Part shown: positions 1-64,000 of the stretch, piece by piece
Numbering within the stretch: the first letter of the stretch is position 1
How the letters are laid out: each line of letters starts with the position of its first letter
NCBI RefSeq assembly: GCF_018613195.1
Contig: NZ_JAGGQQ010000011.1
Coordinates: 124,001-188,000 of the forward strand
Source of the DNA: Bacillus sp. ISL-45
Lineage (GTDB): Bacteria; Bacillota; Bacilli; Bacillales; Cytobacillaceae
DNA length: 64,000 bases
Direction: 5' to 3'
Notes under the pieces: model-generated
What the model was told of the DNA's origin: nothing
The model's input: only the letters and a program-made list of their open reading frames with translations
Databases searched by the model: none
Translations under genes and position numbers: made by a program

Positions 1-1
1 T

Positions 2-553
2 CAAGAGGATGGAATCATTAAAAGTGTTTACCATCTGGCAGAACCAGCACAGAAACTCACACCTCCAAAGGATTACATTTTGAAAAAGATGGACGAAACG
101 GATTCAAAAGGATTGTCTCATTTATACAAAGTAGTTTTCCAAATTTATCCCACACCGTTGAATGATCCAGAGTATATCGTCAAAACAATGAAAGAAGGAA
201 CCATTTATTACGGATTTGTCCATGATGGTCAGATCGTAAGCGCTGCATCAGCAGAAGTGGACTCTTTTTATAAAAATGCAGAGATGACTGATTGTGCGAC
301 ATTAAAAGAGCACAGGAAGCACGGATTGATGAAGGTGCTGCTAGCCCGCCTTGAGGAGGAACTGATCGAAAATGGCATATATTGTTCTTACTCCATCGCC
401 AGGGCATTATCGTTCGGGATGAACGCAGCCCTCCATCAACTGGGTTATGCATACCGTGGCAGACTGGTGAACAATGTGTTTATCTATGATAAAATTGAAA
501 ACATGAACGTTTGGATAAAAGATTTGGCAAAACCGCCAAATTTTGGGCAGTGA
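2..553 (+). CDS. ablB: beta-lysine N6-acetyltransferase, 3' part (5' end outside window)
   Basis: GNAT-type acetyltransferase of the beta-lysine pathway, which acetylates L-beta-lysine to the compatible solute N-epsilon-acetyl-beta-lysine. The frame is open from base 2, so the protein starts upstream of the window; the first internal ATG at 80 has no good ribosome site and is not the start. The visible 183 residues hold the C-terminal GNAT fold, with an acetyl-CoA loop around ATLKEHRKHGLMKVLL and the AALHQLGYAYRGRLVNNVF strand region typical of AblB/YodP. It lies upstream of a sigma-54 activator and lysine 2,3-aminomutase, the enzyme that supplies its substrate, which makes the assignment firm. 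Cytosolic. Confidence 0.88.
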   Translation, partial: QEDGIIKSVYHLAEPAQKLTPPKDYILKKMDETDSKGLSHLYKVVFQIYPTPLNDPEYIVKTMKEGTIYYGFVHDGQIVSAASAEVDSFYKNAEMTDCATLKEHRKHGLMKVLLARLEEELIENGIYCSYSIARALSFGMNAALHQLGYAYRGRLVNNVFIYDKIENMNVWIKDLAKPPNFGQ

Positions 554-605
554 AAAGACAGTTTTTCGGCACTCTGTCATATACTGAATATGGGAGTGTG
601 ATGAG

Positions 606-1994
606 ATGAATTCAATATCCAATGTGACCGAAGAAATCTTGAGCGCAATATTGAAGTGCATCGACGAAGCAATCCATGTTGTGAATACAGACGGTATGAC
701 CATTTTCTATAATGAAGTAGCTGCCAGGCACGATGGACTGGAAATCAATGAGGTGATTGGAAAGCCGCTCCTTGCTGTATTCCCTTCACTGAACAATCAG
801 TCCAGCACTCTATTGAAAGTAATTGAAACGAAGAAACCGATCTATAATGAAACCCAGTCCTTCGTCAATTTACATGGGCGAAAAATTGACACTGTCAACT
901 CGACTCTGCCCATCTTTGTGCAGGGAGAATTGATTGGCGCAGTTGAAATTGCAAAGGATTATTCTCAAATCAAGCAGCTTTCTGAACGTCTGGTCGAAAT
1001 TCAAAAGAGTCATAAGCATCGTGGCGGGAAAGCTGTTAAACAGCAAGCCGGCTATACGTTCAGCGACCTGATTACAAGCAATAAGCATTTTATGATGATT
1101 AAAAAGAAGGCAGAGAAACTGGCAAAATCTGATTCTCCGATTCTTGTGTATGGGGAAAGCGGGACCGGAAAGGAGCTTTTCGTCCAATCCATCCATAACG
1201 CCTCCAGTCGGGCAGCTGGACCTTTCATTGCGCAAAACTGTGCGGCAATTCCGGAAAACCTGCTTGAAAGCATCCTGTTTGGCACATCAAAGGGAAGCTA
1301 TACTGGAGCAGTGGACAGGCCTGGATTGTTCGAGTTGGCTAATGGCGGAACACTTTTTCTAGATGAGCTTAATTCGATGCCCTTCGACCTCCAGGCCAAG
1401 CTTCTTCGTGTCCTTGAGGATGGCGCTGTCAGAAGAATCGGAAGCACTCATGTCATTTCTGTCAACGTCAGGGTGATTTCTGCGATGAACGTTTATCCTG
1501 CCCAGGCAATGGAAGCAAACCAGCTTCGGACGGATTTGTTTTACCGTTTGAATGTTTTGACATTCGAACTGATCCCCTTAAGGCAAAGGAAAGAAGATAT
1601 CCTTTATTTGTCCGATATCTTTATCAGTCAATATAACAAGCAGCTGAGTAAGCATGTCTCCGGGCTTGATGATTATGTAAAAGCCATTTTCTGCAAACAC
1701 CCATGGCCTGGCAATGTCAGGGAACTGAAGCATACTATTGAATACATGATGAATGTATGTGAAGGCAGTATGCTGACCGGACAGGATCTGCCGATGATGA
1801 TGAAAAACATCCAGCCAGATCCTGCTGAAGAAACACGTACTTCATTTGTTTTGAGAGACCATCTAAAAGAGCTGGAAATCCAAATAATCAGTGATGCGCT
1901 GGATGCTTCTGGCGGAAATGTCCAGAAAGCAGCCGTCCTCCTCGACATTCCAAGACAAACACTACAATATAAAATGAAAAAATTAAATCTATGA
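606..1994 (+). CDS. sigma-54-dependent activator of the lysine aminomutase genes (PAS-AAA+-Fis)
   Basis: 462-residue enhancer-binding protein. A PAS-like sensor covers about residues 1-125, an AAA+ domain about 150-385 (Walker A GESGTGKE, Walker B region GGTLFLDELN, arginine-rich sensor segment) and a Fis-type helix-turn-helix lies at the C-terminus (GGNVQKAAVLLDIPRQTLQ). The sigma-54 contact loop reads GSYTGA instead of the usual GAFTGA. It sits between ablB and kamA, and a perfect sigma-54 promoter lies between it and kamA, so it most likely activates kamA. The PAS ligand is not known; lysine or a derivative is an inference. The start has GGGAG about 8 bases upstream. Confidence 0.85.
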   Translation: MNSISNVTEEILSAILKCIDEAIHVVNTDGMTIFYNEVAARHDGLEINEVIGKPLLAVFPSLNNQSSTLLKVIETKKPIYNETQSFVNLHGRKIDTVNSTLPIFVQGELIGAVEIAKDYSQIKQLSERLVEIQKSHKHRGGKAVKQQAGYTFSDLITSNKHFMMIKKKAEKLAKSDSPILVYGESGTGKELFVQSIHNASSRAAGPFIAQNCAAIPENLLESILFGTSKGSYTGAVDRPGLFELANGGTLFLDELNSMPFDLQAKLLRVLEDGAVRRIGSTHVISVNVRVISAMNVYPAQAMEANQLRTDLFYRLNVLTFELIPLRQRKEDILYLSDIFISQYNKQLSKHVSGLDDYVKAIFCKHPWPGNVRELKHTIEYMMNVCEGSMLTGQDLPMMMKNIQPDPAEETRTSFVLRDHLKELEIQIISDALDASGGNVQKAAVLLDIPRQTLQYKMKKLNL

Positions 1995-2003
1995 CATTCT
2001 AAT

Positions 2004-2036
2004 CTGCCGAATTTTCAGCAGGTTATTTTCTTTTTT
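2004..2036 (+). terminator. probable terminator of the activator gene
   Basis: CTGC-GAA pairs with TTC-GCAG (2004-2021, one mismatch), followed by a T-rich tail. The core TGCCGAATTTTCAG resembles 2086-2099 (TGCCGAATTCTGAA), so the same bases could instead be an upstream activator site for the sigma-54 promoter. Confidence 0.45.
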
Positions 2037-2113
2037 AAGATTAAATTCCCAAACTAGTTTACTAAAGCCTTGCAGGAAGCGGGATTGCCGAATTCTGAAT
2101 AATCCGTCACTTT

Positions 2114-2129
2114 TGGCACGGAACTTGCA
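2114..2129 (+). promoter_or_regulatory. sigma-54 (-24/-12) promoter for kamA
   Basis: TGGCAC-N5-TTGCA matches the sigma-54 consensus exactly in both elements and spacing. It lies 38 bases before the kamA start and directly downstream of a sigma-54 activator gene. This shows that kamA is transcribed by SigL holoenzyme and needs an ATP-driven activator. Confidence 0.9.
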
Positions 2130-2166
2130 TTATAAATAGCTATAAAAATAGCTAGGGGGAATTGGA

Positions 2167-3600
2167 ATGAAACAGACTTTATATAAGCCTTTAAGACACT
2201 GGAAGGATATAGAACTTTGGAAGAATGTTACCGAGGAACAATGGAATGACTGGCTATGGCAGCTTACAAATACAATCAGGACACTTGATGATTTAAAGAA
2301 GGTTATTAATCTTACACCCGAAGAAGAAGAGGGTGTCAGGATCTCGACGAAAACAATCCCGCTGAATATAACACCTTACTACGCTTCATTAATGAATCCA
2401 GACGACCCGCGCTGTCCGATCAGGATGCAGTCAGTGCCAATCTCCAAGGAAATTCACAAAACAAAATATGATCTTGAAGATCCCCTTCATGAAGATGAAG
2501 ATTCACCTGTACCTGGTTTGACGCACAGATATCCTGACAGGGTGCTTTTCCTCGTAACCAATCAATGCTCGATGTATTGCCGCTATTGCACAAGGAGGAG
2601 ATTTTCGGGACAAATCGGCATGGGGGTTGCAAAGAAACAGCTTGATGCCGCAATCAACTACATCAGGAATACTCCTGAAGTTCGTGATGTCTTGATATCT
2701 GGCGGAGATGGCCTGCTGATCAACGATAATATTCTTGAATATATATTAAAAAACCTGAGAGAAATCGACCATGTTGAAATCATCAGGATTGGAACTCGTG
2801 CACCAGTTGTTTTCCCACAGCGCATCACAGAGAATCTTTGTTCAATCCTCAAAAAATACCATCCAATCTGGCTGAATACACACTTCAATACATCAATTGA
2901 AATTACTGAAGACTCAAAGCGGGCCTGTGAAATGCTTGCCAACGCAGGTGTCCCTGTTGGAAACCAATCCGTCATACTTGCAGGAATCAATGACAGTGTC
3001 CCGATTATGAAAAAGCTTATGCATGACCTCGTTAAAATTCGTGTCCGCCCTTATTATATATACCAATGTGACCTCTCTGAAGGCATCGGCCATTTCCGTG
3101 CCCCGGTCACAAAAGGCCTTGAAATTATTGAAGGCTTAAGGGGGCATACATCCGGCTACGCCGTTCCAACCTTTGTGGTCGATGCACCTGGCGGAGGCGG
3201 CAAAATTTCCTTGCAGCCAAACTACCTGATTTCCCAAAGTCCAGAAAAAGTGGTACTGCGGAATTTTGAAGGTGTAATCACCTCTTATCCCGAGCCTGAA
3301 AGTTATGTTCCAGGCAGAGCAGAAGGATACTTCAAACAGGTATATCCAGAATATGAAAACAAAAAATCCAATACTGGTATTGCTGCTATCATGAATGACA
3401 GTGAATTCAATCTCATTCCCGAAGGACTTCGCAGACTGGATCGGAGAGAACAATATGAAGTCGATCCTGCGCATTCATCATTAAAAGATAAACGTGAAAA
3501 ACGAGATGAGCTAAAAGAAAAGAAGTTTTTATCTCAGCAGAAAAAAGGTCCTGAAGCGACTGATGAGCAAGGGGTAACTCCAACATCTGCCACGGAATAA
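2167..3600 (+). CDS. kamA: L-lysine 2,3-aminomutase (radical SAM, PLP)
   Basis: Converts L-lysine to L-beta-lysine using S-adenosylmethionine, a [4Fe-4S] cluster and pyridoxal phosphate. The cluster cysteines are C134, C138 and C141 in CSMYCRYC. The PLP lysine is K346 in PGGGGK. Length 477 is slightly above the Bacillus/Clostridium enzymes because of a polar, Lys/Glu-rich tail after about residue 430. The ATG at 2167 follows TAGGGGGAA at a normal distance. With AblB upstream it completes synthesis of the osmoprotectant N-acetyl-beta-lysine, or alternatively opens lysine degradation. Expression is expected from the sigma-54 promoter at 2114. Confidence 0.95.
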
Positions 3601-3612
3601 GGAGGGAAAGCA

Positions 3613-3894
3613 GTGAAAAAGTGTGACTGGTGCAGCAGCGAAAACGTAAGAAATGTAACTGACAGGGTATTTTGGGAGCTGCCGGATGGTTCACGTGCAA
3701 TTCAGATTGATGAGACACCAACTGTAAAATGTCTCGATTGTGAAATGATCTATCAGACAGATTTAATCACAAAAGAAATAGAAGACCAGCTGTTTTTAAT
3801 CAATACTAAAAAATTAGATAAAGTGCTTACTTTTGAGGAACTTATGACGCAGCCAAGAATACTAAAGAGGAATTATTTTGATTTTTCTTCGTAG
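3613..3894 (+). CDS. yokU: YokU-family zinc-ribbon protein
   Basis: 93 residues beginning at GTG with GGAGG at 3601. CDWC near the N-terminus and CLDC near residue 38 form a two-knuckle zinc site like the N-terminal part of MqsA-type proteins. It begins 12 bases after kamA and is probably in the same transcript. The family is a regular neighbour of kamA in Bacillus; its function is unknown. Confidence is high for the gene, low for any activity. Confidence 0.8.
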   Translation: MKKCDWCSSENVRNVTDRVFWELPDGSRAIQIDETPTVKCLDCEMIYQTDLITKEIEDQLFLINTKKLDKVLTFEELMTQPRILKRNYFDFSS

Positions 3895-3924
3895 AATAAC
3901 TATATTATTTTTCTAATATTTTTA

Positions 3925-3944
3925 GGCACTCAGCAATGAGTGCC
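3925..3944. other. hairpin after yokU
   Basis: Perfect 8-bp stem GGCACTCA/TGAGTGCC with GCAA loop. No T-run follows on either strand, so it is only a weak terminator candidate; it marks the end of the backbone block before the accessory region. Confidence 0.45.
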
Positions 3945-4085
3945 TTAGTCATGTGAAAGTATAACTTACTAACGGACAAATTTAGATGATTTCTAAAATG
4001 TGAAAATCCTATTTAAATTTACTTTGTTGTTAACGTATTCTTATTATGCTAAAGTAAATTTAATTTTTGGAGAAGGAGAAGAAAA

Positions 4086-5708
4086 ATGGATACTCGTTAC
4101 CAGTATGAGCAAATAGACTACCAAGTAGATTTGCCGATTAAAATCTTTACGCAAACCGTTGAACGTTTTCCATATCATTGGCACGAAGATCTTGAACTCC
4201 TTTTCGTTCTAGACGGTTCCTTAGAGATAAGAGTAATCAGGATAGCTTTCAACTTGAAGAGGGGGATTTGTTCCTTGTGAATGGGAACGAACTCCATTTC
4301 GTCAACTCTAAGACTGCAATAGGGAAAACACATGTTTTAGCACTTCAAATTGATCATAAATATGTAAAAAAACATAATTTTAACCTTTCAGAAAAAAGGT
4401 TTTATTTAAACTCTAAAAAAATGGTAACTGAATCCACATACACACTCGATCATATCAAATACATATTAGCAAATATGATGGACCTCATACTTAACAGAAA
4501 GAATCTGTACCATTTAAAAATTGAGAAATTATTACTTGAGTTAATTGTCATACTATTGGAACATTATGAACTTCCTACACAGACTAAAGAGAGAGAGATA
4601 GCTCGCGACCAAAGACTGCTTGAGATATTAAAATATATGAATCACCATTGTATGGATTCCCAATTAAGTTTACAGGAAATTGCAGACGAGTTTTCTTTAA
4701 ATCCACAATATTTATCAAGATATTTTAAGTCAAATGTTGGGGAATCATTTAAGAAGAAACTAGGCAGCATCAGACTTAATAAATCATTATTTTCATTAAG
4801 GACAACAGATGAGACGATTACAGAAATAGCACTAAAATATGGTTTCCCTGATAACAAAGCCTATTACAGGGTATTTAAGGAAGTGTTAGGAATTACACCG
4901 ATGCAATATCGAGAGAAATATAAGGTTGATATTGAAAAAAACATTCCTAAAGATTACTTGAATATTAATAGCGGTGAATCACTGGTGAACTTATTTAAAC
5001 ACCTAGTGAAAAAAGATAGAAATGACGAAAATAGAAAAGACCTTATAACTGATGGACAAAAATATTATATTGACATGAAGGAATTTAAAGGAAAGATTAC
5101 TCCAACCTTTACTAAATTAATGGCCTTTGGATATGCCCCTCATGCTCTTAGAAGGGATTTTACTGATCAGCTGCAACAAATCCAACAGGAAAATGGGTTT
5201 GAATATGTTCGATTTCATGGAATCTTTGCCGATCAACTTCTTGTTTATAACGAGAAACAGGATGGAACATATTATTTTAATTTTAATCATATTGATTCTC
5301 TTTTAGATAATTTATTAAAGGCAAATGTAAAACCTTTTATTGAAATAGGTTTTATGCCAAAGGATTTAGCGAGTACAGAAGATAAGATTTTCTGGTGGAA
5401 TGCATTTGCTTCTCCACCTAAGGATATGAATAGGTGGTTAATATTGTTAGAAGCCTTTTTCAAACATATCATTAACCGCTACGGTTTAATGGAGGTAAGA
5501 ACCTGGTATTTTGAATTTTGGAATGAACCAGAGGTTAAAAGTTTTTGGTCAGGAACCGAAGAAGAGTTTTTTAAGTTGTATGAAAAAAGCTATAAAAGAA
5601 TTAAAAGGATTGATTCTGAAATTAGACTAGGTGGATTTGGGCTTATGTCACTTGCAGACTCCTGGTTGGAGAACTTTGAGTCCTTCATGAGGAAAAAAAA
5701 CATTCACA
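4086..5708 (+). pseudogene. broken AraC regulator/GH39 beta-xylosidase-like fusion
   Basis: The first 50 or so codons encode a cupin-like sensor start (YHWHEDLELLFVLDGS). The frame is lost near 4230-4265: removing one base shift rejoins it to the long frame beginning at 4268 (LEEGDLFLVNGNELHF). An AraC-type double helix-turn-helix follows (about 4612-4905, ending AYYRVFKEVLGITPMQYREKY), then a glycoside hydrolase 39-like barrel from about 5076 with the acid/base motif WNEPE near 5520. Homologous proteins continue well beyond this; here similarity stops near 5700 and the frame runs into an unrelated propeller sequence. So there are two lesions: a 1-base deletion and loss of the 3' end. Likely once a sugar-responsive regulator with a sensory hydrolase fold. 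Confidence 0.82.
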
Positions 5709-6157
5709 TAAGAAGATCGGAAAATACAGGTAGGTGCCGCTCCTGTTACAACAGGAATAAGTGTTGATGGGAAGACATTGGTAGCGACGCTGAATGCTGA
5801 AAATGCTCTGGCAATTGTTGATCTGGAAAGTGGAAACATAGAGAAGGTAGGAGTTGGCATTGGCCCGGCTCAGGTATACCTTGCTTCGAATAATGAATTT
5901 GCCTATGTCGCCAATCAGGGAACATAGAGTAATCCTTCTAACAGCATAACGATTGTTGATCTAAAATCAAAAGCAGCTATATCTACGATTGAAACCGGCA
6001 AAGGAGCACATGGCGTGGTGCTGAGTGGGGACAGTTATACTGCGTATGTAACTAATATGTTCGAAAATACGGTAAGCATAATAGACTTATAACGAAAGAA
6101 GTAAAACAAACGATTAAGATTGGAGAAGTCCCAAATGGAATCACGATCATGAAGTAA
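5709..6157 (+). pseudogene. remnant of a YVTN/YncE-like beta-propeller protein
   Basis: From about 5712 the frame reads KIQVGAAPVTTGISVDGK and continues with propeller repeats (VDLESGNIEKV, AYVANQGT, IETGKGAHGV). It lacks its N-terminal half, has an in-frame TAG at 5925, and shifts frame near 6087-6090 before resuming as KEVKQTIKIGEVPNGITI to a stop at 6155. The intact propeller gene at 7027 belongs to the same fold class, so this may be a lost partner or paralogue. The abrupt join to the GH39 remnant suggests a deletion that fused two dead genes. Confidence 0.8.
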
Positions 6158-6166
6158 TGGATGGAT

Positions 6167-6199
6167 GCCGCGCCTTATATCTTTGAGGGGCGGCTTCTT
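6167..6199 (+). terminator. terminator-like hairpin after the propeller remnant
   Basis: GCCGCGCC (6167-6174) pairs with GGGGCGGC (6187-6194) around a 12-base loop; the tail TTCTTG is short. Confidence 0.5.
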
Positions 6200-6310
6200 G
6201 CATTACTGAATACAATTATTCGTCACATAAACTCGATTATTTCTACACATTTGATTTATACAATCATAATGAAAAAAGGTTTCTCTATAGTAAAGGAGGC
6301 TTTGTATACC

Positions 6311-6460
6311 ATGAACCAAGTAATGATGACTGAAGATGCAAGTAAAATAATCTGGGAGATGATTGAAGCATTTGTTGAGGAATTGCCTAATATGAAATTC
6401 AAAAGCAGAGGTGATTGGGTGGCATTAATGAATTATAAAAAAGGAGTCATGAGATTTTAG
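6311..6460 (+). CDS. small hypothetical protein (49 residues)
   Basis: ATG at 6311 lies downstream of AAAGGAGG (6293-6300), which favours it over the upstream start at 6161 that overlaps a hairpin. The product MNQVMMTEDASKIIWEMIEA continues to KKGVMRF with no signal peptide or known motif. It precedes the membrane/propeller pair. It could be a remnant of a longer protein. No function can be offered. Confidence 0.4.
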   Translation: MNQVMMTEDASKIIWEMIEAFVEELPNMKFKSRGDWVALMNYKKGVMRF

Positions 6461-6493
6461 GAAATTCCAATAGGGTCAATTGGAGGAAGATAA

Positions 6494-7030
6494 ATGAACA
6501 AGTATAAAAGAATCGTGCTTGTGGCAGCAATAGTTGTGTTATTTGGAGGTTCCGTTTATTTGATTTTAGACTTTGACAAAAATGCACAGTCAGTCACGCC
6601 TACCATCGCTGAACAGGTGAAGGGAAAAAAAGAGGTGGCTGGATTGAATCAAAAAGATGACAGCCTTACAAAAACGGATACCCAAGGAGCTGTTGCCGTA
6701 AAAGCCACAATCATTCCGGAGAAAAGCAATACCAACCAACTGGTGTTTGAGTTGGTGTTGAATACGCACTCTGTCGATCTATCAAAATACAATATCACTA
6801 AAGCCTCCAAGATTGTTTTTGATGAAAGGGAAGAAAGCCAAGAATTCATATGGAAAGCATCATCAGAGGATTCTCATCATATGAGCGGAATATTAACTTG
6901 GGATGGACAAGTGACTGTTGACTTCAAAGAGGTGAGCCTTAAATTGGAGCAAATCGATAATATACCAGTGAGAACGTTTAGTTGGACAAATGAGGATATT
7001 TTCCAGTCCGCCAAGGAGGGAGAACAGTGA
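6494..7030 (+). CDS. membrane-anchored extracytoplasmic protein, partner of the propeller protein
   Basis: 178 residues: a single N-terminal membrane segment (about 8-26), a polar linker, and a beta-rich domain from about 65 containing LVFELVLNTHSVDLSKYNI and later SHHMSGILTWDG. The 'LNTHSVDL ... HHMSGxL' pattern recurs in small secreted proteins from metal-resistance regions; a metal role is only inferred from the paired histidines and the setting. GGAGG lies 7 bases before ATG. The stop overlaps the GTG of the next gene (GTGA), so the two are translationally coupled. I do not recognise a named family. Confidence 0.75.
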   Translation: MNKYKRIVLVAAIVVLFGGSVYLILDFDKNAQSVTPTIAEQVKGKKEVAGLNQKDDSLTKTDTQGAVAVKATIIPEKSNTNQLVFELVLNTHSVDLSKYNITKASKIVFDEREESQEFIWKASSEDSHHMSGILTWDGQVTVDFKEVSLKLEQIDNIPVRTFSWTNEDIFQSAKEGEQ

Positions 7031-8025
7031 AAAAGAATCGGTTGATGGTGTCGGGGGCAGCTATATTACTGCTGCTCTCCATTATTTACGTGATAGGACT
7101 AAAGAATAGTAACACAATGGTTGCCTATATTCCGAATGTCGATGAAGGGACTATTTCTGTTATTGATACTAAAAAAGATAAGGTTATGAGAACGCTTAAA
7201 GTAGACAATGTGCTATCCGACGGGATTGAGGCCAGTAAAGATGGTAAATGGATTTATGCTGGGAATTATAGTCGCGGGGAGCTATTGGTTATTGATTCTA
7301 AAACAGGGGAAATAGTAAAAAGAATTGATACAGGCAAGAACCTTCATGGAATTGATATGACTCCGGATGGGAAGTACTTGTACCTGGCGAGCGGGGATTT
7401 CAAGGAAGGGAAAGAATTCAACTATATAACCGTAGTAGCAACCGGCAGCCATAAAGTGGTCAAAGAAATCCCCACTACATCAAAAAGCCCGTCGCATATA
7501 GATTTCAGCAGAGATGGAAGCCTGGCTTACGTCGCGAATATTCTGTCAAATGATATTACATTGATTAGCACAGAAACATTTAAGATCATCGCAACAATTC
7601 CAGTCGGCACCATTCCAAATGAGGTCGAGCCTTCAGCGGATGATAAATACCTTTACGTAGCGAATGTAACAGATGGTACCGTATCGGTTGTAGACTTAAT
7701 AAACAGGGCAGAAATAGAAACAGTAAAAGCAGGAGAAGGAACACATGGGTTAGCTCTCTCTGCTGATGGAAAATTTTTGTTTGCATCCAATCGTATATCG
7801 AATGACCTCATTAAAATTCATTTGGATACTAGAAAACTTGAGGGGAATGTGCTGACCGGGAAAACCGCCAATCATGTCTCATTGGTGCCAGGAACAGATA
7901 AACTCTATGTCACTAACAAGGATTCTGATGATTTAACTGTGGTGGATGCTAAATCAATGAAGATTCTTTCAAAGATTAAGCTTGGTAAGACTCCGCATGA
8001 AATCAGTTTTGCAATTGCAAAGTAA
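7027..8025 (+). CDS. membrane-anchored YVTN beta-propeller protein (YncE-like)
   Basis: 332 residues with an N-terminal anchor (about 5-24) and seven-bladed propeller repeats. Typical units are TISVIDTKKDKV, LYLASGDF, AYVANILSNDITLIST, LYVANVTDGTVSVVDL and LYVTNKDSDDLTVVDA. GTG start overlaps the upstream stop; GGAGG at 7017-7021 is well placed. The fold is shared by YncE and by the d1 domain of nitrite reductase, but no haem ligand is evident. Probably a surface-exposed binding or scaffold protein acting with the preceding gene. Nearby is the dead propeller gene at 5709. Confidence 0.85.
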   Translation: MKKNRLMVSGAAILLLLSIIYVIGLKNSNTMVAYIPNVDEGTISVIDTKKDKVMRTLKVDNVLSDGIEASKDGKWIYAGNYSRGELLVIDSKTGEIVKRIDTGKNLHGIDMTPDGKYLYLASGDFKEGKEFNYITVVATGSHKVVKEIPTTSKSPSHIDFSRDGSLAYVANILSNDITLISTETFKIIATIPVGTIPNEVEPSADDKYLYVANVTDGTVSVVDLINRAEIETVKAGEGTHGLALSADGKFLFASNRISNDLIKIHLDTRKLEGNVLTGKTANHVSLVPGTDKLYVTNKDSDDLTVVDAKSMKILSKIKLGKTPHEISFAIAK

Positions 8026-8116
8026 TAGAAAAAACCTAAAGAATCTAGCTAGAGTTGAATCCTTTATTTATTCTGTCAAGGGCCACTACGCAGAAATAGA
8101 CTACAGCTTTTATAGC

Positions 8117-8224
8117 ATAACAATCCCTGCCAAGATAAAGGGGATTTTAAATCCCTTCCTCGCCCGAACAACTACTGCATTCAGCTCAGTTTCTGTTGTA
8201 GGGGTTATGCTATTAAAGTGCTAG
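8117..8224 (+). pseudogene. C-terminal scrap of a CopA-type P-ATPase
   Basis: Thirty-odd codons read ITIPAKIKGILNPFLA, then [16 protein letters not shown] and stop. This matches the last membrane helices of copper P-ATPases; compare [19 protein letters not shown] in the intact CopA at 16962. Nothing upstream in this frame belongs to an ATPase, because the propeller gene ends at 8025. It records a third copA copy lost by deletion. Confidence 0.75.
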
Positions 8225-8430
8225 CCTGATAGCCAATGCAATTTGACTTCGACTGCAGGAAAGTGGCTGGAAAACTTCAGTTTTTCGTATAGAAAGAGGC
8301 CAATATCAACGACTCCGGTAAGTTTAGAAGAAGTTGCGAGGACTAAATCTAGTTAGGTTCCAACTAGAGAGGAAATCGGAAAACACGTTGGGGAAAGGCT
8401 ATATATACCGCTTGAAGAAGGGATTGAAAG

Positions 8431-8460
8431 TAAAAAAGGAAGCCAGGTAGGCTTCCTCTT
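8431..8460 (-). terminator. terminator of the multicopper oxidase gene
   Basis: GGAAGCC (8438-8444) and GGCTTCC (8450-8456) form a perfect 7-bp stem; on the minus strand it is followed by TTTTTTA. A short TCTTT follows on the plus strand, so weak bidirectional use is possible. Confidence 0.85.
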
Positions 8461-8510
8461 TGAAATCAGTTTTCTTATTCTACATTTTAATGCTCTAACG
8501 GAAGAGGTTA

Positions 8511-10133
8511 TTATTCAGGTTTATTATTAGCATCAGGATCTGGAGTGAAGTTTACTTTAAATCCATCGTATTTAACCATGTTCACCATTCCAGCAGTGGC
8601 ATGATGCAAATCGTGACAATGGAAGAGCCAGTTTCCAGGGTTATCTGCTTTAAAGGCAACAACATATTCATCACCTGGTTTTAAGTTAATTGTATCTTTC
8701 ATGATAGGAGCACCTTCCACAGGTTTTCCATTCTTGCTGAGGACCTGAAAGAAGTGGCCGTGTAAATGCATTGGGTGATCATCCATCATAGAATTATTTG
8801 TCAGGGTCACTTTAACAAGATCACCTTCCTCAACAGTTATGTTATCTGTTTCTGGGAAAGTCTTGCCGTTAATCGTATAGGCCATTTCGTTGCCATCCAT
8901 AGCAGTGTTTAAATCCATTTTATATTCAACATTATATTTTTGATCCAGTGAGAACTCACCCTTTTCAGAACCGCCATAATTCATAAATGTGAATTCGGGA
9001 AGCTTTTCGGACTGGTTGGACTTGTCAGATGAATCAGTAGAATTTTCATATTGAATTTTTGTCTTCATTCCACTTGAAACTTCCATGTCTCCGTGCCGTT
9101 CTATGAACCATTCTCCCGGGTTGTTTGCCGTAAATTCAATGTCATATCGCTCACCTGGTGCTATAGCAATCACATGATCTCTCAATTCTTTTGGTTCATT
9201 TAGTTCTTGTCCGTCAATTGCTGCTACTTTAAAGTCATGTCCATGCAGGTGGATTTTATGAGACATATACCCTACATTGACAAGACGAATTCTGACCTTT
9301 TCACCTTCTTTAACCTTTAAAGGCTCAATACTTTTACCGCTTTTGCCATTTATCGTAAAGATATCGTAAGCACTCATATCATGGCCCATTCCATTCATGC
9401 TGTCATTCCCGTGCGAGCCCATATTCCCATGATCCATGCCACTCATGCTGGTATCCGAGGAATTGGCCTCTTTATCACCATCTTCATCTGACCCCATATT
9501 CCCGTGGTCCATTCCTTCCATGCTGGACTTACCTTCTGCAGGGTTGCTCATCCACTCGTCAAGCATAAGGGTATAATCACGATCATAAGACTTATCATTT
9601 GGTTCTACAATAAATGAACCGTAAAGCCCTTTATCCATTTGTTCAACAGCATTTTGATGGGTATGGTACATATACGTTCCTGGATCTTCGGGGATAAATT
9701 CATATGTGAAGCTTTCACCTGGCTGGACTGCATTTTGTGTCACACCAGGGATGCCATCCATTTCATTTGGCACTGTAATTCCATGCCAGTGTATAGAGAT
9801 TGGTTCATTCAGTTCATTTTTAAGATTGATTTTTAATTTCTCTCCTTGCTTTACCCGAATTTGGGAGCCGGGTACAGAGCCATTGAAAGTAAGTGCTTTT
9901 ACGCTAACATCCTCATTTAGCTGGTGCATGGCTTCTTTGGCAATAATATTTATTTCATTGCCAGTAAGTGTTGCAGTAACGGTTGCTGTTTGTAGACCTT
10001 CTATATTTTCATTTACTTCAGAGCTAGGTTCTTCTTCCATGTTTTTGTGATCCATTTCACTCATACTGCTACTGGAACAGGCAGCAATAAAAAGGGTGGA
10101 TAAAATGAGAATTGAAAGTAACTTTAATTTCAT
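8511..10133 (-). CDS. lipoprotein multicopper oxidase with Met/His-rich insert
   Basis: 540-residue secreted multicopper oxidase. The ATG at 10133 is chosen because GGAGG lies 9 bases upstream and a lipoprotein signal follows directly (lipobox IAAC, Cys19). Copper ligands are visible: HWHG (H115, H117), HTH (H157, H159), the HPMHLHGHFF segment and the C-terminal HCHDLHH, whose Cys is the type-1 ligand. Between domains 1 and 2 lies a low-complexity Met/His stretch with repeats of MDHGNMGS, expected to bind Cu(I) as in CueO-like oxidases. Likely oxidises Cu(I) to the less toxic Cu(II) outside the membrane. Transcribed alone, opposite to its neighbours, with its own terminator. Confidence 0.92.
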   Translation of the reverse strand: MKLKLLSILILSTLFIAACSSSSMSEMDHKNMEEEPSSEVNENIEGLQTATVTATLTGNEINIIAKEAMHQLNEDVSVKALTFNGSVPGSQIRVKQGEKLKINLKNELNEPISIHWHGITVPNEMDGIPGVTQNAVQPGESFTYEFIPEDPGTYMYHTHQNAVEQMDKGLYGSFIVEPNDKSYDRDYTLMLDEWMSNPAEGKSSMEGMDHGNMGSDEDGDKEANSSDTSMSGMDHGNMGSHGNDSMNGMGHDMSAYDIFTINGKSGKSIEPLKVKEGEKVRIRLVNVGYMSHKIHLHGHDFKVAAIDGQELNEPKELRDHVIAIAPGERYDIEFTANNPGEWFIERHGDMEVSSGMKTKIQYENSTDSSDKSNQSEKLPEFTFMNYGGSEKGEFSLDQKYNVEYKMDLNTAMDGNEMAYTINGKTFPETDNITVEEGDLVKVTLTNNSMMDDHPMHLHGHFFQVLSKNGKPVEGAPIMKDTINLKPGDEYVVAFKADNPGNWLFHCHDLHHATAGMVNMVKYDGFKVNFTPDPDANNKPE

Positions 10134-10342
10134 AGCTGTATACCTCCAGAAATTTTTTAAGGAAATCATAATACAAATAAATGCAGAAATTATGGATGAA
10201 AAATTCATTTCTTTTTTTTGAAAAGGTTATTAGGGCAAGACTTACCATGAAAATTTTGAAAAGGTATTTTTTAAGTAAACAATAATTAGAAATTTTCGCA
10301 AAAAGTAATGTTAAGATTGGTCCTAAATAGGAGGTGGAGAAT

Positions 10343-10850
10343 ATGGATAAATGGAGCAGGAGAACATTTATAGCTAAAACGCTCAAAGGGACGGCAGGAG
10401 TTATTGGCGTTTCTGTTCTTCCTCTTGGTTTGAATGCTTGCCACAATATCAAAAAGGTGGATACTAGTTCGATGGCCAGCCTTGGACCTATCAGTGAATT
10501 GGAAAAGGGAGAATTCCTTAAGAAAGTGCCTTATAAAACAACCGTTCAAGATGCATGGGTTGAACAGAAAATGGAAGGGGTTTGTATACATCAATAAAAA
10601 CGCAAATGTGGACTCTTTAATGATTATGTCACCTGTATGTACACATTTGGGATGTATTGCTGGAAAAGCAGAGCAGGGTTTGAATTCATAGGAAGGAGTC
10701 GCGTTTTATTGTCCCTGTCATGGAGGGAAATATGACGAATTTGGTGTAAATATCGGTGGCCCCCCTCCAAGGCCGCTGGATATTTTTGAGGCATTTGTCC
10801 AGGATGGAATAGTGTATATTGCCATATTGAGTCCCGTCAAACGGGAATAA
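10343..10850 (+). pseudogene. broken Tat-exported Rieske iron-sulfur protein
   Basis: The start at 10343 has AGGAGG 8 bases upstream and encodes a twin-arginine signal (SRRTFIAKTLKG). The frame shifts near 10585-10600. In the other frame the Rieske ligand boxes are plain: CTHLGC near 10640 and CPCHGGKYD near 10720, but an in-frame TAG at 10689 separates them. The normal ending (GPPPRPLDIFEAFVQDG ... SPVKRE) is kept to the TAA at 10848. One frameshift plus one nonsense change make this a dead gene. It probably served an electron chain with the membrane gene at 11249. Confidence 0.88.
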
Positions 10851-10988
10851 TCACTAAGACCGAAGGAGTGATGTCCTATATCGTGTTGTCGCTTCAGGAA
10901 AGAAAAGAGTTCGGACAAGAAAATGCCCAACGGCTTATTTTTTGTGATTTGGTTTATGATAATGGGAGTGGTAAGCATATTGAGTATA

Positions 10989-11195
10989 TTACTCAACTAA
11001 TTCAGCTATCAAATTGATTGGTGTTTTTGGGTTTGAGAAAGGAACAAATTTTTCAGGGAGATCCTTAATCGAATCTACGAAAGCCGCCAATATCCAAGAG
11101 GCTTTCGTTTTTTCTTTGGAAACTGCAAATTGGCTGTATCCATATCTAAATAATACTTTGTTATGAAACAGCATTTCGTCTAGAAAGTCGTTCAA
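10989..11195 (-). other. possible coding remnant on the minus strand
   Basis: A 68-codon frame with balanced composition reads NKVLFRYGYSQFAVSKEK and ends PKTPINLIAELVE. There is no good ribosome site (TTG start only), and it lies between two decayed genes. It may be the 3' end of a lost minus-strand gene. Family not recognised. The 10851-11248 interval otherwise shows nothing convincing. Confidence 0.3.
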
Positions 11196-11248
11196 AGTGA
11201 CACACTCTGGGCTGATAACTAAAGAGAGGGAGAGAGGGATTGCATGTT

Positions 11249-11954
11249 ATGTTTATGAATATATATGTGAGGCACATGGCTGTTGGATTGATAAGCATTA
11301 TTCTAGCTTATCTATTCTTTATTAGTAGGTCTGAATGGAGTTCTATGCATGCCTGGAATAGAGCCTATGCTGATGTATCACTTCTTCTTCTCGTCATAAC
11401 TATTATGATCGGTCCCTTAAGTAAATTGAGTAACCTATTTGTCCGCTTTTTATCTTGGAGAAGGGAGTTAGGGGTCTGGTGCTGCATCATGGCTTTATTG
11501 CATGTACATGTATTATTCCAAGGATGGTTTTACTGGGAACCGATCAGACTGATCATTGGTGTTAACCAAGAAACTGGCCAGCTTTCGTTTGATCCCGGTT
11601 TCACCCTCGCTAACCTAGTTGGTGCTGTGGGACTAGTCTACTTATTTATGCTTGCTTTAATATCGAATAATTATGCAATAAACGTTTTAGGGAGAAGGAC
11701 TTGGGATTACCTCCAGAAGAAAAGTGGGACTCTATATATTTTGGCATTATTGCACACTGCATTTTTCCTCTTCTTTTTCAGATTAGGCAGCTATAATTGG
11801 ATGCAAAAGCCTTTTTATGGTCACCGTAATAGCCATTTTCTTGCTGCAGTGGGCCGTATTCATTCGAAGTGTTTTCAAAAGCAAAACAGGAAAATATTTA
11901 ATGATGCCTCAATCAATATCAAGGATAAACAAAATTTGTTTACAAAAATCCTGA
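11249..11954 (+). pseudogene. frameshifted ferric-reductase-like/MsrQ-like haem membrane protein
   Basis: Five hydrophobic helices with histidines placed as in ferric-reductase-type transmembrane domains (LHVHVLFQGWFYW, LALLHTAFFLFFF). After SYNWMQKPF the original frame is lost near 11815-11822. One missing base rejoins WVTVIAIFLLQWAVFIRSVF, a natural last helix and basic tail ending at 11954. Without correction the frame runs on to 12076 with unrelated sequence. It probably carried electrons across the membrane to the Rieske protein upstream. Start at ATG 11249, after a GAGAGGG-type ribosome site. Confidence 0.75.
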
Positions 11955-12081
11955 GTCATTTAATTTACAATGGAATAAAGAATAGGCAGATTAAAAAGGA
12001 GGGAATGCTCCTTTTAGAATTCATACTTTATGCAAAAAATAGAAGTTATATTGCCTTTTTAATGAAATACTTATAAAACAC

Positions 12082-12102
12082 AAATCGTAATCATTACTAT
12101 TT
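12082..12102 (+). promoter_or_regulatory. Zur box
   Basis: AAATCGTAATCATTACTATTT is a near-perfect inverted repeat centred on 12092 and fits the Bacillus Zur consensus TCGTAATnATTACGA with one arm altered. It lies just upstream of a zinc-binding lipoprotein gene, as expected for zinc-starvation control. Confidence 0.85.
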
Positions 12103-12123
12103 ATTAATGGAGGAGGTAACATT

Positions 12124-13103
12124 CTGTTTAAATCACTGTGGCTAATATTGTTTGCGTCTAGCATCCTAGTTTTCGGAGGGTGCAGTCAAGCAGCAAAAGA
12201 CGATACTGACAATGAATCAGATGAAGAGAAGATTAAAATTTTCACGACAATTTTTCCGCTTCAGGATTTTTCAGAAAAAATAGGTGGGGATTTTGTAGAA
12301 GTAGAAAACATCGTACCAGCAGGGTCTGATGCTCATTCCTTTGAACCTACAACTAAAACCATGGTCAAAATTGCTGAAGGGGATGCGTTCATTTATTTAG
12401 GAACGGGAATCGAGGGTTTTACTGATGCCGTCATTAGTGCTGTGAAAAATGAGGATACAGCCATTGTTAAAGCATCCGAAGGCATTCCGCTAATAAGTGC
12501 ATATGAATCTCCTGAAGATGGACATGAAGAAGAAAATGAAGAAGAAAATGAAGGGGAACATACTGGAGAAGAGGGGGATTTTGATCCTCATGTCTGGCTA
12601 GACCCAGGGCGATCCGTGCAGCATGGTGAAAATTAAAGAATGCATTAATCAAAATCAATCCCAGACAGCAAAATTACTTTGAAAAGAATTTTCAAACTCT
12701 GAAAACTAATTTAGAAGCTGTAGATTCCAACTTTGAAAGTATGGTCAACGAGTCACAAAATAAAACTTTCGTCGTTGCCCACTCTGCCTATGGTTATTGG
12801 GAAGATGCATATGGTTTGAAGCAAATAGGAATTAGCGCTCTTTCTCCTAGTGCTGAACCGTCTCAAAAACAGCTCTCAGAAATAGTAAAAACCGCTGCAA
12901 AAGCTGAATTGGATTATATCCTTTTCGAGCAAAATGTCGAGAATCGGGTGGCCGAGGTCATAAAAAAAGAAATCGGTGCAGAAACTTTGATTCTTCACAA
13001 TTTAGAATCATTAACAGAAGAAGATATTAAAAACAACGAAGACTATATTAGCTTGATGAATAAAAATATTGAAACCTTAAAACGAGCGTTAGAGGTTAAT
13101 TAA
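12124..13103 (+). pseudogene. broken ZnuA/AdcA-type zinc-binding lipoprotein
   Basis: Cluster A-1 metal-binding protein of a zinc ABC importer. GGAGGAGGT is followed at the proper distance by CTG (12124), not ATG, then LFKSLWLILFASSILVFGGC, a lipoprotein signal with lipobox. The body has TTIFPLQDFSEKIGGD, a His/Glu-rich acidic loop (GHEEENEEENEGEH) and DPHVWLDP. The frame breaks near 12600-12640 and resumes as KNALIKINPRQQNYFEKNF, then VVAHSAYGYW and FEQNVENRVAEVI, to the stop at 13101. Two lesions: lost start codon and a frameshift. No znuB or znuC is next to it. Confidence 0.88.
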
Positions 13104-13516
13104 CTTTGTTTGATTATAGCGTAGTTTAATTATTTTTTTTGGTTGTAAAACAAATCTGCCAGTTGTAAACGGACCTTTGCGAGGGTTACAGAAACGAATG
13201 GTGAAGCATTTAAATTTACATTGCACCAGTACCTCGCAGTATATGCTTGGAGCATGCCGTCATATGGTTTGATAAGCAAAAAAACAGGCACTTGATGTCT
13301 GTTTTTTTTGCCCTCAAGAAGTTAAAATACCTTTCTTTCACCTAGGTTCTACGCTGAAATTTTTAATTTGAATATCTAAAAAATAGTGAAGAAGGGGTAA
13401 TATGGAATGGTATTTTCCTGTGCAACTGCAATAGAATTCAACCGGTAAATAGTCTATAACTTTACTTTAGGTCATATAAATACAGTAGATTTGATAGTAA
13501 TGAACGGAGGGAACGA
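13104..13516. other. intergenic interval with an unassigned open stretch
   Basis: 13179-13295 is open in one plus frame (ARVTETNGEAFKFTLHQYLA ...) but has no ribosome site and its stop lies inside the terminator at 13281. It is likely a scrap of an unknown gene. 13310-13516 shows nothing more than AT-rich promoter-like sequence ahead of the SpoIIP gene. Confidence 0.35.
13281..13309 (+). terminator. Rho-independent terminator
   Basis: AAAACAGGCA and TGTCTGTTTT pair around CTTGA and run into eight T residues. Confidence 0.7.
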
Positions 13517-14671
13517 ATGAACAAAAGACATCAAAATACTATATTTATATTACAAGTTCACAGGATTTATTTCTCTCTATTTTTATTAATCTTTGGTATC
13601 ATATTTTTCATTAATTTTCTTGATTTAAAAGAAAAATTGAGTTCTTCCATTATTACAGCTACTAGTGAAAAGGTACATACCAATATCCTCTTAAGCCTCA
13701 TGTCAACTGAAATTGCTTCACTTAGACCAAGTATTGATGAAAAAGAAACACCCTCTATCTCCCGAGCGGTATTCCTCACTATCACAAATATTTGGCCCGA
13801 AGACATTAGAACATTTCTTGGCAGAGAAATTCCTGGTTTCTCCAACTTCAACACAGAAATTGCTATCGCTGGAAGAGGAACAGACCTCACTACTCTGCCA
13901 ATGGAGTCAGCTCCCCCGGTGGAGGTGCTGTTAAAGGAGAAAGAACGAGCAGATAAGGAGCTAGCGAAAACAAATGTTTCTCAAGAGAATCCGGTTACGC
14001 CTGTCCCTAAAACTGAAAAAGATGTGGCGTATATTTATCATTCGCACAGCTGGGAAGCTTTTTTACCAACTTTACCTGGAAAGAAAACGGCAGATGAAGC
14101 TGTTAGTTTAAATGAAAGTAAAAACATCATTGCGGTTGGGAAGAAGCTAAGAGATGAATTAATGAAAAAAGGCATTGGAGCAAGCCATAGCACATCCAAT
14201 GTTACAGAAGAATTGAAAAAGAAAAATTGGAATTACAATGATTCCTATACGCTTTCAAGGGAGACAGTAAAAGAGGTAATGGCACAAGAATCGTCAATTA
14301 GTTATCTTATTGATATTCATAGAGACTCCCAGCCAAGAAAGCTTACAACTACAATTATAAATGGAAAACCCTACGCCAGATTGTTTTTTATTGTGGGAAA
14401 AGATAACAAAAACTATGAAAAAAACCTTGCCTTGGCTAAAGAGTTAAATAAAATGCTAGAAGAGAAATTCCCAGGAATCAGCAGAGGTGTTTTTGTAAAG
14501 ACAAAAGATGATGGGAATGGAGTATATAATCAAGACCTTTCCAGCCAATCGATGCTGCTTGAGTTTGGAGGAATAGAAAATAATAGCATTGAATTGGATC
14601 ATTCTATTAAAGCATTTGCAGAAGTTTTCAGTGAATATTATTGGGAAGCTGTGGAAGTAAACGGGAATTGA
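13517..14671 (+). CDS. accessory SpoIIP-family cell-wall amidase
   Basis: 384 residues with a membrane segment at about 15-33 and a SpoIIP hydrolase domain from about 170: AYIYHSHSWEAFLP (zinc His), a later YLIDIHRDSQPRK and SMLLEFGGIENN. In Bacillus the SpoIIP amidase, with SpoIID and SpoIIM, trims septal peptidoglycan to start engulfment. This copy lies inside a metal island, not beside gpr as the housekeeping spoIIP does, so it is probably a paralogue. Start ATG follows GGAGGGAACGA. The role here is unknown; a spore-stage cargo gene or a germination/wall function is possible. Confidence 0.85.
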   Translation: MNKRHQNTIFILQVHRIYFSLFLLIFGIIFFINFLDLKEKLSSSIITATSEKVHTNILLSLMSTEIASLRPSIDEKETPSISRAVFLTITNIWPEDIRTFLGREIPGFSNFNTEIAIAGRGTDLTTLPMESAPPVEVLLKEKERADKELAKTNVSQENPVTPVPKTEKDVAYIYHSHSWEAFLPTLPGKKTADEAVSLNESKNIIAVGKKLRDELMKKGIGASHSTSNVTEELKKKNWNYNDSYTLSRETVKEVMAQESSISYLIDIHRDSQPRKLTTTIINGKPYARLFFIVGKDNKNYEKNLALAKELNKMLEEKFPGISRGVFVKTKDDGNGVYNQDLSSQSMLLEFGGIENNSIELDHSIKAFAEVFSEYYWEAVEVNGN

Positions 14672-14832
14672 TTGTTTTAGTTTTGGCGTTTTAAAATAGA
14701 CTATCTCCCTCTTGTTAAATCACTTAAAATCCTCAAATCATATATATCAATATGGTGCTTCATAAAAAATGCACAGTTTTATGGGATATTAGTGACAAAA
14801 GTAAAGGAATAATAGATTTCAGGAGGGAAACG

Positions 14833-15771
14833 ATGTCTAAGAAGAAGAAACAAAACAAAGAGCAAAAGTTTGGCTTAGGCTGGCTCTTTCTAGTAGTAAT
14901 GGGGTTATTCGTAATTATAATTCTTCTTCCTAATAACGGAGGAAATAAAATGACATTTTCTGACTTGCATGGTCTGAGCTATTCAGGAGATGGAGAAAAG
15001 TTAATTGCAGCAGTCCATGATGGTTTAAAGGTATACTCTGATGGATCTTGGTCAATACAAGAAGGACCAAAAAATGATTATATGGGGTATTCTCCTGTTA
15101 AGAATGGGTTTTACAGCAGTGGACACCCAGCACCAAGTTCTAACCTTCAAAATCCCTTAGGAATTGTAAAAAGCAAGGATAATGGACAGACGGTGGATGT
15201 AGTTGATTTGCATGGGGAGGCAGATTTCCATGCATTGTCCGTAGGGTACGAAACAGAAGAAATCTATGTTTTTGCGTCTGAACCTAATTCCAAAATGAAA
15301 GAACAAGGTTTTTACTACTCAAATAATCAGGGAGAAACCTGGAATTTAATGAATATGCAGGGGATATCCGGCTCTCCTTTAGTAATGTCAGCACACCCTT
15401 CCAGAACTGGAACATTCGCTATTGGTACAGATCAGGGTCTCTATCTATCTGAGAACTATGGAAATTCGTTTGAACAGATAGTAACTGATTTAAGCGTGAG
15501 TGCTGCTGTATTTTCAGATGATGATACAATCATTGCAGGAACAAATTATGGTGACAAGCGAATCTTAAAAATTAATATTAAAGATAGTAGTTTCAGTAAT
15601 TTAAATATGCCCCAAAACTTTGAAGGAAATATCTCGTATATTGCCGTAAACCGTGAAAATACAAATGAACTTTCATTTGCAACCGATCTACTAAATGTAT
15701 ATACAAGTAGTGATAGTGGCAAAACATGGGAAGAAATTGTTGAAGAAGGTACCAGTAGGAAGTCAGGATAA
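14833..15771 (+). CDS. membrane-anchored F510_1955-like propeller protein
   Basis: 312 residues from ATG 14833 (AGGAGG 6 bases upstream; an upstream ATG at 14752 lacks a ribosome site). A basic N-terminus and one membrane helix (about 18-34) precede a sialidase/BNR-like propeller with repeated SxDxGxTW-type elements: SKDNGQTVD, YYSNNQGETWNLM, YLSENYGNSFEQI and TSSDSGKTWEEI. This matches proteins often labelled F510_1955-family glycosylhydrolase. No catalytic residues can be confirmed, so it may only bind. It sits next to the SpoIIP paralogue, a pairing worth noting. Confidence 0.7.
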   Translation: MSKKKKQNKEQKFGLGWLFLVVMGLFVIIILLPNNGGNKMTFSDLHGLSYSGDGEKLIAAVHDGLKVYSDGSWSIQEGPKNDYMGYSPVKNGFYSSGHPAPSSNLQNPLGIVKSKDNGQTVDVVDLHGEADFHALSVGYETEEIYVFASEPNSKMKEQGFYYSNNQGETWNLMNMQGISGSPLVMSAHPSRTGTFAIGTDQGLYLSENYGNSFEQIVTDLSVSAAVFSDDDTIIAGTNYGDKRILKINIKDSSFSNLNMPQNFEGNISYIAVNRENTNELSFATDLLNVYTSSDSGKTWEEIVEEGTSRKSG

Positions 15772-15859
15772 AAGTAATAATAAATAGAAATGTAATCTGA
15801 TATAGGAAATTATATATAATTGCATGAAGTTGACTGTCAAAAGAGTGAAGCATAGCCTA

Positions 15860-15897
15860 AAAGCCATCCCTGTATAAATAATCAAGGGATGGCTTTT
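15860..15897 (+). terminator. Rho-independent terminator
   Basis: AAAGCCATCCC and GGGATGGCTTTT pair around a 15-base loop, with T residues following. Confidence 0.75.
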
Positions 15898-16098
15898 CCT
15901 AAATTCATTGTAATAGTGCCAATCATTCATTTTCTTTATGTCCCGGAAAGAACAATAAACCCGGTTTTGCAGGTCTGCAGAAGACATTCCCGGGTTTTTA
16001 GATGGCAACCATGCATGGGAAATGGGTTCGTCGGAATGAGTATACAACTTGCTAAATATCTTAATGACACTCCAATGAAAACCCCTTTTTATGTGCAT
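15898..16098 (-). pseudogene. remnant of a cupredoxin C-terminal domain
   Basis: On the minus strand the codons read NPGMSSADLQNRVYCSF, then after a one-base shift PGHKENE, then after another shift MIGTITMNL. Together they recreate the blue-copper ligand loop (Cys, His, Met) and last strand of a cupredoxin; compare YCSLPGHRENGMVGIIVVE in the intact protein at 22171. At least two frameshifts make it dead. The copper-ligand spacing is the main evidence. Confidence 0.65.
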
Positions 16099-16221
16099 AA
16101 TGATACATAGGTAGTGACAGGCAATGCCAAATAAACAAACTGGAAATCAAGTATAATGCTTATCTTGTTTCACGTACACATAAATTACATATTTTTCAAA
16201 AAAATAATTTTAATTATATAT

Positions 16222-16246
16222 ACATAGGGTACTGGGGTATAGTATA
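16222..16246 (+). promoter_or_regulatory. CsoR-type operator before csoR
   Basis: ATAGGGTACTGGGGTATAGT contains the GGGTA/GGGGTA core of Bacillus CsoR operators and lies 26 bases before the csoR start, so csoR-copZ is likely self-regulated. Confidence 0.75.
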
Positions 16247-16271
16247 TTGGTTGTAGGAGGGGGGAAGCTAA

Positions 16272-16613
16272 ATGCAACCTGAAATAAAAACGAATACTTT
16301 AATCGCTGATGAAGTAAATTGTTACGAGTTTCAAAGGAAAAGTCATCACTCGGATAAAGTGAAAAACTCACTTGTGATTCGACTAAACCGAATAGAAGGT
16401 CAAATACGTGGCATAAAAGGTTTAATCGAAAGAGACACCTATTGTGATGATGTCATTACACAGATATCTGCAACCCAATCTGCGTTGAACAGCGTGGCAA
16501 AAGTTCTTTTAGAAGGGCATTTAAAGGGATGCGTAGTGGACCGCCTGGAGCAAGGAGATTTGGATGTATTAGATGAAGTACTCGTTACTATTCATAAGTT
16601 AATAAAAAAGTAG
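16272..16613 (+). CDS. csoR: copper-sensing repressor CsoR
   Basis: 113-residue DUF156 protein; the all-helical core starts near residue 24 after a longer than usual N-terminal tail. The Cu(I) ligands C58, H83 and C87 (TYCDD, EGHLKGC) are all present, the C-H-C pattern that separates CsoR from persulfide sensor CstR. Binding Cu(I) releases it from DNA. RLNRIEGQIRGIKGLIERD is the DNA-contact helix. It has a close paralogue at 30417 with the same N-terminal RKSHHS motif. GGAGG-rich leader precedes the ATG. copZ follows after 14 bases. Confidence 0.93.
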   Translation: MQPEIKTNTLIADEVNCYEFQRKSHHSDKVKNSLVIRLNRIEGQIRGIKGLIERDTYCDDVITQISATQSALNSVAKVLLEGHLKGCVVDRLEQGDLDVLDEVLVTIHKLIKK

Positions 16614-16627
16614 AGGAGCTGTTAGAA

Positions 16628-16834
16628 ATGGAAAAGGTAACATTAAATGTAGTTGGTATGTCGTGTGGACATTGTGTCAAAGCGATCGAAGGCAGTGTAG
16701 GAGAATTACCTGGAGTTTCAAATGTTAAAGTTTATCTTGAAAGCGGAAAAGTCGATGTAAAATACAGCCCAACGGAAGTTTCCCTGGATAAGATTAAGGA
16801 AACTATTGATGATCAAGGTTATGATGTGAATTAA
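16628..16834 (+). CDS. copZ: copper chaperone CopZ
   Basis: 68-residue heavy-metal-associated domain with the Cu(I) site MSCGHC near residues 11-16 and the ferredoxin-like beta-alpha-beta pattern to the end (DDQGYDVN). It passes Cu(I) to the N-terminal domains of CopA and buffers copper in the cytosol. It follows csoR closely; a terminator and a second operator separate it from copA, so copA can be transcribed independently. Confidence 0.93.
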   Translation: MEKVTLNVVGMSCGHCVKAIEGSVGELPGVSNVKVYLESGKVDVKYSPTEVSLDKIKETIDDQGYDVN

Positions 16835-16842
16835 ATATGAAG

Positions 16843-16875
16843 AAGGGTGTGCTTAATTGGACACCCTTTCTTTTA
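16843..16875 (+). terminator. terminator after copZ
   Basis: AAGGGTGT (16843-16850) and ACACCCTT (16861-16868) form the stem; TCTTTT follows. Confidence 0.75.
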
Positions 16876-16883
16876 AAAACAAT

Positions 16884-16902
16884 TATACCCAGTACGGGTA
16901 TA
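16884..16902 (+). promoter_or_regulatory. CsoR operator before copA
   Basis: TATACCC-AGTAC-GGGTATA is a perfect inverted repeat with the 5-base centre and GC-rich arms expected for CsoR, 60 bases before the copA start. Confidence 0.82.
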
Positions 16903-16961
16903 TGACATATCTTGAAAGTATAGTATGTATCCTAATTTCTAGTTAAAAAGGGGGAAGAAAA

Positions 16962-19391
16962 ATGGAAGAGAAATCAATAGCAAAGACTCAAACTGATCTT
17001 TCAGGAGAAATCGTTACATTGAGTATCACTGGAATGACATGTGCTGCGTGTGCCACCCGCATCGAGAAAAACATTGCCAAAGTTCCAGGTGTACAAAAGG
17101 CTAATGTGAACCTCGCTACAGAGAAAGCTTCTGTTATGTATGATCCTGCTGTTGCAACTGTTGATGTTATCATTGCCAAAATAAAAAAGACTGGCTATGG
17201 GGTTCAGGAGGAAAAAGTTCAACTCGATATCATCGGAATGACATGTGCCTCATGTGCAACTCGTGTAGAAAAAGCGTTGAAAAAGGTCGAAGGAGTTACT
17301 GGTGCAGCAGTCAATTTAGCGACTGAAAAAGCAATTATCGAATATATTCCTGGAAACACAAATATCGAGCAAATAATGGCAACTGTAAAAAAAGTCGGCT
17401 ATGATGCCAGGGTAGTAGGCGATAGGGATGATGATTATGAACGGAGTGCAAGGGAAAAGGAATACAAAACTCAGGTCAGAAAATTTACTGTAGGGGCAAT
17501 CTTATCTGTATTTTTCTTAATTCAAATGATATCGGATTTTGCGATGGAATATGGAAATGGGATGTTTTTTCATATGAGTCCATGGGTTCAATTCCTTCTT
17601 GCTACTCCAGTTCAATTCTATGTAGGAGGCCATTATTACCGTGATGCCTTCAACGCGGTTCGTGGGGGCAGTGCAAACATGGCAGTTCTAGTTGTACTGG
17701 GAACTTCAGCCGCATATTTTTACAGTTTAATTGTCACGATACTAGGAACAGGACAATTTTTGTATTATGAAGCAGCTGCGATTGTTATGACCTTAATTGT
17801 TTTGGGGAAATTGCTTGAAACAAGAGCAAAAGGGCAAACATCTGAAGCGATTAAAACGCTCATGGGACTTCAAGCAAAAACAGCAAAGGTACTACGTGAT
17901 GGAGAAGAACTTGATATTCCATTAGAAGAGGTTCAAACAGGTGACATAATTTTTGTTCGTGCAGGAGAAAAGGTTCCAGTAGATGGAGAAATCATCGAGG
18001 GAAATACTACCGTTGATGAATCCATGCTTACCGGTGAAAGTATGCCTGTTACAAAAGGAATAGGCGATACAGTTATTGGAGCAACTGTAAATAAACACGG
18101 GGCGTTTACCTTTAAAGCGACCAAAGTTGGTAAGGATACTGCGCTAGCTCAAATTATCAAACTTGTCGAAGAAGCTCAGGGCTCAAAAGCACCTATTCAG
18201 AAACTTGCCGATAAAATTTCTGGAATCTTTGTCCCGATTGTCATCCTAATTGCACTGGGAACTTTTGCTATAACTTATTTTCTTGCAGGATTTACGCCTG
18301 CCCTTGTCAGCACTATTGCTGTGCTGGTTATTGCATGTCCTTGTGCATTAGGCCTGGCTACACCAACAGCAGTAATGGTTGGTACTGGAAAAGGTGCTGA
18401 AAATGGTCTCCTTATTAAAGGAGCTGAACATCTTCAAACAGCTCAGCGGGTAACTACCGTAGTACTGGATAAAACCGGTACAATCACTAAAGGAGAACCA
18501 GATGTAACAGATATCGTCATACTTGGGGAATATACTGAAGATGAATTATTGCAATTAGCTGCTTCTGCTGAAAAAGGATCAGAGCATCCCCTTGGAGAAG
18601 CAATTATAAATGGAGCAAGAGAAAGGGGTCTTCCGCTTCGGGATGCTAAAAACTTTAATGCCATCCCAGGTCATGGTATTCAAGTGGACATCAATGATCA
18701 AAAGGTATTTATAGGGAATAAAAAGTTAATGCACAAAAATGGTATCGCTATAGATATTGCATTAAATCGAATGGAATCACTTGAAGGAGAAGGGAAAACT
18801 GCTATGTTAATAGCAGTTAATGACAGCCTTGCCGGTATAATCGCAGTAGCTGATACAGTAAAGGAAACATCTGCAAAAGCAATTAAACACCTTAAAAATA
18901 TGGGTATAGAAGTTATTATGATAACTGGCGATAATAAATTGACAGCCGAGGCTATTGCCAAGCAGGTGGGGGTTGATCGGGTACTTGCCGAAGTACTCCC
19001 GGAAGACAAATCAGCCGAGGTAGAAAAACTAAAGCAGGAAGGGAAAATAGTAGCCATGGTCGGGGATGGTATCAATGATGCACCAGCACTAGCTGCTGCG
19101 CATGTTGGTATTGCCATTGGAACAGGTACAGATGTTGCAATGGAAGCTGCGGATATCACCTTAATGCGAGGTGATTTGATGGGAATAGTTGATACAATTA
19201 GCCTATCCAAATCTACAATGAGAAAAATCAAACAAAATCTTTTCTGGGCATTTGCGTATAATGTTATATTGATACCGGTAGCAGCAATTGGCCTTTTAAA
19301 CCCAATACTCGCTGGAGGAGCTATGGCTTTCAGTTCTGTTTCAGTAGTAGGCAATACATTATTTTTACGAAAATGGAAACCTATACGTTAG
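16962..19391 (+). CDS. copA: Cu(I)-exporting P-type ATPase CopA (island copy)
   Basis: 809 residues, P1B-1 ATPase. Two metal-binding domains open the protein ([13 protein letters not shown] and [13 protein letters not shown]), followed by eight membrane helices. Transport motif C459-P-C461, phosphorylated Asp D503 in DKTGT, the HP signature in GSEHPLGEA, and GDGINDAP near residue 700. The last helix carries [17 protein letters not shown]. Exports Cu(I) from the cytosol using ATP. It has its own CsoR operator, and a second, diverged copA is at 47749. Confidence 0.96.
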
Positions 19392-19413
19392 AAAAGGTCT
19401 GTAAAAATTCCAA

Positions 19414-19448
19414 GAATGAGAGTGACTAACAGAGTCATTCTCTTTTTG
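19414..19448 (+). terminator. terminator after copA
   Basis: GAATGA and TCATTC close a stem with an inner TGACT/AGTCA helix; TCTTTTTG follows. Confidence 0.7.
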
Positions 19449-19621
19449 TTGTCTTTATAAATAAAATACTAATAGAATAACGTGAAAATATAAATTCATA
19501 TGTGCCCTTTAATATTAAAGGGTGTTATCTAATCTCCACATTTTCTTGATTTTTTTAATCTATTATATAATGAGTAATACAAATAAAACGAAGTAGTTAT
19601 GAGTTAGGGTGAGAATTTGAT

Positions 19622-21004
19622 ATGCCTTCTCGGTTGAAGAATATATCTTTTAAATTGGGCCTTTTGTTCAGTGTGGTATTTGTCTGCTTCCTTCTACTGT
19701 TAGGGTTGGTCCTCTATGGTGTTTTCACAAATGTCTTGATTGATTATATTAAGCAGGATGTCCTAACGCGTGGAAACAACCATGCCCGTATTTTAGATGA
19801 AAACTTCGACCGGACAACGATTGGCCATGTGGTTGAAATGGAACAAGGGGTCACAACTGAGGTGCTTATTGCCGATTCCGAAAACAATATCATCGCTGCT
19901 TCAAAAGAACCCGACAATGACATGAAGAAGCATCTTACAGAAAACAGAGAAAAAAGCAGTTATATTCTTGAAGATGATTGGAGGGACCATCGCTATATTA
20001 TTTCAGTCTCCACAATAGGCGATCAAGGCGGGTATGTTTATATGTACTATCCTTCAAACATCCTTCGAGAAATCGTCTTTGTCATGAATGCCCTTATCAC
20101 AATAGCCAGTATTGGGATTATCCTCCTGGCTTTTGGGCTTATAGGTATTTTGTCGAAAAAACTGACAAGTCCATTGCTCACAATGAAAGAAGCCACTTCT
20201 AAAATGGCCTTGGGCAAGTATAGACAAACGATTCCGGTCAAAGGCGAGGATGAAGTAGCCCAACTTGGCATATCTATCCAGAAGTTGGGTGAACAACTTC
20301 AATACTTTGAAGATAGCAGGAATGAATTCCTGGCTGCTGTATCCCATGAACTTCGGACTCCCTTGACATACATTAAAGGGTACAGCGATGTGTTGAAAAA
20401 AGGAATGGCAAATAGCGACGAAGAAAAAGAGGAGTACTTATCAATCATAAATAAAGAGGCACAGCGGCTATCCATCATGATTAATGACCTGTTTGAAATG
20501 AGCAAGCTTCAGGTGGGAAAATTCGAACTGGATAAAAGGCCGGTCAACCTAAATGAGCTAATTAATAAAATAGCTACGAACCTTAGACCTGAAGTGGTAA
20601 AAAAAGGACTGAAGATCACTCTTGAACTTGAGGACGGACTGCCGGAAACAAAAGTAGATAAAGAAAGAATGGAGCAGGTTTTCTACAACCTGCTTGAAAA
20701 CGCGGTGAAATACAGCACTGAAGGTGAAATTACCATTCGATCCTTCACCAAAAAGGATCTTGTTGTTGTAGAAATCTGTGATACTGGGGAAGGAATACCT
20801 AAGCCTGAACTTTCCCGAATTTGGGATAGATTTTACCGGGTTGAACGTTCAAGGGGAAGGAAAACTGGAGGAACAGGTCTTGGGCTCTATGTGGTGAAGC
20901 AAATCATTGAAGCCCATGGTGGACAGATTCAGGTCAACAGCAGGCTGAATGAAGGAACTGTTTTTACCATCTACTTAAAAACTTCCAAGGAGAGAGTGAA
21001 ATGA
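19622..21004 (+). CDS. membrane sensor histidine kinase
   Basis: 460 residues: helix 1 at about 14-38, an extracellular sensor of about 115 residues, helix 2 at about 157-180, HAMP, then a dimerisation domain with phosphorylated H242 in AVSHELRTPLTYIKG and an HATPase_c domain (N box NLLENAVKYS, G boxes DTGEGIP and GTGLGLYVV). The sensor is not Cys-, His- or Met-rich. The gene overlaps its response regulator by 4 bases. Position between copA and a Met/His membrane protein suggests metal or envelope stress sensing, an inference. Confidence 0.92.
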   Translation: MPSRLKNISFKLGLLFSVVFVCFLLLLGLVLYGVFTNVLIDYIKQDVLTRGNNHARILDENFDRTTIGHVVEMEQGVTTEVLIADSENNIIAASKEPDNDMKKHLTENREKSSYILEDDWRDHRYIISVSTIGDQGGYVYMYYPSNILREIVFVMNALITIASIGIILLAFGLIGILSKKLTSPLLTMKEATSKMALGKYRQTIPVKGEDEVAQLGISIQKLGEQLQYFEDSRNEFLAAVSHELRTPLTYIKGYSDVLKKGMANSDEEKEEYLSIINKEAQRLSIMINDLFEMSKLQVGKFELDKRPVNLNELINKIATNLRPEVVKKGLKITLELEDGLPETKVDKERMEQVFYNLLENAVKYSTEGEITIRSFTKKDLVVVEICDTGEGIPKPELSRIWDRFYRVERSRGRKTGGTGLGLYVVKQIIEAHGGQIQVNSRLNEGTVFTIYLKTSKERVK

Positions 21005-21675
21005 ACAAAATATTGATTGTTGACGACGAGGCACAAATGAGAAAGCTTGTTAAACTTTATCTGCTTCAGGAAGGCTATCAGGTGGAGGAAGTAGAGGACG
21101 GACAGGAGGCAATTGACATGCTTCGAAAGGATGACTATGGCCTGATGATCCTGGATGTAATGATGCCTATGATGGACGGGTGGGAGACAATACAGCATGT
21201 GCGCAAAATGTCTGATTTGCCGATTATCATGCTTACTGCTAAGGGTACTGTCCAGGACAAAGTTACAGGCTTATCAACAGGGGCTGATGATTACCTTGTC
21301 AAACCTTTTGATGAAGCAGAGCTGCTAGTAAGGGTCAAAGCACTCCTAAGGAGGACCGGCCATTCCAATTCTGCAGAGAACATCTTGAAGTATCAGGGGA
21401 TGGTTATTGACCTCATCGCGAGGGAAGCAATGTATGAAGGGATGAGAATCAATCTGACACAGACTGAATTCGACATTCTCGCTGCACTAATCGAGCACAG
21501 GGGAAAAGTATTATCACGAGAACAACTCGTGGATATGATTTGGGGAATTGAATTTATGGGTGAGGACCGGACTGTGGATTCGCATATCAAGAACCTCCGT
21601 GAAAAGTTGCAAAAAGCTGGAGTGGATAAGTCAATTGTTAAAACGGTTTGGGGTATTGGATATAAAATAGAATAG
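21001..21675 (+). CDS. OmpR/PhoB-family response regulator
   Basis: 224 residues with a receiver domain (acidic D8, D9; phosphorylated D52 in LDVMMP; K in LVKPF) and a winged-helix DNA-binding domain from about 130 (LTQTEFDILAALIEHRGKV, GEDRTVDSHIKNLREKL). It is the partner of the kinase upstream, with start overlapping its stop (ATGA). Likely target promoters lie in this island, but no repeat binding site was recognised. Confidence 0.95.
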   Translation: MNKILIVDDEAQMRKLVKLYLLQEGYQVEEVEDGQEAIDMLRKDDYGLMILDVMMPMMDGWETIQHVRKMSDLPIIMLTAKGTVQDKVTGLSTGADDYLVKPFDEAELLVRVKALLRRTGHSNSAENILKYQGMVIDLIAREAMYEGMRINLTQTEFDILAALIEHRGKVLSREQLVDMIWGIEFMGEDRTVDSHIKNLREKLQKAGVDKSIVKTVWGIGYKIE

Positions 21676-21687
21676 TGGTGATGAAAA

Positions 21688-21930
21688 ATGAAACGTTTAT
21701 GGCCGATCATCATAATGACATTTGCCACCATAACAGGTTTGTCTTTTCTGTTTTTCGTAGTAAGAATGGTATGGTTCCCGCCAAATTCCATGGGGATGAT
21801 GATGGGAAGGCAAATGATGTACCATCATATGCGTTTCTGGTTCGGTCAGGCTTTTTGGCTGCTCCTTATATTGCTTGGAATTGGATTGTTGCTGTGGATG
21901 GTGATCAACCGCATTAATCGAAAAAAATAA
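21688..21930 (+). CDS. small Met/His-containing membrane protein
   Basis: 80 residues with two predicted membrane helices (about 5-25 and 52-74) separated by a loop rich in Met, His and Phe (MGMMMGRQMMYHHMRFWF). The spacing of Met and His suits Cu(I) binding at the membrane, but this is inferred. It is 12 bases after the response regulator and ends in a strong terminator, so kinase, regulator and this protein form one unit. Confidence 0.7.
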   Translation: MKRLWPIIIMTFATITGLSFLFFVVRMVWFPPNSMGMMMGRQMMYHHMRFWFGQAFWLLLILLGIGLLLWMVINRINRKK

Positions 21931-21949
21931 GTAGTCATAACCCTTTTAT

Positions 21950-21990
21950 GCCTTCCTTGTTCCCTTCAAGAACAAGGAAGGCTGTTTTAT
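21950..21990 (+). terminator. strong terminator of the two-component operon
   Basis: A 13-bp perfect stem, GCCTTCCTTGTTC with GAACAAGGAAGGC, loop of seven, then TGTTTTATTTT. Confidence 0.92.
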
Positions 21991-22170
21991 TTTCTACAGT
22001 AGTGACCGATAGTGTATCAGCCAATAAGTAAATTACATATTTATTAATTTCAATAATTAAGGCGATGACGCAAAGAATTTTGGTATCGCATCAACGGGTC
22101 AAACCATATTTATCAATATTTAGTGAGGGATCAAGTTCTTATATTCATAATAGAATATGAATTAACTTAC

Positions 22171-23112
22171 TTACTCAACTACGATAATTCCGACCATTCC
22201 GTTCTCTCTATGCCCTGGCAGGGAACAATAAAATTCATATGTACCAGTTTCAGTAGGAGTAAAAGAAATGTTTCCCTCCTCATGTGGCCTAGCATGTAAA
22301 TGTAGTCCATCGCCATGTGAATCATGTGAACCATGGGATGAGATGTTTTCCTGGTCGGTGTTAGGCAATGTCGGTATTTTTTCAATCACGATATCATGTT
22401 CAATGGAGTCATGATTAGTAAAGGTAAGTAAGACTTTTTTGTTTTTTGACAAATTGATTTTACTTGGAGAATAGGAAAAATTTGAGGGGTTAACTTGAAT
22501 AGTTATTCGGTTTAATTGCTCCTCCTTTTCATCAGTAGGAATTTGGGAATGATGCTCATGTATTGGTGATTCTTTTGAAATAACCGACTCTTTATTTAAT
22601 TGATTACCAAAATAAAAGTATCCTACTAAAACAATGAATGTAAAGATAGGCTTTAAAAGCCAACTGGTAAAAACCCCATTATCTTTGGTTGCTTTTTGTT
22701 GAGAAAGAATCAAATACAGGAATAAGGTAGATACTGTAATAGTCAAAAATATATTTAGAAGAGAAACCGCTTGAAGTCTTGAAATCATTTCACCTAGCAT
22801 TGCACCCATCATTCCGCCCATCATTCCAGCCATTGAGCCCTCAATAACCGAGAGTATCCCAAAAGCAAATCCTGCAGAAACACCTACCGAAATTCCGATC
22901 AATACGGAAATAAGAGAAGAAAGGAATAAATCTCCTTGATATATAAACCCGAAAAGAATCCCAGAGGTTACACCAATATTCATTGATATAGCCATAGATA
23001 TAACCATGGGTGTCATACTTTTCATCTTTGTTCTATATTGATATGAAAGTATGATGGAAATCAGCGTCACAAGTAATAGAGTCCCTAAAACAAAATAGTG
23101 AAATTCGTTCAT
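22171..23112 (-). CDS. multi-helix membrane protein fused to a C-terminal cupredoxin
   Basis: 313 residues. The first 180 or so hold about six membrane helices with a Gly/Met run (SMAGMMGGMMGAMLGEM). After a His-containing linker (HEHHSQ) a cupredoxin follows from about 205, with type-1 copper ligands His in SIEHDIV, Cys and His in YCSLPGH, and a downstream Met in ENGMVG. An inserted SHGSHDSHGDGLHLHA loop adds histidines. The membrane part resembles small Gly/Met-rich copper-region membrane proteins without a known name. Ribosome site GGAGG precedes ATG. It probably holds copper at the outer membrane face. A dead relative is at 15898. Confidence 0.82.
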   Translation of the reverse strand: MNEFHYFVLGTLLLVTLISIILSYQYRTKMKSMTPMVISMAISMNIGVTSGILFGFIYQGDLFLSSLISVLIGISVGVSAGFAFGILSVIEGSMAGMMGGMMGAMLGEMISRLQAVSLLNIFLTITVSTLFLYLILSQQKATKDNGVFTSWLLKPIFTFIVLVGYFYFGNQLNKESVISKESPIHEHHSQIPTDEKEEQLNRITIQVNPSNFSYSPSKINLSKNKKVLLTFTNHDSIEHDIVIEKIPTLPNTDQENISSHGSHDSHGDGLHLHARPHEEGNISFTPTETGTYEFYCSLPGHRENGMVGIIVVE

Positions 23113-23272
23113 TCATCTTCGACCTCCTTTAATTGGTACATCATATGTCACTCCAAGACAAGCCATTCTTAAAAAAAAGAATTCTATTCAAGAATAATTA
23201 TTAAAATATTCTAAATATTTAGTATTTACAAAATATTAGTATGGTAGTAAGATTATTTTTAATTACTCCTGA

Positions 23273-23296
23273 ATATACCGTAGCGGGGTAAAGTAC
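23273..23296 (+). promoter_or_regulatory. CsoR-like operator before the first import locus
   Basis: ATATACCGTAGCGGGGTAAA keeps the TACC-N5-GGGGTA core seen before csoR, copA and the second copA. It lies 19 bases before the start of the PIG-L-like gene. One arm is imperfect, so affinity may differ. Confidence 0.65.
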
Positions 23297-23314
23297 TTAT
23301 GTGGAGGGAAAAGA

Positions 23315-24067
23315 ATGGCAAAAGGACAGAAAGTTTTATTTCTTGGGGTTTATGGTATGGAAGTTGTGGAGTGCGGAGGTGCACTTGCTAAGAACGTTCT
23401 AAATGGTGGGGAATCATTTGCATCTATCATGCTGTGCCGAGAAACTAGTCAACCACAGGTTAGGAATGCAGCAGAAATACTTGGAGTAAAGGATATTACA
23501 TTCCTGAATTTCCAGTATGGCACCGTTGATTTAAGCGTTGAATCAAAGAAAAAAATTATAAAAATTATTAGAGAGGTTAAACCTGACATCATTATTACCC
23601 AAGATCCCGAACATTCCTTTCACGATTTGGACCCCGACCGTCGTCCGGCAATGACTTTGCTTCTCGAGTCCATCGCCCTTTCTAGCAGAGATTTTGCTTT
23701 AGATGAACTTCCAGGATTAGAACCTCATCCGATTCCGACTATTTACTACATGACACCGCACCATCCTAATACTGTCGTTGACATTACAGAAGTATGGGAG
23801 AAAAAAGAACGTGCAATGGATATGCTTGAAAGTCAATTGGAATTCAGTGGCATGCATTTTGATGAAATGCTTGATCAGAAAGCAGCTGAAATTCTGTATC
23901 CAGGATTCTCAAAATTAACCAACTTTCAGGAAAAGGGAAGAGCTATACATCAAGTTCTAGATAAGGCTGTTCATGTGTATCATGGCCTTGCCACCCATGG
24001 TCATTTCGCTCTTGCGGAAGCTTATCGTAGAGAAGGGAACTTCCATTTACAGGAATTAATAGTATAA
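23315..24067 (+). CDS. PIG-L/LmbE-like protein lacking canonical zinc ligands
   Basis: 250 residues of PIG-L fold (family of BshB and MshB deacetylases): strand-loop start VLFLGVYGMEVVECGGALAK, Rossmann-like middle REVKPDIIITQDPEH, and FHDLDPDRRPAMTLL. In active family members the first motif is AHPDDE and the later one is HPDH; here they read GVYGMEVVE and LDPDR, so the usual His-Asp-His zinc set is missing. It may use another site (C-terminal HGLATHGHF) or have become a binding protein. It is the first gene of an import operon under a CsoR-like operator. GGAGGG precedes ATG. Confidence 0.72.
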   Translation: MAKGQKVLFLGVYGMEVVECGGALAKNVLNGGESFASIMLCRETSQPQVRNAAEILGVKDITFLNFQYGTVDLSVESKKKIIKIIREVKPDIIITQDPEHSFHDLDPDRRPAMTLLLESIALSSRDFALDELPGLEPHPIPTIYYMTPHHPNTVVDITEVWEKKERAMDMLESQLEFSGMHFDEMLDQKAAEILYPGFSKLTNFQEKGRAIHQVLDKAVHVYHGLATHGHFALAEAYRREGNFHLQELIV

Positions 24068-24090
24068 CAATTTCATAAGGGGGCCGGAAA

Positions 24091-25890
24091 ATGAGAAAAT
24101 TAATATCACTAATAATAATTGCTCTTTTTGTTTTTTCTTCAGCAGGAAACAGTTCAGCTAAAGCAGAAGTAGAATCACTAAAAATCGGGATTCTTAGTGA
24201 TGAAAGCACATTAAACCCTTATACTTATCAAACCGGATATCCAGGTCTTGACTTGGTAAGCCTGTTGTATGACACTCTGTTACAACTAGATAAGGATAAT
24301 AAACCAGTCCCTTGGCTAGTTAAAGAGTATAAGGTAAGCGAAAACGGATTGGAGTATAGTTTTAAGCTAAACGAAAATATAAAATGGCATGATGGACAAA
24401 TGCTTACGTCTGATGATGTTAAGTTTACTGTAGATTATTTTATTAAATATCCTAAATCAAGATTTACCAACCCTCTTAAAAACGTTGCCTCATTAACTGT
24501 TGAAAATGAAACAGACTTTACAATGGTTCTTACAAAACCCGATCCAAACTTTATGATTCAGCCTCTTGCGGATGTACCAATATTACCAGAGCATATTTGG
24601 TCAAAAATCTCAGATCCTGACAGTGAAACCAATGCAATAGGCAGCGGCCCATACATTTTAAGTGAACATAAGGCTGATCAATATTATAAAATGACCGCCA
24701 ACAAGGACTATTTTAAAGAAGCTCCTCCTATTCAAGAAATCATATTTCCAATCATCAAAGATACTACAGCACTTTACAATGCATTGAAATCTGGGGAAAT
24801 TGATGCGATTTCATCAAATATTTCTCCGGAGCTTGTTAACCAATTCGAGTCTAACCCTTCATTAAAGATTTCACGTGGAGCAGGATTCAGCACCACATTA
24901 TTCCAGCTGAATTCTGAAAAATATCCTATGACAGAAAAGCCTTTCAGACAGGCAATTGATCTTGCAATAGATAAAAAAAGTTTGGTTGATATCGTGCTTT
25001 TAGGATTTGCAGAAGTCGGCAGCCCGGGTTTTATTCATCCGTCATCACCTTCATACAATGGTGAAGTAAAAACTTCTTACGATCCCGAAAAAGCAAAGAA
25101 AATCCTTGATGATGCTGGTTTCAAGGATACAAATGGGGACGGTTTCAGGGAAGACCAAAAAGGAAAAGAAATAAATTTCACAACACTAGTCCACTCTAAC
25201 AATCCAATTAGAATCCGGGTTGCAGAACTGATTTCTGAAGCTATAAATGAGATAGGCATCAAAAATTCTGTAAAAGCCATGGAAGATACTACAATCATTA
25301 GTTTAATGTGGCCTGATTACGATGTTAGTAAGGGAAGAAACTTTGATATGGGAGTATTCGGCTGGTCAAACACGATGCAGCTTTTCCCTGATCGTATAGT
25401 CGAGCTGTTTTATTCAGATCCTGCGATTGGTTCTGTAAATATCGGCGGTTATAAAAATAAAGAATTTGATGCTTTGTCGGACCAACTAAGAGCAACATTT
25501 GACGAGACGGAACGACAAAAGCTTATTAATGACCTGCAGTTGATGGTTGCAGATGAAGCACCTATTATAACTCTCTATTATCAGGAAATTGTCAATGCAT
25601 ATAACCCTGAAAAATATGACGGTTATGTTTTCCAAACAGGAAAAGGGATAATCAATAAATTGTCTTTTGTTTCAGGTGAAAGAACAGAAAATGCTGCTGG
25701 GAATAACAGCAATTCCGGTGGGGAAAGTAAATCTTCTGATGAAAAAACGTCTAATGACAGCAATTCAGTAAAAGAAAATAATAATAACGGGATTCTAATT
25801 TTTGGCGTACTTATCGTAATAGCAGCTGTATTTTTCTTCTTATTAAAAAGGAAAAAGAAGAAGAGCGAAAAGGATGATTTTGATTTTTAA
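24091..25890 (+). CDS. peptide/nickel-type solute-binding protein with C-terminal membrane anchor
   Basis: 599-residue family 5 (Opp/Dpp/Nik) binding protein. A Sec signal ends at about 26 (SSAKA) with no lipobox Cys, unlike the lipoprotein usual in Firmicutes. The body has the hallmark segment LVSLLYDTLLQLDKDNKPV and WHDGQMLTSDDVKFT. A Ser/Asn-rich spacer (about 532-565) leads to one membrane helix (about 567-585) and a Lys-rich cytosolic tail, so the protein is held by its C-terminus. This layout is more usual in archaea. A terminator follows, before the permease genes, and would boost this gene relative to them. Confidence 0.88.
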   Translation: MRKLISLIIIALFVFSSAGNSSAKAEVESLKIGILSDESTLNPYTYQTGYPGLDLVSLLYDTLLQLDKDNKPVPWLVKEYKVSENGLEYSFKLNENIKWHDGQMLTSDDVKFTVDYFIKYPKSRFTNPLKNVASLTVENETDFTMVLTKPDPNFMIQPLADVPILPEHIWSKISDPDSETNAIGSGPYILSEHKADQYYKMTANKDYFKEAPPIQEIIFPIIKDTTALYNALKSGEIDAISSNISPELVNQFESNPSLKISRGAGFSTTLFQLNSEKYPMTEKPFRQAIDLAIDKKSLVDIVLLGFAEVGSPGFIHPSSPSYNGEVKTSYDPEKAKKILDDAGFKDTNGDGFREDQKGKEINFTTLVHSNNPIRIRVAELISEAINEIGIKNSVKAMEDTTIISLMWPDYDVSKGRNFDMGVFGWSNTMQLFPDRIVELFYSDPAIGSVNIGGYKNKEFDALSDQLRATFDETERQKLINDLQLMVADEAPIITLYYQEIVNAYNPEKYDGYVFQTGKGIINKLSFVSGERTENAAGNNSNSGGESKSSDEKTSNDSNSVKENNNNGILIFGVLIVIAAVFFFLLKRKKKKSEKDDFDF

Positions 25891-25905
25891 GGAAAAAGGA
25901 TCTGT

Positions 25906-25932
25906 CCCGTAAAATTTTTACGGGATTTTTTC
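25906..25932 (+). terminator. terminator/attenuator between binding protein and permeases
   Basis: CCCGTAAA and TTTACGGG form the stem (25906-25924), followed by ATTTTTTCC. It lies inside the operon and is likely partly read through. Confidence 0.8.
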
Positions 25933-25957
25933 CTAAACTAGCAGGAGGTGCAGAATA

Positions 25958-26935
25958 ATGGGGAAATTTATGGCAGGCAAGCTTTTGCAATACACAATTG
26001 TTATCTTCCTAATGCTAACATTGAACTTTCTTTTGCCTAGGCTTATGCCAGGCAATCCCCTCGTATTTTTGGCAGGTGAGGATGTTGGATTAATGTCCAG
26101 CGCTGAGAAAGAAGCAATCTTGGAAAAGCATGGACTTAATGATTCCATATTTGAACAATACGTTACTTATATTAAAAATATCCTTACAGGGGAATTCGGT
26201 TTCTCCTATCAGCAAAAGAGACCGATTTCAGAGCTTATTATGGAGCGCTTACCTTGGACAATGCTTCTTACAGGGCTCGGTCTTGTCCTCTCAACCATTC
26301 TAGGAGTAATGTTTGGAGCCATTTCAGCCTGGCGCAGAGGAACTAAAACTGATGCGAATTTATTGACAGTTTTTATGTTTCTTAGTGCAATGCCTTCCTT
26401 CTGGGTCGGTATGATTTTAGTTTCTATTTTTTCAGCTCAATTAGGTTGGCTCCCTGTTTTCGGAGCTGAAAGTGCCTGGTCGAATTATTCAGGTATGGAT
26501 AGATTCATTGATATTAGTAAACATCTTATTCTACCATTAACAACCCTTATATTAATCTCAGTAACAAGCACCTTCATGATTATGAGATATTCAATGCTAA
26601 ATGTTCTTGGTGAAGATTATATTATGATGGCCAAAGCAAAGGGCGTAAAAGAAAAAGTTATTAAGTATAAGCATGCCATGAGAAATGCTCTACTTCCCGT
26701 GGCTACTGTATTTATGCTTAGCTTAGGATTTACCTTGGGCGGGGCTACTGTAATAGAAACGGTCTTTGCATACCCGGGTGTAGGACGATTAATGTTTGAA
26801 TCAGTCCTAAGCAGAGATTACCCACTGATTCAGGCGACTTTCCTGATTATTACCTTCAGTGTTGTCATTGCCAATTTCTTGGCGGATTTACTATATCCTT
26901 TACTTGATCCAAAGGTGGGAAGCCGAAATGGGTAA
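25958..26935 (+). CDS. ABC importer permease, DppB type
   Basis: 325 residues, six membrane helices, BPD_transp_1 domain with the EAA loop around EDYIMMAKAKGVKEKVIKYKH. The N-terminal extracytoplasmic segment (GLNDSIFEQYVTYIKNIL) is typical of DppB/NikB. GCAGGAGG precedes ATG. Its last codons overlap the start of the next permease. Confidence 0.92.
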   Translation: MGKFMAGKLLQYTIVIFLMLTLNFLLPRLMPGNPLVFLAGEDVGLMSSAEKEAILEKHGLNDSIFEQYVTYIKNILTGEFGFSYQQKRPISELIMERLPWTMLLTGLGLVLSTILGVMFGAISAWRRGTKTDANLLTVFMFLSAMPSFWVGMILVSIFSAQLGWLPVFGAESAWSNYSGMDRFIDISKHLILPLTTLILISVTSTFMIMRYSMLNVLGEDYIMMAKAKGVKEKVIKYKHAMRNALLPVATVFMLSLGFTLGGATVIETVFAYPGVGRLMFESVLSRDYPLIQATFLIITFSVVIANFLADLLYPLLDPKVGSRNG

Positions 26936-27785
26936 TAAAAAATGGCTAAAGTATTGGCAAGTCCTTACCTCCAATAATATCGGTATAATTGGTTTAGGTC
27001 TTCTGATTATTTTTTTGGCGATAGCAGTTTTCGCCCCTTTACTTGCCCCATTTGATCCGACTGACCGAGTGGGAACGCCGTTTACAAAACCCAACAGTCA
27101 ATTTCTTCTGGGTACCAACGATGTAGGACAGGATATTTTAAGTGAACTGCTGTATGGGACCCGAATATCTTTATTAATTGGTGTCCTAGCTGCCTTTATT
27201 TCTATTCTTCTTGGATGCCTTATCGGAGTAATATCAGGGTATTACGGCGGAAAAGTAGATGCTCTTTTAATGAGATTAGTTGACCTAGTACTTGTTATAC
27301 CATTTTTGCCTCTTATGATATTATTGGCCGCCTTTATTGGTCCGAGTTTTTGGAATATCATTTTGGTAATTAGTTTAATTTCCTGGGCGAGTCCGGCAAG
27401 GGTTATAAGATCACAGGTATTAACGCTAAAAACAAAAGGGTACGTCGAAGCCGCTAAATCAATTGGTACCAATATTAAGGTCATATTAGGCCGGCATATT
27501 TTGCCGGGTGTTATCCCGATTGCACTTTCCCAATTTGTATTAGCAGCTAGTCATTCTATATTAATTGAAGCCTCTTTAAGCTTTTTGGGTCTAGGAGACC
27601 CTTTTACTAAGAGTTGGGGAACGATTTTATATTATGCCCAGGCAAGGGGAGCATTTTTAACGGATGCATGGGTCTGGTGGATACTTCCTCCTGGCTTACT
27701 CATCACCACACTGGTAATAGGATTTGCTTTTACTGGCTATTCATTGGAAGAAGTTATGAATCCGCGACTGAGAAGGGGGCGTTAA
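26928..27785 (+). CDS. ABC importer permease, DppC type
   Basis: 285 residues from ATG 26928, which overlaps the end of the DppB gene by 8 bases and has AAGGTGGGAAG upstream; the longer frame from 26859 is unlikely. It shows the DppC N-terminal helix, then GTNDVGQDILSELLYGTRIS, and the EAA loop TKGYVEAAKSIGTNIKVILGRH. Pairs with the preceding permease to form the channel. Confidence 0.92.
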   Translation: MGNKKWLKYWQVLTSNNIGIIGLGLLIIFLAIAVFAPLLAPFDPTDRVGTPFTKPNSQFLLGTNDVGQDILSELLYGTRISLLIGVLAAFISILLGCLIGVISGYYGGKVDALLMRLVDLVLVIPFLPLMILLAAFIGPSFWNIILVISLISWASPARVIRSQVLTLKTKGYVEAAKSIGTNIKVILGRHILPGVIPIALSQFVLAASHSILIEASLSFLGLGDPFTKSWGTILYYAQARGAFLTDAWVWWILPPGLLITTLVIGFAFTGYSLEEVMNPRLRRGR

Positions 27786-27788
27786 CAA

Positions 27789-28757
27789 ATGTCTGCTGTA
27801 TTAACTGTAGAAAACCTCTCCACTTTCTTTAAAACCGAAAAGGGAATTGCCCGTGCTGTAGAAAACGTTTCATTCTCTGTTGAAGAGGGAGAAATGCTTG
27901 GACTGATTGGAGAGTCGGGATGCGGGAAAACGACCGTTGCCCAATCGATTCTAAGATTAATAGAGTTTCCCGGAAAAGTAGTTGCTGGAAGTGTTCATTT
28001 AAATGGTAGGGATTTGCTTAAAGCCTCCGATTCTGAACTAGGTTCTTTAAGATGGAAGGATCTTTCTGTCATACCTCAAAGTGCGATGAATGCACTAAAT
28101 CCCGTTTATACAATAGGCGATCAAATTATGGAGGCCATTTTGCTCCATGAAAAAGTAAGCAAAAGAGAAGCACTGGCACGGACGAAGACCCTACTTGAGC
28201 TTGTAGGAATAGATGGTGACCGATGGAAAAGCTACCCGCACGAATTCAGCGGAGGGATGAAGCAGCGCGTTGCCATTGCCATGTCACTTGCTTGTTCTCC
28301 AAAACTGGTAATTTCCGACGAATCAACTACAGGACTAGATGTATTAACCCAGGCACAGGTGATAGCATTAATTAAAAATCTTCAGAGAAAGATGGATTTA
28401 TCAGTAATCCTAATTTCACACGATTTGCCGATGGTCACTGCTATTTGCGACAAAATAGCAATCATGTATGCAGGGAAAATTGTTGAGCTTGCCTCAACAG
28501 AGGATATATTGAATGATACAAGACATCCTTATTCAAAGGCATTATTACAAGCGACTCCTGACCTGTCCGATCCTGATCGGGAAGTGATTTCGATACCAGG
28601 CAGTGTCCCTAATCTAGTAAACATTCCACAATGTTGCAGGTTTCATACGCGATGTGCGTTTGCCTTTGACCGCTGCAGAAAAGAAACACCTGAGTTCAGG
28701 GAAGTAAAGACCGGCCACTTTTCCGCATGCTTTCTTGAGGAGGAGGAAAATGGATAA
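27789..28757 (+). CDS. ABC importer ATPase, DppD type
   Basis: 322 residues. Walker A GESGCGKTT, signature FSGGMKQRV, Walker B LVISDESTTGLD (Asp-Glu intact) and H-loop ISHDLP. The C-terminal oligopeptide/nickel extension carries the Cys cluster CCRFHTRCAFAFDRC, a pattern reported to hold an Fe-S cluster in some OppD proteins. First ATPase of the pair. Confidence 0.93.
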   Translation: MSAVLTVENLSTFFKTEKGIARAVENVSFSVEEGEMLGLIGESGCGKTTVAQSILRLIEFPGKVVAGSVHLNGRDLLKASDSELGSLRWKDLSVIPQSAMNALNPVYTIGDQIMEAILLHEKVSKREALARTKTLLELVGIDGDRWKSYPHEFSGGMKQRVAIAMSLACSPKLVISDESTTGLDVLTQAQVIALIKNLQRKMDLSVILISHDLPMVTAICDKIAIMYAGKIVELASTEDILNDTRHPYSKALLQATPDLSDPDREVISIPGSVPNLVNIPQCCRFHTRCAFAFDRCRKETPEFREVKTGHFSACFLEEEENG

Positions 28758-29754
28758 TTCAATTTTACTGAAAGTAAGAGGTTTGAAGAAAACTTTTGTA
28801 AAAAAAACTGGATCGATTTTAAACCGGAAACTGCAAAATGTTTACGCCGTCCATAATGTTAGCTTTGAGATTAAAAAAGGGGAAATTCTAGGGATCATCG
28901 GGGAAAGCGGCTGTGGAAAAACCACAACAGCGCGAATGGTGATGCGCCTGATGAAGGAAACCAGCGGGGAAATTCTTTTTGAAGGAAGAAATTTATGCAA
29001 ATTAACAGATTCAGAGACAAACAGGTTGAGAAGTAAAATGCAAATGATCTTTCAGGATCCATATGATACTCTCAATCCTGGGATGACAATAATGGACATT
29101 TTAATGGAACCAATCAATGCCCACGAAAAACACCTCCCATATGATGAGAAAGTTCGAAGGGTGAAAGAGGCGATTGAATCAATTGAGCTGAGGCCCGCTG
29201 AAGACTATATGGAGAGGTTTCCACACCAACTTAGTGGCGGACAGAGGCAAAGGATTGCTATAGCAAGAGCTGTGATTCTGGAACCACTATTTATTGCAGC
29301 TGATGAACCGACTTCTATGCTTGATGTTTCTGTCCGAGCAGGTATTTTAAACCTCCTTCTCGAACTTAAGAAGAAAATGGGCCTAACCATGATGCTGATT
29401 ACACATGACCTATCGACAGCAAGTTATATGTGTGACCGAATTGCTGTCATGTACCAGGGTAAAATTATCGAGGTCGGGCCCACCAAGAAAATAATCCAAT
29501 CGCCTTCACATCCTTACACAAAGGCACTAGTTTCGGTAGTAAAAGATCTCAATTACTTTATCCAAAATCGAGAAAAGTTAATTCTAGATGGTGAAGTAGA
29601 TGCAACCGAAGAGACAGCAGGATGCCCGTTTGTAAAAAGATGTCCATATCAGGAGGATATTTGTAACAGTGAAATGCCGAAACAGGAATCTCTCGGCGCG
29701 GGTCATGCAGTATCTTGTCACTGCCACAGTAATCTACTTGAAAAAACTTCTTAG
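28750..29754 (+). CDS. ABC importer ATPase, DppF type
   Basis: 334 residues from ATG 28750, preceded by GAGGAGGAGG and overlapping the DppD stop by 8 bases. Walker A GESGCGKTT, signature LSGGQRQRI, Walker B LFIAADEPTSMLD and H-loop ITHDLS. The C-terminal Cys set reads CPFVKRCPYQEDIC and SCHCH. Completes a canonical five-gene importer. Confidence 0.93.
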   Translation: MDNSILLKVRGLKKTFVKKTGSILNRKLQNVYAVHNVSFEIKKGEILGIIGESGCGKTTTARMVMRLMKETSGEILFEGRNLCKLTDSETNRLRSKMQMIFQDPYDTLNPGMTIMDILMEPINAHEKHLPYDEKVRRVKEAIESIELRPAEDYMERFPHQLSGGQRQRIAIARAVILEPLFIAADEPTSMLDVSVRAGILNLLLELKKKMGLTMMLITHDLSTASYMCDRIAVMYQGKIIEVGPTKKIIQSPSHPYTKALVSVVKDLNYFIQNREKLILDGEVDATEETAGCPFVKRCPYQEDICNSEMPKQESLGAGHAVSCHCHSNLLEKTS

Positions 29755-29771
29755 GAAAGGGGGTTTTGAAA

Positions 29772-30404
29772 TTGAACAACGAAAAGAAAATAAAAGTCGC
29801 TGTTAATGGCGGCATTGATTTCGGATCCAAACTGACTGCTAACCAGCTTCGTATACTTGCAAAATATATGGAAGACGACCAGGAGCTTGAGCTTACAACC
29901 TTCCAGCAGCTTTATATTGACATTCTTGAAAGTAAAAAGGATGAAATTATTACGGATTTTGAGTCGGTCGGTTTACACTGCTACCCAGTCGGCAATTTTG
30001 TAAAGAGCCTTAGAACCTGCAATTTTTGTAAAGGTGCAGAGGAAGAGGGAATGCCTGTCGCAATCGAACTTAATAAGAGAATTGCCGGGAAATCTGTTCC
30101 GTTCACCCTAAAACCAGCTTACACCGGCTGTCCTGTTGGCTGTGGAGAGCCTTTGGTTAATGATATTGGAGTTATGAAACGGAATGGGAATCAATATAAT
30201 CTTTATATTGGCGGGAAAACAAAAGGAGAGGATGCCGAGGCAGGAAGCTTATTTAAGGAAAATCTAAATCCTGATGAACTTTATACTACAATCGAAGAAA
30301 TTATTAGGGTATATGGGGAAAAAGGGAAGAAACGAGAGCCTTTCCATAAATTTTTAAAGAGATTCGGAAAAGAAGAACTCATTGAAAATATAAGTCAGGT
30401 ATAA
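29772..30404 (+). CDS. small nitrite/sulfite reductase-like iron-sulfur protein
   Basis: 210 residues. TTG at 29772 is preferred because the GGGGG ribosome site is 8 bases away; TTG 29766 is too close. The N-terminal part resembles the ferredoxin-like half domain of siroheme reductases (LTANQLRILAKYMEDDQELE, TFQQLYIDI), and the cysteines needed for a siroheme/[4Fe-4S] site follow: RTCNFCKG and TGCPVGCGEP. Full sirohaem reductases are over 500 residues, so this has only one half and could be an electron carrier, assembly factor or sensor. It sits in the importer operon ahead of a CsoR gene. Confidence 0.72.
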   Translation: MNNEKKIKVAVNGGIDFGSKLTANQLRILAKYMEDDQELELTTFQQLYIDILESKKDEIITDFESVGLHCYPVGNFVKSLRTCNFCKGAEEEGMPVAIELNKRIAGKSVPFTLKPAYTGCPVGCGEPLVNDIGVMKRNGNQYNLYIGGKTKGEDAEAGSLFKENLNPDELYTTIEEIIRVYGEKGKKREPFHKFLKRFGKEELIENISQV

Positions 30405-30416
30405 GGGGGAATGGAC

Positions 30417-30755
30417 ATGGGTGTAGAGGCGGCTAATGAACAAGTATTACCACCAACTGGTTGCTCTACAAATCATCGAAAGAGCCATCATTCAGAAAAA
30501 ATAAAAAAGAACCTTGATTCAAGGCTAAATCGGATTGAAGGACAAATCCGTGGAGTTAAAAGATTAATTGAAAATGATACCTACTGTGACGATGTGATAA
30601 CTCAATTATCCGCCATCCAATCTGCTTTAAACAGTGTTGCAAGTCTTCTTCTTGAAGGACATTTAAAAAGCTGCGTCATTGAAAGGATAAATGAAGGAGA
30701 CACGGAAGTCATTGATGAGGTCATAGTTACCTTCCAGAGGTTACTGAAAAAGTAA
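30417..30755 (+). CDS. second CsoR-family copper-type repressor
   Basis: 112 residues from ATG 30417 (GGGGG 7 bases upstream; ATG 30411 is too close). Cu(I) ligands C57, H82 and C86 are present (TYCDD, EGHLKSC). It shares almost the entire core with the CsoR at 16272, including the tail motif RKSHHS, so it is a recent paralogue. Its place inside an import operon that starts with a CsoR-like operator suggests it controls this locus and the one at 32276. An extra Cys lies in the N-terminal tail (PTGCST). Confidence 0.88.
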   Translation: MGVEAANEQVLPPTGCSTNHRKSHHSEKIKKNLDSRLNRIEGQIRGVKRLIENDTYCDDVITQLSAIQSALNSVASLLLEGHLKSCVIERINEGDTEVIDEVIVTFQRLLKK

Positions 30756-30784
30756 TAGAGAAAGAAAACCGGGAGGGATTTTCG

Positions 30785-32149
30785 GTGGCTCAACCAGAGA
30801 CCGCGGGTATACAAAGTACTAAACAAAAGATTAGTATCATCTTAGCTTTAGCTATTCCAGCTATGGTTGAGAATACCTTGCAAATGGTGGTCGGTTTTGT
30901 GGATACCCTGTTTGTTGCCAGACTCGGTTTAAACGAAGTGACAGCGGTTGGGATAGCGAATGCGGTTTTAGCCGTTTATATTGCAATTTTTATGGCAATA
31001 GGGGTGGGAACTTCTTCGCTCATTGCCAGGAGCATAGGATCAGGCGACATCGAAAAAGCAAAATCGATTGCCAGGCAATCCACTTTTATTTCTATTTTGG
31101 CGGGAATGATCTTTGGTATCATTTCCGTCTTTTTTAGTGAACCGTTGCTTAAAATGATGGGAGCAGAATCTAATGTTTTAAGAGATGGGGCCATATATTT
31201 ACAGATTGTTGGAATTCCGTCCGTCTTTATTTCATTGATGTTCAATTTTGGTAGCATATTAAGGGCTGCTGGGGATACAAAAACACCTATGAAAGTAAGC
31301 TGGTGGATCAATTTAATTCATATTGGTCTAGATTATGTCCTGATTTTTGGCTTATTTAAGTTGGATGGATTTGGTGTAGCTGGAGCCGCGTGGGCCACTG
31401 TCATTGTAAGGCTTTTGGGGTCAGCTGCGTTGTATCATCATATAAAAAAATCCCCGGTTTCTTTTTCTTTCTCTGGTGAATCTTCCAAAGGAGATTCATT
31501 TGCTATCTTAACATTATCTGCCCCTGCAGCAATTGAGAGATTAATTATGCGTCTTGGCCAGGTGGTTTATTTTGGCCTGATCGTGAAAATAGGGGCAGAA
31601 ACGTATGCTGCCCACACAATTGCAGGGAATATTGAAACATTTTCATATATGCCGGGTTACGGTCTTGCGATAGCAGCCACTACCCTTGTTGGCCAAAGGA
31701 TTGGTGCTAGACAATATAGGGACGCATATGAATTTGGTTTTTTAACTACGGGATTAGCAATTGGATTTATGTCATTAGTTGGCTTGGTGTTGTTCTTTTT
31801 ATCTCCATGGTTTGCTTCCTGGTTTACTACAGACCTACATGCTAGAGGCATGGTTGTAACGGCGCTGCAAATTGATGCTTTTGCACAGCCTGCACTGGCT
31901 GTGGGTTTAGTTTTAGCAGGTGCACTTCAGGGTGCCGGAGACACAAAAAGTCCGATGTACAGCACCGCACTTGGTATGTGGGTGATTAGGATAATCGGAG
32001 TTTATATCCTTGGAATACAATTCGGCATGGGGATAGCGGGTATATGGATTTCAATCGCGATTGATTTATATGCAAGGGGAGCTTTTTTGTTTTATCAATT
32101 TAAAAAACACTTTAAAAAAATAGAAGAAAAAAACATAGGGTTTAACTGA
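30785..32149 (+). CDS. MATE-family efflux transporter
   Basis: 454 residues, twelve predicted membrane helices in two homologous halves of the MATE fold (ALAIPAMVENTLQMVVGFVD in the first half; GYGLAIAATTLVGQRIGARQ in the second). Start GTG with GGGAGG upstream. MATE proteins export drugs or metabolites with Na+ or H+. Being the last gene of a copper-linked import operon, it could export a small ligand or by-product; this is inference only. Confidence 0.9.
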   Translation: MAQPETAGIQSTKQKISIILALAIPAMVENTLQMVVGFVDTLFVARLGLNEVTAVGIANAVLAVYIAIFMAIGVGTSSLIARSIGSGDIEKAKSIARQSTFISILAGMIFGIISVFFSEPLLKMMGAESNVLRDGAIYLQIVGIPSVFISLMFNFGSILRAAGDTKTPMKVSWWINLIHIGLDYVLIFGLFKLDGFGVAGAAWATVIVRLLGSAALYHHIKKSPVSFSFSGESSKGDSFAILTLSAPAAIERLIMRLGQVVYFGLIVKIGAETYAAHTIAGNIETFSYMPGYGLAIAATTLVGQRIGARQYRDAYEFGFLTTGLAIGFMSLVGLVLFFLSPWFASWFTTDLHARGMVVTALQIDAFAQPALAVGLVLAGALQGAGDTKSPMYSTALGMWVIRIIGVYILGIQFGMGIAGIWISIAIDLYARGAFLFYQFKKHFKKIEEKNIGFN

Positions 32150-32275
32150 ATCAATTTTTATATGCTTATTTATCGCTGTATGTATTAATCTGCATTTCTA
32201 ATTATAAAAATTCTATTTATATTTTCTTGACCATCCTTTAATGGTTATTAAAAGTTATTTTAATGCTGCACCCAC

Positions 32276-32299
32276 ATATACTATAGAGGGGTAATGTAT
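32276..32299 (+). promoter_or_regulatory. CsoR-like operator before the second import locus
   Basis: ATATACTATAGAGGGGTAAT is nearly the same as the operator before copA at 47679 (ATATACTATACAGGGGTATA). The match over 17 of the first 18 bases is the strongest sequence link between the import loci and the copper regulon. Confidence 0.78.
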
Positions 32300-32392
32300 A
32301 TTGAGAACAGTAGGAGGTTTTGCTTATAGATTTCAAGAGGTTTACTTGGATTGATGAGGTTTCGGGTCTAAAACATAATAGGGGGAAACACA

Positions 32393-34048
32393 ATGCAAAA
32401 TTTTGGGAAACGCTTATCATTTTTCATCTTACTTTGTGTACTGATATTAGTATTTAGTGCCTGTAATAATAGTCAAGTCAATACTCCTGCTAATAAAGAA
32501 AAGAATGAAGAAAAAACAAGCAGTTCTAATAAAGAGCAAGTTATTACAGTCAATGCATTAAGTGAACCGCCTAGTCTTGAACCAGCACTGATTGATAACC
32601 AGACTGCTGGGGATATTTCAAATCAATTATTCGAGGGTTTGGTCCGATTGGACAAAGACGGAAACATAGTTCCTGGTGTTGCAGAAAAGTGGGACATTTC
32701 TGATGACGGAACTGTTTATACTTTCTATTTTAATAAGAATGCTAAATGGTCAAATGGTGACCCTGTGACTGCTAAGGATTTTGTCTATTCGTGGGAGAAG
32801 GTTTTACGTCCAGAAGTAGCTTCACCTCTTGGCAGTAACTTGTTCTTTATTAAAAATGGAGCAGCATACAATGAAGGATCATTGAAGGATTCATCCCAGC
32901 TAGGGGTAAAGGCTGTTGATGAATATACACTGGAGGTTACTTTAGAAAAACCTACTTCCTTTTTCTTAGGTTTAACTGCTTTCTTTACATTATTGCCTAT
33001 CCATGAAAAAACGGATAAAGCAAATCCAGAGTGGGCTTCTGAAGCTGAAACCTTTGTTTCAAACGGACCTTTTAAAATTGAGAGTTGGAAACACGGCCAA
33101 GAATTAATTATGGTTCCAAATGAAAATTATTGGGGCAAGGATGTAGTTAAGCTTGAAAAGTTAAAGTGGGTAATGGTGAATGAACAAAATACTGAATATG
33201 CTATGTACCAATCGAACGAGCTCGATTTTTCTGCCAATATCCCAAATTCAATAAGAAGTAAATTAATAGCTTCAGGTGAAGCAAAAACAGCGCCAAGCGC
33301 AAGTTTAGCTTATATAAGATTTAATCATGAGGATCGAATTTTTAAAAATGAAAATATCCGTAAAGCATTAGGTCTTGCCCTTGATAGAAAACTTTTGGTA
33401 GAAAAAGTGACACAGGGAGGAGAAGTTCCCGCTCTTGGTTTAATACCATTAGGATTGAGTAGTGGTGCAGGAGAATTCAGGGAATTAGCTGGAGACTCCT
33501 TGTTTAAGGATAATGATTTAGACACATCAAAACAACTTCTGAAAGAAGGACTCGAAGAACTGGGACTTTCTACATTGCCTAAAATTAATCTGCTTTTTTA
33601 TACAGACGATACTTACAATAAACTTTCTCAAGCAATGCAGGAAATGTGGAAGAAAAACTTAGGAATTGATACAGAGCTCCAAACGATGGAACGTAAGGTA
33701 TTTGTTCAAAATGTTCAAGCCGGTGAGTACCAATTAGCTTTGTACAGTACTGGCGCAGACTATGATGATGCAAGCAATTTAATGGGACAATTCATGAGTG
33801 GGGATGTCTATAACTATAGCAACATTTCTATTCCTGATTACGATCAATTAATGGAAAAAGCAGAAGCGGAATTGAATCTGGAGAAGCGAGCGGGGTATTT
33901 GGTCGAAGCTGAAAAGGTTCTAATAGACCAAATGGCAATTTCCCCACTTTATTACCGTACAAAAGTTTACTTGCAAAAGGACAATATCGAAGGAGTCTAT
34001 CAGTATACAATTCAGGCAATTGATTTCCGGGAGGCAAGTGTTAAGTAG
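32393..34048 (+). CDS. OppA-type solute-binding lipoprotein
   Basis: 551-residue family 5 binding protein with a lipoprotein signal (VFSAC, Cys23), Asn/Lys-rich linker and standard body: LSEPPSLEPALIDNQTAG, QLFEGLVRLDKDGNIVPG, KWSNGDPVTAKDFVYSW. Unlike the binding protein at 24091 it is lipid-anchored. It most resembles oligopeptide-binding OppA. GGGGGAAACACA precedes ATG. A terminator follows, as in the first locus. Confidence 0.93.
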   Translation: MQNFGKRLSFFILLCVLILVFSACNNSQVNTPANKEKNEEKTSSSNKEQVITVNALSEPPSLEPALIDNQTAGDISNQLFEGLVRLDKDGNIVPGVAEKWDISDDGTVYTFYFNKNAKWSNGDPVTAKDFVYSWEKVLRPEVASPLGSNLFFIKNGAAYNEGSLKDSSQLGVKAVDEYTLEVTLEKPTSFFLGLTAFFTLLPIHEKTDKANPEWASEAETFVSNGPFKIESWKHGQELIMVPNENYWGKDVVKLEKLKWVMVNEQNTEYAMYQSNELDFSANIPNSIRSKLIASGEAKTAPSASLAYIRFNHEDRIFKNENIRKALGLALDRKLLVEKVTQGGEVPALGLIPLGLSSGAGEFRELAGDSLFKDNDLDTSKQLLKEGLEELGLSTLPKINLLFYTDDTYNKLSQAMQEMWKKNLGIDTELQTMERKVFVQNVQAGEYQLALYSTGADYDDASNLMGQFMSGDVYNYSNISIPDYDQLMEKAEAELNLEKRAGYLVEAEKVLIDQMAISPLYYRTKVYLQKDNIEGVYQYTIQAIDFREASVK

Positions 34049-34080
34049 TAAAAATGGTGGCGCGCTAAGCGGCTAGGATG

Positions 34081-34121
34081 CTGAAAGAGTGTACAATGAG
34101 TACACTTTTTCAGTTGTTTTT
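34081..34121 (+). terminator. terminator/attenuator after the OppA-type gene
   Basis: CTGAAAGAGTGTAC pairs with GTACACTTTTTCAG (one G-T pair) around AATGA, followed by TTGTTTTTG. Same position as the element at 25906 in the first locus. Confidence 0.85.
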
Positions 34122-34147
34122 GCCTAAAATCATAAAGGAGGGGGAAT

Positions 34148-35077
34148 ATGCGGCAATTTTTTACCAGGAGAATTATTAGTGTTATTTTAACTTTATTTGT
34201 CATTATTTCGCTTACCTTTTTATTGATGTACGCAATACCCGGTGATCCTTTTACAAGTGAAAATCGTATTCCAGAGCAGGTAGTTGAAAACTTAAAAGAG
34301 CATTATGGACTTAATGATCCCTTGTTTATACAATATTTTAAATATCTAAAGGGAGCATTATTGATGGACTTTGGTCCTTCAATCAAATGGGATAACCAGA
34401 CAGTTAACCAATTAATTGCTAACGGATTTCCTGTTTCGGCCATGATAGGTATTCAAGCCATTCTCATAGCTGCATTCTTTGGAATCGTTTTAGGTATTCT
34501 CGCAGCTTTTCGTCACAATAGTGCAATTGACTATTTTTCTATGATTATTGCCATACTTGGCCTTTCCGTCCCCAGCTTCATTTTTGCTACAATATTAATC
34601 AATTTTTTTGCTATAAAGCTGCAATGGTTCCCTGTCGCAACATGGGGTACATGGAAACACTCCGTTTTGCCAAGCATTGCTCTTGCTGTTACACCGATGG
34701 CCTATATAGCACGACTTACTAGATCAAGTATTTTAGAAGTACTTTCGATGGATTATATTCAAACTGCCATGGCTAAAGGAGTGACTGGTTTCAGATTTAT
34801 TTTTAAGCATGTACTTCGTAATGCAATGATTCCAGTTGTAACAATACTTGGTCCCATTACAGCTACAGTATTGACTGGAAGCTTTGTAATAGAACAAATC
34901 TTCGGTATTCCAGGCTTGGGGAAATATTTTGTTGAGGCCATCAATGATAGAGATTATCCATTAATTTTGGGAACGACTGTTTTTTATAGTGCTATATTAA
35001 TATTCTTTATTATATTAGTCGACCTTGCATACGTTCTGATCGATCCTAGAATAAAACTTATCAAAAGGAGGGGATAG
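34148..35077 (+). CDS. ABC importer permease, OppB/DppB type
   Basis: 309 residues with six membrane helices and the family start IISVILTLFVIISLTFLLMY. EAA loop around MDYIQTAMAKGVTGFRFIFK, then GSFVIEQIFGIPGLGKYFVE. Ribosome site GGAGGGGG before ATG. Adjacent to the second permease without a gap. Confidence 0.94.
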   Translation: MRQFFTRRIISVILTLFVIISLTFLLMYAIPGDPFTSENRIPEQVVENLKEHYGLNDPLFIQYFKYLKGALLMDFGPSIKWDNQTVNQLIANGFPVSAMIGIQAILIAAFFGIVLGILAAFRHNSAIDYFSMIIAILGLSVPSFIFATILINFFAIKLQWFPVATWGTWKHSVLPSIALAVTPMAYIARLTRSSILEVLSMDYIQTAMAKGVTGFRFIFKHVLRNAMIPVVTILGPITATVLTGSFVIEQIFGIPGLGKYFVEAINDRDYPLILGTTVFYSAILIFFIILVDLAYVLIDPRIKLIKRRG

Positions 35078-35998
35078 ATGATGCAGCAAGTGCCAGACGA
35101 TCTTTTTGTTCTAAAGAAAAAAAACAAAGAAGAAAAGGCTGATAGTAAACCTAGTGAATCGTTTTGGGTAGATGCGATAAGCATACTGAGACAAAACAAG
35201 CTTGCTATGACTGGACTTGCCATTAATATTGGTTTGATCGTAATGGCAATTATAGGTCCAATGCTGGTTCCCTATTCGTATTCAGATCAAAATCTATTAA
35301 ATTCCAATCTCCCTCCATCATTTGACTATTGGTTTGGAACTGATGATTTAGGTAGAGATTTATTTTCCAGGACCTGGGTAGGAGCGAGAATTTCCCTTTT
35401 TATTGGTATAACAGCAGTCGCTTTGGATTTGATAATCGGAATTATATGGGGAGGAATCGCAGCATATAAAGGCGGAAAAACTGATGAAGTGATGATGAGA
35501 ATCGTAGATATACTTTATGGACTGCCTCATTTGCTGGTGACAATTTTATTGATGGTCGTATTAAAGCCTGGATTACTCACTATTATAATTGCAATGGCTG
35601 CAACGGGATGGATTGGAATGGCGCGTCTAGTTCGCGGTGAAATACTGAGATTGAAAGAATCTGAATTTGTAATGGCATCCCAAGTATTAGGAGGGAGTTT
35701 TTTTCGGGTCTTATTTAAGCACCTTATTCCAAATGCTATGGGCCCTATAATAGTGAGCATGACATTATCTGTTCCTGGTGCAATTTTTGCGGAGGCCACT
35801 TTAAGCTTTCTTGGACTAGGAGTTCCTGTACCGCTTGCGAGCTGGGGAACGATGACATCAGAAGGTCTCGTCACCTTATTAACAGGTGAAATATGGAGGC
35901 TATTTTTTCCGGCATTATTTATTTCATTAACGATGTTTTCATTTAATGTATTGGGTGATGGTCTGAGGGATGCGCTGGATCCGAAATTCATAAAATAA
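35078..35998 (+). CDS. ABC importer permease, OppC/DppC type
   Basis: 306 residues. Conserved DppC elements are FGTDDLGRDLFSRTWVGARI and SEFVMASQVLGGSFFRVLFK, ending in SWGTMTSEG and LGDGLRDALDPK. Starts immediately after the upstream stop, with AAAGGAGGGGAT inside the previous gene. Two consecutive ATG codons leave the start uncertain by one residue. Confidence 0.94.
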   Translation: MMQQVPDDLFVLKKKNKEEKADSKPSESFWVDAISILRQNKLAMTGLAINIGLIVMAIIGPMLVPYSYSDQNLLNSNLPPSFDYWFGTDDLGRDLFSRTWVGARISLFIGITAVALDLIIGIIWGGIAAYKGGKTDEVMMRIVDILYGLPHLLVTILLMVVLKPGLLTIIIAMAATGWIGMARLVRGEILRLKESEFVMASQVLGGSFFRVLFKHLIPNAMGPIIVSMTLSVPGAIFAEATLSFLGLGVPVPLASWGTMTSEGLVTLLTGEIWRLFFPALFISLTMFSFNVLGDGLRDALDPKFIK

Positions 35999-36027
35999 CT
36001 CTTTTACTCAATGAAAGGGTGATAAAT

Positions 36028-37032
36028 GTGAAAAGATTACTAGAAGTTAATGATCTGCACGTTCATTTTCATTCAAAAAAACAGAATATCTACGCTGTTC
36101 GTGGGGTTTCCTTTCATGTGAACAAGGGGGAAGTCCTCGCAATTGTCGGAGAATCCGGGTCTGGGAAATCAGTTACTGCTAAAAGTATTATGAAACTGCT
36201 TCCTGAGAAAACATGTTCCATCCCCGAGGGGTCCATTTTATTTAACGGGGAAGAAATCACAACAATGAAGAAAAAACAGCTTTCCAAAATCCGTGGGGCA
36301 AAGATTGGTATGGTATTCCAGGATCCCATGACTTCCTTAAACCCGACAATGAAGGTGGGTGACCAAATTGCGGAGGGGCTAATCGTTCATAAAGGCTATA
36401 GTAAAAAGTTAGCTCATGAAAAGGCAGTTGAAATCATTAGTCTAGTTGGAATCCCGGATCCTATATATTGTTGTACAACCTATCCTCATCAGCTAAGTGG
36501 AGGAATGAGGCAGCGAGTCGCCATTGCAATGGCTTTGATTTGTGAACCTGATCTGTTAATTGCTGACGAGCCAACAACAGCTCTTGACGTAACCATCCAA
36601 GCACAGATTTTGGATTTATTAAAAGACCTGCAGGAGAAAATGAGTATGGCGATCATTCTCATTACGCATGATTTAGGAGTGGTTGCAAGGTTTTCAGATA
36701 GAGTGAATATCATGTATGCCGGTAAAATAGTCGAATGTGGAACGAAAAACGAAATTTTTTATAATCCAAAACACCCCTATACGATTGGATTGCTAGAATC
36801 AGTTCCTCATCTTGATTTAGAAAAAAACCAACAATTAACCGTGATTGAAGGGACACCACCAGACTTGCATGACCCTCCAAAAGGTTGCGCTTTTACTTCG
36901 CGATGTCCGTTTGCAATGGAGGTATGTGATTTGTATCAACCAAATAAAACCATCCTATCAAGTACACATCATTCTGTATGTTGGTTGATGGACCAAAGAG
37001 CGTCAAAAATAGATAAAATTCAATTACAGTGA
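36028..37032 (+). CDS. ABC importer ATPase, OppD/DppD type
   Basis: 334 residues from GTG 36028 (GAAAGGG 8 bases upstream; the earlier GTG at 36019 overlaps the ribosome site). Walker A GESGSGKS, signature LSGGMRQRV, Walker B LLIADEPTTALD, H-loop THDLG and the Cys-containing C-terminus (GCAFTSRCPFAMEVC). No OppF-type ATPase follows, so this locus has only one ATPase. It may pair with the DppF product of the first locus or act as a homodimer. Confidence 0.93.
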   Translation: MKRLLEVNDLHVHFHSKKQNIYAVRGVSFHVNKGEVLAIVGESGSGKSVTAKSIMKLLPEKTCSIPEGSILFNGEEITTMKKKQLSKIRGAKIGMVFQDPMTSLNPTMKVGDQIAEGLIVHKGYSKKLAHEKAVEIISLVGIPDPIYCCTTYPHQLSGGMRQRVAIAMALICEPDLLIADEPTTALDVTIQAQILDLLKDLQEKMSMAIILITHDLGVVARFSDRVNIMYAGKIVECGTKNEIFYNPKHPYTIGLLESVPHLDLEKNQQLTVIEGTPPDLHDPPKGCAFTSRCPFAMEVCDLYQPNKTILSSTHHSVCWLMDQRASKIDKIQLQ

Positions 37033-37190
37033 GTTTATCTACGATGAATATTACCAGAATCTTCGGACATTCAGCCTTAGTTCCAATAACCGTCTGGCCT
37101 ACATTCCACGAGGAGGGTACAGAAACTCCATTTTTTCTACATAAGTAAACACTAATATCAAAGTAGATTGAAAATGAGAGGGTTGATGAT

Positions 37191-37418
37191 ATGTTTATAA
37201 AACTGGAGAAAAGTGGCGAAATGGTTTTTGGGCTGTTAGCAGGGGAAATGTTCCTAGACGGTGAATGTGGGAGGTGGAGTGAGGGAGCTGGAGTCTTTTT
37301 ATGAGAGCCATTTGGGAAAGATCCGGCAATCGTTGTATTTGAGAATAATGGTTCCTATAAATGCTATAAAGTACTAGAACAAGTAGATTTCAAGGAAATT
37401 ATCTTGGCAGAAAAGTAA
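37191..37418 (+). pseudogene. small conserved-looking protein interrupted by one TGA
   Basis: From ATG 37191 (AGAGGG upstream) the frame reads MFIKLEKSGEMVFGLLAGEM, meets TGA at 37302 (codon 38) and continues EPFGKDPAIVVFENNG to VDFKEIILAEK and TAA at 37416. A Trp codon (TGG to TGA) is the simplest ancestral state. No family recognised. Either a single-lesion pseudogene or a read-through product; the former is more likely. Confidence 0.55.
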
Positions 37419-37427
37419 GCAATGAAG

Positions 37428-37462
37428 GCGGGACTGCTTTTTTAAGCGGTCTCGCTTTTTTT
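37428..37462 (+). terminator. terminator after the interrupted small gene
   Basis: GCGGGACTGCTT pairs with AAGCGGTCTCGC (two wobbles) and is followed by seven T residues. Confidence 0.75.
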
Positions 37463-37991
37463 GATTTCAATGCAGCAGGGAAGAAAAATGGTTAATGTAA
37501 ATCTATAGTGCTTTAAGGTGATAGCTGGTTTGCAGTCCAACCATTAATATCATTTGGCAAAACTCGACCAGCCAATTATATATTGGGCTTTTCTTTCAAA
37601 GCTCCCGGTTATGGGGAAAGAAGTTCAAAATAAATCATTTAAATGAAGAAGGATATATTTTACTAAATCAATTACAAGTATTATCCACCTCTTCCTCGAA
37701 ATACTCAAGCAGATGATAATCCGTGGATAGATACAAATGTACAAAGAAGGATAGAGTGACGGCTAACAGGGAGGTTGATTAAATCCCAGTAGCGGTCATC
37801 TTTTTTTACATAAAGTAAGTTATTCAGTTACTCCGTTGGCAGCCGGAATAGTGAGGACAATAAATACAATTGATTCAATCTCCTATATTTGATGTTATTT
37901 ATAATTTTTTCACTCTACATACTTTCTTCATGATTCGCTTTTATATTTAAAGCATAGAAACAAACATCATCACCAGAAAGGAGGGGCTAGC
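37463..37991. other. intergenic region between the second import locus and the SHOCT cluster
   Basis: No gene could be supported. A stretch near 37620-37730 reads KKFKINHLNEEGYILLNQLQ in one frame but lacks a start. 37754-37807 holds an imperfect stem (GTGACGGCTA with TAGCGGTCAT) and seven T residues, a terminator of some lost transcript. The last 100 bases are AT-rich and should contain the promoter for the SHOCT genes. Confidence 0.4.
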
Positions 37992-38216
37992 ATGATGGGA
38001 CCTGGTTTTGCAGCAGCTGGCTGTGGACCGATTGGCTTACTTATTGGTTTGCTGTTGATTGGTCTCCTGATCTACTTGTTGATGAACAGGAAGAAATCAG
38101 ATGGGTCGAACCTGCCTGATTCTAGTAAAGCAATGGAACAATTGAAGATGCGGCTGGCACAAGGGGACATCACCCCGGAAGAGTACCAAAAGATGAAAGA
38201 CATTGTTTCGAAATAA
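37992..38216 (+). CDS. small SHOCT-domain membrane protein 1
   Basis: 74 residues: a Gly-rich start, one long membrane helix (about 13-34) and a C-terminal SHOCT motif (MEQLKMRLAQGDITPEEYQK). SHOCT is a short helical hairpin found at the ends of many small bacterial proteins and thought to mediate oligomerisation. AAAGGAGGGG precedes ATG. First of a run of related genes to 39819. Confidence 0.8.
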   Translation: MMGPGFAAAGCGPIGLLIGLLLIGLLIYLLMNRKKSDGSNLPDSSKAMEQLKMRLAQGDITPEEYQKMKDIVSK

Positions 38217-38291
38217 CAGTTTTCGCTTCATACTTTCTACAAATTTTTAAAAGAGAATGAAAGTATAAAGAAATGGAAAGGAGAGAAGGAA

Positions 38292-38540
38292 ATGATGATG
38301 GGACCTGGGTATGGTTACTTTGGAGGCTTCGGGATGGGAGGTGGATCCTTGATGATGATCGTAGTTTTCCTGGCAGTCGGCTATCTGCTGTATCTGGCTT
38401 TCAACCAAAATAGAGGGAGTGAACAATCGCTTCCACACAAGACAGTGAACAATCAAGCAATTGATCTTGCCAAAGGCAGGTTGGCAAGAGGAGAAATCAC
38501 TGTTGAAGAATTCGAACAAATGAAAGAAAACCTTTTATAA
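38292..38540 (+). CDS. small SHOCT-domain membrane protein 2
   Basis: 82 residues; N-terminus rich in Gly and Met (MMMGPGYGYFGGFGMGGG), a membrane helix at about 19-38 and a SHOCT end (LAKGRLARGEITVEEFEQMK). Ribosome site AAAGGAGAGAAGG. Related to the genes at 37992 and 39287. Confidence 0.78.
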   Translation: MMMGPGYGYFGGFGMGGGSLMMIVVFLAVGYLLYLAFNQNRGSEQSLPHKTVNNQAIDLAKGRLARGEITVEEFEQMKENLL

Positions 38541-38587
38541 AAAGTTTTAAAAAAACTTATAAAAATAAAAAAATAGGAGTGTTTACT

Positions 38588-39022
38588 ATGATGAAAAAGA
38601 CAATTATTACTGGCGCATTAGCAGCAGCCCTTATCGCAACAGGAGGTACAGGATTGTATATGGCATCCGCGAAGGAAAATGCAGTTAATCCTGCTGATTT
38701 TATGAAGGAGCAGGGAATTGATTTCAAGAATATGGCTAACATCATGGGTGAGGGCAACTTTGAAAATATGCAGGAGTTCATGGGTGAACAGGGTGTTAAT
38801 ATCGATGAGATGAATCAAGTGATGGAATCAGGAAATTTTGATGATATGCAAAAATTCATGGATGACCAGAATATCAACTTTGGACAAATGAAGCCATATA
38901 TGCAGGAAATGCATCCTGATTTGAGCACTAAAGACCTTGAGGATATGTATAAAGGGATGCATGGCACAGGTGGTGCATCTAACAGCCGGAATTTCCAGGG
39001 TATGGGGAACACAGGCTTATAA
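38588..39022 (+). CDS. exported Met-rich repeat protein
   Basis: 144 residues with a signal peptide or anchor (about 4-22, ending YMASAKE). The mature part has about three repeats of some 26 residues: FMKEQGIDFKNMANIMGEGN, FMGEQGVNIDEMNQVMESGN and FMDDQNINFGQMKPYMQEMH. Each places three to five methionines at regular intervals, rich enough to bind Cu(I), though that is inferred. ATG 38588 has AGGAG at 38574. No named family recognised. It is embedded in the SHOCT cluster. Confidence 0.75.
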   Translation: MMKKTIITGALAAALIATGGTGLYMASAKENAVNPADFMKEQGIDFKNMANIMGEGNFENMQEFMGEQGVNIDEMNQVMESGNFDDMQKFMDDQNINFGQMKPYMQEMHPDLSTKDLEDMYKGMHGTGGASNSRNFQGMGNTGL

Positions 39023-39033
39023 AATCTTACCGT

Positions 39034-39051
39034 GGGCCGGTTTTCCGGCCC
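39034..39051 (+). terminator. GC-rich hairpin after the Met-rich gene
   Basis: GGGCCGG-TTTT-CCGGCCC, perfect, followed by only TTAATA. Probably a partial terminator or transcript-stabilising stem inside the cluster. Confidence 0.6.
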
Positions 39052-39081
39052 TTAATACCAAAATTTAGGAGGAATGGAACA

Positions 39082-39267
39082 ATGTTTACGCTGTTGATCT
39101 TGTCAATAGGTTTTTACCTTTACAAAACAGGCGATTTACAAAAATTCTTTAGGAAGATGGGTACTCACGTTCCAGATAATAACTCGGCCAGACAAATCAT
39201 AGATTTGAGGTATGCTGCAGGCAAAATTACCGAAGAAGAATACGTTAAACTGAAAAATCTCATTTAA
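39082..39267 (+). CDS. small SHOCT-domain membrane protein 3
   Basis: 61 residues: a short hydrophobic N-terminus (FTLLILSIGFYLYKTGDL) and a SHOCT motif (IIDLRYAAGKITEEEYVKLK). TTAGGAGGAATGGAACA supplies the ribosome site. The TGDLxxF element recurs in the gene at 39586. Confidence 0.72.
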   Translation: MFTLLILSIGFYLYKTGDLQKFFRKMGTHVPDNNSARQIIDLRYAAGKITEEEYVKLKNLI

Positions 39268-39286
39268 TATAAAGGAGTAATGACAA

Positions 39287-39571
39287 ATGATGAACGGTCA
39301 CATGGGTTCTTTTATAAACGGATATGGATATAGCGGCCCATCCGGCTTCACCCAGTTTGGAATGATGCCATACTTTAACTCGTCTACTTTAATTTTCCTT
39401 GTTCTAATTGCAATAGGAGTATATTTTCTGATGAAAAACCAGTCTTTACACAAGGCGAATTCAGGGAGTATCCAATCCTTAGAAGCCGAAGAAATGGCAA
39501 AGTTAAGATACGTAAGAGGAGAAATCACCTTAGAAGAATTCCAGCAAATTTTGTTAACGATTAAATCGTAA
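39287..39571 (+). CDS. small SHOCT-domain membrane protein 4
   Basis: 94 residues: Gly/Met/His-containing lead (MMNGHMGSFINGYGYSG), one membrane helix at about 35-52 and SHOCT end (EEMAKLRYVRGEITLEEFQQ). AAAGGAG lies 9 bases upstream. Same architecture as protein 2. Confidence 0.75.
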   Translation: MMNGHMGSFINGYGYSGPSGFTQFGMMPYFNSSTLIFLVLIAIGVYFLMKNQSLHKANSGSIQSLEAEEMAKLRYVRGEITLEEFQQILLTIKS

Positions 39572-39585
39572 TCGAGGTGAATGAA

Positions 39586-39819
39586 GTGATTACTCTTATA
39601 TTAGCAGCCATAGTCTTCTGTTATTTATTGAGAACTGGAGATCTGTTCAGACTGATCAAGATGACAAGGAAGCTGATTGTTGACCTTATGTACTCTTTCA
39701 AAAAGCAGAAGCAAGATTCAATACAAAAGGAATCTCCTGCAGAAACCCTGAAACTTCGTTATGTCAAAGGCGAGATTTCTCAAAGTGAATATGAAATGAT
39801 TTCTAAAAACCTATTCTAA
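39586..39819 (+). CDS. small SHOCT-domain membrane protein 5
   Basis: 77 residues from GTG 39586, 8 bases after GAGG; an earlier GTG at 39577 overlaps the ribosome site. Membrane helix at about 2-16, TGDLFRL, basic linker, SHOCT end (TLKLRYVKGEISQSEYEMIS). Last gene of the cluster, followed by a strong terminator. Confidence 0.72.
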   Translation: MITLILAAIVFCYLLRTGDLFRLIKMTRKLIVDLMYSFKKQKQDSIQKESPAETLKLRYVKGEISQSEYEMISKNLF

Positions 39820-39821
39820 AA

Positions 39822-39849
39822 GAAAGCTGCCAAACGGCAGCTTTCTTTT
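39822..39849. terminator. bidirectional terminator
   Basis: GAAAGCTGCC-AAAC-GGCAGCTTTC, perfect 10-bp stem, with TTTTC on the plus side and TTTTAG on the minus side; it separates the SHOCT cluster from the convergent gene at 39871. Confidence 0.9.
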
Positions 39850-39870
39850 CATCAGTTCTAATGACTGTTT

Positions 39871-40080
39871 TTAGAAAAGCGAAACAAATCCCCAACCTGC
39901 TGTTGCAAACAGAGTGATGAGTCCTAGTGTCAGGCCAATCAGTTGCCGGTTTCCCTTTTTCTGTTGATTTAAATATTCTTTGTAATCGATCTCCCACCGA
40001 GCAAACTTGAGTCCGATTTCATCTGGCTCAATTCGGTAAAGGTTACCACCCTTATCAGACAGTACAATTTTTGAAATCAC
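39871..40080 (-). CDS. small hypothetical membrane protein
   Basis: 69 residues: a soluble N-terminal part (VLSDKGGNLYRIEPDEIGLKF), a charged segment and one C-terminal membrane helix (about 47-66). GTG at 40080 is the only usual start, but the frame stays open for 12 more codons upstream (PYESHG directly before it) and no good ribosome site is seen. The start codon may have been lost. Function unknown. Confidence 0.55.
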   Translation of the reverse strand: MISKIVLSDKGGNLYRIEPDEIGLKFARWEIDYKEYLNQQKKGNRQLIGLTLGLITLFATAGWGFVSLF

Positions 40081-40262
40081 TCCGTGGCTCTCATATGGTA
40101 TGATATCTGGTCGATATTATGATGAGAAACACACATTTTTTTCAACTCACTAAAATTATTTTAAAAAAAGTAGAGAAATGAAACTAAAAATCCATATTCA
40201 TTCTTTGTGCACAGTTTGCCAGTATAATGATCACTAATCCGTAATCAGAGAGGATGGTTTCA

Positions 40263-40883
40263 TTGAAACAGAAATCAAATGAGAAAATTAAAAAAAGATA
40301 CAACCGAGTTTCAAAAATTTATGACAGAATGGATAAGATGATTCGAGAAGATTGGAGGAGGGATCTGTTGGCTGGCTCATATGGCGATGTTCTGGAAGCA
40401 GGGGTAGGGACTGGGGCGAACCTACCTTTTTATCCGAGCAGTATTAAATCCTTGATTGGAGTGGATTTCAGTAGCGATATGTTAAAGTATGCAAAACAGA
40501 AAGCTTCACAACTTAATGCGCCTTATCAGATGGAACTGGTAGAGGCGGACATCCAGGACCTGCCCTATCCGGACAATAGTTTTGATACAATCGTATCAAC
40601 CTGTGTGTTTTGCTCTGTACCAGACCCGGTTTTGGGTCTAGAAGAACTAAGAAGAGTTTGCAAACCGGACGGACAAATGCTCATGCTTGAGCATATGAGA
40701 AGCGAAAACCAGGCGGCAGGACTTGTAATGGATTTTCTGAATCCAGTAACTGTGAGAATGTGGGGAGCGAATATAAACCGGGAGACAATGGCAAACATTA
40801 AATCAGCAGGATTGTCAGTTGTTGGCGAAGAAAGACTAATGGGGTCAATAATGAGAAGACTGTTGCTTTCTCCAAATAAATAG
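40263..40883 (+). CDS. class I SAM-dependent methyltransferase (UbiE/PmtA-like)
   Basis: 206 residues. TTG 40263 is 9 bases after AGAGAGG; ATG 40254 abuts the ribosome site. SAM-binding motif I is VLEAGVGTGANLPFYP, acidic loop LIGVDFSSDMLKYAK, motif post-I VEADIQDLPYPDNSFDTIV and motif III region ELRRVCKPDGQMLMLEHMRS. Closest in pattern to methyltransferases acting on phospholipids or quinones; the substrate cannot be read from sequence. Confidence 0.82.
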   Translation: MKQKSNEKIKKRYNRVSKIYDRMDKMIREDWRRDLLAGSYGDVLEAGVGTGANLPFYPSSIKSLIGVDFSSDMLKYAKQKASQLNAPYQMELVEADIQDLPYPDNSFDTIVSTCVFCSVPDPVLGLEELRRVCKPDGQMLMLEHMRSENQAAGLVMDFLNPVTVRMWGANINRETMANIKSAGLSVVGEERLMGSIMRRLLLSPNK

Positions 40884-40894
40884 ATCTATGTAAC

Positions 40895-40926
40895 AAAAAA
40901 CGGTTCAAGAACAGAACCATTTTTTG
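40895..40926 (+). terminator. terminator after the methyltransferase gene
   Basis: AACGGTTC and GAACCATT pair around AAGAACA, with TTTTTTG following. Confidence 0.78.
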
Positions 40927-41138
40927 TTTGGTTATTCTAATTTTTTCCGACTTATTCCTCAATTGACTATTTATGTTAGGAAAGCGAAATTCACCAATAA
41001 ATAGGATATGCCATCCCTGCTATAAGGTAAGCATAGTATAGAAAATGACAGTAGAATTGTCATTTCTGTGTCTATCCAGGTTGTATCTGAAGTATTATTC
41101 CTTTTAAAATACGTTAGTGTTTTAGCGTGGACATACAA

Positions 41139-41420
41139 TCAAATTTTCTTAAGGCGGATTTTATTGTTGGAGTTCACTTCCATTTCCAGGAGATTTTCTC
41201 CTTCCCAGTTTAGCAGTTTACGTAGTTCACAGGGTATCGTTAAGTTACCATTATATAGTGTTGCCTGATTTAAGTATTTATCTTCGTGGTCTTTCTCAAT
41301 CACGATAGTGTCTTTTTCGTTATAAATATAAAGCACGTGACCATCTTCAATTCCGAGTTCTTGTGTCACTTTCTTCGGTATGATGATTTGGCCATTATTA
41401 TAAAGTTTCCTGATTAGCAT
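41139..41420 (-). CDS. AbrB/SpoVT-type swapped-hairpin transcription factor
   Basis: 93 residues made of two tandem AbrB-like hairpins: LYNNGQIIIPKKVTQELGI at the N-terminus and LYNGNLTIPCELRKLLNW from about 53. Transition-state regulators carry one such domain, so the duplicated form is notable. Start ATG with GGAG about 9 bases upstream on the minus strand. It may regulate a nearby gene, but no partner toxin is adjacent. Confidence 0.75.
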   Translation of the reverse strand: MLIRKLYNNGQIIIPKKVTQELGIEDGHVLYIYNEKDTIVIEKDHEDKYLNQATLYNGNLTIPCELRKLLNWEGENLLEMEVNSNNKIRLKKI

Positions 41421-41977
41421 AACTTTTCACTCCAATTAAGGATTTCCACTCTGTGCTGTTCACAAAGTTTTATTAACCTAGGGTATCGAATAAATGAGAA
41501 GAAAGTATGCAGGAAGTTAATGTATATAAAAAAACTCCGGAATGTATTAAGAAAAGTTTAATCCAAGTTGAGTCGAATGATTGAATATCCATATTTATTG
41601 CACAAATATGCGCTAACATGTAGGTGGTTACTTATTAACCCCCTAGAAGAAACGGTCCGCATACAGCCGTTTCTTCATTTATAAACAGCTAATTAACCAA
41701 TCTATCTAACAGCTAATGCCCAACAAAGGAAATGTGGTAATCCCGTGTGTCCCTCCATAAAAGATACTCGTGGAAGCACATTCTTGGAGAAAACTGGCTA
41801 GGTGCTGGAGCTAGACACTAATCTAAGTGTAATAAGTTTATACTTTCTAATATAGTTGAAAAACAGAGCACCTACTATCGGAAAGGTGCTCTTTTTTTTG
41901 CATTAAAGTGGACGAGCCCTTAATCAATCCGTTATAGTATGGACAAACTAATTTTAACAATAGGCAGGCGTTCATAT
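41421..41977. other. intergenic region at the right island border
   Basis: No gene supported. 41647-41675 is a stem (AAGAAACGG with CCGTTTCTT) with a poor T-tail. 41865-41898 is a good terminator. The space marks the change from accessory genes to the backbone starting with yozE; I could not find direct repeats matching the left border near 3945. Confidence 0.45.
41865..41898 (+). terminator. Rho-independent terminator before yozE
   Basis: AGAGCACCT and AGGTGCTCT with a 10-base loop and eight T residues. The transcript it ends is not identified; it may be a leader or small RNA. Confidence 0.82.
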
Positions 41978-42199
41978 ATGTATAAAAGCTTTTACCACTT
42001 TCTTATGAAATATCGTTCCACCAAACCAAAGGATGCGATCAGCAGGTTCGCGAATTCCGCGTATGATGATCTCTCGTTTCCCAAAAACTCGGAGGATTAT
42101 GATGAAATCAGCTCCTATTTGGAAATGAACGGTCAATATCCGGAAAGTATGACTGTATTTGACGAAGCATGGGATGAATATTTGATTGCAGAAAGTTAA
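41978..42199 (+). CDS. yozE: YozE-family protein
   Basis: 73 residues from ATG 41978 (MYKSFYHFLMKYRSTKPKD), matching the length and sequence pattern of YozE, a SAM-like helical-bundle protein (FANSAYDDLSFPKNSEDYDE, SSYLEMNGQYPESMTVFDEA). The frame extends upstream to 41939 but that start has no ribosome site. Function unknown. Backbone gene. Confidence 0.85.
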   Translation: MYKSFYHFLMKYRSTKPKDAISRFANSAYDDLSFPKNSEDYDEISSYLEMNGQYPESMTVFDEAWDEYLIAES

Positions 42200-42200
42200 A

Positions 42201-42232
42201 GGCTCTTGCGGCTATCCGCAGGAGCTTTTTTA
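42201..42232 (+). terminator. terminator after yozE
   Basis: GCTCTTGCGG-CTAT-CCGCAGGAGC, one mismatch, then TTTTTT. Confidence 0.88.
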
Positions 42233-42396
42233 TATACTAAGAAGTTGAAATGGAGTGCTCATTAACCTGATTGAATTTTGCCGGACACAAAGGTTAAAAG
42301 CTTCTTCCATCCACCATCTAGGCGTAGCGATTTTCAGAAAAATGCATATACTGTTGTAATCACAATTCACGACTCATCGTTGAGAGGATGGAGGAA

Positions 42397-43095
42397 ATGG
42401 AAAAACGGAAGAAACCTAAGTTTAACATCGGTGATACAGTCGTGATCACTATTTATGGGACTGTGGGGAAAGTGACAGATGTAAAATGGCTTGACGGCCT
42501 TCATGTATATGAAATAAATAAGAGCGAGGGCTTGTATTTGGAAACAAGTTTGCAGATGCTCTCTGAGTACGATGGGAAGCTGCTTGAAAAGGAGCAAATC
42601 GACATCGAGTACAAATATTTTTTTGGGGACCTGGTTCAGGTAAAAGGTTATGGTTCGGACCTATTTAAGGTTGTCGGATTTCGAACTGAAATCTGGAGAT
42701 ATAAAGAAGATGCCTGGGAGGATGTCATATATGAACTTTCCAGGATTAAAGATGGTGAATGGCTTGAAGCCGGGGAAGAAGAACTGACACTTGTTGCGGA
42801 TTCGGACAGTGCTGATACGTTTATCCAGAAGCTGGGGCTTCTGTTTTCTGCCAATAAAGAAGTAAATCCATCAGTCAACCTCGAGAAAAAGTCTCCTCAG
42901 CCGCGGGCAGGTGAAAAAGAAGAGCTTAGGAAAACCAATCAAAAGAGGATGACGATCGACAATCTGCTTGATATTTATAACGATTACCGAATTTTATATA
43001 AGTGGTTCCAGGATGATGAATACGCCCATGTCATGAGAGTCATTCTTCGTAAACTGTCAATGCTCGTTAACAATGATGGAAAAAGCCATGTTTAA
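42397..43095 (+). CDS. yodN: YodN-like protein
   Basis: 232 residues from ATG 42397, with GAGAGG 9 bases upstream (ATG 42388 is nearly on top of it). Two SH3-like segments appear: KFNIGDTVVITIYGTVGKVT and YFFGDLVQVKGYGSDLFKVV, followed by an acidic stretch and a helical C-terminus (IDNLLDIYNDYRILYKWFQD). Similar to B. subtilis YodN; function unknown. Its stop overlaps the end of a convergent small gene. Confidence 0.72.
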   Translation: MEKRKKPKFNIGDTVVITIYGTVGKVTDVKWLDGLHVYEINKSEGLYLETSLQMLSEYDGKLLEKEQIDIEYKYFFGDLVQVKGYGSDLFKVVGFRTEIWRYKEDAWEDVIYELSRIKDGEWLEAGEEELTLVADSDSADTFIQKLGLLFSANKEVNPSVNLEKKSPQPRAGEKEELRKTNQKRMTIDNLLDIYNDYRILYKWFQDDEYAHVMRVILRKLSMLVNNDGKSHV

Positions 43096-43262
43096 AAATG
43101 GCCTGCAAATTCAAGCAGCACATAAGCAAGAAAAGGAATTCCTGCCCACAAAAGAATTTTAAATAAGATATATACGATAGTGCCAAACAACTCAATAATC
43201 ATACTATCTTCTTTGTTCACATCGTCTACAAACATTGCCGCAAGAATACCCAGCCTCTCCAT
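43092..43262 (-). CDS. small membrane protein (56 residues), convergent with yodN
   Basis: Minus-strand frame MERLGILAAMFVDDVNKEDS followed by MIIELFGTIVYILFKILLWA, then GIPFLAYVLLEFAGHF. AGGAGTGAT lies upstream of the ATG. One or two membrane helices occupy the C-terminal two thirds. The stop overlaps that of yodN. The ribosome site and amino-acid pattern support a real gene, though no family is recognised. Confidence 0.65.
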   Translation of the reverse strand: MERLGILAAMFVDDVNKEDSMIIELFGTIVYILFKILLWAGIPFLAYVLLEFAGHF

Positions 43263-43397
43263 ACCAGATCACTCCTATTTTGATTTATTCCATTCTATGC
43301 TTGTCCAAAAGTAATAGAACAATTTTCAGAAAATTGATCGAGCTTGGCATTAAACATAGGTTCTTCACATACATTTGGAATAAAGGGGGGCGAATCT

Positions 43398-43571
43398 GTG
43401 AAAGAGATTGAGGTTATAATCGATACAGAGGAGATTGCTGAATTTTTCTTTCATGAACTTTTAAAAAGGGGATACGTTCCCACAGAGGAAGAGCTTGAAG
43501 AAATGGCAGATATCACTTTTGAATATCTGATCGAAAAATGCATCATCGATGAGGAAGAAGATATAGACTAG
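43398..43571 (+). CDS. yozD: YozD-family protein
   Basis: 57 residues from GTG 43398, 7 bases after GGGGGGCG. The sequence VKEIEVIIDTEEIAEFFFHE and EEELEEMADITFEYLIEKCI fits YozD, a small acidic cytosolic protein. Usually a close neighbour of yodN and kamA in Bacillus. Function unknown. Confidence 0.8.
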   Translation: MKEIEVIIDTEEIAEFFFHELLKRGYVPTEEELEEMADITFEYLIEKCIIDEEEDID

Positions 43572-43590
43572 GTAAGGTTTACACAGTTAT

Positions 43591-43619
43591 GGCAGATTCT
43601 TTGGGAATCTGCCTTTTTA
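43591..43619 (+). terminator. terminator after yozD
   Basis: GGCAGATTC and GAATCTGCC, perfect 9-bp stem, TTTTTAT tail. Confidence 0.88.
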
Positions 43620-43671
43620 TATTACGCTTAGTTATAAAAGAATGTTGATTTAACAGATCTTGAAAAATAAA

Positions 43672-43857
43672 CGGAAAAATTCCGCTTAAATTGGAAACGG
43701 CCCTTAATTCCATTAAAATAAGGGTTGTTTTTCCGGTTATTTCATCCCAACCGTTTGATTTTGGCTTATTTTTAGCATTTAACCGGAATATCTCCTCCTA
43801 TTTCTGCTTCGAAGCGTTCTCTATATACAATAGCCGGAAATTTTCCGCTTATAAATT
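43672..43857. repeat. pair of palindromic intergenic repeats
   Basis: CGGAAAAATTCCGCTTAAAT (43672) and CGGAAATTTTCCGCTTATAA (43835) share about 18 of 22 positions and are each palindromic around GGAA/TTCC. The interval 43620-43998 has no gene. They may be copies of a dispersed element. Confidence 0.45.
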
Positions 43858-43998
43858 CTCATACCAAACTAAAAAGCTGGCATGGAATATTAACATAGTC
43901 TTATTTTTAAAAAAAATCACTTCTCTGTGAAACTCTCTCAATTTATAAACGTATACATCTATATGAAAGAAAAATGTGAAATCAGGGAGGCAAGGGAC

Positions 43999-44769
43999 AT
44001 GTCATTATTTAATAAGGTTTTTGCCAGTGTCGGCATTGGAGCAGCTAAGGTCGATACAAAGCTAGAAAAGGACCGGGTGATGCCTGGAGAAGAAGTAAGT
44101 GGAATTGTAGAAATTCGCGGGGGCAACACGGAGCAGAACATCGATGACATCTATTTGAGTTTACATACAACATATATAAAAGAAGCGGATGACAAAAAGT
44201 ATACTGCCACAGCCCAGATTGACCGATTCAAGCTGACGCAGTCATTCGTAATCAAAGAGAATGAAATAAAGGAGATCCCATTCTCATTCAGGCTTCCTAT
44301 GGAAATGCCATTATCAATGGGCAGGACGAAGGTTTGGGTGTCAACTGGGCTTGATATCAAAAATGCAGTGGATCCAAGCGATAAAGATTTTCTGACGGTA
44401 GTGCCCAATCAATTGATGCATGGGGTGTTTAACTCTATAAGCGATCTTGGCTTCCGTTTGAGGGAAGCTGAGTGTGAGCAAGCGCCAAGACATCTCCGCA
44501 GAAATCTGCCATTTGTCCAGGAGTTTGAATTTGTGCCATCATCAGGTACCTTTAGAGGACGGTTGGATGAATTAGAAGTAATTTTCTATCCAGTCAGCGA
44601 GAACGAAATTGAGGTCTTGATGCAAGTTGACCGGAGGGCGAGAGGGCTTGGAGGCTTCTTGTCAGAAGCCATGGGGATGGATGAAACATATGTAAGAATG
44701 AATATCCATGTATCTGACCTTCCGTCTTTGAAGCAGAAATTACAGAACACGATCGAGCGTTTTTGCTAA
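43999..44769 (+). CDS. spo0M: sporulation-control protein Spo0M
   Basis: 256 residues from ATG 43999, with GGGAGGCAAGG upstream, an exact match to the usual Spo0M length; an earlier ATG at 43927 lacks a ribosome site. Arrestin-like beta-sandwich fold is suggested by VDTKLEKDRVMPGEEVSGIV, EIRGG and IPFSFRLPMEMPLS. Spo0M is sigma-H/sigma-W controlled in B. subtilis and affects early sporulation and cell morphology. Intact and followed by a terminator. Confidence 0.92.
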   Translation: MSLFNKVFASVGIGAAKVDTKLEKDRVMPGEEVSGIVEIRGGNTEQNIDDIYLSLHTTYIKEADDKKYTATAQIDRFKLTQSFVIKENEIKEIPFSFRLPMEMPLSMGRTKVWVSTGLDIKNAVDPSDKDFLTVVPNQLMHGVFNSISDLGFRLREAECEQAPRHLRRNLPFVQEFEFVPSSGTFRGRLDELEVIFYPVSENEIEVLMQVDRRARGLGGFLSEAMGMDETYVRMNIHVSDLPSLKQKLQNTIERFC

Positions 44770-44780
44770 TAAGCAGGTAC

Positions 44781-44813
44781 AGACGATGAAGCAAACTGCT
44801 TCATCGTCTTTTT
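44781..44813 (+). terminator. terminator after spo0M
   Basis: GACGATGAAGCA-AAC-TGCTTCATCGTC, perfect 12-bp stem, TTTTTG tail. Confidence 0.93.
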
Positions 44814-44918
44814 GTTAGGCTCTTTTCTCAAACTTTGTTGCTATTGACTACAAAATAGGATTGAATGCCCTATTTTTCTTCGCAAAGGTGACTCTTTTGT
44901 AAGAAAAGACCATTTTTG

Positions 44919-45050
44919 TTATCCTTGTTTCTTTCTTCCTGTAGCTGAAAATTCTTTGCCGTGAGCTTCCTGTTCAGCAACGATTGCTTCAGGAGGGATA
45001 TGATTGTTTTTCTTTGGTGAATTGATTCGGTTGCGGTGTTTCTTGCCCAT
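44919..45050 (-). CDS. small basic protein (43 residues)
   Basis: Minus-strand ATG 45050 with AAGAAGG 9 bases upstream encodes MGKKHRNRINSPKKNNHIPP then EAIVAEQEAHGKEFSATGRK. Lys/Arg/Asn-rich with the HIPPEAIxAEQEAHG pattern, it looks like a small conserved Bacillus protein, perhaps spore-associated. A longer overlapping frame (44870-45157) is lower quality. Function unknown. Confidence 0.6.
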   Translation of the reverse strand: MGKKHRNRINSPKKNNHIPPEAIVAEQEAHGKEFSATGRKKQG

Positions 45051-45233
45051 TGCTTCATACCTTCTTTTTCGTTTATTTTTATATAACTGGTGCAGCGGAT
45101 TTTTTCTTTCACCTTTGGTAAAGCTATTTTTAGCTTGCCCGTATACAAAATTGTCATGAAACTGAAGATTTTCCTGCTTAACTATATTGTGGTATAGTTT
45201 TGAGGTAGCAACCTATAGGATGGAGGATTTTAA

Positions 45234-45938
45234 ATGAGTGTACATATTGGTGCTAAAGAAAATGAAATCGCAGAAACGGTTTTGCTGCCTGGTGATCCAT
45301 TAAGGGCGAAATACATTGCGGAAACATTCCTTGAAGATGCGAAGTTATATAATGAAGTCAGAAATATGTTTGGCTACACAGGAACATATAAAGGTAAAAG
45401 AGTTTCTGTACAGGGGACAGGCATGGGGGTTCCTTCCATTTCAATTTATATCAATGAATTGATGAATAGCTATAATGTCCAAAACCTGATTCGCGTAGGT
45501 ACATGCGGAGCAATCCAAAAGGATGTCAAAGTACGCGACGTAATTCTGGCTATGAGCTCTTCAACCGATTCACAGATGAATCGCCTCACTTTCGGCGGAG
45601 TGGATTTTGCTCCGACAGCAAACTTTGATTTATTATATAAAGCGTATAATACAGGCCTTGAAAAAGGTTTGAACCTTAAAGTCGGTAATGTTTTCACTGC
45701 GGACCAGTTCTACAATGATAATGCAGAATTAGAAAAGTGGGCACAATACCAGATTCTTGCTGTTGAAATGGAAACAACAGCTCTATACACCCTGGCTGCT
45801 AAATATGATCGCAGGGCCCTTTCAATCCTAACAGTCAGCGACCATATCCTGACTGGTGAAGAGACCACTGCAGAAGAACGCCAAACAACATTCAACGACA
45901 TGATCGAGGTTGCGCTTGAAGCGGCAATCAAAGAATAA
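45234..45938 (+). CDS. deoD: purine nucleoside phosphorylase DeoD
   Basis: 234 residues, hexameric high-molecular-mass PNP family. [11 protein letters not shown] holds phosphate-binding residues, RVGTCGAIQ the second phosphate loop, [12 protein letters not shown] the ribose-contact Glu and VSDHILTGE the catalytic Asp. Cleaves (deoxy)purine nucleosides with phosphate to base and sugar 1-phosphate. GGAGGATTTTAA precedes ATG. Known as yodK in B. subtilis, near yodJ/ldcB, as here. Confidence 0.97.
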
Positions 45939-45945
45939 TTATTTG

Positions 45946-45976
45946 AAAACCCTTTCCTTTGTGGAAAGGGTTTTTT
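45946..45976 (+). terminator. terminator after deoD
   Basis: AAAACCCTTTCC and GGAAAGGGTTTTTT pair around TTTGT; strong and symmetric. Confidence 0.92.
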
Positions 45977-46018
45977 CGTGTAGATTCTTAATTATGAGCA
46001 ATTCATATTGAAGTAAGA

Positions 46019-46540
46019 CCAGCGTTTAATGGACATTTCAAGCCAAGATGGAAGCCGAAATGTCTAAAAACCAGTGTTTAATGGACATTTCGAGCCAAGA
46101 TGGAAGCCAAAATGTCTAAGAACCAGTGTTTAATGGACATTTCAAGCCAGGATGGAAGCCAAAATGTCTAAAAACCAGTGTTTAATGGACATTTCGAGCC
46201 AAGATGGAAGCCAAAATGTCTAAGAACCAGTGTTTAATGGACATTTCAAGCCAAGAAGGAAGCCAAAATGTCTAAGAACCAGTGTTTAATGGACATTTCA
46301 AGCCAAGATGGAAGCCAAAATGTCTAAGAACCAGTGTTTAATGGACATTTCGAGCCAAGAAGGAAGCCAAAATGTCTAAGAACCAGTGTTTAATGGACAT
46401 TTCAAGCCAAGATGGAAGCCAAAATGTCTAAGAACCAGTGTTTAATGGACATTTCAAGCCAAGATGGAAGCCAAAATGTCTAAGAACTTGCGTTCAAAGG
46501 ACATTTAAAGCACAGAGTGATCCTAAAAATGTCTACTACC
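46019..46540. repeat. nine tandem 52-bp repeats plus a degenerate tenth
   Basis: Units begin at 46019, 46071, 46123, 46175, 46227, 46279, 46331, 46383 and 46435, each exactly 52 bp, starting CCAGTGTTTAATGGACATTT and ending AAAATGTCTAAGAA. Copies differ at a few fixed sites (TTCAAG/TTCGAG, AAGATGG/AGGATGG/AAGAAGG, AAAAA/AAGAA). A diverged copy (GTTCAAAGGACATTTAAAGC) runs to about 46540. Each unit contains GACATTT and AAATGTC as an inverted repeat, so transcripts could fold into serial hairpins. 52 is not a multiple of 3, so the array is not coding, and there are no unique spacers, so it is not CRISPR. It lies between the deoD terminator and ldcB. Confidence 0.95.
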
Positions 46541-46678
46541 CAGAGACAAGAAGTTTGCACATTTCAATAACAGGCATAATGATTAGCAAGGCTAATGGGA
46601 AAAAAGGCCATTCGAAAGTTTGCTGAAAAATGTTAGAATGGTGTTATTGCTTTAAAATGTTGAAGATTGGTGGAAATG

Positions 46679-47527
46679 ATGAAAAAACTAATACTGATAA
46701 TCGCATTGCCGATTTTTTTGGCAGGATGTGCAAAGGTTGAGCCATATCTTGAAAAAATTCCTTATTTGGGAGATAAATTAGTTGGACAAGATGATCACGA
46801 TGATCAGCCGGCTGAGGTAAATCAACCCGAACAGAACGCGGAAAACAACCCTCCTATAGAGGACAAGCCAGCAGAAGACGAATTGACACTCGAAGCTGCG
46901 TACTTCAATGTAGTCCAGAATTCAGACGGAAAGAATGTCATCCAGAATCCGCAGAATACTTTAGCGCTTGTCAATAAGATTTTTGGGTTGCCAGATCATT
47001 ATATCCCGGCCGACTTGGTTCGACCGAATGTTCCCTTCTCTTTTGGAGAGGCCAAGCTTGAAAAGAGTCTTATGAGGGAAGAAGCTGCAGCAGCATTGGA
47101 AGAAATGTTTGCCGGCGCAAGGAAGGATGGAATTGAACTTGCTGCCGTTTCCGGATACCGATCATATGGGCGCCAGGAAAACCTTTTCAACGCAGAGGTC
47201 AATAAGGTTGGGGAGGACAAGGCCCTTCAGGCAGTTGCGAGACCAGGAAGCAGCGAACACCAGACAGGCTTGTCGATGGATATTTCCAGCAAAACCAATA
47301 ATTTTAATCTGAATGAACAATTTGGAACAACAAAAGAAGGAGTGTGGCTTGCCCACAATGCCCATGAATACGGGTTTATCCTCAGATACCCAAAGGGTAA
47401 AGAAGATTTAACAGGCTATATGTATGAACCATGGCATTTCAGGTATGTGGGAATAAAGGCAGCAACGGAGATGTATGAAAATGATTGGACACTGGAAGAG
47501 TATTTTGAGAATGTAAGGAAGATATAA
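46679..47527 (+). CDS. ldcB: LdcB/VanY-type D-Ala carboxypeptidase lipoprotein
   Basis: About 282 residues from ATG 46679 (ATG 46676 possible; GGTGG upstream). Lipoprotein signal (IFLAGC), an acidic Pro/Glu/Asn linker, then the peptidase M15B domain: SGYRSYGRQ, the zinc motif SEHQTGLSMDI (His, Asp) and EPWHFRYVG. Cleaves terminal D-alanine from peptidoglycan tetrapeptide stems (L,D-carboxypeptidase) like B. subtilis YodJ/LdcB, which is also next to deoD. Extracytoplasmic. Confidence 0.9.
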   Translation: MKKLILIIALPIFLAGCAKVEPYLEKIPYLGDKLVGQDDHDDQPAEVNQPEQNAENNPPIEDKPAEDELTLEAAYFNVVQNSDGKNVIQNPQNTLALVNKIFGLPDHYIPADLVRPNVPFSFGEAKLEKSLMREEAAAALEEMFAGARKDGIELAAVSGYRSYGRQENLFNAEVNKVGEDKALQAVARPGSSEHQTGLSMDISSKTNNFNLNEQFGTTKEGVWLAHNAHEYGFILRYPKGKEDLTGYMYEPWHFRYVGIKAATEMYENDWTLEEYFENVRKI

Positions 47528-47530
47528 GGG

Positions 47531-47558
47531 AAAGCCTGGCTTGTTGGCCAGGTTTTTT
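47531..47558 (+). terminator. terminator after ldcB
   Basis: GCCTGGC and GCCAGGTT pair around TTGTTG; TTTTTT follows. Confidence 0.82.
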
Positions 47559-47678
47559 GCTTATTCTATATAAAATTCTTTTTAAACTGTGGCATCAAAT
47601 AATAAATGTGACATTTTTAACTGTTATATACACATTTAGGAGTAAAATAGAAAAAAACACAAACTTTATTGTTGAATA

Positions 47679-47702
47679 ATATACTATACAGGGGTATAGT
47701 AA
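47679..47702 (+). promoter_or_regulatory. CsoR operator before the second copA
   Basis: ATACTATACAGGGGTATAGT is a long imperfect inverted repeat (TACTATAC...GTATAGTA) and the best match in the window to Bacillus CsoR operators. No csoR is adjacent, so it must be served by CsoR at 16272 or 30417, or one elsewhere. Confidence 0.85.
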
Positions 47703-47748
47703 ATATTGGAGATGGAAGGAACAGTTCGAATGAAACGGGGTGTAGACG

Positions 47749-50145
47749 ATGAAAGAACAAATGACTGTCGACATAACGGGTATGACATGTGCCTCTTGTT
47801 CCACAAGGATTGAAAAGGTCCTTAATAAAATGGATGGCGTCGAGGCAACTGTAAACCTGGCAATGGAAAATGCCTCAGTCACATATGAATCTGAAAAAAT
47901 TGAACCTGATGATATATTTAAAAAAATAAACGATTTGGGGTACGGTGTCCGAAACGAAAAAATGGATTTGGATGTTTTCGGTATGACATGTGCAGCTTGT
48001 TCCACAAGGATTGAAAAGGTGCTCAACAAAATGGACGGAATGGTCTCGGCAACCGTTAACCTTGCAACCGAATCGGCTTCAGTTGAGTTTAATAGTGCTG
48101 TCCTTTCAGCAGATAAAATCATTTCGAAAATACAGGATCTTGGTTACGATGCGAAGGAGAAGGTCCAGAGGGAAGCGAAGGCGCAGCAAAAAGAAGAGGA
48201 AATCAATGCAAAGAAACGAAAGTTATTTATATCCATCCTTTTGTCACTTCCGCTTCTTTATACAATGATTGGCCATGCTCCCTGGGATACGGGACTGCCA
48301 ATGCCGCACCTGTTGATGAATCCATGGTTCCAGCTGTTATTGGCAACTCCGGTCCAATTTTGGATTGGCGGGCAATTTTATGTAGGTGCCTATAAATCAC
48401 TTAAGAACAAGAGTGCAAATATGGATGTCCTGGTGGCACTTGGTACATCCGCTGCGTATTTTTATAGTCTTGCAGAAGCTATAAAAACAATTGGTAATCC
48501 AGATTATATGCCGCATTTATATTTTGAAACCAGTGCTGTCCTGATTACATTGATCCTTGTTGGGAAACTGTTTGAGGCACTTGCAAAAGGACGCACGACT
48601 GAAGCGATTTCCAAGCTTCTAAGCCTGCAGGCCAAAGAGGCGACTGTTATCAGGGATGGCGAGGAGATTAAAATCCCGATTGAAGAAGTAAAGGTAAATG
48701 ATACGATCATCGTTAAACCAGGTGAGAAGATTCCTGTCGATGGCAAGGTCGTATCCGGCCAGTCGGCTGTTGATGAAGCGATGATCACTGGGGAATCAAT
48801 TCCGGTTGAAAAAGCAGCAGGCGATACTTTGATCGGTGCTACCATCAATAAAAATGGTACTCTGACGATGACTGCAACAAAGGTCGGTAAAGACACGGCC
48901 CTGGCAGGAATCATTAAGGTAGTCGAGGACGCTCAAGGGAGCAAAGCTCCAATCCAGCGTGTGGCAGATCAGATTTCCGGAATTTTCGTTCCGATTGTTG
49001 TCGCAATTGCAATCGTTACATTCCTTGTCTGGTATTTTGTCATCACTCCTGGCGACTTTGCATCAGCCCTTGAAACAGCCATTGCCGTGCTCGTTATTGC
49101 CTGCCCTTGTGCACTTGGCCTCGCAACTCCAACCTCCATCATGGTCGGAACAGGAAAGGGTGCCGAAAATGGAATTCTTTTTAAAGGCGGAGAGCACTTG
49201 GAAGCCACTCACAAGATTGATGCTATTGTTCTTGATAAAACGGGAACAATTACTAAAGGGAAACCTAGCGTAACCGATCTTGAATTCTTCGGTGACGAGG
49301 AGAAGGTCCTGAAATATTTAGTATCTGCCGAAAAGGCTTCAGAGCATCCTCTTGCAGAAGCTATCGTGGAATACGGCAACGCAAGAAATATAGAAGTATT
49401 ATCAATGGATGAGTTCTCGGCGATACCGGGACACGGAATTGCTGCAACCATCAATGGGGAAAAAGTCTTTGTCGGAACCAGAAAGCTAATGAATAATGAA
49501 GGTATTGAATTCGCTCGATTTGAAGACCGGCTTGAAAGACTGGAGACTGAAGGCAAGACTGCGATGATGATTGCGGTCAACAATCAGGTGGCTGGAATTG
49601 TCGCAGTTGCCGATACAGTTAAAGAAACTGCGAAAACGGCGATTGAAGAGCTTAAATCAATGGGTATTGAAGTATATATGCTTACTGGTGACAATACGCG
49701 CACAGCTAAAGCAATTGCAGCCCAGGTTGGAGTAGACAATGTAATTGCTGAAGTACTCCCTGAAGAAAAGGCGAACCATGTCAAAGAACTTCAGTTAAAA
49801 GGCAAAAAAGTCGCGATGGTAGGGGACGGCATCAATGACGCACCAGCTCTGGCGCTTGCTGATATCGGCATCGCCATCGGAACTGGGACAGATGTTGCCA
49901 TCGAGGCTGCAGACGTTACCATTCTTGGCGGGGAATTGACCCTGATTCCTAAGGCAATCTCTTTAAGTAAAAAAACGATGCAAAACATCCGCCAAAACTT
50001 ATTCTGGGCTCTTGCATACAACTCAGCGGGAATCCCGATTGCTGCCATGGGTCTCCTGGCTCCATGGCTGGCAGGAGCAGCTATGGCTTTCAGTTCAGTT
50101 TCAGTAGTGACTAATTCCCTTCGTTTGAAGCGGATTAAGTTATAA
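47749..50145 (+). CDS. copA: Cu(I)-exporting P-type ATPase CopA (backbone copy)
   Basis: 798 residues. Two N-terminal metal-binding domains with Ser in the loop ([26 protein letters not shown]), membrane Cys motif C452-P-C454, phosphorylated D496 in DKTGT, HP motif in ASEHPLAEA and [20 protein letters not shown]. Codon choice is more GC-rich at third positions than in the island copA, suggesting a longer residence. Followed 26 bases later by copZ, the reverse of the island gene order. Exports Cu(I). Confidence 0.96.
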
Positions 50146-50171
50146 ATTTTAGAAAAGAGAGGAAGATTTAA

Positions 50172-50378
50172 ATGGAAAAAACAACTTTAAATGTATCAGG
50201 CATGACTTGCGGACACTGCGAAAAGGCAGTTAAGAACGCTTTGATGGGTGTAGACGGAGTGGCTAGCGTCGTCGTTTCGCTTTCAGAAGGAAAAGCTGAA
50301 GTCGAATATGATGCTTCAAAAGCAGAAGTCAGCAAAATGAAGGAAGCCGTTGAAGATCAAGGGTACGATGTAGAGTAA
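50172..50378 (+). CDS. copZ: copper chaperone CopZ (second copy)
   Basis: 68-residue heavy-metal domain with MTCGHC at residues 11-16 and the same length and end (EDQGYDVE) as the island CopZ. AGAGAGGAAG precedes ATG. Serves the adjacent CopA. Confidence 0.94.
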   Translation: MEKTTLNVSGMTCGHCEKAVKNALMGVDGVASVVVSLSEGKAEVEYDASKAEVSKMKEAVEDQGYDVE

Positions 50379-50435
50379 TCTAAGAGAGAAATTCTGATTG
50401 GCTGGGTGGAGACCAAACTTTTCACAGCCACCTAA

Positions 50436-50473
50436 AAAGAGGGTGTCCCAAGAGTTTTGGGACCCCTCTTTTT
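50436..50473 (+). terminator. terminator after copZ
   Basis: AGAGGGTGTCCCAA pairs with TTGGGACCCCTCT; TTTTT tail. Confidence 0.88.
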
Positions 50474-50549
50474 GCAATACCTATTTTTCTGTTAATTTTA
50501 CAGTAAAAATGTTATCCTAATCATTAAGGATTTTAAGCTTGATTGGAAA

Positions 50550-52064
50550 GTGGTGAAAGGGTTGGATCAGCAAAATATGAATGAAGAAAACAAAGAAGAG
50601 CTTGAGGGCCAAAATAAGGCAACAGAAACAGAAACCAAGAATAGTTTTCTTCGGATAAAAAAGTTCCACTTTGCAATGCTGTTGTTTTTTCTAGTCTTTT
50701 TAACAGCAGGTATCACTACCTTTGCACTTGCTTTCGGCGAGGACAAGCCAGCGGTGCAGGTAATTAGGGAAAGAGAAGAATTTGCAAAGCTATACGACGC
50801 ATATGATACTTTGAAAAATGACTATTTCGAGGAAGTCGATCAGGAAAAGCTAATAAATGGTGCGATAGATGGAATGCTTGAATCACTGGATGATCCCTAT
50901 TCGGATTATATGAGCCAGGAAGACGCGAAGAATTTCCATCAGAGTCTGTCCTCCTCGTTTGAGGGAATTGGAGCAGAAATACAGGAGCGGGATGGATTCA
51001 TTTTTATTGTTACTCCTTTGAAAGGTTCTCCAGCGGAAAAAGCAGGCCTTCAACCGGAGGATAAAATCATGTCCGTTGATGGAAAGAGCGTTCAGGGTAT
51101 GAGTACAACTGAAGCAGTGGCTCTAATAAGAGGGGAAAAGGGGACGGACGTAAAGCTGTCGATTCTTCGTCAGGGCGGGGAAAAACCTGTTGACGTTACT
51201 ATAACCCGGGATACTATACCAATCGAAACAGTATACGGTGAAATGCTGGACGACGGAGTAGCGAAAGTCCAGATTACAAATTTCTCGCAAAACACAGCAA
51301 ATGAGCTGGTGAATATATTGAATGACCTGCAAAAACAAGGGATGAAAGGTCTAGTTCTGGACCTTCGCCAAAATCCAGGCGGACTGCTGGATCAGGCAAT
51401 AAAGATTTCCAGCCTCTTTGTACCTGAGGGAGAAATACTTTTCCAGGTTGAAGACCGTGCAGGCAATGTAAAGAAGTATGCATCAGAGAACGAAAATAAG
51501 AATAACCTTCCTTTAGTGGTCATCATTGATAAAGGGAGTGCGAGTGCATCCGAAATACTGGCAGGTGCAGTCAGCGAATCTGCTGGAGTGCCTCTTGTCG
51601 GGGAAAAGTCATTCGGCAAAGGGACCGTCCAGCGGGCTGAAGATTTTTCTGACGGATCCAATATGAAGTTGACGACAGAAAAATGGTTGACACCCGAGGG
51701 CAATTGGATCCATAAGAAAGGCATAAAGCCGGACCATGAAGTATCCATGCCTGAATACGCATCATTACCATTTATCGATCCGGAAACCGAATTGAAGGAA
51801 TCAACAGCATCCGAACAGGTCAAGGCCGCACAAAAAATGCTCAAAGCTCTTGGATTTGATCCAGGCCGCGAAGACGGTTTTTATGATGAAAAAACAAAGG
51901 AAGCTGTGATAGCATTCCAAAAATCAAAAGAACTGGAAGAAACGGGTATCCTTAAAGGCAGCTCAACGATCGAATTAATGAATGCTTTGCGCGAACAGAT
52001 TAAAAATGAAGACCCGCAAATTCAGAAAGCGATAGAAGTGTTGAAGCAGGAAATGAATAAATAA
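50550..52064 (+). CDS. ctpA: C-terminal processing serine protease (S41, PDZ, peptidoglycan-binding)
   Basis: 504 residues from GTG 50550; TTG 50562 or ATG 50577 are alternatives, since the ribosome site is weak. A cytosolic polar start, one membrane helix (about 43-65), N-terminal helical region, PDZ (about 140-220), S41 catalytic domain with Ser in KGSASASEIL and Lys in GEKSFGKGTVQ, then a peptidoglycan_binding_1 domain (about 425-480, AQKMLKALGFDPGREDGFYD). Trims envelope proteins. The PG-binding tail and its place near ldcB point to CtpA. Confidence 0.9.
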   Translation: MVKGLDQQNMNEENKEELEGQNKATETETKNSFLRIKKFHFAMLLFFLVFLTAGITTFALAFGEDKPAVQVIREREEFAKLYDAYDTLKNDYFEEVDQEKLINGAIDGMLESLDDPYSDYMSQEDAKNFHQSLSSSFEGIGAEIQERDGFIFIVTPLKGSPAEKAGLQPEDKIMSVDGKSVQGMSTTEAVALIRGEKGTDVKLSILRQGGEKPVDVTITRDTIPIETVYGEMLDDGVAKVQITNFSQNTANELVNILNDLQKQGMKGLVLDLRQNPGGLLDQAIKISSLFVPEGEILFQVEDRAGNVKKYASENENKNNLPLVVIIDKGSASASEILAGAVSESAGVPLVGEKSFGKGTVQRAEDFSDGSNMKLTTEKWLTPEGNWIHKKGIKPDHEVSMPEYASLPFIDPETELKESTASEQVKAAQKMLKALGFDPGREDGFYDEKTKEAVIAFQKSKELEETGILKGSSTIELMNALREQIKNEDPQIQKAIEVLKQEMNK

Positions 52065-52068
52065 AAAG

Positions 52069-52096
52069 GATCTCCAGCTTTTGCTGGAGATTTTCC
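52069..52096 (+). terminator. terminator after ctpA
   Basis: ATCTCCAGC and GCTGGAGAT around TTTT; TTTTCC tail. Confidence 0.82.
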
Positions 52097-52125
52097 ATAT
52101 TACATAGAAGATAGGCGGATGTAAA

Positions 52126-53040
52126 ATGAAAAAAACAGAGGTTTACATTTTGTCCGGTTTCCTTGGTACCGGTAAAACGACATTACTTAAGCAAATTTTA
52201 CAACATGAAAAAGATAACGGACGCACCATTGCCGTTATGATGAATGAGCTTGGCAGTGTTTCGATCGATTCGGATGCTGTTGACACAGATGTTCCTTTAA
52301 AAGAGCTTTTGGGAGGATGCATCTGCTGCACAATCCAGGACAAACTCGAATCTCAGATTCAGGGATTATTATTTGATCATGATCTCGATGCGATTTATAT
52401 AGAGACCACAGGCGCCGCACATCCGGTAGAGGTATTGGATGCTGTCCTTTCCCCATTATTTGCCGAAAAGCTTGCAATCAAGGGGATCATTACAACAGTT
52501 GATGGCCAGCAGTGGCTCAACAGGACAACGCTAGACCCTCAGGTGCATCAGCTCTTGCTTGAACAAGTGAAGCATGCGGATCTGATCATCGTCAATAAAT
52601 CAGACTTGCTCAATGAAGCAGAGCAGGCAAAAGTTAATTTGGACATCCAGGGACTCAACCCTCAAGCTAAATGTATTTTAAGTACCTATTCGAAAATGCC
52701 CATGAAACTGCTGGAAGGATTGGCTCATACTGAAAAAGCTAAAAGTTCTGGGGCTCATGTTCAGTCTGATTTGAGGCTAAGCACGTTTGTGCATCAATTT
52801 GGCGGAGCGATCAGCCAGAAAGGTTTTGAGGATTTTTTGAGGGCGCTGCCGGATTCGATATACCGGATAAAAGGGTATGTATTATTTGACCATTCACAAT
52901 ACCCAGACCTGTTCCAGTACTCATACGGGATGCCATTGTATATGAAGGAATATATGAAACTGCCGCTAAATCTCGTATTCATCGGCCAGGTAACAGACTG
53001 GAGCCTGCTTGAACAGCAGCTGATGGAACTGGAAAAGTAA
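52126..53040 (+). CDS. COG0523 metal-chaperone GTPase (CobW/YjiA-type)
   Basis: 304 residues. Walker A GFLGTGKTT, the metal-binding motif C65-x-C67-C68 in GGCICCT, guanine specificity loop NKSD, and a CobW C-terminal domain ending at 53040. Members insert zinc or other metals into client proteins using GTP. The absence of a His-rich tail separates it from nickel chaperones. No Zur box was found directly upstream. Client unknown. Confidence 0.88.
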   Translation: MKKTEVYILSGFLGTGKTTLLKQILQHEKDNGRTIAVMMNELGSVSIDSDAVDTDVPLKELLGGCICCTIQDKLESQIQGLLFDHDLDAIYIETTGAAHPVEVLDAVLSPLFAEKLAIKGIITTVDGQQWLNRTTLDPQVHQLLLEQVKHADLIIVNKSDLLNEAEQAKVNLDIQGLNPQAKCILSTYSKMPMKLLEGLAHTEKAKSSGAHVQSDLRLSTFVHQFGGAISQKGFEDFLRALPDSIYRIKGYVLFDHSQYPDLFQYSYGMPLYMKEYMKLPLNLVFIGQVTDWSLLEQQLMELEK

Positions 53041-53103
53041 GTCGCGTTTTCAATTTCTGGAAAAGGGTAAAGATGTATATCTTTGATCGAAAGGATGATT
53101 CAT

Positions 53104-53283
53104 TTGCCTTGGACAGAGAATGATTATCCAGCTTCAATGAAAAACCTGGACCCAGATGTCCGTGAAAAGGCTATTGAAATAGCAAATGCGCTTATCCAGG
53201 AAGAACATTATCACGATGGAAAGGCAATTCCCATTGCAATCGACAAAGCAAGGGAACATGTTAAAAATCATAAAGATGATTGA
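53104..53283 (+). CDS. small conserved protein (MPWTxNDYPxSxKNL family)
   Basis: 59 residues from TTG 53104, 8 bases after GAAAGG; the ATG at 53095 touches the ribosome site. MPWTENDYPASMKNLDPDVR and KAIEIANALIQEEHYHDGKA fit a widespread small family in Bacillus (YdaT-like), of unknown function, sometimes stress-induced. Confidence 0.7.
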   Translation: MPWTENDYPASMKNLDPDVREKAIEIANALIQEEHYHDGKAIPIAIDKAREHVKNHKDD

Positions 53284-53429
53284 AGTTGCCCAGCTCTGCT
53301 GGGTTTTTTGTTTGCTCGTAAGGGAGGCAAGCTGAATAGTAGCAAGCAAAAAAGCAAAAACTTTCATGAAGCATTATTCTGTGCAGTTGAAAAGATAGAT
53401 TAAACCCGAGTGAAAAAGAGAGGATTAAT

Positions 53430-54266
53430 ATGCAAACAATAAAAGTTATTATATTGACAATTGTTCTCCTTGCCTCCACAGGGTATAACATAAAAGCCGG
53501 GAAGACTCCAAAAACAGACCAGATCAAAATGATACAGTGGGAAGAGGTTAATAAAACTTTGCCAAGGTATAGCAAGTTCACAGTTGTCGATCTTGAAACA
53601 GGCATGAAATTCCGAGTCCAAAGGAGGGCAGGAAGCAACCATGCAGATGTCCAGCCATTATCACCAAAAGATACTGCAATCATGAAGAAGATTTATAATG
53701 GGAAGTGGAGCTGGAAACGGAGGGCGATTATCGTCATCTCGGAAGATGGGAAAATCGCAGCTTCAATGCATGGAATGCCACATGGCGGAGGAGCTTTGAA
53801 GAATAACTTTCCAGGTCATTTTTGCATCCATTTTTATGGAAGCACAACGCACCGGACAAGTTTCATGGATCTTTCCCATAAACTTATGATCCTGAAATCA
53901 GCAGGAAAACTTGAGAAATATTTGGAACAAACTGACCCTTACGACCTGGTAAATGCGTATATTGCCGGATTGAAGCAGCAGGACCGTGATATCGTCTCTT
54001 TGGTCTCACTGCAAAACCTTGAGTGGGGGAAGATTCTGTACAAAATCGAAAATATCAGGATTTCACGGATGGAGGTACTGCCTGGTGAAGATGTGGGAGA
54101 TCAGATAAGCCTTACTGTTCCTGTCGAGGTTAATTTGCAGCTAAAAGAGATTGGCGGCAAGACCTTTACAGGTGAAGTCCTCCTGGTGAGGTTCATGCCT
54201 AATGAACAATGGAGAGTGGATTCAATAAAGTTTTTTGAGGAAGCCGGAATAAAGGTAAGCAATTGA
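53430..54266 (+). CDS. secreted protein of unknown function with a GHFCIHF motif
   Basis: 278 residues, signal peptide to about residue 22. From about 42 the protein reads RYSKFTVVDLETGMKFRVQR, then RRAIIVISEDGKIAASMHGM and PGHFCIHFYGSTTH. The His/Cys motif in the last segment looks like an active or metal site. The C-terminal third (about 165-278) resembles an NTF2-like domain. Similar motifs occur in Firmicute wall-associated proteins, but I cannot name the family. ATG follows AGAGAGGATTA. Confidence 0.65.
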   Translation: MQTIKVIILTIVLLASTGYNIKAGKTPKTDQIKMIQWEEVNKTLPRYSKFTVVDLETGMKFRVQRRAGSNHADVQPLSPKDTAIMKKIYNGKWSWKRRAIIVISEDGKIAASMHGMPHGGGALKNNFPGHFCIHFYGSTTHRTSFMDLSHKLMILKSAGKLEKYLEQTDPYDLVNAYIAGLKQQDRDIVSLVSLQNLEWGKILYKIENIRISRMEVLPGEDVGDQISLTVPVEVNLQLKEIGGKTFTGEVLLVRFMPNEQWRVDSIKFFEEAGIKVSN

Positions 54267-54297
54267 AAAAGCTTGAGAATTATCTCAAGCTTTTTAT
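54266..54297. terminator. bidirectional terminator
   Basis: AAAAAGCTTGAG and CTCAAGCTTTTT, perfect 12-bp symmetry, serving both the plus-strand gene and the convergent gene at 54339. Confidence 0.9.
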
Positions 54298-54338
54298 ATT
54301 CTGCAATATGATAAGTGGTCCTAACGGCTTGGCTATTG

Positions 54339-54578
54339 TTAACTTTCGCCAAACTTGGCAAATGTCTTTTCATCCTCAACAAGTCCACAGGCAGCACACT
54401 GGATTTTCAGTTCTGGACCTTTGTATGGAAGATGAAAAGGCTCAAGCTGGTCATTTGAATATTGCTCCACAATTTCACCGGATTGAGGGTTCAGTTTTAC
54501 AGGCTGGGGAACTTGGGAAATCATATTGAATCTAGTCCTGTTTGTCTTGCAGTTAGGGCATCGATACGGTTTGCTCAT
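54339..54578 (-). CDS. small zinc-ribbon protein
   Basis: 79 residues with two Cys pairs, RCPNCKTN near the start and QCAACG near residue 62, forming a likely zinc ribbon with a long insert (PQPVKLNPQSGEIVEQYS). AAAGGAGAA precedes ATG. Such proteins are common small Bacillus hypotheticals; function unknown. Confidence 0.72.
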   Translation of the reverse strand: MSKPYRCPNCKTNRTRFNMISQVPQPVKLNPQSGEIVEQYSNDQLEPFHLPYKGPELKIQCAACGLVEDEKTFAKFGES

Positions 54579-54685
54579 AGTTATTCTCCTTTAAAGTAAT
54601 TTAACTTATTTTTTGCATTGTCAGCCTGAATTATGTAAATATACTAGTGAGGGTTTGATTATGTTAGGTTTATTCAGGAGGCTAC

Positions 54686-54973
54686 ATGATGGCAGCAAAG
54701 GATTATGAAAAGTTACTTGAAGAATACAGGACCATATGGAACAACCGGAAACTTCATTCTGAACAGTTACCAGAAGACATACTTAAAGAAGCTATCTATA
54801 GAGAATTGAAGGATGAAAACTCCCATCCAAGAGCAAGAAGGACATTAATGGAAAAATACTACCTTTCCACAAAAAGGATCCTGGAAGCCTCTTTGGAAAG
54901 TGACAGTAAAATGATGTTAATACAGTTGCATATGGAATTGGCTGAGGCAATTAAGGGAGAAGTTGGAAAATAA
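54686..54973 (+). CDS. hypothetical helical protein
   Basis: 95 residues, charged and predicted mainly helical (MMAAKDYEKLLEEYRTIWNN ... LIQLHMELAEAIKGEVGK). AGGAGG lies 5 bases before ATG. No domain recognised and no clear partner. Confidence 0.65.
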   Translation: MMAAKDYEKLLEEYRTIWNNRKLHSEQLPEDILKEAIYRELKDENSHPRARRTLMEKYYLSTKRILEASLESDSKMMLIQLHMELAEAIKGEVGK

Positions 54974-55101
54974 ATACCATGGGACACCGCTTCAACCAGG
55001 GAAGGTACCTAAACGCATCTGCAAAAAACAATTAACATGGACCGCATCACAAGTATAATTGGCAGTGTGTACCATATCAAGATGCTATAGAATGTTTAAA
55101 G

Positions 55102-55131
55102 AGGGAAGGAATTCTTCCTTCTTTTTTTGCT
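55102..55131 (+). terminator. Rho-independent terminator
   Basis: GAAGGAA-TTC pairing around 55103-55122 (GGAAGGAATTCTTCC) then seven T residues; probably ends the gene at 54686. Confidence 0.72.
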
Positions 55132-55176
55132 TGGTAAAAAAAATGCCAAAAAATATAATCTATAACTATTGCTTTT

Positions 55177-55192
55177 ATACCCATCATGGTAT
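55177..55192 (+). promoter_or_regulatory. CstR/CsoR-like operator before the sulfur operon
   Basis: ATACCCATCATGGTAT is a partial inverted repeat sharing ATACCCAT with the perfect site at 55891. It lies 57 bases before the first rhodanese-like gene. Confidence 0.65.
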
Positions 55193-55248
55193 AGTATCTA
55201 TATTATAAGTTCAGTAATGAACAAGTTATAACGAGAGGTGAAGAGTAG

Positions 55249-55575
55249 TTGCTCACAACTTTAATCATCAGTCTCCTTTTAGTTACCTTGGTTTTCAACC
55301 GTTATGTTCCAGTCAGGAATCTCCCGGAGGTAAAGGACTATGAAAAGGATGCGGTTTTTGTCGATCTTAGAGATTATCAGGATTCTGCGAAAAATCCAGT
55401 AAATGGCGCTATTAATATTCCTTGTGGATATTTGAAAAGGTATATAAAAGAAATTCCAGACAGGCATATCGTCATCATTGCCTCAAATGAATTGGAAAAG
55501 AATTTCGGAGCAAGATTGCTAAAGAAATATGGTTACAATGTTAAAGGATATACAATTACTGGACCATCACAATAG
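55249..55575 (+). CDS. membrane-anchored rhodanese-like protein without the active cysteine
   Basis: 108 residues from TTG 55249 (GAGAGGTGA upstream), with one N-terminal helix (about 2-18) and a rhodanese fold (AVFVDLRDYQDSAKNPVNGA, NIPCGYLKRYIKEI). Where active enzymes have a Cys loop (CxSGxR), this has IIASNELEKNFG, so it should lack sulfurtransferase activity. It could bind a partner or act as a regulator. It is the first gene before cstR. A Cys elsewhere (NIPCGY) might substitute. Confidence 0.78.
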   Translation: MLTTLIISLLLVTLVFNRYVPVRNLPEVKDYEKDAVFVDLRDYQDSAKNPVNGAINIPCGYLKRYIKEIPDRHIVIIASNELEKNFGARLLKKYGYNVKGYTITGPSQ

Positions 55576-55586
55576 GAGGTGGCAAG

Positions 55587-55850
55587 GTGGAGTACAATAA
55601 AGAGATAGTCAATCGTTTGAAAAGAATCGAAGGACAGGTAAGGGGAAGCATCCGGCTGATTGAAGAGCAGGAAGAATGCAAGTCGGTTGTAACACAATTA
55701 TCGGCAATCCGCTCTGCGGTTGACCGAACCGTTGCTTTGATTGTCAGCAAAAATCTTGAACAATGCCTGATCAGCGATTTACAAGAAGGAAGAGAAACAT
55801 CCCAGGCTGTAAATGATGCTGTAGAATTGCTTGTTAAGAGCAGAAAATAA
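55587..55850 (+). CDS. cstR: persulfide-sensing repressor CstR
   Basis: 87-residue DUF156 protein. C31 (EECKSVV) and C60 (LEQC) are present, while the copper-ligand His is replaced by Asn (N56 in SKNLEQC). This C-N-C pattern is the mark of CstR, which forms di- to tetrasulfide links between the two cysteines when it meets persulfides and then leaves DNA. Start GTG/ATG region AGGAGGTGGCAAGG. Controls the flanking rhodaneses. Confidence 0.9.
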   Translation: MEYNKEIVNRLKRIEGQVRGSIRLIEEQEECKSVVTQLSAIRSAVDRTVALIVSKNLEQCLISDLQEGRETSQAVNDAVELLVKSRK

Positions 55851-55863
55851 TGAATTTCTGTTC

Positions 55864-55906
55864 TTGACAAGTTGATTTTCGTCACTTAAAATACCCATAT
55901 GGGTAT
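55864..55906 (+). promoter_or_regulatory. sigma-A promoter overlapped by a CstR operator
   Basis: TTGACA (55864-55869), 17-base spacer, TAAAAT (55887-55892), then the perfect palindrome ATACCCATATGGGTAT (55891-55906) overlapping the -10 end. A bound repressor would block initiation of the downstream rhodanese genes. Confidence 0.85.
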
Positions 55907-55977
55907 ATGGGCTGTGCAAGCTTCCATCCCTGCTAAATCATGACTTTCTAAAATTCGAGAAAAAGAGGTGCATATGG

Positions 55978-56343
55978 ATGGATGTAGTAATTAATGTATT
56001 AATCGTTGTCCTTGCAGCAGCTTTCTTATGGAGCCGCTTCGCTCCAACTAAGGGAGTAAATCAAATCACGACAGCACAATTAGGTGAAATGATGAAAGCA
56101 AAGAAGGCTGGGGTGCAATACGTCGATGTTAGGACTCCAGGAGAATATAAAGGAAACCATATCAAAGGGTTTAAGAACATCCCGTTGCAGCAGCTTGGTA
56201 ACCGCACTGGAGAACTTTCCCAGGATAAAGATGTAGTCGTTATTTGCCAGAGCGGTATGCGCAGCAGCCAGGCAAGCAAGTTGTTGCAGAAGGCTGGATT
56301 TAAAAGTGTGACAAATGTAAAGGGCGGCATGAGTGCCTGGTAA
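55978..56343 (+). CDS. membrane-anchored rhodanese
   Basis: 121 residues: N-terminal helix (about 2-20) and rhodanese domain with aspartate-rich start (YVDVRTPGEYKGNHIKGF) and active loop CQSGMRSS. Transfers sulfane sulfur to thiol acceptors. AAAGAGGTGCATATGG precedes ATG. Probably works with the next, soluble rhodanese. Confidence 0.88.
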   Translation: MDVVINVLIVVLAAAFLWSRFAPTKGVNQITTAQLGEMMKAKKAGVQYVDVRTPGEYKGNHIKGFKNIPLQQLGNRTGELSQDKDVVVICQSGMRSSQASKLLQKAGFKSVTNVKGGMSAW

Positions 56344-56362
56344 TAATAAGGAGGAAATTGAA

Positions 56363-56656
56363 ATGCGTCAGATGACACCAACAGAAGTGCAAAATGGACT
56401 GGGCTCCAATGAATTTGAAGTTGTTGATGTTCGTGAAGTAAATGAAGTAGCACAAGGGAAAATTCCGGGAGCAATTCATATTCCATTAGGTCTGCTAGAA
56501 TTCAGGATGAATGAGTTAGACAAGAGCAAGACTTATGTATTGGTCTGCCGTTCAGGCGGCCGCAGCTCCAGGGCAACACAATTCCTGGACTACTATGGCT
56601 ATAATGTGATCAACATGCAGGGCGGCATGATGGCTTGGCAGGGTCCAACAGAATAA
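56363..56656 (+). CDS. soluble rhodanese
   Basis: 97 residues from ATG 56363 (GGAGG at 56351). Rhodanese domain FEVVDVREVNEVAQGKIPGA with active loop CRSGGRSS and end GGMMAWQGPTE. Short single-domain sulfurtransferase like GlpE/PspE. Same transcript as the membrane rhodanese. Confidence 0.92.
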   Translation: MRQMTPTEVQNGLGSNEFEVVDVREVNEVAQGKIPGAIHIPLGLLEFRMNELDKSKTYVLVCRSGGRSSRATQFLDYYGYNVINMQGGMMAWQGPTE

Positions 56657-56662
56657 AACCAA

Positions 56663-56695
56663 AAGGGAGATGGCGGAAGCCGTCTCTCTTTTTTT
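56663..56695 (+). terminator. terminator of the rhodanese operon
   Basis: GGGAGATGGC-GGAA-GCCGTCTCTC with a mismatch and seven T residues. Confidence 0.85.
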
Positions 56696-56858
56696 GAAGT
56701 AAGGCTGGTTGAAAGTAAGTATATTATTGGCTAGCCAAGTTGAATATCGAGAAGGGTTTTTCCAGGAAATGTCGAAATATGCTTGCTTGTGCGTTGCTTT
56801 ATTCGTACACTAAGAATGAAGAGAAAATTTCGACAATTAGTAACAAGGAGGAATTCTG

Positions 56859-57143
56859 ATGTCTGGTTTAAGCCGCGTGGAGTTGGAACTTGTTAGTGAA
56901 AATGTTCATGTCGAAGGTATCCATGACTTGCTTGTTAAGGGATGCTGGGTTGAGGAAGACGACCATCGTTGCATAATATCCCTGGGTCAAATTGAGTTCA
57001 CTGGTGGTTTTCATGATTCTTTTTTTAAAATCAGCGTGAAACCTAATGAGCTTTTTATTGAATCAGATAGCCCATGGGAGCTGGAAGTGCTTGCAGAAGA
57101 ATTGAAAGAAATAGCCGTAAAAAAGGCATTAATGACAAAATGA
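56859..57143 (+). CDS. hypothetical protein
   Basis: 94 residues, ATG 8 bases after AAGGAGG. Beta-rich (SRVELELVSENVHVEGIHDL, KISVKPNELFIESDSPWELE) with a short helical end. No signal peptide and no recognised domain. Preceded by sequence TCGACAAT that may hold the promoter. Followed by a terminator. Confidence 0.68.
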   Translation: MSGLSRVELELVSENVHVEGIHDLLVKGCWVEEDDHRCIISLGQIEFTGGFHDSFFKISVKPNELFIESDSPWELEVLAEELKEIAVKKALMTK

Positions 57144-57160
57144 CAATATACATACTTATG

Positions 57161-57190
57161 ACTTGTCTCCTCGGGCGGCAAGTTTTTTCT
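57161..57190 (+). terminator. Rho-independent terminator
   Basis: ACTTGTC and GGCAAGT (one G-T pair) with TTTTTTCTTTTT tail. Confidence 0.75.
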
Positions 57191-57277
57191 TTTTACTTGG
57201 GTAGTTCGATTTCATAGAATTATCACAAATTAGAGATATAATATTGTGAGATACTTGTGAGAGAAAAGGAGTAAATA

Positions 57278-58243
57278 ATGAAGCAGATTTTAGTAATTGC
57301 CGCAACGACTTTGACTGTTTTTTTATCTGCCTGCTCTTTGAAATCTTTTGAGCCCATACCAGGAGATTCTTCTTTTATTTCTACGATAAACATCAAGGAA
57401 ATGACAATTTCATTCTATGACATGGAAAAAGATGAAAAGTTACCTGACTGGAATGTTGACCGCCCGTACATTGGAGGTCTGATCCTGCCTGACAAGGATA
57501 CAATATTGCTTTATGGAAAGGCAGTGGATACGACAGACTTATATTCATTAAGCAAAGGGAAGAAGATTGATTCCTGGAAAACAGGAGAGGGAATAGTGAA
57601 CGCATTATTAGTCGGAGATGGGACCGAAATAGCCTTTGCTGACCAGGAAAGAGACAGTGTGCGTTTTTTTGATATAGATGGAACAGAAGTGGATGAAGTC
57701 AAGGTAGAAAAAGAGCCGTTGACACTTCTTGAGGCTGAAAAAAACCTTTATGCAATCAGTTATAAACAAGAAATGCTTAGCATAGTGGATTTGGAAAATA
57801 AAGAGCGGCTTCCAGGGTTTAAGATTCACCCAGCTGCAGCCGGTGCGTTAATATGCAGGGAAAAAGGTGAGCTATGGATCGGGGGACATGGAAAAGGAAC
57901 TGAAGTTGAGGAGCGGATACACATTTACGACCTTAATAATGGCCGTTTGAAAAAAGAGATTTCTGCTCCTGTCATGCCTGTGGATTTCACCAAGGATGAA
58001 GATGATATATTTGTCCTGAGCCATGGCTCTAATATGCTTTATAAATTAGCAGAGGACGGATCAAAGAAGGGTTCGATAAAGGTAGGTGCGAATCCGTTCG
58101 AAATTGACTTTTTTGCGAATAAGCTTATTGTTGCTGGTTATGACAGCAACGAGGTATATATAATCGACCCGGACAGCTTGTCAATTGAAAAAACGCTTGA
58201 AGTTGGCAACGGGCCATTCCAAATAGTGACTAGGGAGAGATAA
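57278..58243 (+). CDS. beta-propeller lipoprotein
   Basis: 321 residues with lipoprotein signal (VFLSAC, Cys19) and a propeller built of loose repeats: MTISFYDMEKDEKLPDWN, TDLYSLSKGKKIDSW, SIVDLENKERLPGF, IYDLNNGRLKK and VYIIDPDSLSIEKTLEV. It precedes a response regulator by 4 bases, so the three genes form an operon; it may be an accessory sensor for the kinase. Confidence 0.8.
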   Translation: MKQILVIAATTLTVFLSACSLKSFEPIPGDSSFISTINIKEMTISFYDMEKDEKLPDWNVDRPYIGGLILPDKDTILLYGKAVDTTDLYSLSKGKKIDSWKTGEGIVNALLVGDGTEIAFADQERDSVRFFDIDGTEVDEVKVEKEPLTLLEAEKNLYAISYKQEMLSIVDLENKERLPGFKIHPAAAGALICREKGELWIGGHGKGTEVEERIHIYDLNNGRLKKEISAPVMPVDFTKDEDDIFVLSHGSNMLYKLAEDGSKKGSIKVGANPFEIDFFANKLIVAGYDSNEVYIIDPDSLSIEKTLEVGNGPFQIVTRER

Positions 58244-58247
58244 TAGG

Positions 58248-58928
58248 ATGAATCCCATAAATGTTTTAATCATAGACGATGAAGAGGATATGCGCAATCT
58301 TGTCCAAATGTATCTCGAAAACTCTGGATTTAGGTGTGTCCATGCTGCAAATGGAGCAGAAGGATTGAGAAAACTGCATGAAGAAGATTTTGACCTCGTA
58401 ATTCTTGATATTATGATGCCTTTTGAAGATGGCTTTGCCGTTTGTGAAAAGATACGTACCTTTTCACAAGTACCGATTATCTTTTTATCAGCTAAAGGCG
58501 AAGAATGGGATAAAGTTAGAGGGCTCCAGCTGGGAGGAGATGATTATATAGTCAAGCCTTTCAGCCCGGGAGAACTTGTAGCCAGAATCAATGCATTGTT
58601 AAGAAGAACATCTTTTGTCAAGAATGATGAAGACACAGTGACACTAGGCAAGATTAACATCGATAAAAAGGGAAGAAGGGTCAGTGTCGAAGGTGAAATT
58701 GTCACGCTTACCCTCAAAGAGTTTGAGTTGCTCGTTTTTCTGGTTCAGCACCAGGGCCAGGCCCTAAGCAGGGAGCAGCTTCTTGAATTTGTGTGGGGTA
58801 TGGATTACCATGGCAGCTTGAGGACAGTCGATACCCACATCAAGACGTTGAGGATGAAATTGGGGACAGAAGACTATATTCAAACTATTTGGGGTGTAGG
58901 ATATAAATTCGAGGTGCCGGCAACATGA
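58248..58928 (+). CDS. OmpR/PhoB-family response regulator
   Basis: 226 residues: receiver domain with D10, D11, phosphorylated D54 in LDIMMP and K in IVKPF, then winged-helix domain (LTLKEFELLVFLVQHQGQAL, GSLRTVDTHIKTLRMKLG). It overlaps the kinase gene (ATGA). Similar in layout to the pair at 19622-21675 but clearly diverged and in reversed gene order. Confidence 0.95.
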   Translation: MNPINVLIIDDEEDMRNLVQMYLENSGFRCVHAANGAEGLRKLHEEDFDLVILDIMMPFEDGFAVCEKIRTFSQVPIIFLSAKGEEWDKVRGLQLGGDDYIVKPFSPGELVARINALLRRTSFVKNDEDTVTLGKINIDKKGRRVSVEGEIVTLTLKEFELLVFLVQHQGQALSREQLLEFVWGMDYHGSLRTVDTHIKTLRMKLGTEDYIQTIWGVGYKFEVPAT

Positions 58929-60328
58929 TCTCATTTTCAGACAGCCTGTTTAAAAAACTCTGGCTGACGGTCACAGCTACAATCCTGGTGACCGTATTGT
59001 ATTCCTTTTTTTTATCCTATCTATTTTATGAAAAGCTCTATGTCGACATAGTTGAAGAGTCACTTATAGAAGAAGGGAACCGCCTTGCCAGTGACTATAA
59101 AGGCGGTCCATTAACCGATGAAATGAGGCAGCGAGTTGATTGGTATAATGAGAAATCAGAATCTGAGGTTTTTCTTGTCAGTAACCCAAAAGAGTTGAGC
59201 GCCTGCCTCCCTTATTCAATTGATTATGAAACATTGATTGGAAAGGAAGACCGTGAACTGCTTTTAAAAGGTGAACCAGTCATGAAATCAGGATTTGAAG
59301 AAAGGTTTGGCAGGAAAATCCTTGCTGTGGCAATACCACTCCTTGATAATAACCGACTCGAAGGAATTATATATTTATATGTTCCCCTTGCTAAAATATC
59401 CGAGTTAACTGTTGATTTCTCCTTTTTATGGCTTATAGGCGGAGTATTATTCATTATCATTGCCGCATTCCTAGGGTTTAAAATGCTTCACAGGCTTACC
59501 AGGCCTCTTGCTGCCATGAAGGATGCAGCCGAAAGAGTATCTGGAGGAGATTACTCTGCGCGTGTTAACATCAAGTCAGATGATGAAATTGGTCAGCTTG
59601 CTAAAGCCTTCAATCATATGTCTGAGTCTGTTCAGAGAGAGGATGAGAAAAAGAGGGAATTCCTCGCGGATGTATCTCATGAACTCAGGACTCCAATCAG
59701 CTATATAAAGGGATATAGCGAAGCACTCGAAACAGGAATGATAAAAGAAAATAATGAAAAAAATAAATATTTAAAGCTTATTAACAGAGAATCTGGCAGG
59801 ATGGTAAAGCTCGTAGAAGATCTTCTCGATTTATCGAGACTGGATGCGGATGAATATCGTTTAATAAAAAATCCTTTTCCATTGGCACAGCTCATTGAGG
59901 ATTTTATTATCAAATATGGTCCAGCGTTGAAAGAAAAGAATATCAGCTTAACACTTGAACTTGATCCAGATATTATCATTAACGGAGATGAAGGAAGACT
60001 TGAACAGATCTTCCAGAATATCATCGATAATTCGATTCGCTATACAGAGAGTGGCGGCAGGATTTCTGTCATACTTTCCAAGCATTCCTATGGATGTAAA
60101 GTTGAAATTAAAGACACTGGAATTGGAATCCCGGAAGAGGATGTCAACAAGCTAACTGAGCGCTTTTATAGAGTGAATAAGGCTAGATCGAGGGCCGATG
60201 GTGGTACTGGACTTGGTCTGGCTATTGTTGATAAATTAGTCAAGCTGCATGATGGTAAAATGGAGATAGCAAGTGAGCTAGGAGAAGGAACGACTATCGA
60301 ACTCTATTTTCCGGCCTTGGAATTATAA
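58925..60328 (+). CDS. membrane sensor histidine kinase
   Basis: 467 residues. Two helices (about 15-37 and 162-185) bracket an extracellular sensor, then HAMP, phosphorylated H252 in DVSHELRTPISYIKG and an HATPase_c domain (N box NIIDNSIRYT, DTGIGIPEED, GTGLGLAIV). ATG overlaps the regulator stop. Signal unknown; the lipoprotein before and FixH-like lipoprotein after suggest envelope sensing. Confidence 0.93.
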   Translation: MISFSDSLFKKLWLTVTATILVTVLYSFFLSYLFYEKLYVDIVEESLIEEGNRLASDYKGGPLTDEMRQRVDWYNEKSESEVFLVSNPKELSACLPYSIDYETLIGKEDRELLLKGEPVMKSGFEERFGRKILAVAIPLLDNNRLEGIIYLYVPLAKISELTVDFSFLWLIGGVLFIIIAAFLGFKMLHRLTRPLAAMKDAAERVSGGDYSARVNIKSDDEIGQLAKAFNHMSESVQREDEKKREFLADVSHELRTPISYIKGYSEALETGMIKENNEKNKYLKLINRESGRMVKLVEDLLDLSRLDADEYRLIKNPFPLAQLIEDFIIKYGPALKEKNISLTLELDPDIIINGDEGRLEQIFQNIIDNSIRYTESGGRISVILSKHSYGCKVEIKDTGIGIPEEDVNKLTERFYRVNKARSRADGGTGLGLAIVDKLVKLHDGKMEIASELGEGTTIELYFPALEL

Positions 60329-60440
60329 AGTTTGGTGCTTGATTTCTTTTTTCTAAATGATTGTTCATGCAGTTAGCTCGACCTTTCGACTTATAAATCT
60401 TATAGGTTATACAACATTATTATTTTAAGGGGTTTATTGA

Positions 60441-60914
60441 ATGAAACGATTTTTGCTTTTATTAATGACAGTATTAATGGGATTTTTAGCGACAGCTTGT
60501 GCACAACAGGAAGTAGAGGATGAACCGCAATTTCTGGATGTTCAGCTTAAAGTAAATCCGGAAAAGGCTCAATTAAATGAAGAAGTCACTTTCGAAGCTA
60601 AGGTTACTTATGGTACAGAAGAAGTAGAGGATGCCGACGAGGTGAAATTTGAAATCTGGCGTTCACAGGCAGAGGAACATGAAAAGTTAGTTGTGGAACA
60701 CGATGAAAGCGGGATTTATCGCTTGAAGAAATCCTTTGGTGAAGAAGGAACCTATTATATTATTGCTCACGTTACAGCACGGAGGATGCATAACATGCCA
60801 AAGATTGAATTTGTGGTCGGCAGTCCAAGTGAGCCAGAGGAAAATGAGAAATCCACTGAAAAGGAAGATATGGATGAAAATGATACAGAAGCTCATGAAG
60901 AGAGTGGACATTAA
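60441..60914 (+). CDS. FixH/YtkA-like lipoprotein
   Basis: 157 residues, lipoprotein signal (FLATAC, Cys20) and an immunoglobulin-like domain (DVQLKVNPEKAQLNEEVTFE, GIYRLKKSFGEEGTYYIIAH) typical of FixH/YtkA-like proteins. A Glu-rich tail with His (EAHEESGH) ends it. RRMHN and the tail could bind metal, but this is weak. Likely linked to the upstream two-component system. Confidence 0.8.
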   Translation: MKRFLLLLMTVLMGFLATACAQQEVEDEPQFLDVQLKVNPEKAQLNEEVTFEAKVTYGTEEVEDADEVKFEIWRSQAEEHEKLVVEHDESGIYRLKKSFGEEGTYYIIAHVTARRMHNMPKIEFVVGSPSEPEENEKSTEKEDMDENDTEAHEESGH

Positions 60915-60917
60915 GGG

Positions 60918-60941
60918 AAAGCGGCGATTGCCGCTTTTTTT
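60918..60941 (+). terminator. terminator after the FixH-like gene
   Basis: AGCGGC-GATT-GCCGCT followed by seven T residues. Confidence 0.85.
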
Positions 60942-61330
60942 CATGCAAATTACTTTCATAGGCTAATTGAAGTATGGATTGAGCATTGCCCTATACCGTG
61001 TAACATATTTTAATGATTGTCATATAAGTGAAAAAAATGTCATGAACCATGACTATCACAAAAACTGTCAATAATTTTATTTTTCCTATTTGTGGTCCAG
61101 GTGGTATTTATGAAAGTAATCAGGAAAATACTGCAATTAAAATAAACCATGTAAAACTTCATTGAAAGCCTTTGTATTCCTGAATTTTTGGGCTCAAGGA
61201 AAATATTCAGCGAAAATATTATTATATGAATAATAGTTTTCCCGTTTTATTCCAGGTTTATTACAAAAAACCCATGATATGATTAGTTTGCAAGAGAGAG
61301 ATAAACTAAAATTTCGGGAGGAATTCGGGA
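60942..61330. other. long leader region before the CAP-domain gene
   Basis: About 390 bases without a gene. AT-rich; no riboswitch fold was recognised by eye. It should contain the promoter for the exoprotein gene, with its ribosome site GGGAGG at 61317-61322. Confidence 0.4.
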
Positions 61331-62065
61331 ATGAAGAAGAAAATGATTCTTACAGCCTTTGCAGCCGCAGCATTATTCGCAGCAAATCCAGCTATGGATA
61401 AAGCAAATGCATCTACTATACAGTCAAAAGTTTACTATTATCAGAGTGGTAACTTAAGTAATGAACAAATCAATTCTATTTTACAAAAGTATTTTAAGAA
61501 CTATCAATTTTCTTGGAAACAGGCTCAGCAAGCCAAACCTAACGTCCAGGAGCCTGTAAAAACTACTGCGCCAACAAACGTACAAGAGCCTGTAAAAGCA
61601 CCAACACCAGCACCAGCACCAGCACCAGTACAGGAGCCAGCTAAAGCCCCTGCTCAAGAACCTGCTTCAGCACCGGTCTCTTCAGCTGTTAGCGCTTACG
61701 AGCAAAAAGTGGTAGAGTTGACAAATCAGGAGAGAGCCAAGAATGGTTTAAAGCCACTTGCGCTTGATACTGAGCTAAGCAAAGTAGCGAGGGAAAAATC
61801 CCGCGATATGCAAAACAAAGGCTACTTCAGCCACACTAGCCCAACTTATGGTTCACCTTTCGATATGATGAAGAAGTTTGGAATATCATACCGTTCAGCT
61901 GGTGAAAACATTGCTATGGGTCAGCGTACTCCAGAAGAAGTTGTAAATGCATGGATGAACAGTTCCGGCCATCGTGCGAATATCTTAAACTCAAGCTATA
62001 CACACATTGGTGTAGGCCATGTGGCAACAGGCAACTACTGGACACAAATGTTCATTGGAAAATAA
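61331..62065 (+). CDS. secreted CAP-domain protein (YkwD-like)
   Basis: 244 residues: signal peptide (about 1-27, ANAS), a small helical region, a Pro/Ala-rich linker with repeats of QEPVKA/QEPAKA (about 75-118), and a CAP (SCP/PR1) domain with the cavity residues in FSHTSPTYGSP, SAGENIAMG and NSSGHRANILNSSYTHIGVG. Similar to spore and wall proteins SafA-associated YkwD. Function in Bacillus is not settled. Confidence 0.88.
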   Translation: MKKKMILTAFAAAALFAANPAMDKANASTIQSKVYYYQSGNLSNEQINSILQKYFKNYQFSWKQAQQAKPNVQEPVKTTAPTNVQEPVKAPTPAPAPAPVQEPAKAPAQEPASAPVSSAVSAYEQKVVELTNQERAKNGLKPLALDTELSKVAREKSRDMQNKGYFSHTSPTYGSPFDMMKKFGISYRSAGENIAMGQRTPEEVVNAWMNSSGHRANILNSSYTHIGVGHVATGNYWTQMFIGK

Positions 62066-62074
62066 TAAATTGAA

Positions 62075-62106
62075 AAGAGCAGCCATCAGGCTGTTCTTTT
62101 TTTATT
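62075..62106 (+). terminator. terminator after the CAP gene
   Basis: AAGAGCAGCC-ATCA-GGCTGTTCTT followed by T-rich sequence. Confidence 0.9.
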
Positions 62107-62234
62107 TTTCGTAAACAATATTGGGGTGTATGCCGATTCCTGTCTGGTCGCTTCTTGATTTCTTCCAGATGTAATGCGAACACGAAATGTTCAAAAGCCA
62201 ACATTCCATGAAAAAATCCAAGTTTTTAGGATGA

Positions 62235-62708
62235 TCAGGTTGAAATGTCGATTTCAGCATATTGCATATCAACAATTTTTTGCAGTCTTAGTTCCAGAAC
62301 ACCATCCCGGTAGTTTGCTGCTGCTCCCTTACGCTTGACGGTTGCTGGCAATACTAGTGTGTGTTTATCTGATAGATCAGGAATGTGTTCAATGATTACC
62401 TGGTTCGAGGTATAGAACAGTTTCATTTGTTTTAACAGGTCTTCATCTTTTAGCGGTATCCTTACAAAAACAAAATCATGAGTTTCAAACATTTCCGCTT
62501 TTAGTCCAGTGTTCGGTTTGGCTGGTTCAGATGGAGGTTGCTGCTGCATCCCTTTGAGCCATTCTTCAGGCTTTAACATCCCTTGCATATTTGGCTGGAG
62601 CATTTTGCCCATCATTTGCTGGACATAATTTTCGATTTCATCTGGTTTCATTTCCAAAAACTTTTTCTGTGTATTTCGATCAAACGGCAATAGATTCCAA
62701 GGAAACAA
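62235..62708 (-). CDS. Hsp20/alpha-crystallin-like spore protein (GerT-like)
   Basis: 157 residues. N-terminal helical region with Gln/Met (NYVQQMMGKMLQPNMQGM), then an alpha-crystallin-type beta-sandwich (EMFETHDFVFVRIPLKDEDL, LYYTS-like strand, VLELRLQKI). The composition and N-terminus match GerT/CotP-type coat proteins of Bacillus more than general Hsp20 chaperones. Start ATG with a weak GAAGGCG-type ribosome site. Divergent from the SDR gene. Confidence 0.7.
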   Translation of the reverse strand: MFPWNLLPFDRNTQKKFLEMKPDEIENYVQQMMGKMLQPNMQGMLKPEEWLKGMQQQPPSEPAKPNTGLKAEMFETHDFVFVRIPLKDEDLLKQMKLFYTSNQVIIEHIPDLSDKHTLVLPATVKRKGAAANYRDGVLELRLQKIVDMQYAEIDIST

Positions 62709-62878
62709 TTATATCCCGCCTTTCAAGCAGACCATCTTCGATATGAATATTATATGCAGGCACCGGCCCAGCGGTTAAAGTCCACTTGGTGTGTGTGTAT
62801 AAAGGTTAAAAGTTGCAAAACAGCTAACTTCTTTTTAGTATAGGGATAAGCAATCTAACGAAGATGAGGGGTACAGTT

Positions 62879-63658
62879 GTGGAAAATAAAACTGCTTTGA
62901 TTACCGGAGGTGCCACCGGTTTAGGAAGGCGAACAGCACTGCAGCTTGCTGCCGAAGGAACAAATATAATTATTAATTATCGTAACAGTAAAACAGAGGC
63001 TGAACAGCTTGCTGAAGAATTATCGAATCGGTTCAACACAAAGAATCTTTGTGTTCAGGGAGATATCACCATCTATGATGACTGTAAGAAAATTGTATCG
63101 CAGGCCTTGAAGGAATTCACTGCGGTTGATATAGTCGTTCATAATGCAGGACCATACATTTCTGAAAGGAAAAAAATGGCTGATTATCATGTTGATGAAT
63201 GGAGTTACTTAATTAATGGCAACTTAAATGCAGTTTTCTATTTATCTAATTTGCTAATACCATCGATGAGGGAACGGAAGTGGGGAAGAATCATTACAGT
63301 TGGTTTCGACAGAGTCGAGTCGGCTCCCGGGTGGATTTACAGGTCTGCTTTCGCGGCAGCAAAGTCAGGATTAGCTTCTTTGACAAAGACACTCGCACTG
63401 GAAGAAGCGGAAAACGGGATTACTGCCAATATGGTCTGTCCCGGTGACATTACAGGGGAGTGGAAAGAGAGAGCAATCAGCGAATCCTTAGACTCCATCG
63501 ACACTTCAGTACCGGTAGGCAGACCGGGGACCGGGGAGGATATATCGAGAGTTATAAGCTTCCTTGCGAATGATGATTCAAGTTTCATAACCGGCAGTAT
63601 CATCCCTATTACAGGAGGAAAAGATGTGCTGGGAAAAGCTTTTCGTGAAAATCCATAG
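62879..63658 (+). CDS. SDR-family protein with altered catalytic residues
   Basis: 259 residues from GTG 62879 (GAGGGG 7 bases upstream; ATG 62864 overlaps the ribosome site). Rossmann motif TGGATGLGRR, NAG-like motif HNAGPY and C-terminal GSIIPITGG are normal. The catalytic YxxxK is FxxxK (SAFAAAKSGL), and no Ser lies at the expected position 13 before it, so the usual Ser-Tyr pair is gone. It may bind NAD(P)H without standard activity, or use the nearby Tyr in WIYRS. Confidence 0.82.
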   Translation: MENKTALITGGATGLGRRTALQLAAEGTNIIINYRNSKTEAEQLAEELSNRFNTKNLCVQGDITIYDDCKKIVSQALKEFTAVDIVVHNAGPYISERKKMADYHVDEWSYLINGNLNAVFYLSNLLIPSMRERKWGRIITVGFDRVESAPGWIYRSAFAAAKSGLASLTKTLALEEAENGITANMVCPGDITGEWKERAISESLDSIDTSVPVGRPGTGEDISRVISFLANDDSSFITGSIIPITGGKDVLGKAFRENP

Positions 63659-63668
63659 AATGGACCGC

Positions 63669-63702
63669 AAAAACGCCAGCTGGCGTTTTTTTTTTTTTTT
63701 TG
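63669..63702 (+). terminator. terminator after the SDR gene
   Basis: AAAACGCCAGCTGGCGTTTT, perfect palindrome, followed by a long T-run. Confidence 0.92.
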
Positions 63703-63854
63703 AAACGGGCTATCAATATGCTGAAAGTTAATGAATAAAACCTGATTGAATAACATGAAACAGGATGGGAAAACTACTAGCAATTAGCAATAAAAATGAA
63801 TGGAATTATCTAATTATTATTAGTATTTAGTTTAATCGAGCGGGGGTGGTTAAA

Positions 63855-64000
63855 ATGGGAATAGGGTTTAACATGAATAGGATAAACCCAAACCAGACGC
63901 AGGTTTTCTTTGAGGATGGACGGTATGAAACAATGACAGATGCCGAACTAGAAAAATTCCTGTCTGAAGCTTCCTTATCGGAACGGGAAGAAGAAACAGG
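63855..64000 (+). CDS. hypothetical protein, 5' part (runs off window)
   Basis: ATG 63855 follows GGGGGTGG by 6 bases. The frame is open to the window end: MGIGFNMNRINPNQTQVFFE, then DGRYETMTDAELEKFLSEAS. No family recognised in 48 residues. Confidence 0.6.
   Translation, partial: MGIGFNMNRINPNQTQVFFEDGRYETMTDAELEKFLSEASLSEREEET

Follow-up and report, generated by a model that had tools for sequence, protein, structure and literature searches.

The window, that is, the whole 64,000-nucleotide stretch that was analysed, belongs to the 4.6-Mb genome of a soil bacterium; its closest records are Bacillus sp. ISL-41 and ISL-55 and a record titled Chryseobacterium sp. ISL-80. On the plus strand, positions 23315-32149 hold an operon of nine genes, assigned from the open reading frame list and from Pfam/NCBIfam-type domain matches. 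In gene order, the products are a protein with the PIG-L fold, from a subfamily without the zinc motif (23315-24067; alignment and predicted fold), a family-5 solute-binding protein with no cysteine and a C-terminal membrane anchor (24091-25890; domain matches, alignment and structure search), a DppB/OppB-type permease (25958-26935; domain matches), a DppC/OppC-type permease (26928-27785, the likely start lying inside a longer frame that opens at 26859), a DppD/OppD-type ATPase (27789-28757; domain matches), a DppF/OppF-type ATPase (28750-29754, the likely start again lying inside a longer frame, from 28735), a half-size sulfite/nitrite-reductase-like protein with a CxxC...CxxxC motif (29766-30404; PF01077 match and alignment), a CsoR paralogue with Tyr-Cys, His and Cys (30411-30755; domain match and alignment) and a MATE exporter (30785-32149; domain matches). 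By eye, a ribosome-binding-like sequence lies upstream of each of the nine genes, and a terminator-like hairpin (25904-25926, plus strand) separates the binding-protein gene from the first permease gene. An earlier note on this DNA had described a tight array of eight genes; every gene that it named was found, in the same order and on one strand, but the array has nine members. A cupredoxin-domain gene on the minus strand (22171-23112) diverges from the operon. This gene has a relative in 21 of the 24 Bacilli loci collected for comparison (see below), 15 of the 24 contain a MATE gene with 45% identity or more, and copZ and copA adjoin in several loci. An Rfam scan of the window gave no match.

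The CsoR-type operator and the CsoR paralogue

Upstream of the operon, a consensus scan found a promoter-like element, TTTACA-17-TAAGAT (23225-23253, plus strand), of a kind whose total in the region (25, against 27.5 in shuffles) shows no excess. Just downstream of it lies a CsoR-type operator, TACCGTAGCGGGGTA (23276-23290, plus strand), with the G-tract pseudopalindrome typical of such sites. A loose operator pattern, TACC-N5-GGGGTA with at most two mismatches, was tried and set aside, 23 sites being found against 24.8 expected, which is chance level; the strict pattern TAC-N6-GGGGTA was used instead. The strict pattern occurs three times in the window against 0.17 expected, a number reached in none of 100 shuffles, and six times in the 4.6-Mb genome, where the control (the pattern read backwards) gave 28, which makes the strict pattern uncommon there. 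The three sites of the window precede the PIG-L operon, a second importer of Opp type (site 32279-32293, plus strand; importer genes 32393-37032) and copA2 (47682). The earlier note had assigned the same operator core to csoR and to both copA genes. For copA2 this holds, but csoR1 (16225) and copA1 (16886) are preceded by degenerate sites related to the strict operator, and the site at 32279 had been overlooked. The second importer looks peptide-type, which counts against the metal-chelate reading preferred below.

Altogether 39 strict sites were found in 23 Bacilli loci, compared with 1.85 in mononucleotide shuffles, and in 18 of the 23 loci a strict site precedes the PIG-L gene (in L028 the operator was assigned by hand, the open reading frame picker having taken an upstream start). 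Most of the remaining sites lie ahead of genes for CsoR, CopA, half-reductase, MATE, cupredoxin or a second importer, and a few are without any of these nearby. Five of the 23 loci (L021, L034, L036, L039 and L041) have no strict site before PIG-L, another point against the preferred reading; sites with one or two mismatches occur at this place in L021, L036, L039 and L041, those of L021 and L039 being at chance level, and none occurs in L034. Taken together, these patterns support a predicted link of the importer operon to a CsoR-type operator.

The CsoR paralogue encoded at 30411 carries Cys59-His84-Cys88, corresponding to the X-Y-Z ligands of Cu(I) sensors, and in its DTYC motif the tyrosine of the second shell (the A position) directly precedes the first cysteine, so that the earlier description of a CsoR with intact Cu(I) ligands was borne out. 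The Cys-His-Cys set was present in 30 of the 31 CsoR-family sequences examined, the exception being Cys-His-His in L043. A CsoR with the tyrosine before the first cysteine was found in 18 of the 24 Bacilli loci; the tyrosine is missing in the second CsoR-like proteins of L025, L026, L028, L033 and L041, whose genes adjoin MATE, and also in the CsoR-like protein of L042. Two acidic residues, Asp102 and Glu103, lie roughly in the region where the second-shell glutamate (the B position) would be expected. Nickel sensing of the InrS type, suggested by a histidine 32 residues before the first cysteine, was considered and set aside because, according to PMC4235346, the sensed metal cannot be predicted from the Cys/His pattern, and because the tyrosine, which the same paper defines for copper-sensing CsoR, points to copper.

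A PIG-L subfamily and its binding protein

A genome scan for relatives of the PIG-L protein yielded 53 loci, of which 52 (24 from Bacilli and 28 from other lineages) were used after L070 (27% identity) had been dropped; some loci, such as L018-L020 or L051 and L023, are nearly identical and do not count as independent. Residue conservation was read on 56 full-length sequences out of 59, near-copies included. Invariant in all 56 were, among others, Glu16, Val18, Glu19, Gly21, Gly22, Thr95-Gln96-Asp97, His100, Asp104-Leu-Asp-Pro, Arg109, Arg110, Lys164, His228 and Glu235, and the subfamily is marked by the motifs [YF]GxExVExGG and TQDxxHxxxDLDP[DG]RR. The BshB1 protein of the same genome (313.9 bits, NCBIfam cut-off 182.5), which was used for the alignment, has the motifs AHADD and DRHPDH, which carry the zinc ligands. 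In the subfamily the zinc motifs His-x-Asp-Asp and His-Pro-Asp-His are replaced by [YF]-G/S-x-E and DLDP[DG]RR, respectively. The PIG-L fold itself is retained in the predicted structure (mean pLDDT 91.8). The best NCBIfam scores of the operon protein are with bacillithiol deacetylases, far under the cut-off (49.2 vs 182.5 bits). Thus, the PIG-L-like identity given by the earlier note stands as far as the fold is concerned, but the loss of the zinc motif makes ordinary deacetylation unlikely. From the kept fold and the replaced motifs, the subfamily protein would be either non-hydrolytic or an enzyme with a different site. In both motif and import context it departs from the PIG-L/LmbE deacetylases BshB, diacetylchitobiose deacetylase and MshB.

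Within the window's order, 7 of 299 genomes have a member of the subfamily; the counts are 4 of 398 genomes for the phylum and 10 of 111 for that of Meiothermus. At E 1e-30, samples of the class of Ferrimonas (1/274), of the phylum of L060 (1/251) and of the family of L054 (1/150) returned the starting genome alone, which indicates that the family is rare. PIG-L genes also occur on plasmids. In a tree that omits nine sequences (L024, L029, L039, L052, L053, L065, L066, L069 and L070) and has a very long outgroup branch, the Chloroflexi proteins group with Meiothermus and those of the Ferrimonas type with Bacillota and Trueperaceae, against the phyla. This topology suggests that PIG-L genes were transferred horizontally.

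A family-5 binding-protein gene lies on the same strand within 7 kb of PIG-L in all 24 Bacilli loci and in 22 of the 28 others (46/52). Nineteen of the 46 binding proteins were aligned, and they share the signature WP-x-[FY]-[DE]-V-x-x-GR followed by [GS]W[SG]. The aspartate at W+3, which in DppA/OppA binds the amino ends of peptides, is absent in all 19, unlike in the second binding protein of the window. When 204 genomes of the window's order were searched with a profile of the binding protein, scores above 840 bits were obtained in six, all of them PIG-L-positive, and the next match scored 413 bits; in the seventh PIG-L genome of the order (G273), which is probably outside the 204-genome sample, the locus also holds the binding-protein gene. 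Together, PIG-L and this class of family-5 binding protein therefore make up a conserved pair. The gene neighbourhood recurs in many genera and so is not confined to close relatives; confinement to them would have told against the earlier note.

The binding protein stays under the NCBIfam cut-offs for known importers, with 175.1 vs 393 bits for NikA and 132.2 vs 800 bits for CntA, as do the permeases and ATPases of the operon. A structure search placed NikZ in the top row, with CtaP and YliB tied in Z and AppA next. Neighbours at similar Z include cysteine-, glutathione- and peptide-binding proteins, which counts against the metal-chelate reading; CtaP takes cysteine and YliB glutathione. Among PDB sequences AppA was the best match, followed by 3m8u, a glutathione-binding protein. 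MbnE was absent from the best 50 structural rows, an absence that excludes nothing. The structure comparison does not decide between the substrate readings.

These similarities are among the grounds for a different explanation, namely that under copper excess the operon takes up cysteine-, glutathione- or peptide-type buffers of Cu(I) and that the BshB-like PIG-L protein deals with the thiol once it is inside. The structural tie of CtaP and YliB with NikZ, the matches to AppA and 3m8u, the bacillithiol deacetylase scores of PIG-L (low as they are) and the operator before the second, Opp-type importer all agree with it. Taking into account that the zinc motif is missing throughout the PIG-L family, that none of the aligned binding proteins has the W+3 aspartate and that the Ferrimonas-type loci described below hold a TonB/FecCD system beside NikR, we consider thiol or peptide import rather unlikely.

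The half-size reductase

The reductase-like protein has 212 residues, half of a sulfite/nitrite reductase, and matches PF01077 (NIR_SIR 4Fe-4S) with 58.3 bits (cut-off 27). Four cysteines, C-x2-C...C-x3-C, are invariant in the 13 sequences compared. Siroheme sulfite/nitrite reductases canonically have the spacing C-x5-C...C-x3-C and two halves; the present proteins, of about 210 residues, have neither. A stand-alone half-reductase was found in 60 of the 299 genomes of the window's order (counted by hand at a best match of at least 279 bits, two of the genes having an internal stop; the raw tally of 129 genomes includes full-length CysI and NirB), among them all seven with PIG-L, giving a hypergeometric probability of 1e-5 that is not corrected for kinship. 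The half-reductase is also common in genomes without PIG-L. Strong matches occurred in two of ten genomes from other PIG-L lineages, those of L042 and L040, the latter with stops.

Twenty half-reductase loci, from 20 of the 60 genomes, were inspected: CsoR or a P1B ATPase lies within about 4 kb in 11 and neither in 9. Five plasmids were read out of 13 records with a match. In three of them copZ or another copper-binding protein gene and a P-type ATPase gene adjoin the half-reductase, in a fourth csoR and copZ lie within 5 kb, and the fifth has no copper gene by name. A strict operator of its own precedes the half-reductase in L033, L038, L116 and L123. As many genomes without PIG-L carry the gene, often near CsoR, P1B ATPase or copZ, it is an independent, more widely distributed copper-linked gene in Bacillales, though not only copper-linked.

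Metal genes in other lineages and the proposed role of the pair

In five loci (four of Ferrimonas and one titled Marinobacter nauticus) PIG-L directly follows import genes of the TonB/FecCD type: a periplasmic binding protein, a FecCD permease, an ATPase and a TonB receptor, assigned in part by Pfam and for the rest by eye. In all five a divergent NikR gene stands beside PIG-L, its product passing the cut-off of one NikR model and failing that of another. The Chloroflexi loci L058, L060, L062 and L063 combine P1B ATPase, PIG-L, flavin reductase, binding protein and permeases, with an ArsR-type gene upstream in three of the four; a CDF exporter lies downstream in L058 and L060 (Pfam) and in L062 (by eye), and upstream in L067. 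L057 contains FecCD, a cadmium-family ATPase, PIG-L and an importer, and L043 (Trueperaceae) a CsoR-family gene, an MFS exporter and a CPH-type ATPase scoring best as copper-translocating. On a Meiothermus plasmid ArsR/SmtB and MFS genes adjoin the importer, and a P-type ATPase and copper genes follow 5-13 kb further along. P1B ATPases were counted in 7 of the 28 non-Bacilli loci, L069 being left out with an ATPase only 24% similar and without a metal motif; by NCBIfam subfamily, those of L042 and L058 exceed both the copper and the cadmium cut-offs, cadmium being higher, and that of L057 passes the cadmium cut-off only.

By BLAST against the window genes, or by eye where the locus was read, neither metal exporter nor CsoR nor NikR was found in 12 of the 28 non-Bacilli loci (L040, L044, L048-L050, L052-L056, L059 and L069), several of them on short contigs; a FeoB-like fragment is present in L054, and in L059 PIG-L has no importer next to it. 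No metal riboswitch was detected beside PIG-L in eight Clostridia-type loci. Aptamers were found elsewhere in L040 (M-box and fluoride) and L057 (cobalamin), and in L055 a Clostridiales-1 RNA (9522-9688) lies upstream of PIG-L, on the opposite strand. These comparisons show that metal genes adjoin the PIG-L/importer pair often, not always, and that their kinds vary by lineage. Within other phyla, the pair shows no special tie to copper genes.

The incomplete association could mean that the PIG-L and importer genes are merely carried along in metal-resistance islands without contributing to metal handling, as would fit their rare and patchy distribution (7/299, 4/398, 10/111), their occurrence on plasmids and the 12 of 28 non-Bacilli loci in which no metal exporter or sensor was recognised. 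Against such passengers speak the strict site that precedes PIG-L in 18 of the 23 Bacilli loci and the different kinds of metal genes that adjoin in several phyla, and we hold this explanation to be improbable. It may also be envisaged that copper displaces iron, nickel, zinc or cobalt and that the operon imports a chelate of the displaced metal. Copper stress disturbs iron-sulfur clusters in Bacillus, and both the NikR gene at the five Ferrimonas-type loci and the top structural row of NikZ would suit replacement of a lost metal; this model alone, however, gives no reason for the metal exporters that adjoin in Chloroflexi, L042, L043 and L057, and it appears unlikely.

Among the explanations considered, the best is a module for uptake and processing of metal chelates, in Bacilli under copper control, which we regard as quite possible while stopping short of calling it probable. 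It is preferred because one PIG-L type serves two unrelated types of importer, and because metal exporters or sensors often adjoin; both importer types commonly take metal chelates as substrates. Of the roles offered in the earlier note, handling of a metallophore fits the comparative evidence best, and recovery of iron-sulfur precursors found no direct support. The importer would take up a metallophore-type organic complex of a metal, probably copper in the case of Bacilli, and the zinc-less PIG-L protein may meet it in the cytosol and help in metal release or ligand processing. In Bacilli, cytosolic Cu(I) would lift CsoR, so that importer, CopZ/CopA and MATE rise together; the operon would then be induced by the copper that it brings in, as in induction by a substrate, CopA would remove the copper and MATE perhaps the ligand. 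The half-reductase might conceivably act as a redox helper. Other lineages would use the same core with different wiring. It is costly to import a copper complex into a cytosol already rich in copper, which speaks against the metal-chelate reading.

The arrangement resembles several known systems in part. The methanobactin genes (MbnE, MbnM, MbnT) likewise combine an OppA/AppA-related binding protein with a MATE exporter in a copper context, and their TonB receptor has a counterpart in the Gram-negative PIG-L loci, but the operon differs in its CsoR-type (copper-excess) control, its PIG-L protein and its dedicated ABC permease; moreover, in the loci read, no genes for precursor or metallophore biosynthesis were noticed in passing, which counts against the metal-chelate reading. 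With NikABCDE, NikZ and CntABCDF it shares the set of family-5 binding protein, two permeases and two ATPases, besides the top structural rank of NikZ, and differs in scoring under the NCBIfam equivalog cut-offs, in CsoR-type control and in having PIG-L and half-reductase as partners. The Bacillus CsoR-copZ-copA efflux operon has the same type of regulator and operator, whereas here importer, PIG-L, half-reductase and MATE genes stand behind the operator. EDTA uptake differs in that EppA ranks structurally below NikZ, and no monooxygenase gene was noticed in passing. In the part of the open PMC literature available to us, we found neither the PIG-L/importer pair nor a copper-linked half-reductase described. 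The individual protein families are known; what we call new is the variant in which a proposed metal-chelate importer has an unrecognised partner protein. More tentatively, the zinc-less PIG-L proteins may represent a new class of cytosolic partners of metal-chelate importers that release the metal from a metallophore or process it, serving two unrelated importer families in several phyla and for different metals, and in Bacilli forming part of the copper-excess response.

With CsoR usually seen as a regulator of export, one would not expect to find importers behind the copper-excess operator in Bacilli, and the CxxC half-reductase is a further protein that deserves study. The occurrence of the core pair in distant bacteria, often beside metal exporters or sensors, hints at an unrecognised handling of metal-bound molecules. 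PMC7558416 states that the opening of the metal complex after uptake is unexplained for methanobactin. We are not aware of an explanation for other metallophores either, and a conserved protein that tracks importers across phyla would offer a handle on this post-uptake opening of metal complexes.

An Opp-type importer beside the operon

Downstream of the main operon lies a second, Opp-type importer (window 32279-37032), which has a strict CsoR-type operator (TAC-N6-GGGGTA) of its own and consists of a binding protein (32393), two permeases (34148 and 35078) and an ATPase (36019). The Asp at position W+3 is kept in its binding protein, but is missing from that of the first importer. The second importer is linked in the same way at three loci of other genomes (L018-L020), and also at L034, but there without a strict operator site. 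Two loci, L018 (titled Chryseobacterium sp. ISL-80) and L030 (titled Pseudomonas sp. ISL-84), are Bacillaceae-like and close to Bacillus and Cytobacillus loci; these records are probably mislabelled.

Elsewhere in the window, a pair of ORFs (12148-13103) appears to represent a single binding protein of the zinc/manganese type, split in two and resembling ZnuA by eye, and at least two of the small proteins encoded at 55249-56656 resemble, again by eye, single-domain rhodaneses.

Regulators and transporters at related loci

At five loci of other genomes (L025, L026, L028, L033 and L041) a MATE gene is paired with a second CsoR-like regulator lacking the copper-type Tyr, the residue preceding the first Cys. 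The transporter genes of the Ferrimonas-type locus L045 gave high scores against putative F420-0 ABC transporter models (NCBIfam), which were nevertheless far under the cut-offs.

Half-reductase genes in other surroundings

The half-reductase match of a Clostridiaceae genome (L040:9031-9399 and L075) contains in-frame stops. Outside the window, the own genome encodes a 71% identical half-reductase paralogue (G000:C11:196533-197144; L113). Neither CsoR nor CopA was found around it within the stretch read. It lies next to a gene that shares 25% identity with the multicopper oxidase of the window, and to one for a YncE-like beta-propeller protein; L114, L115 and L125 show the same gene surroundings.
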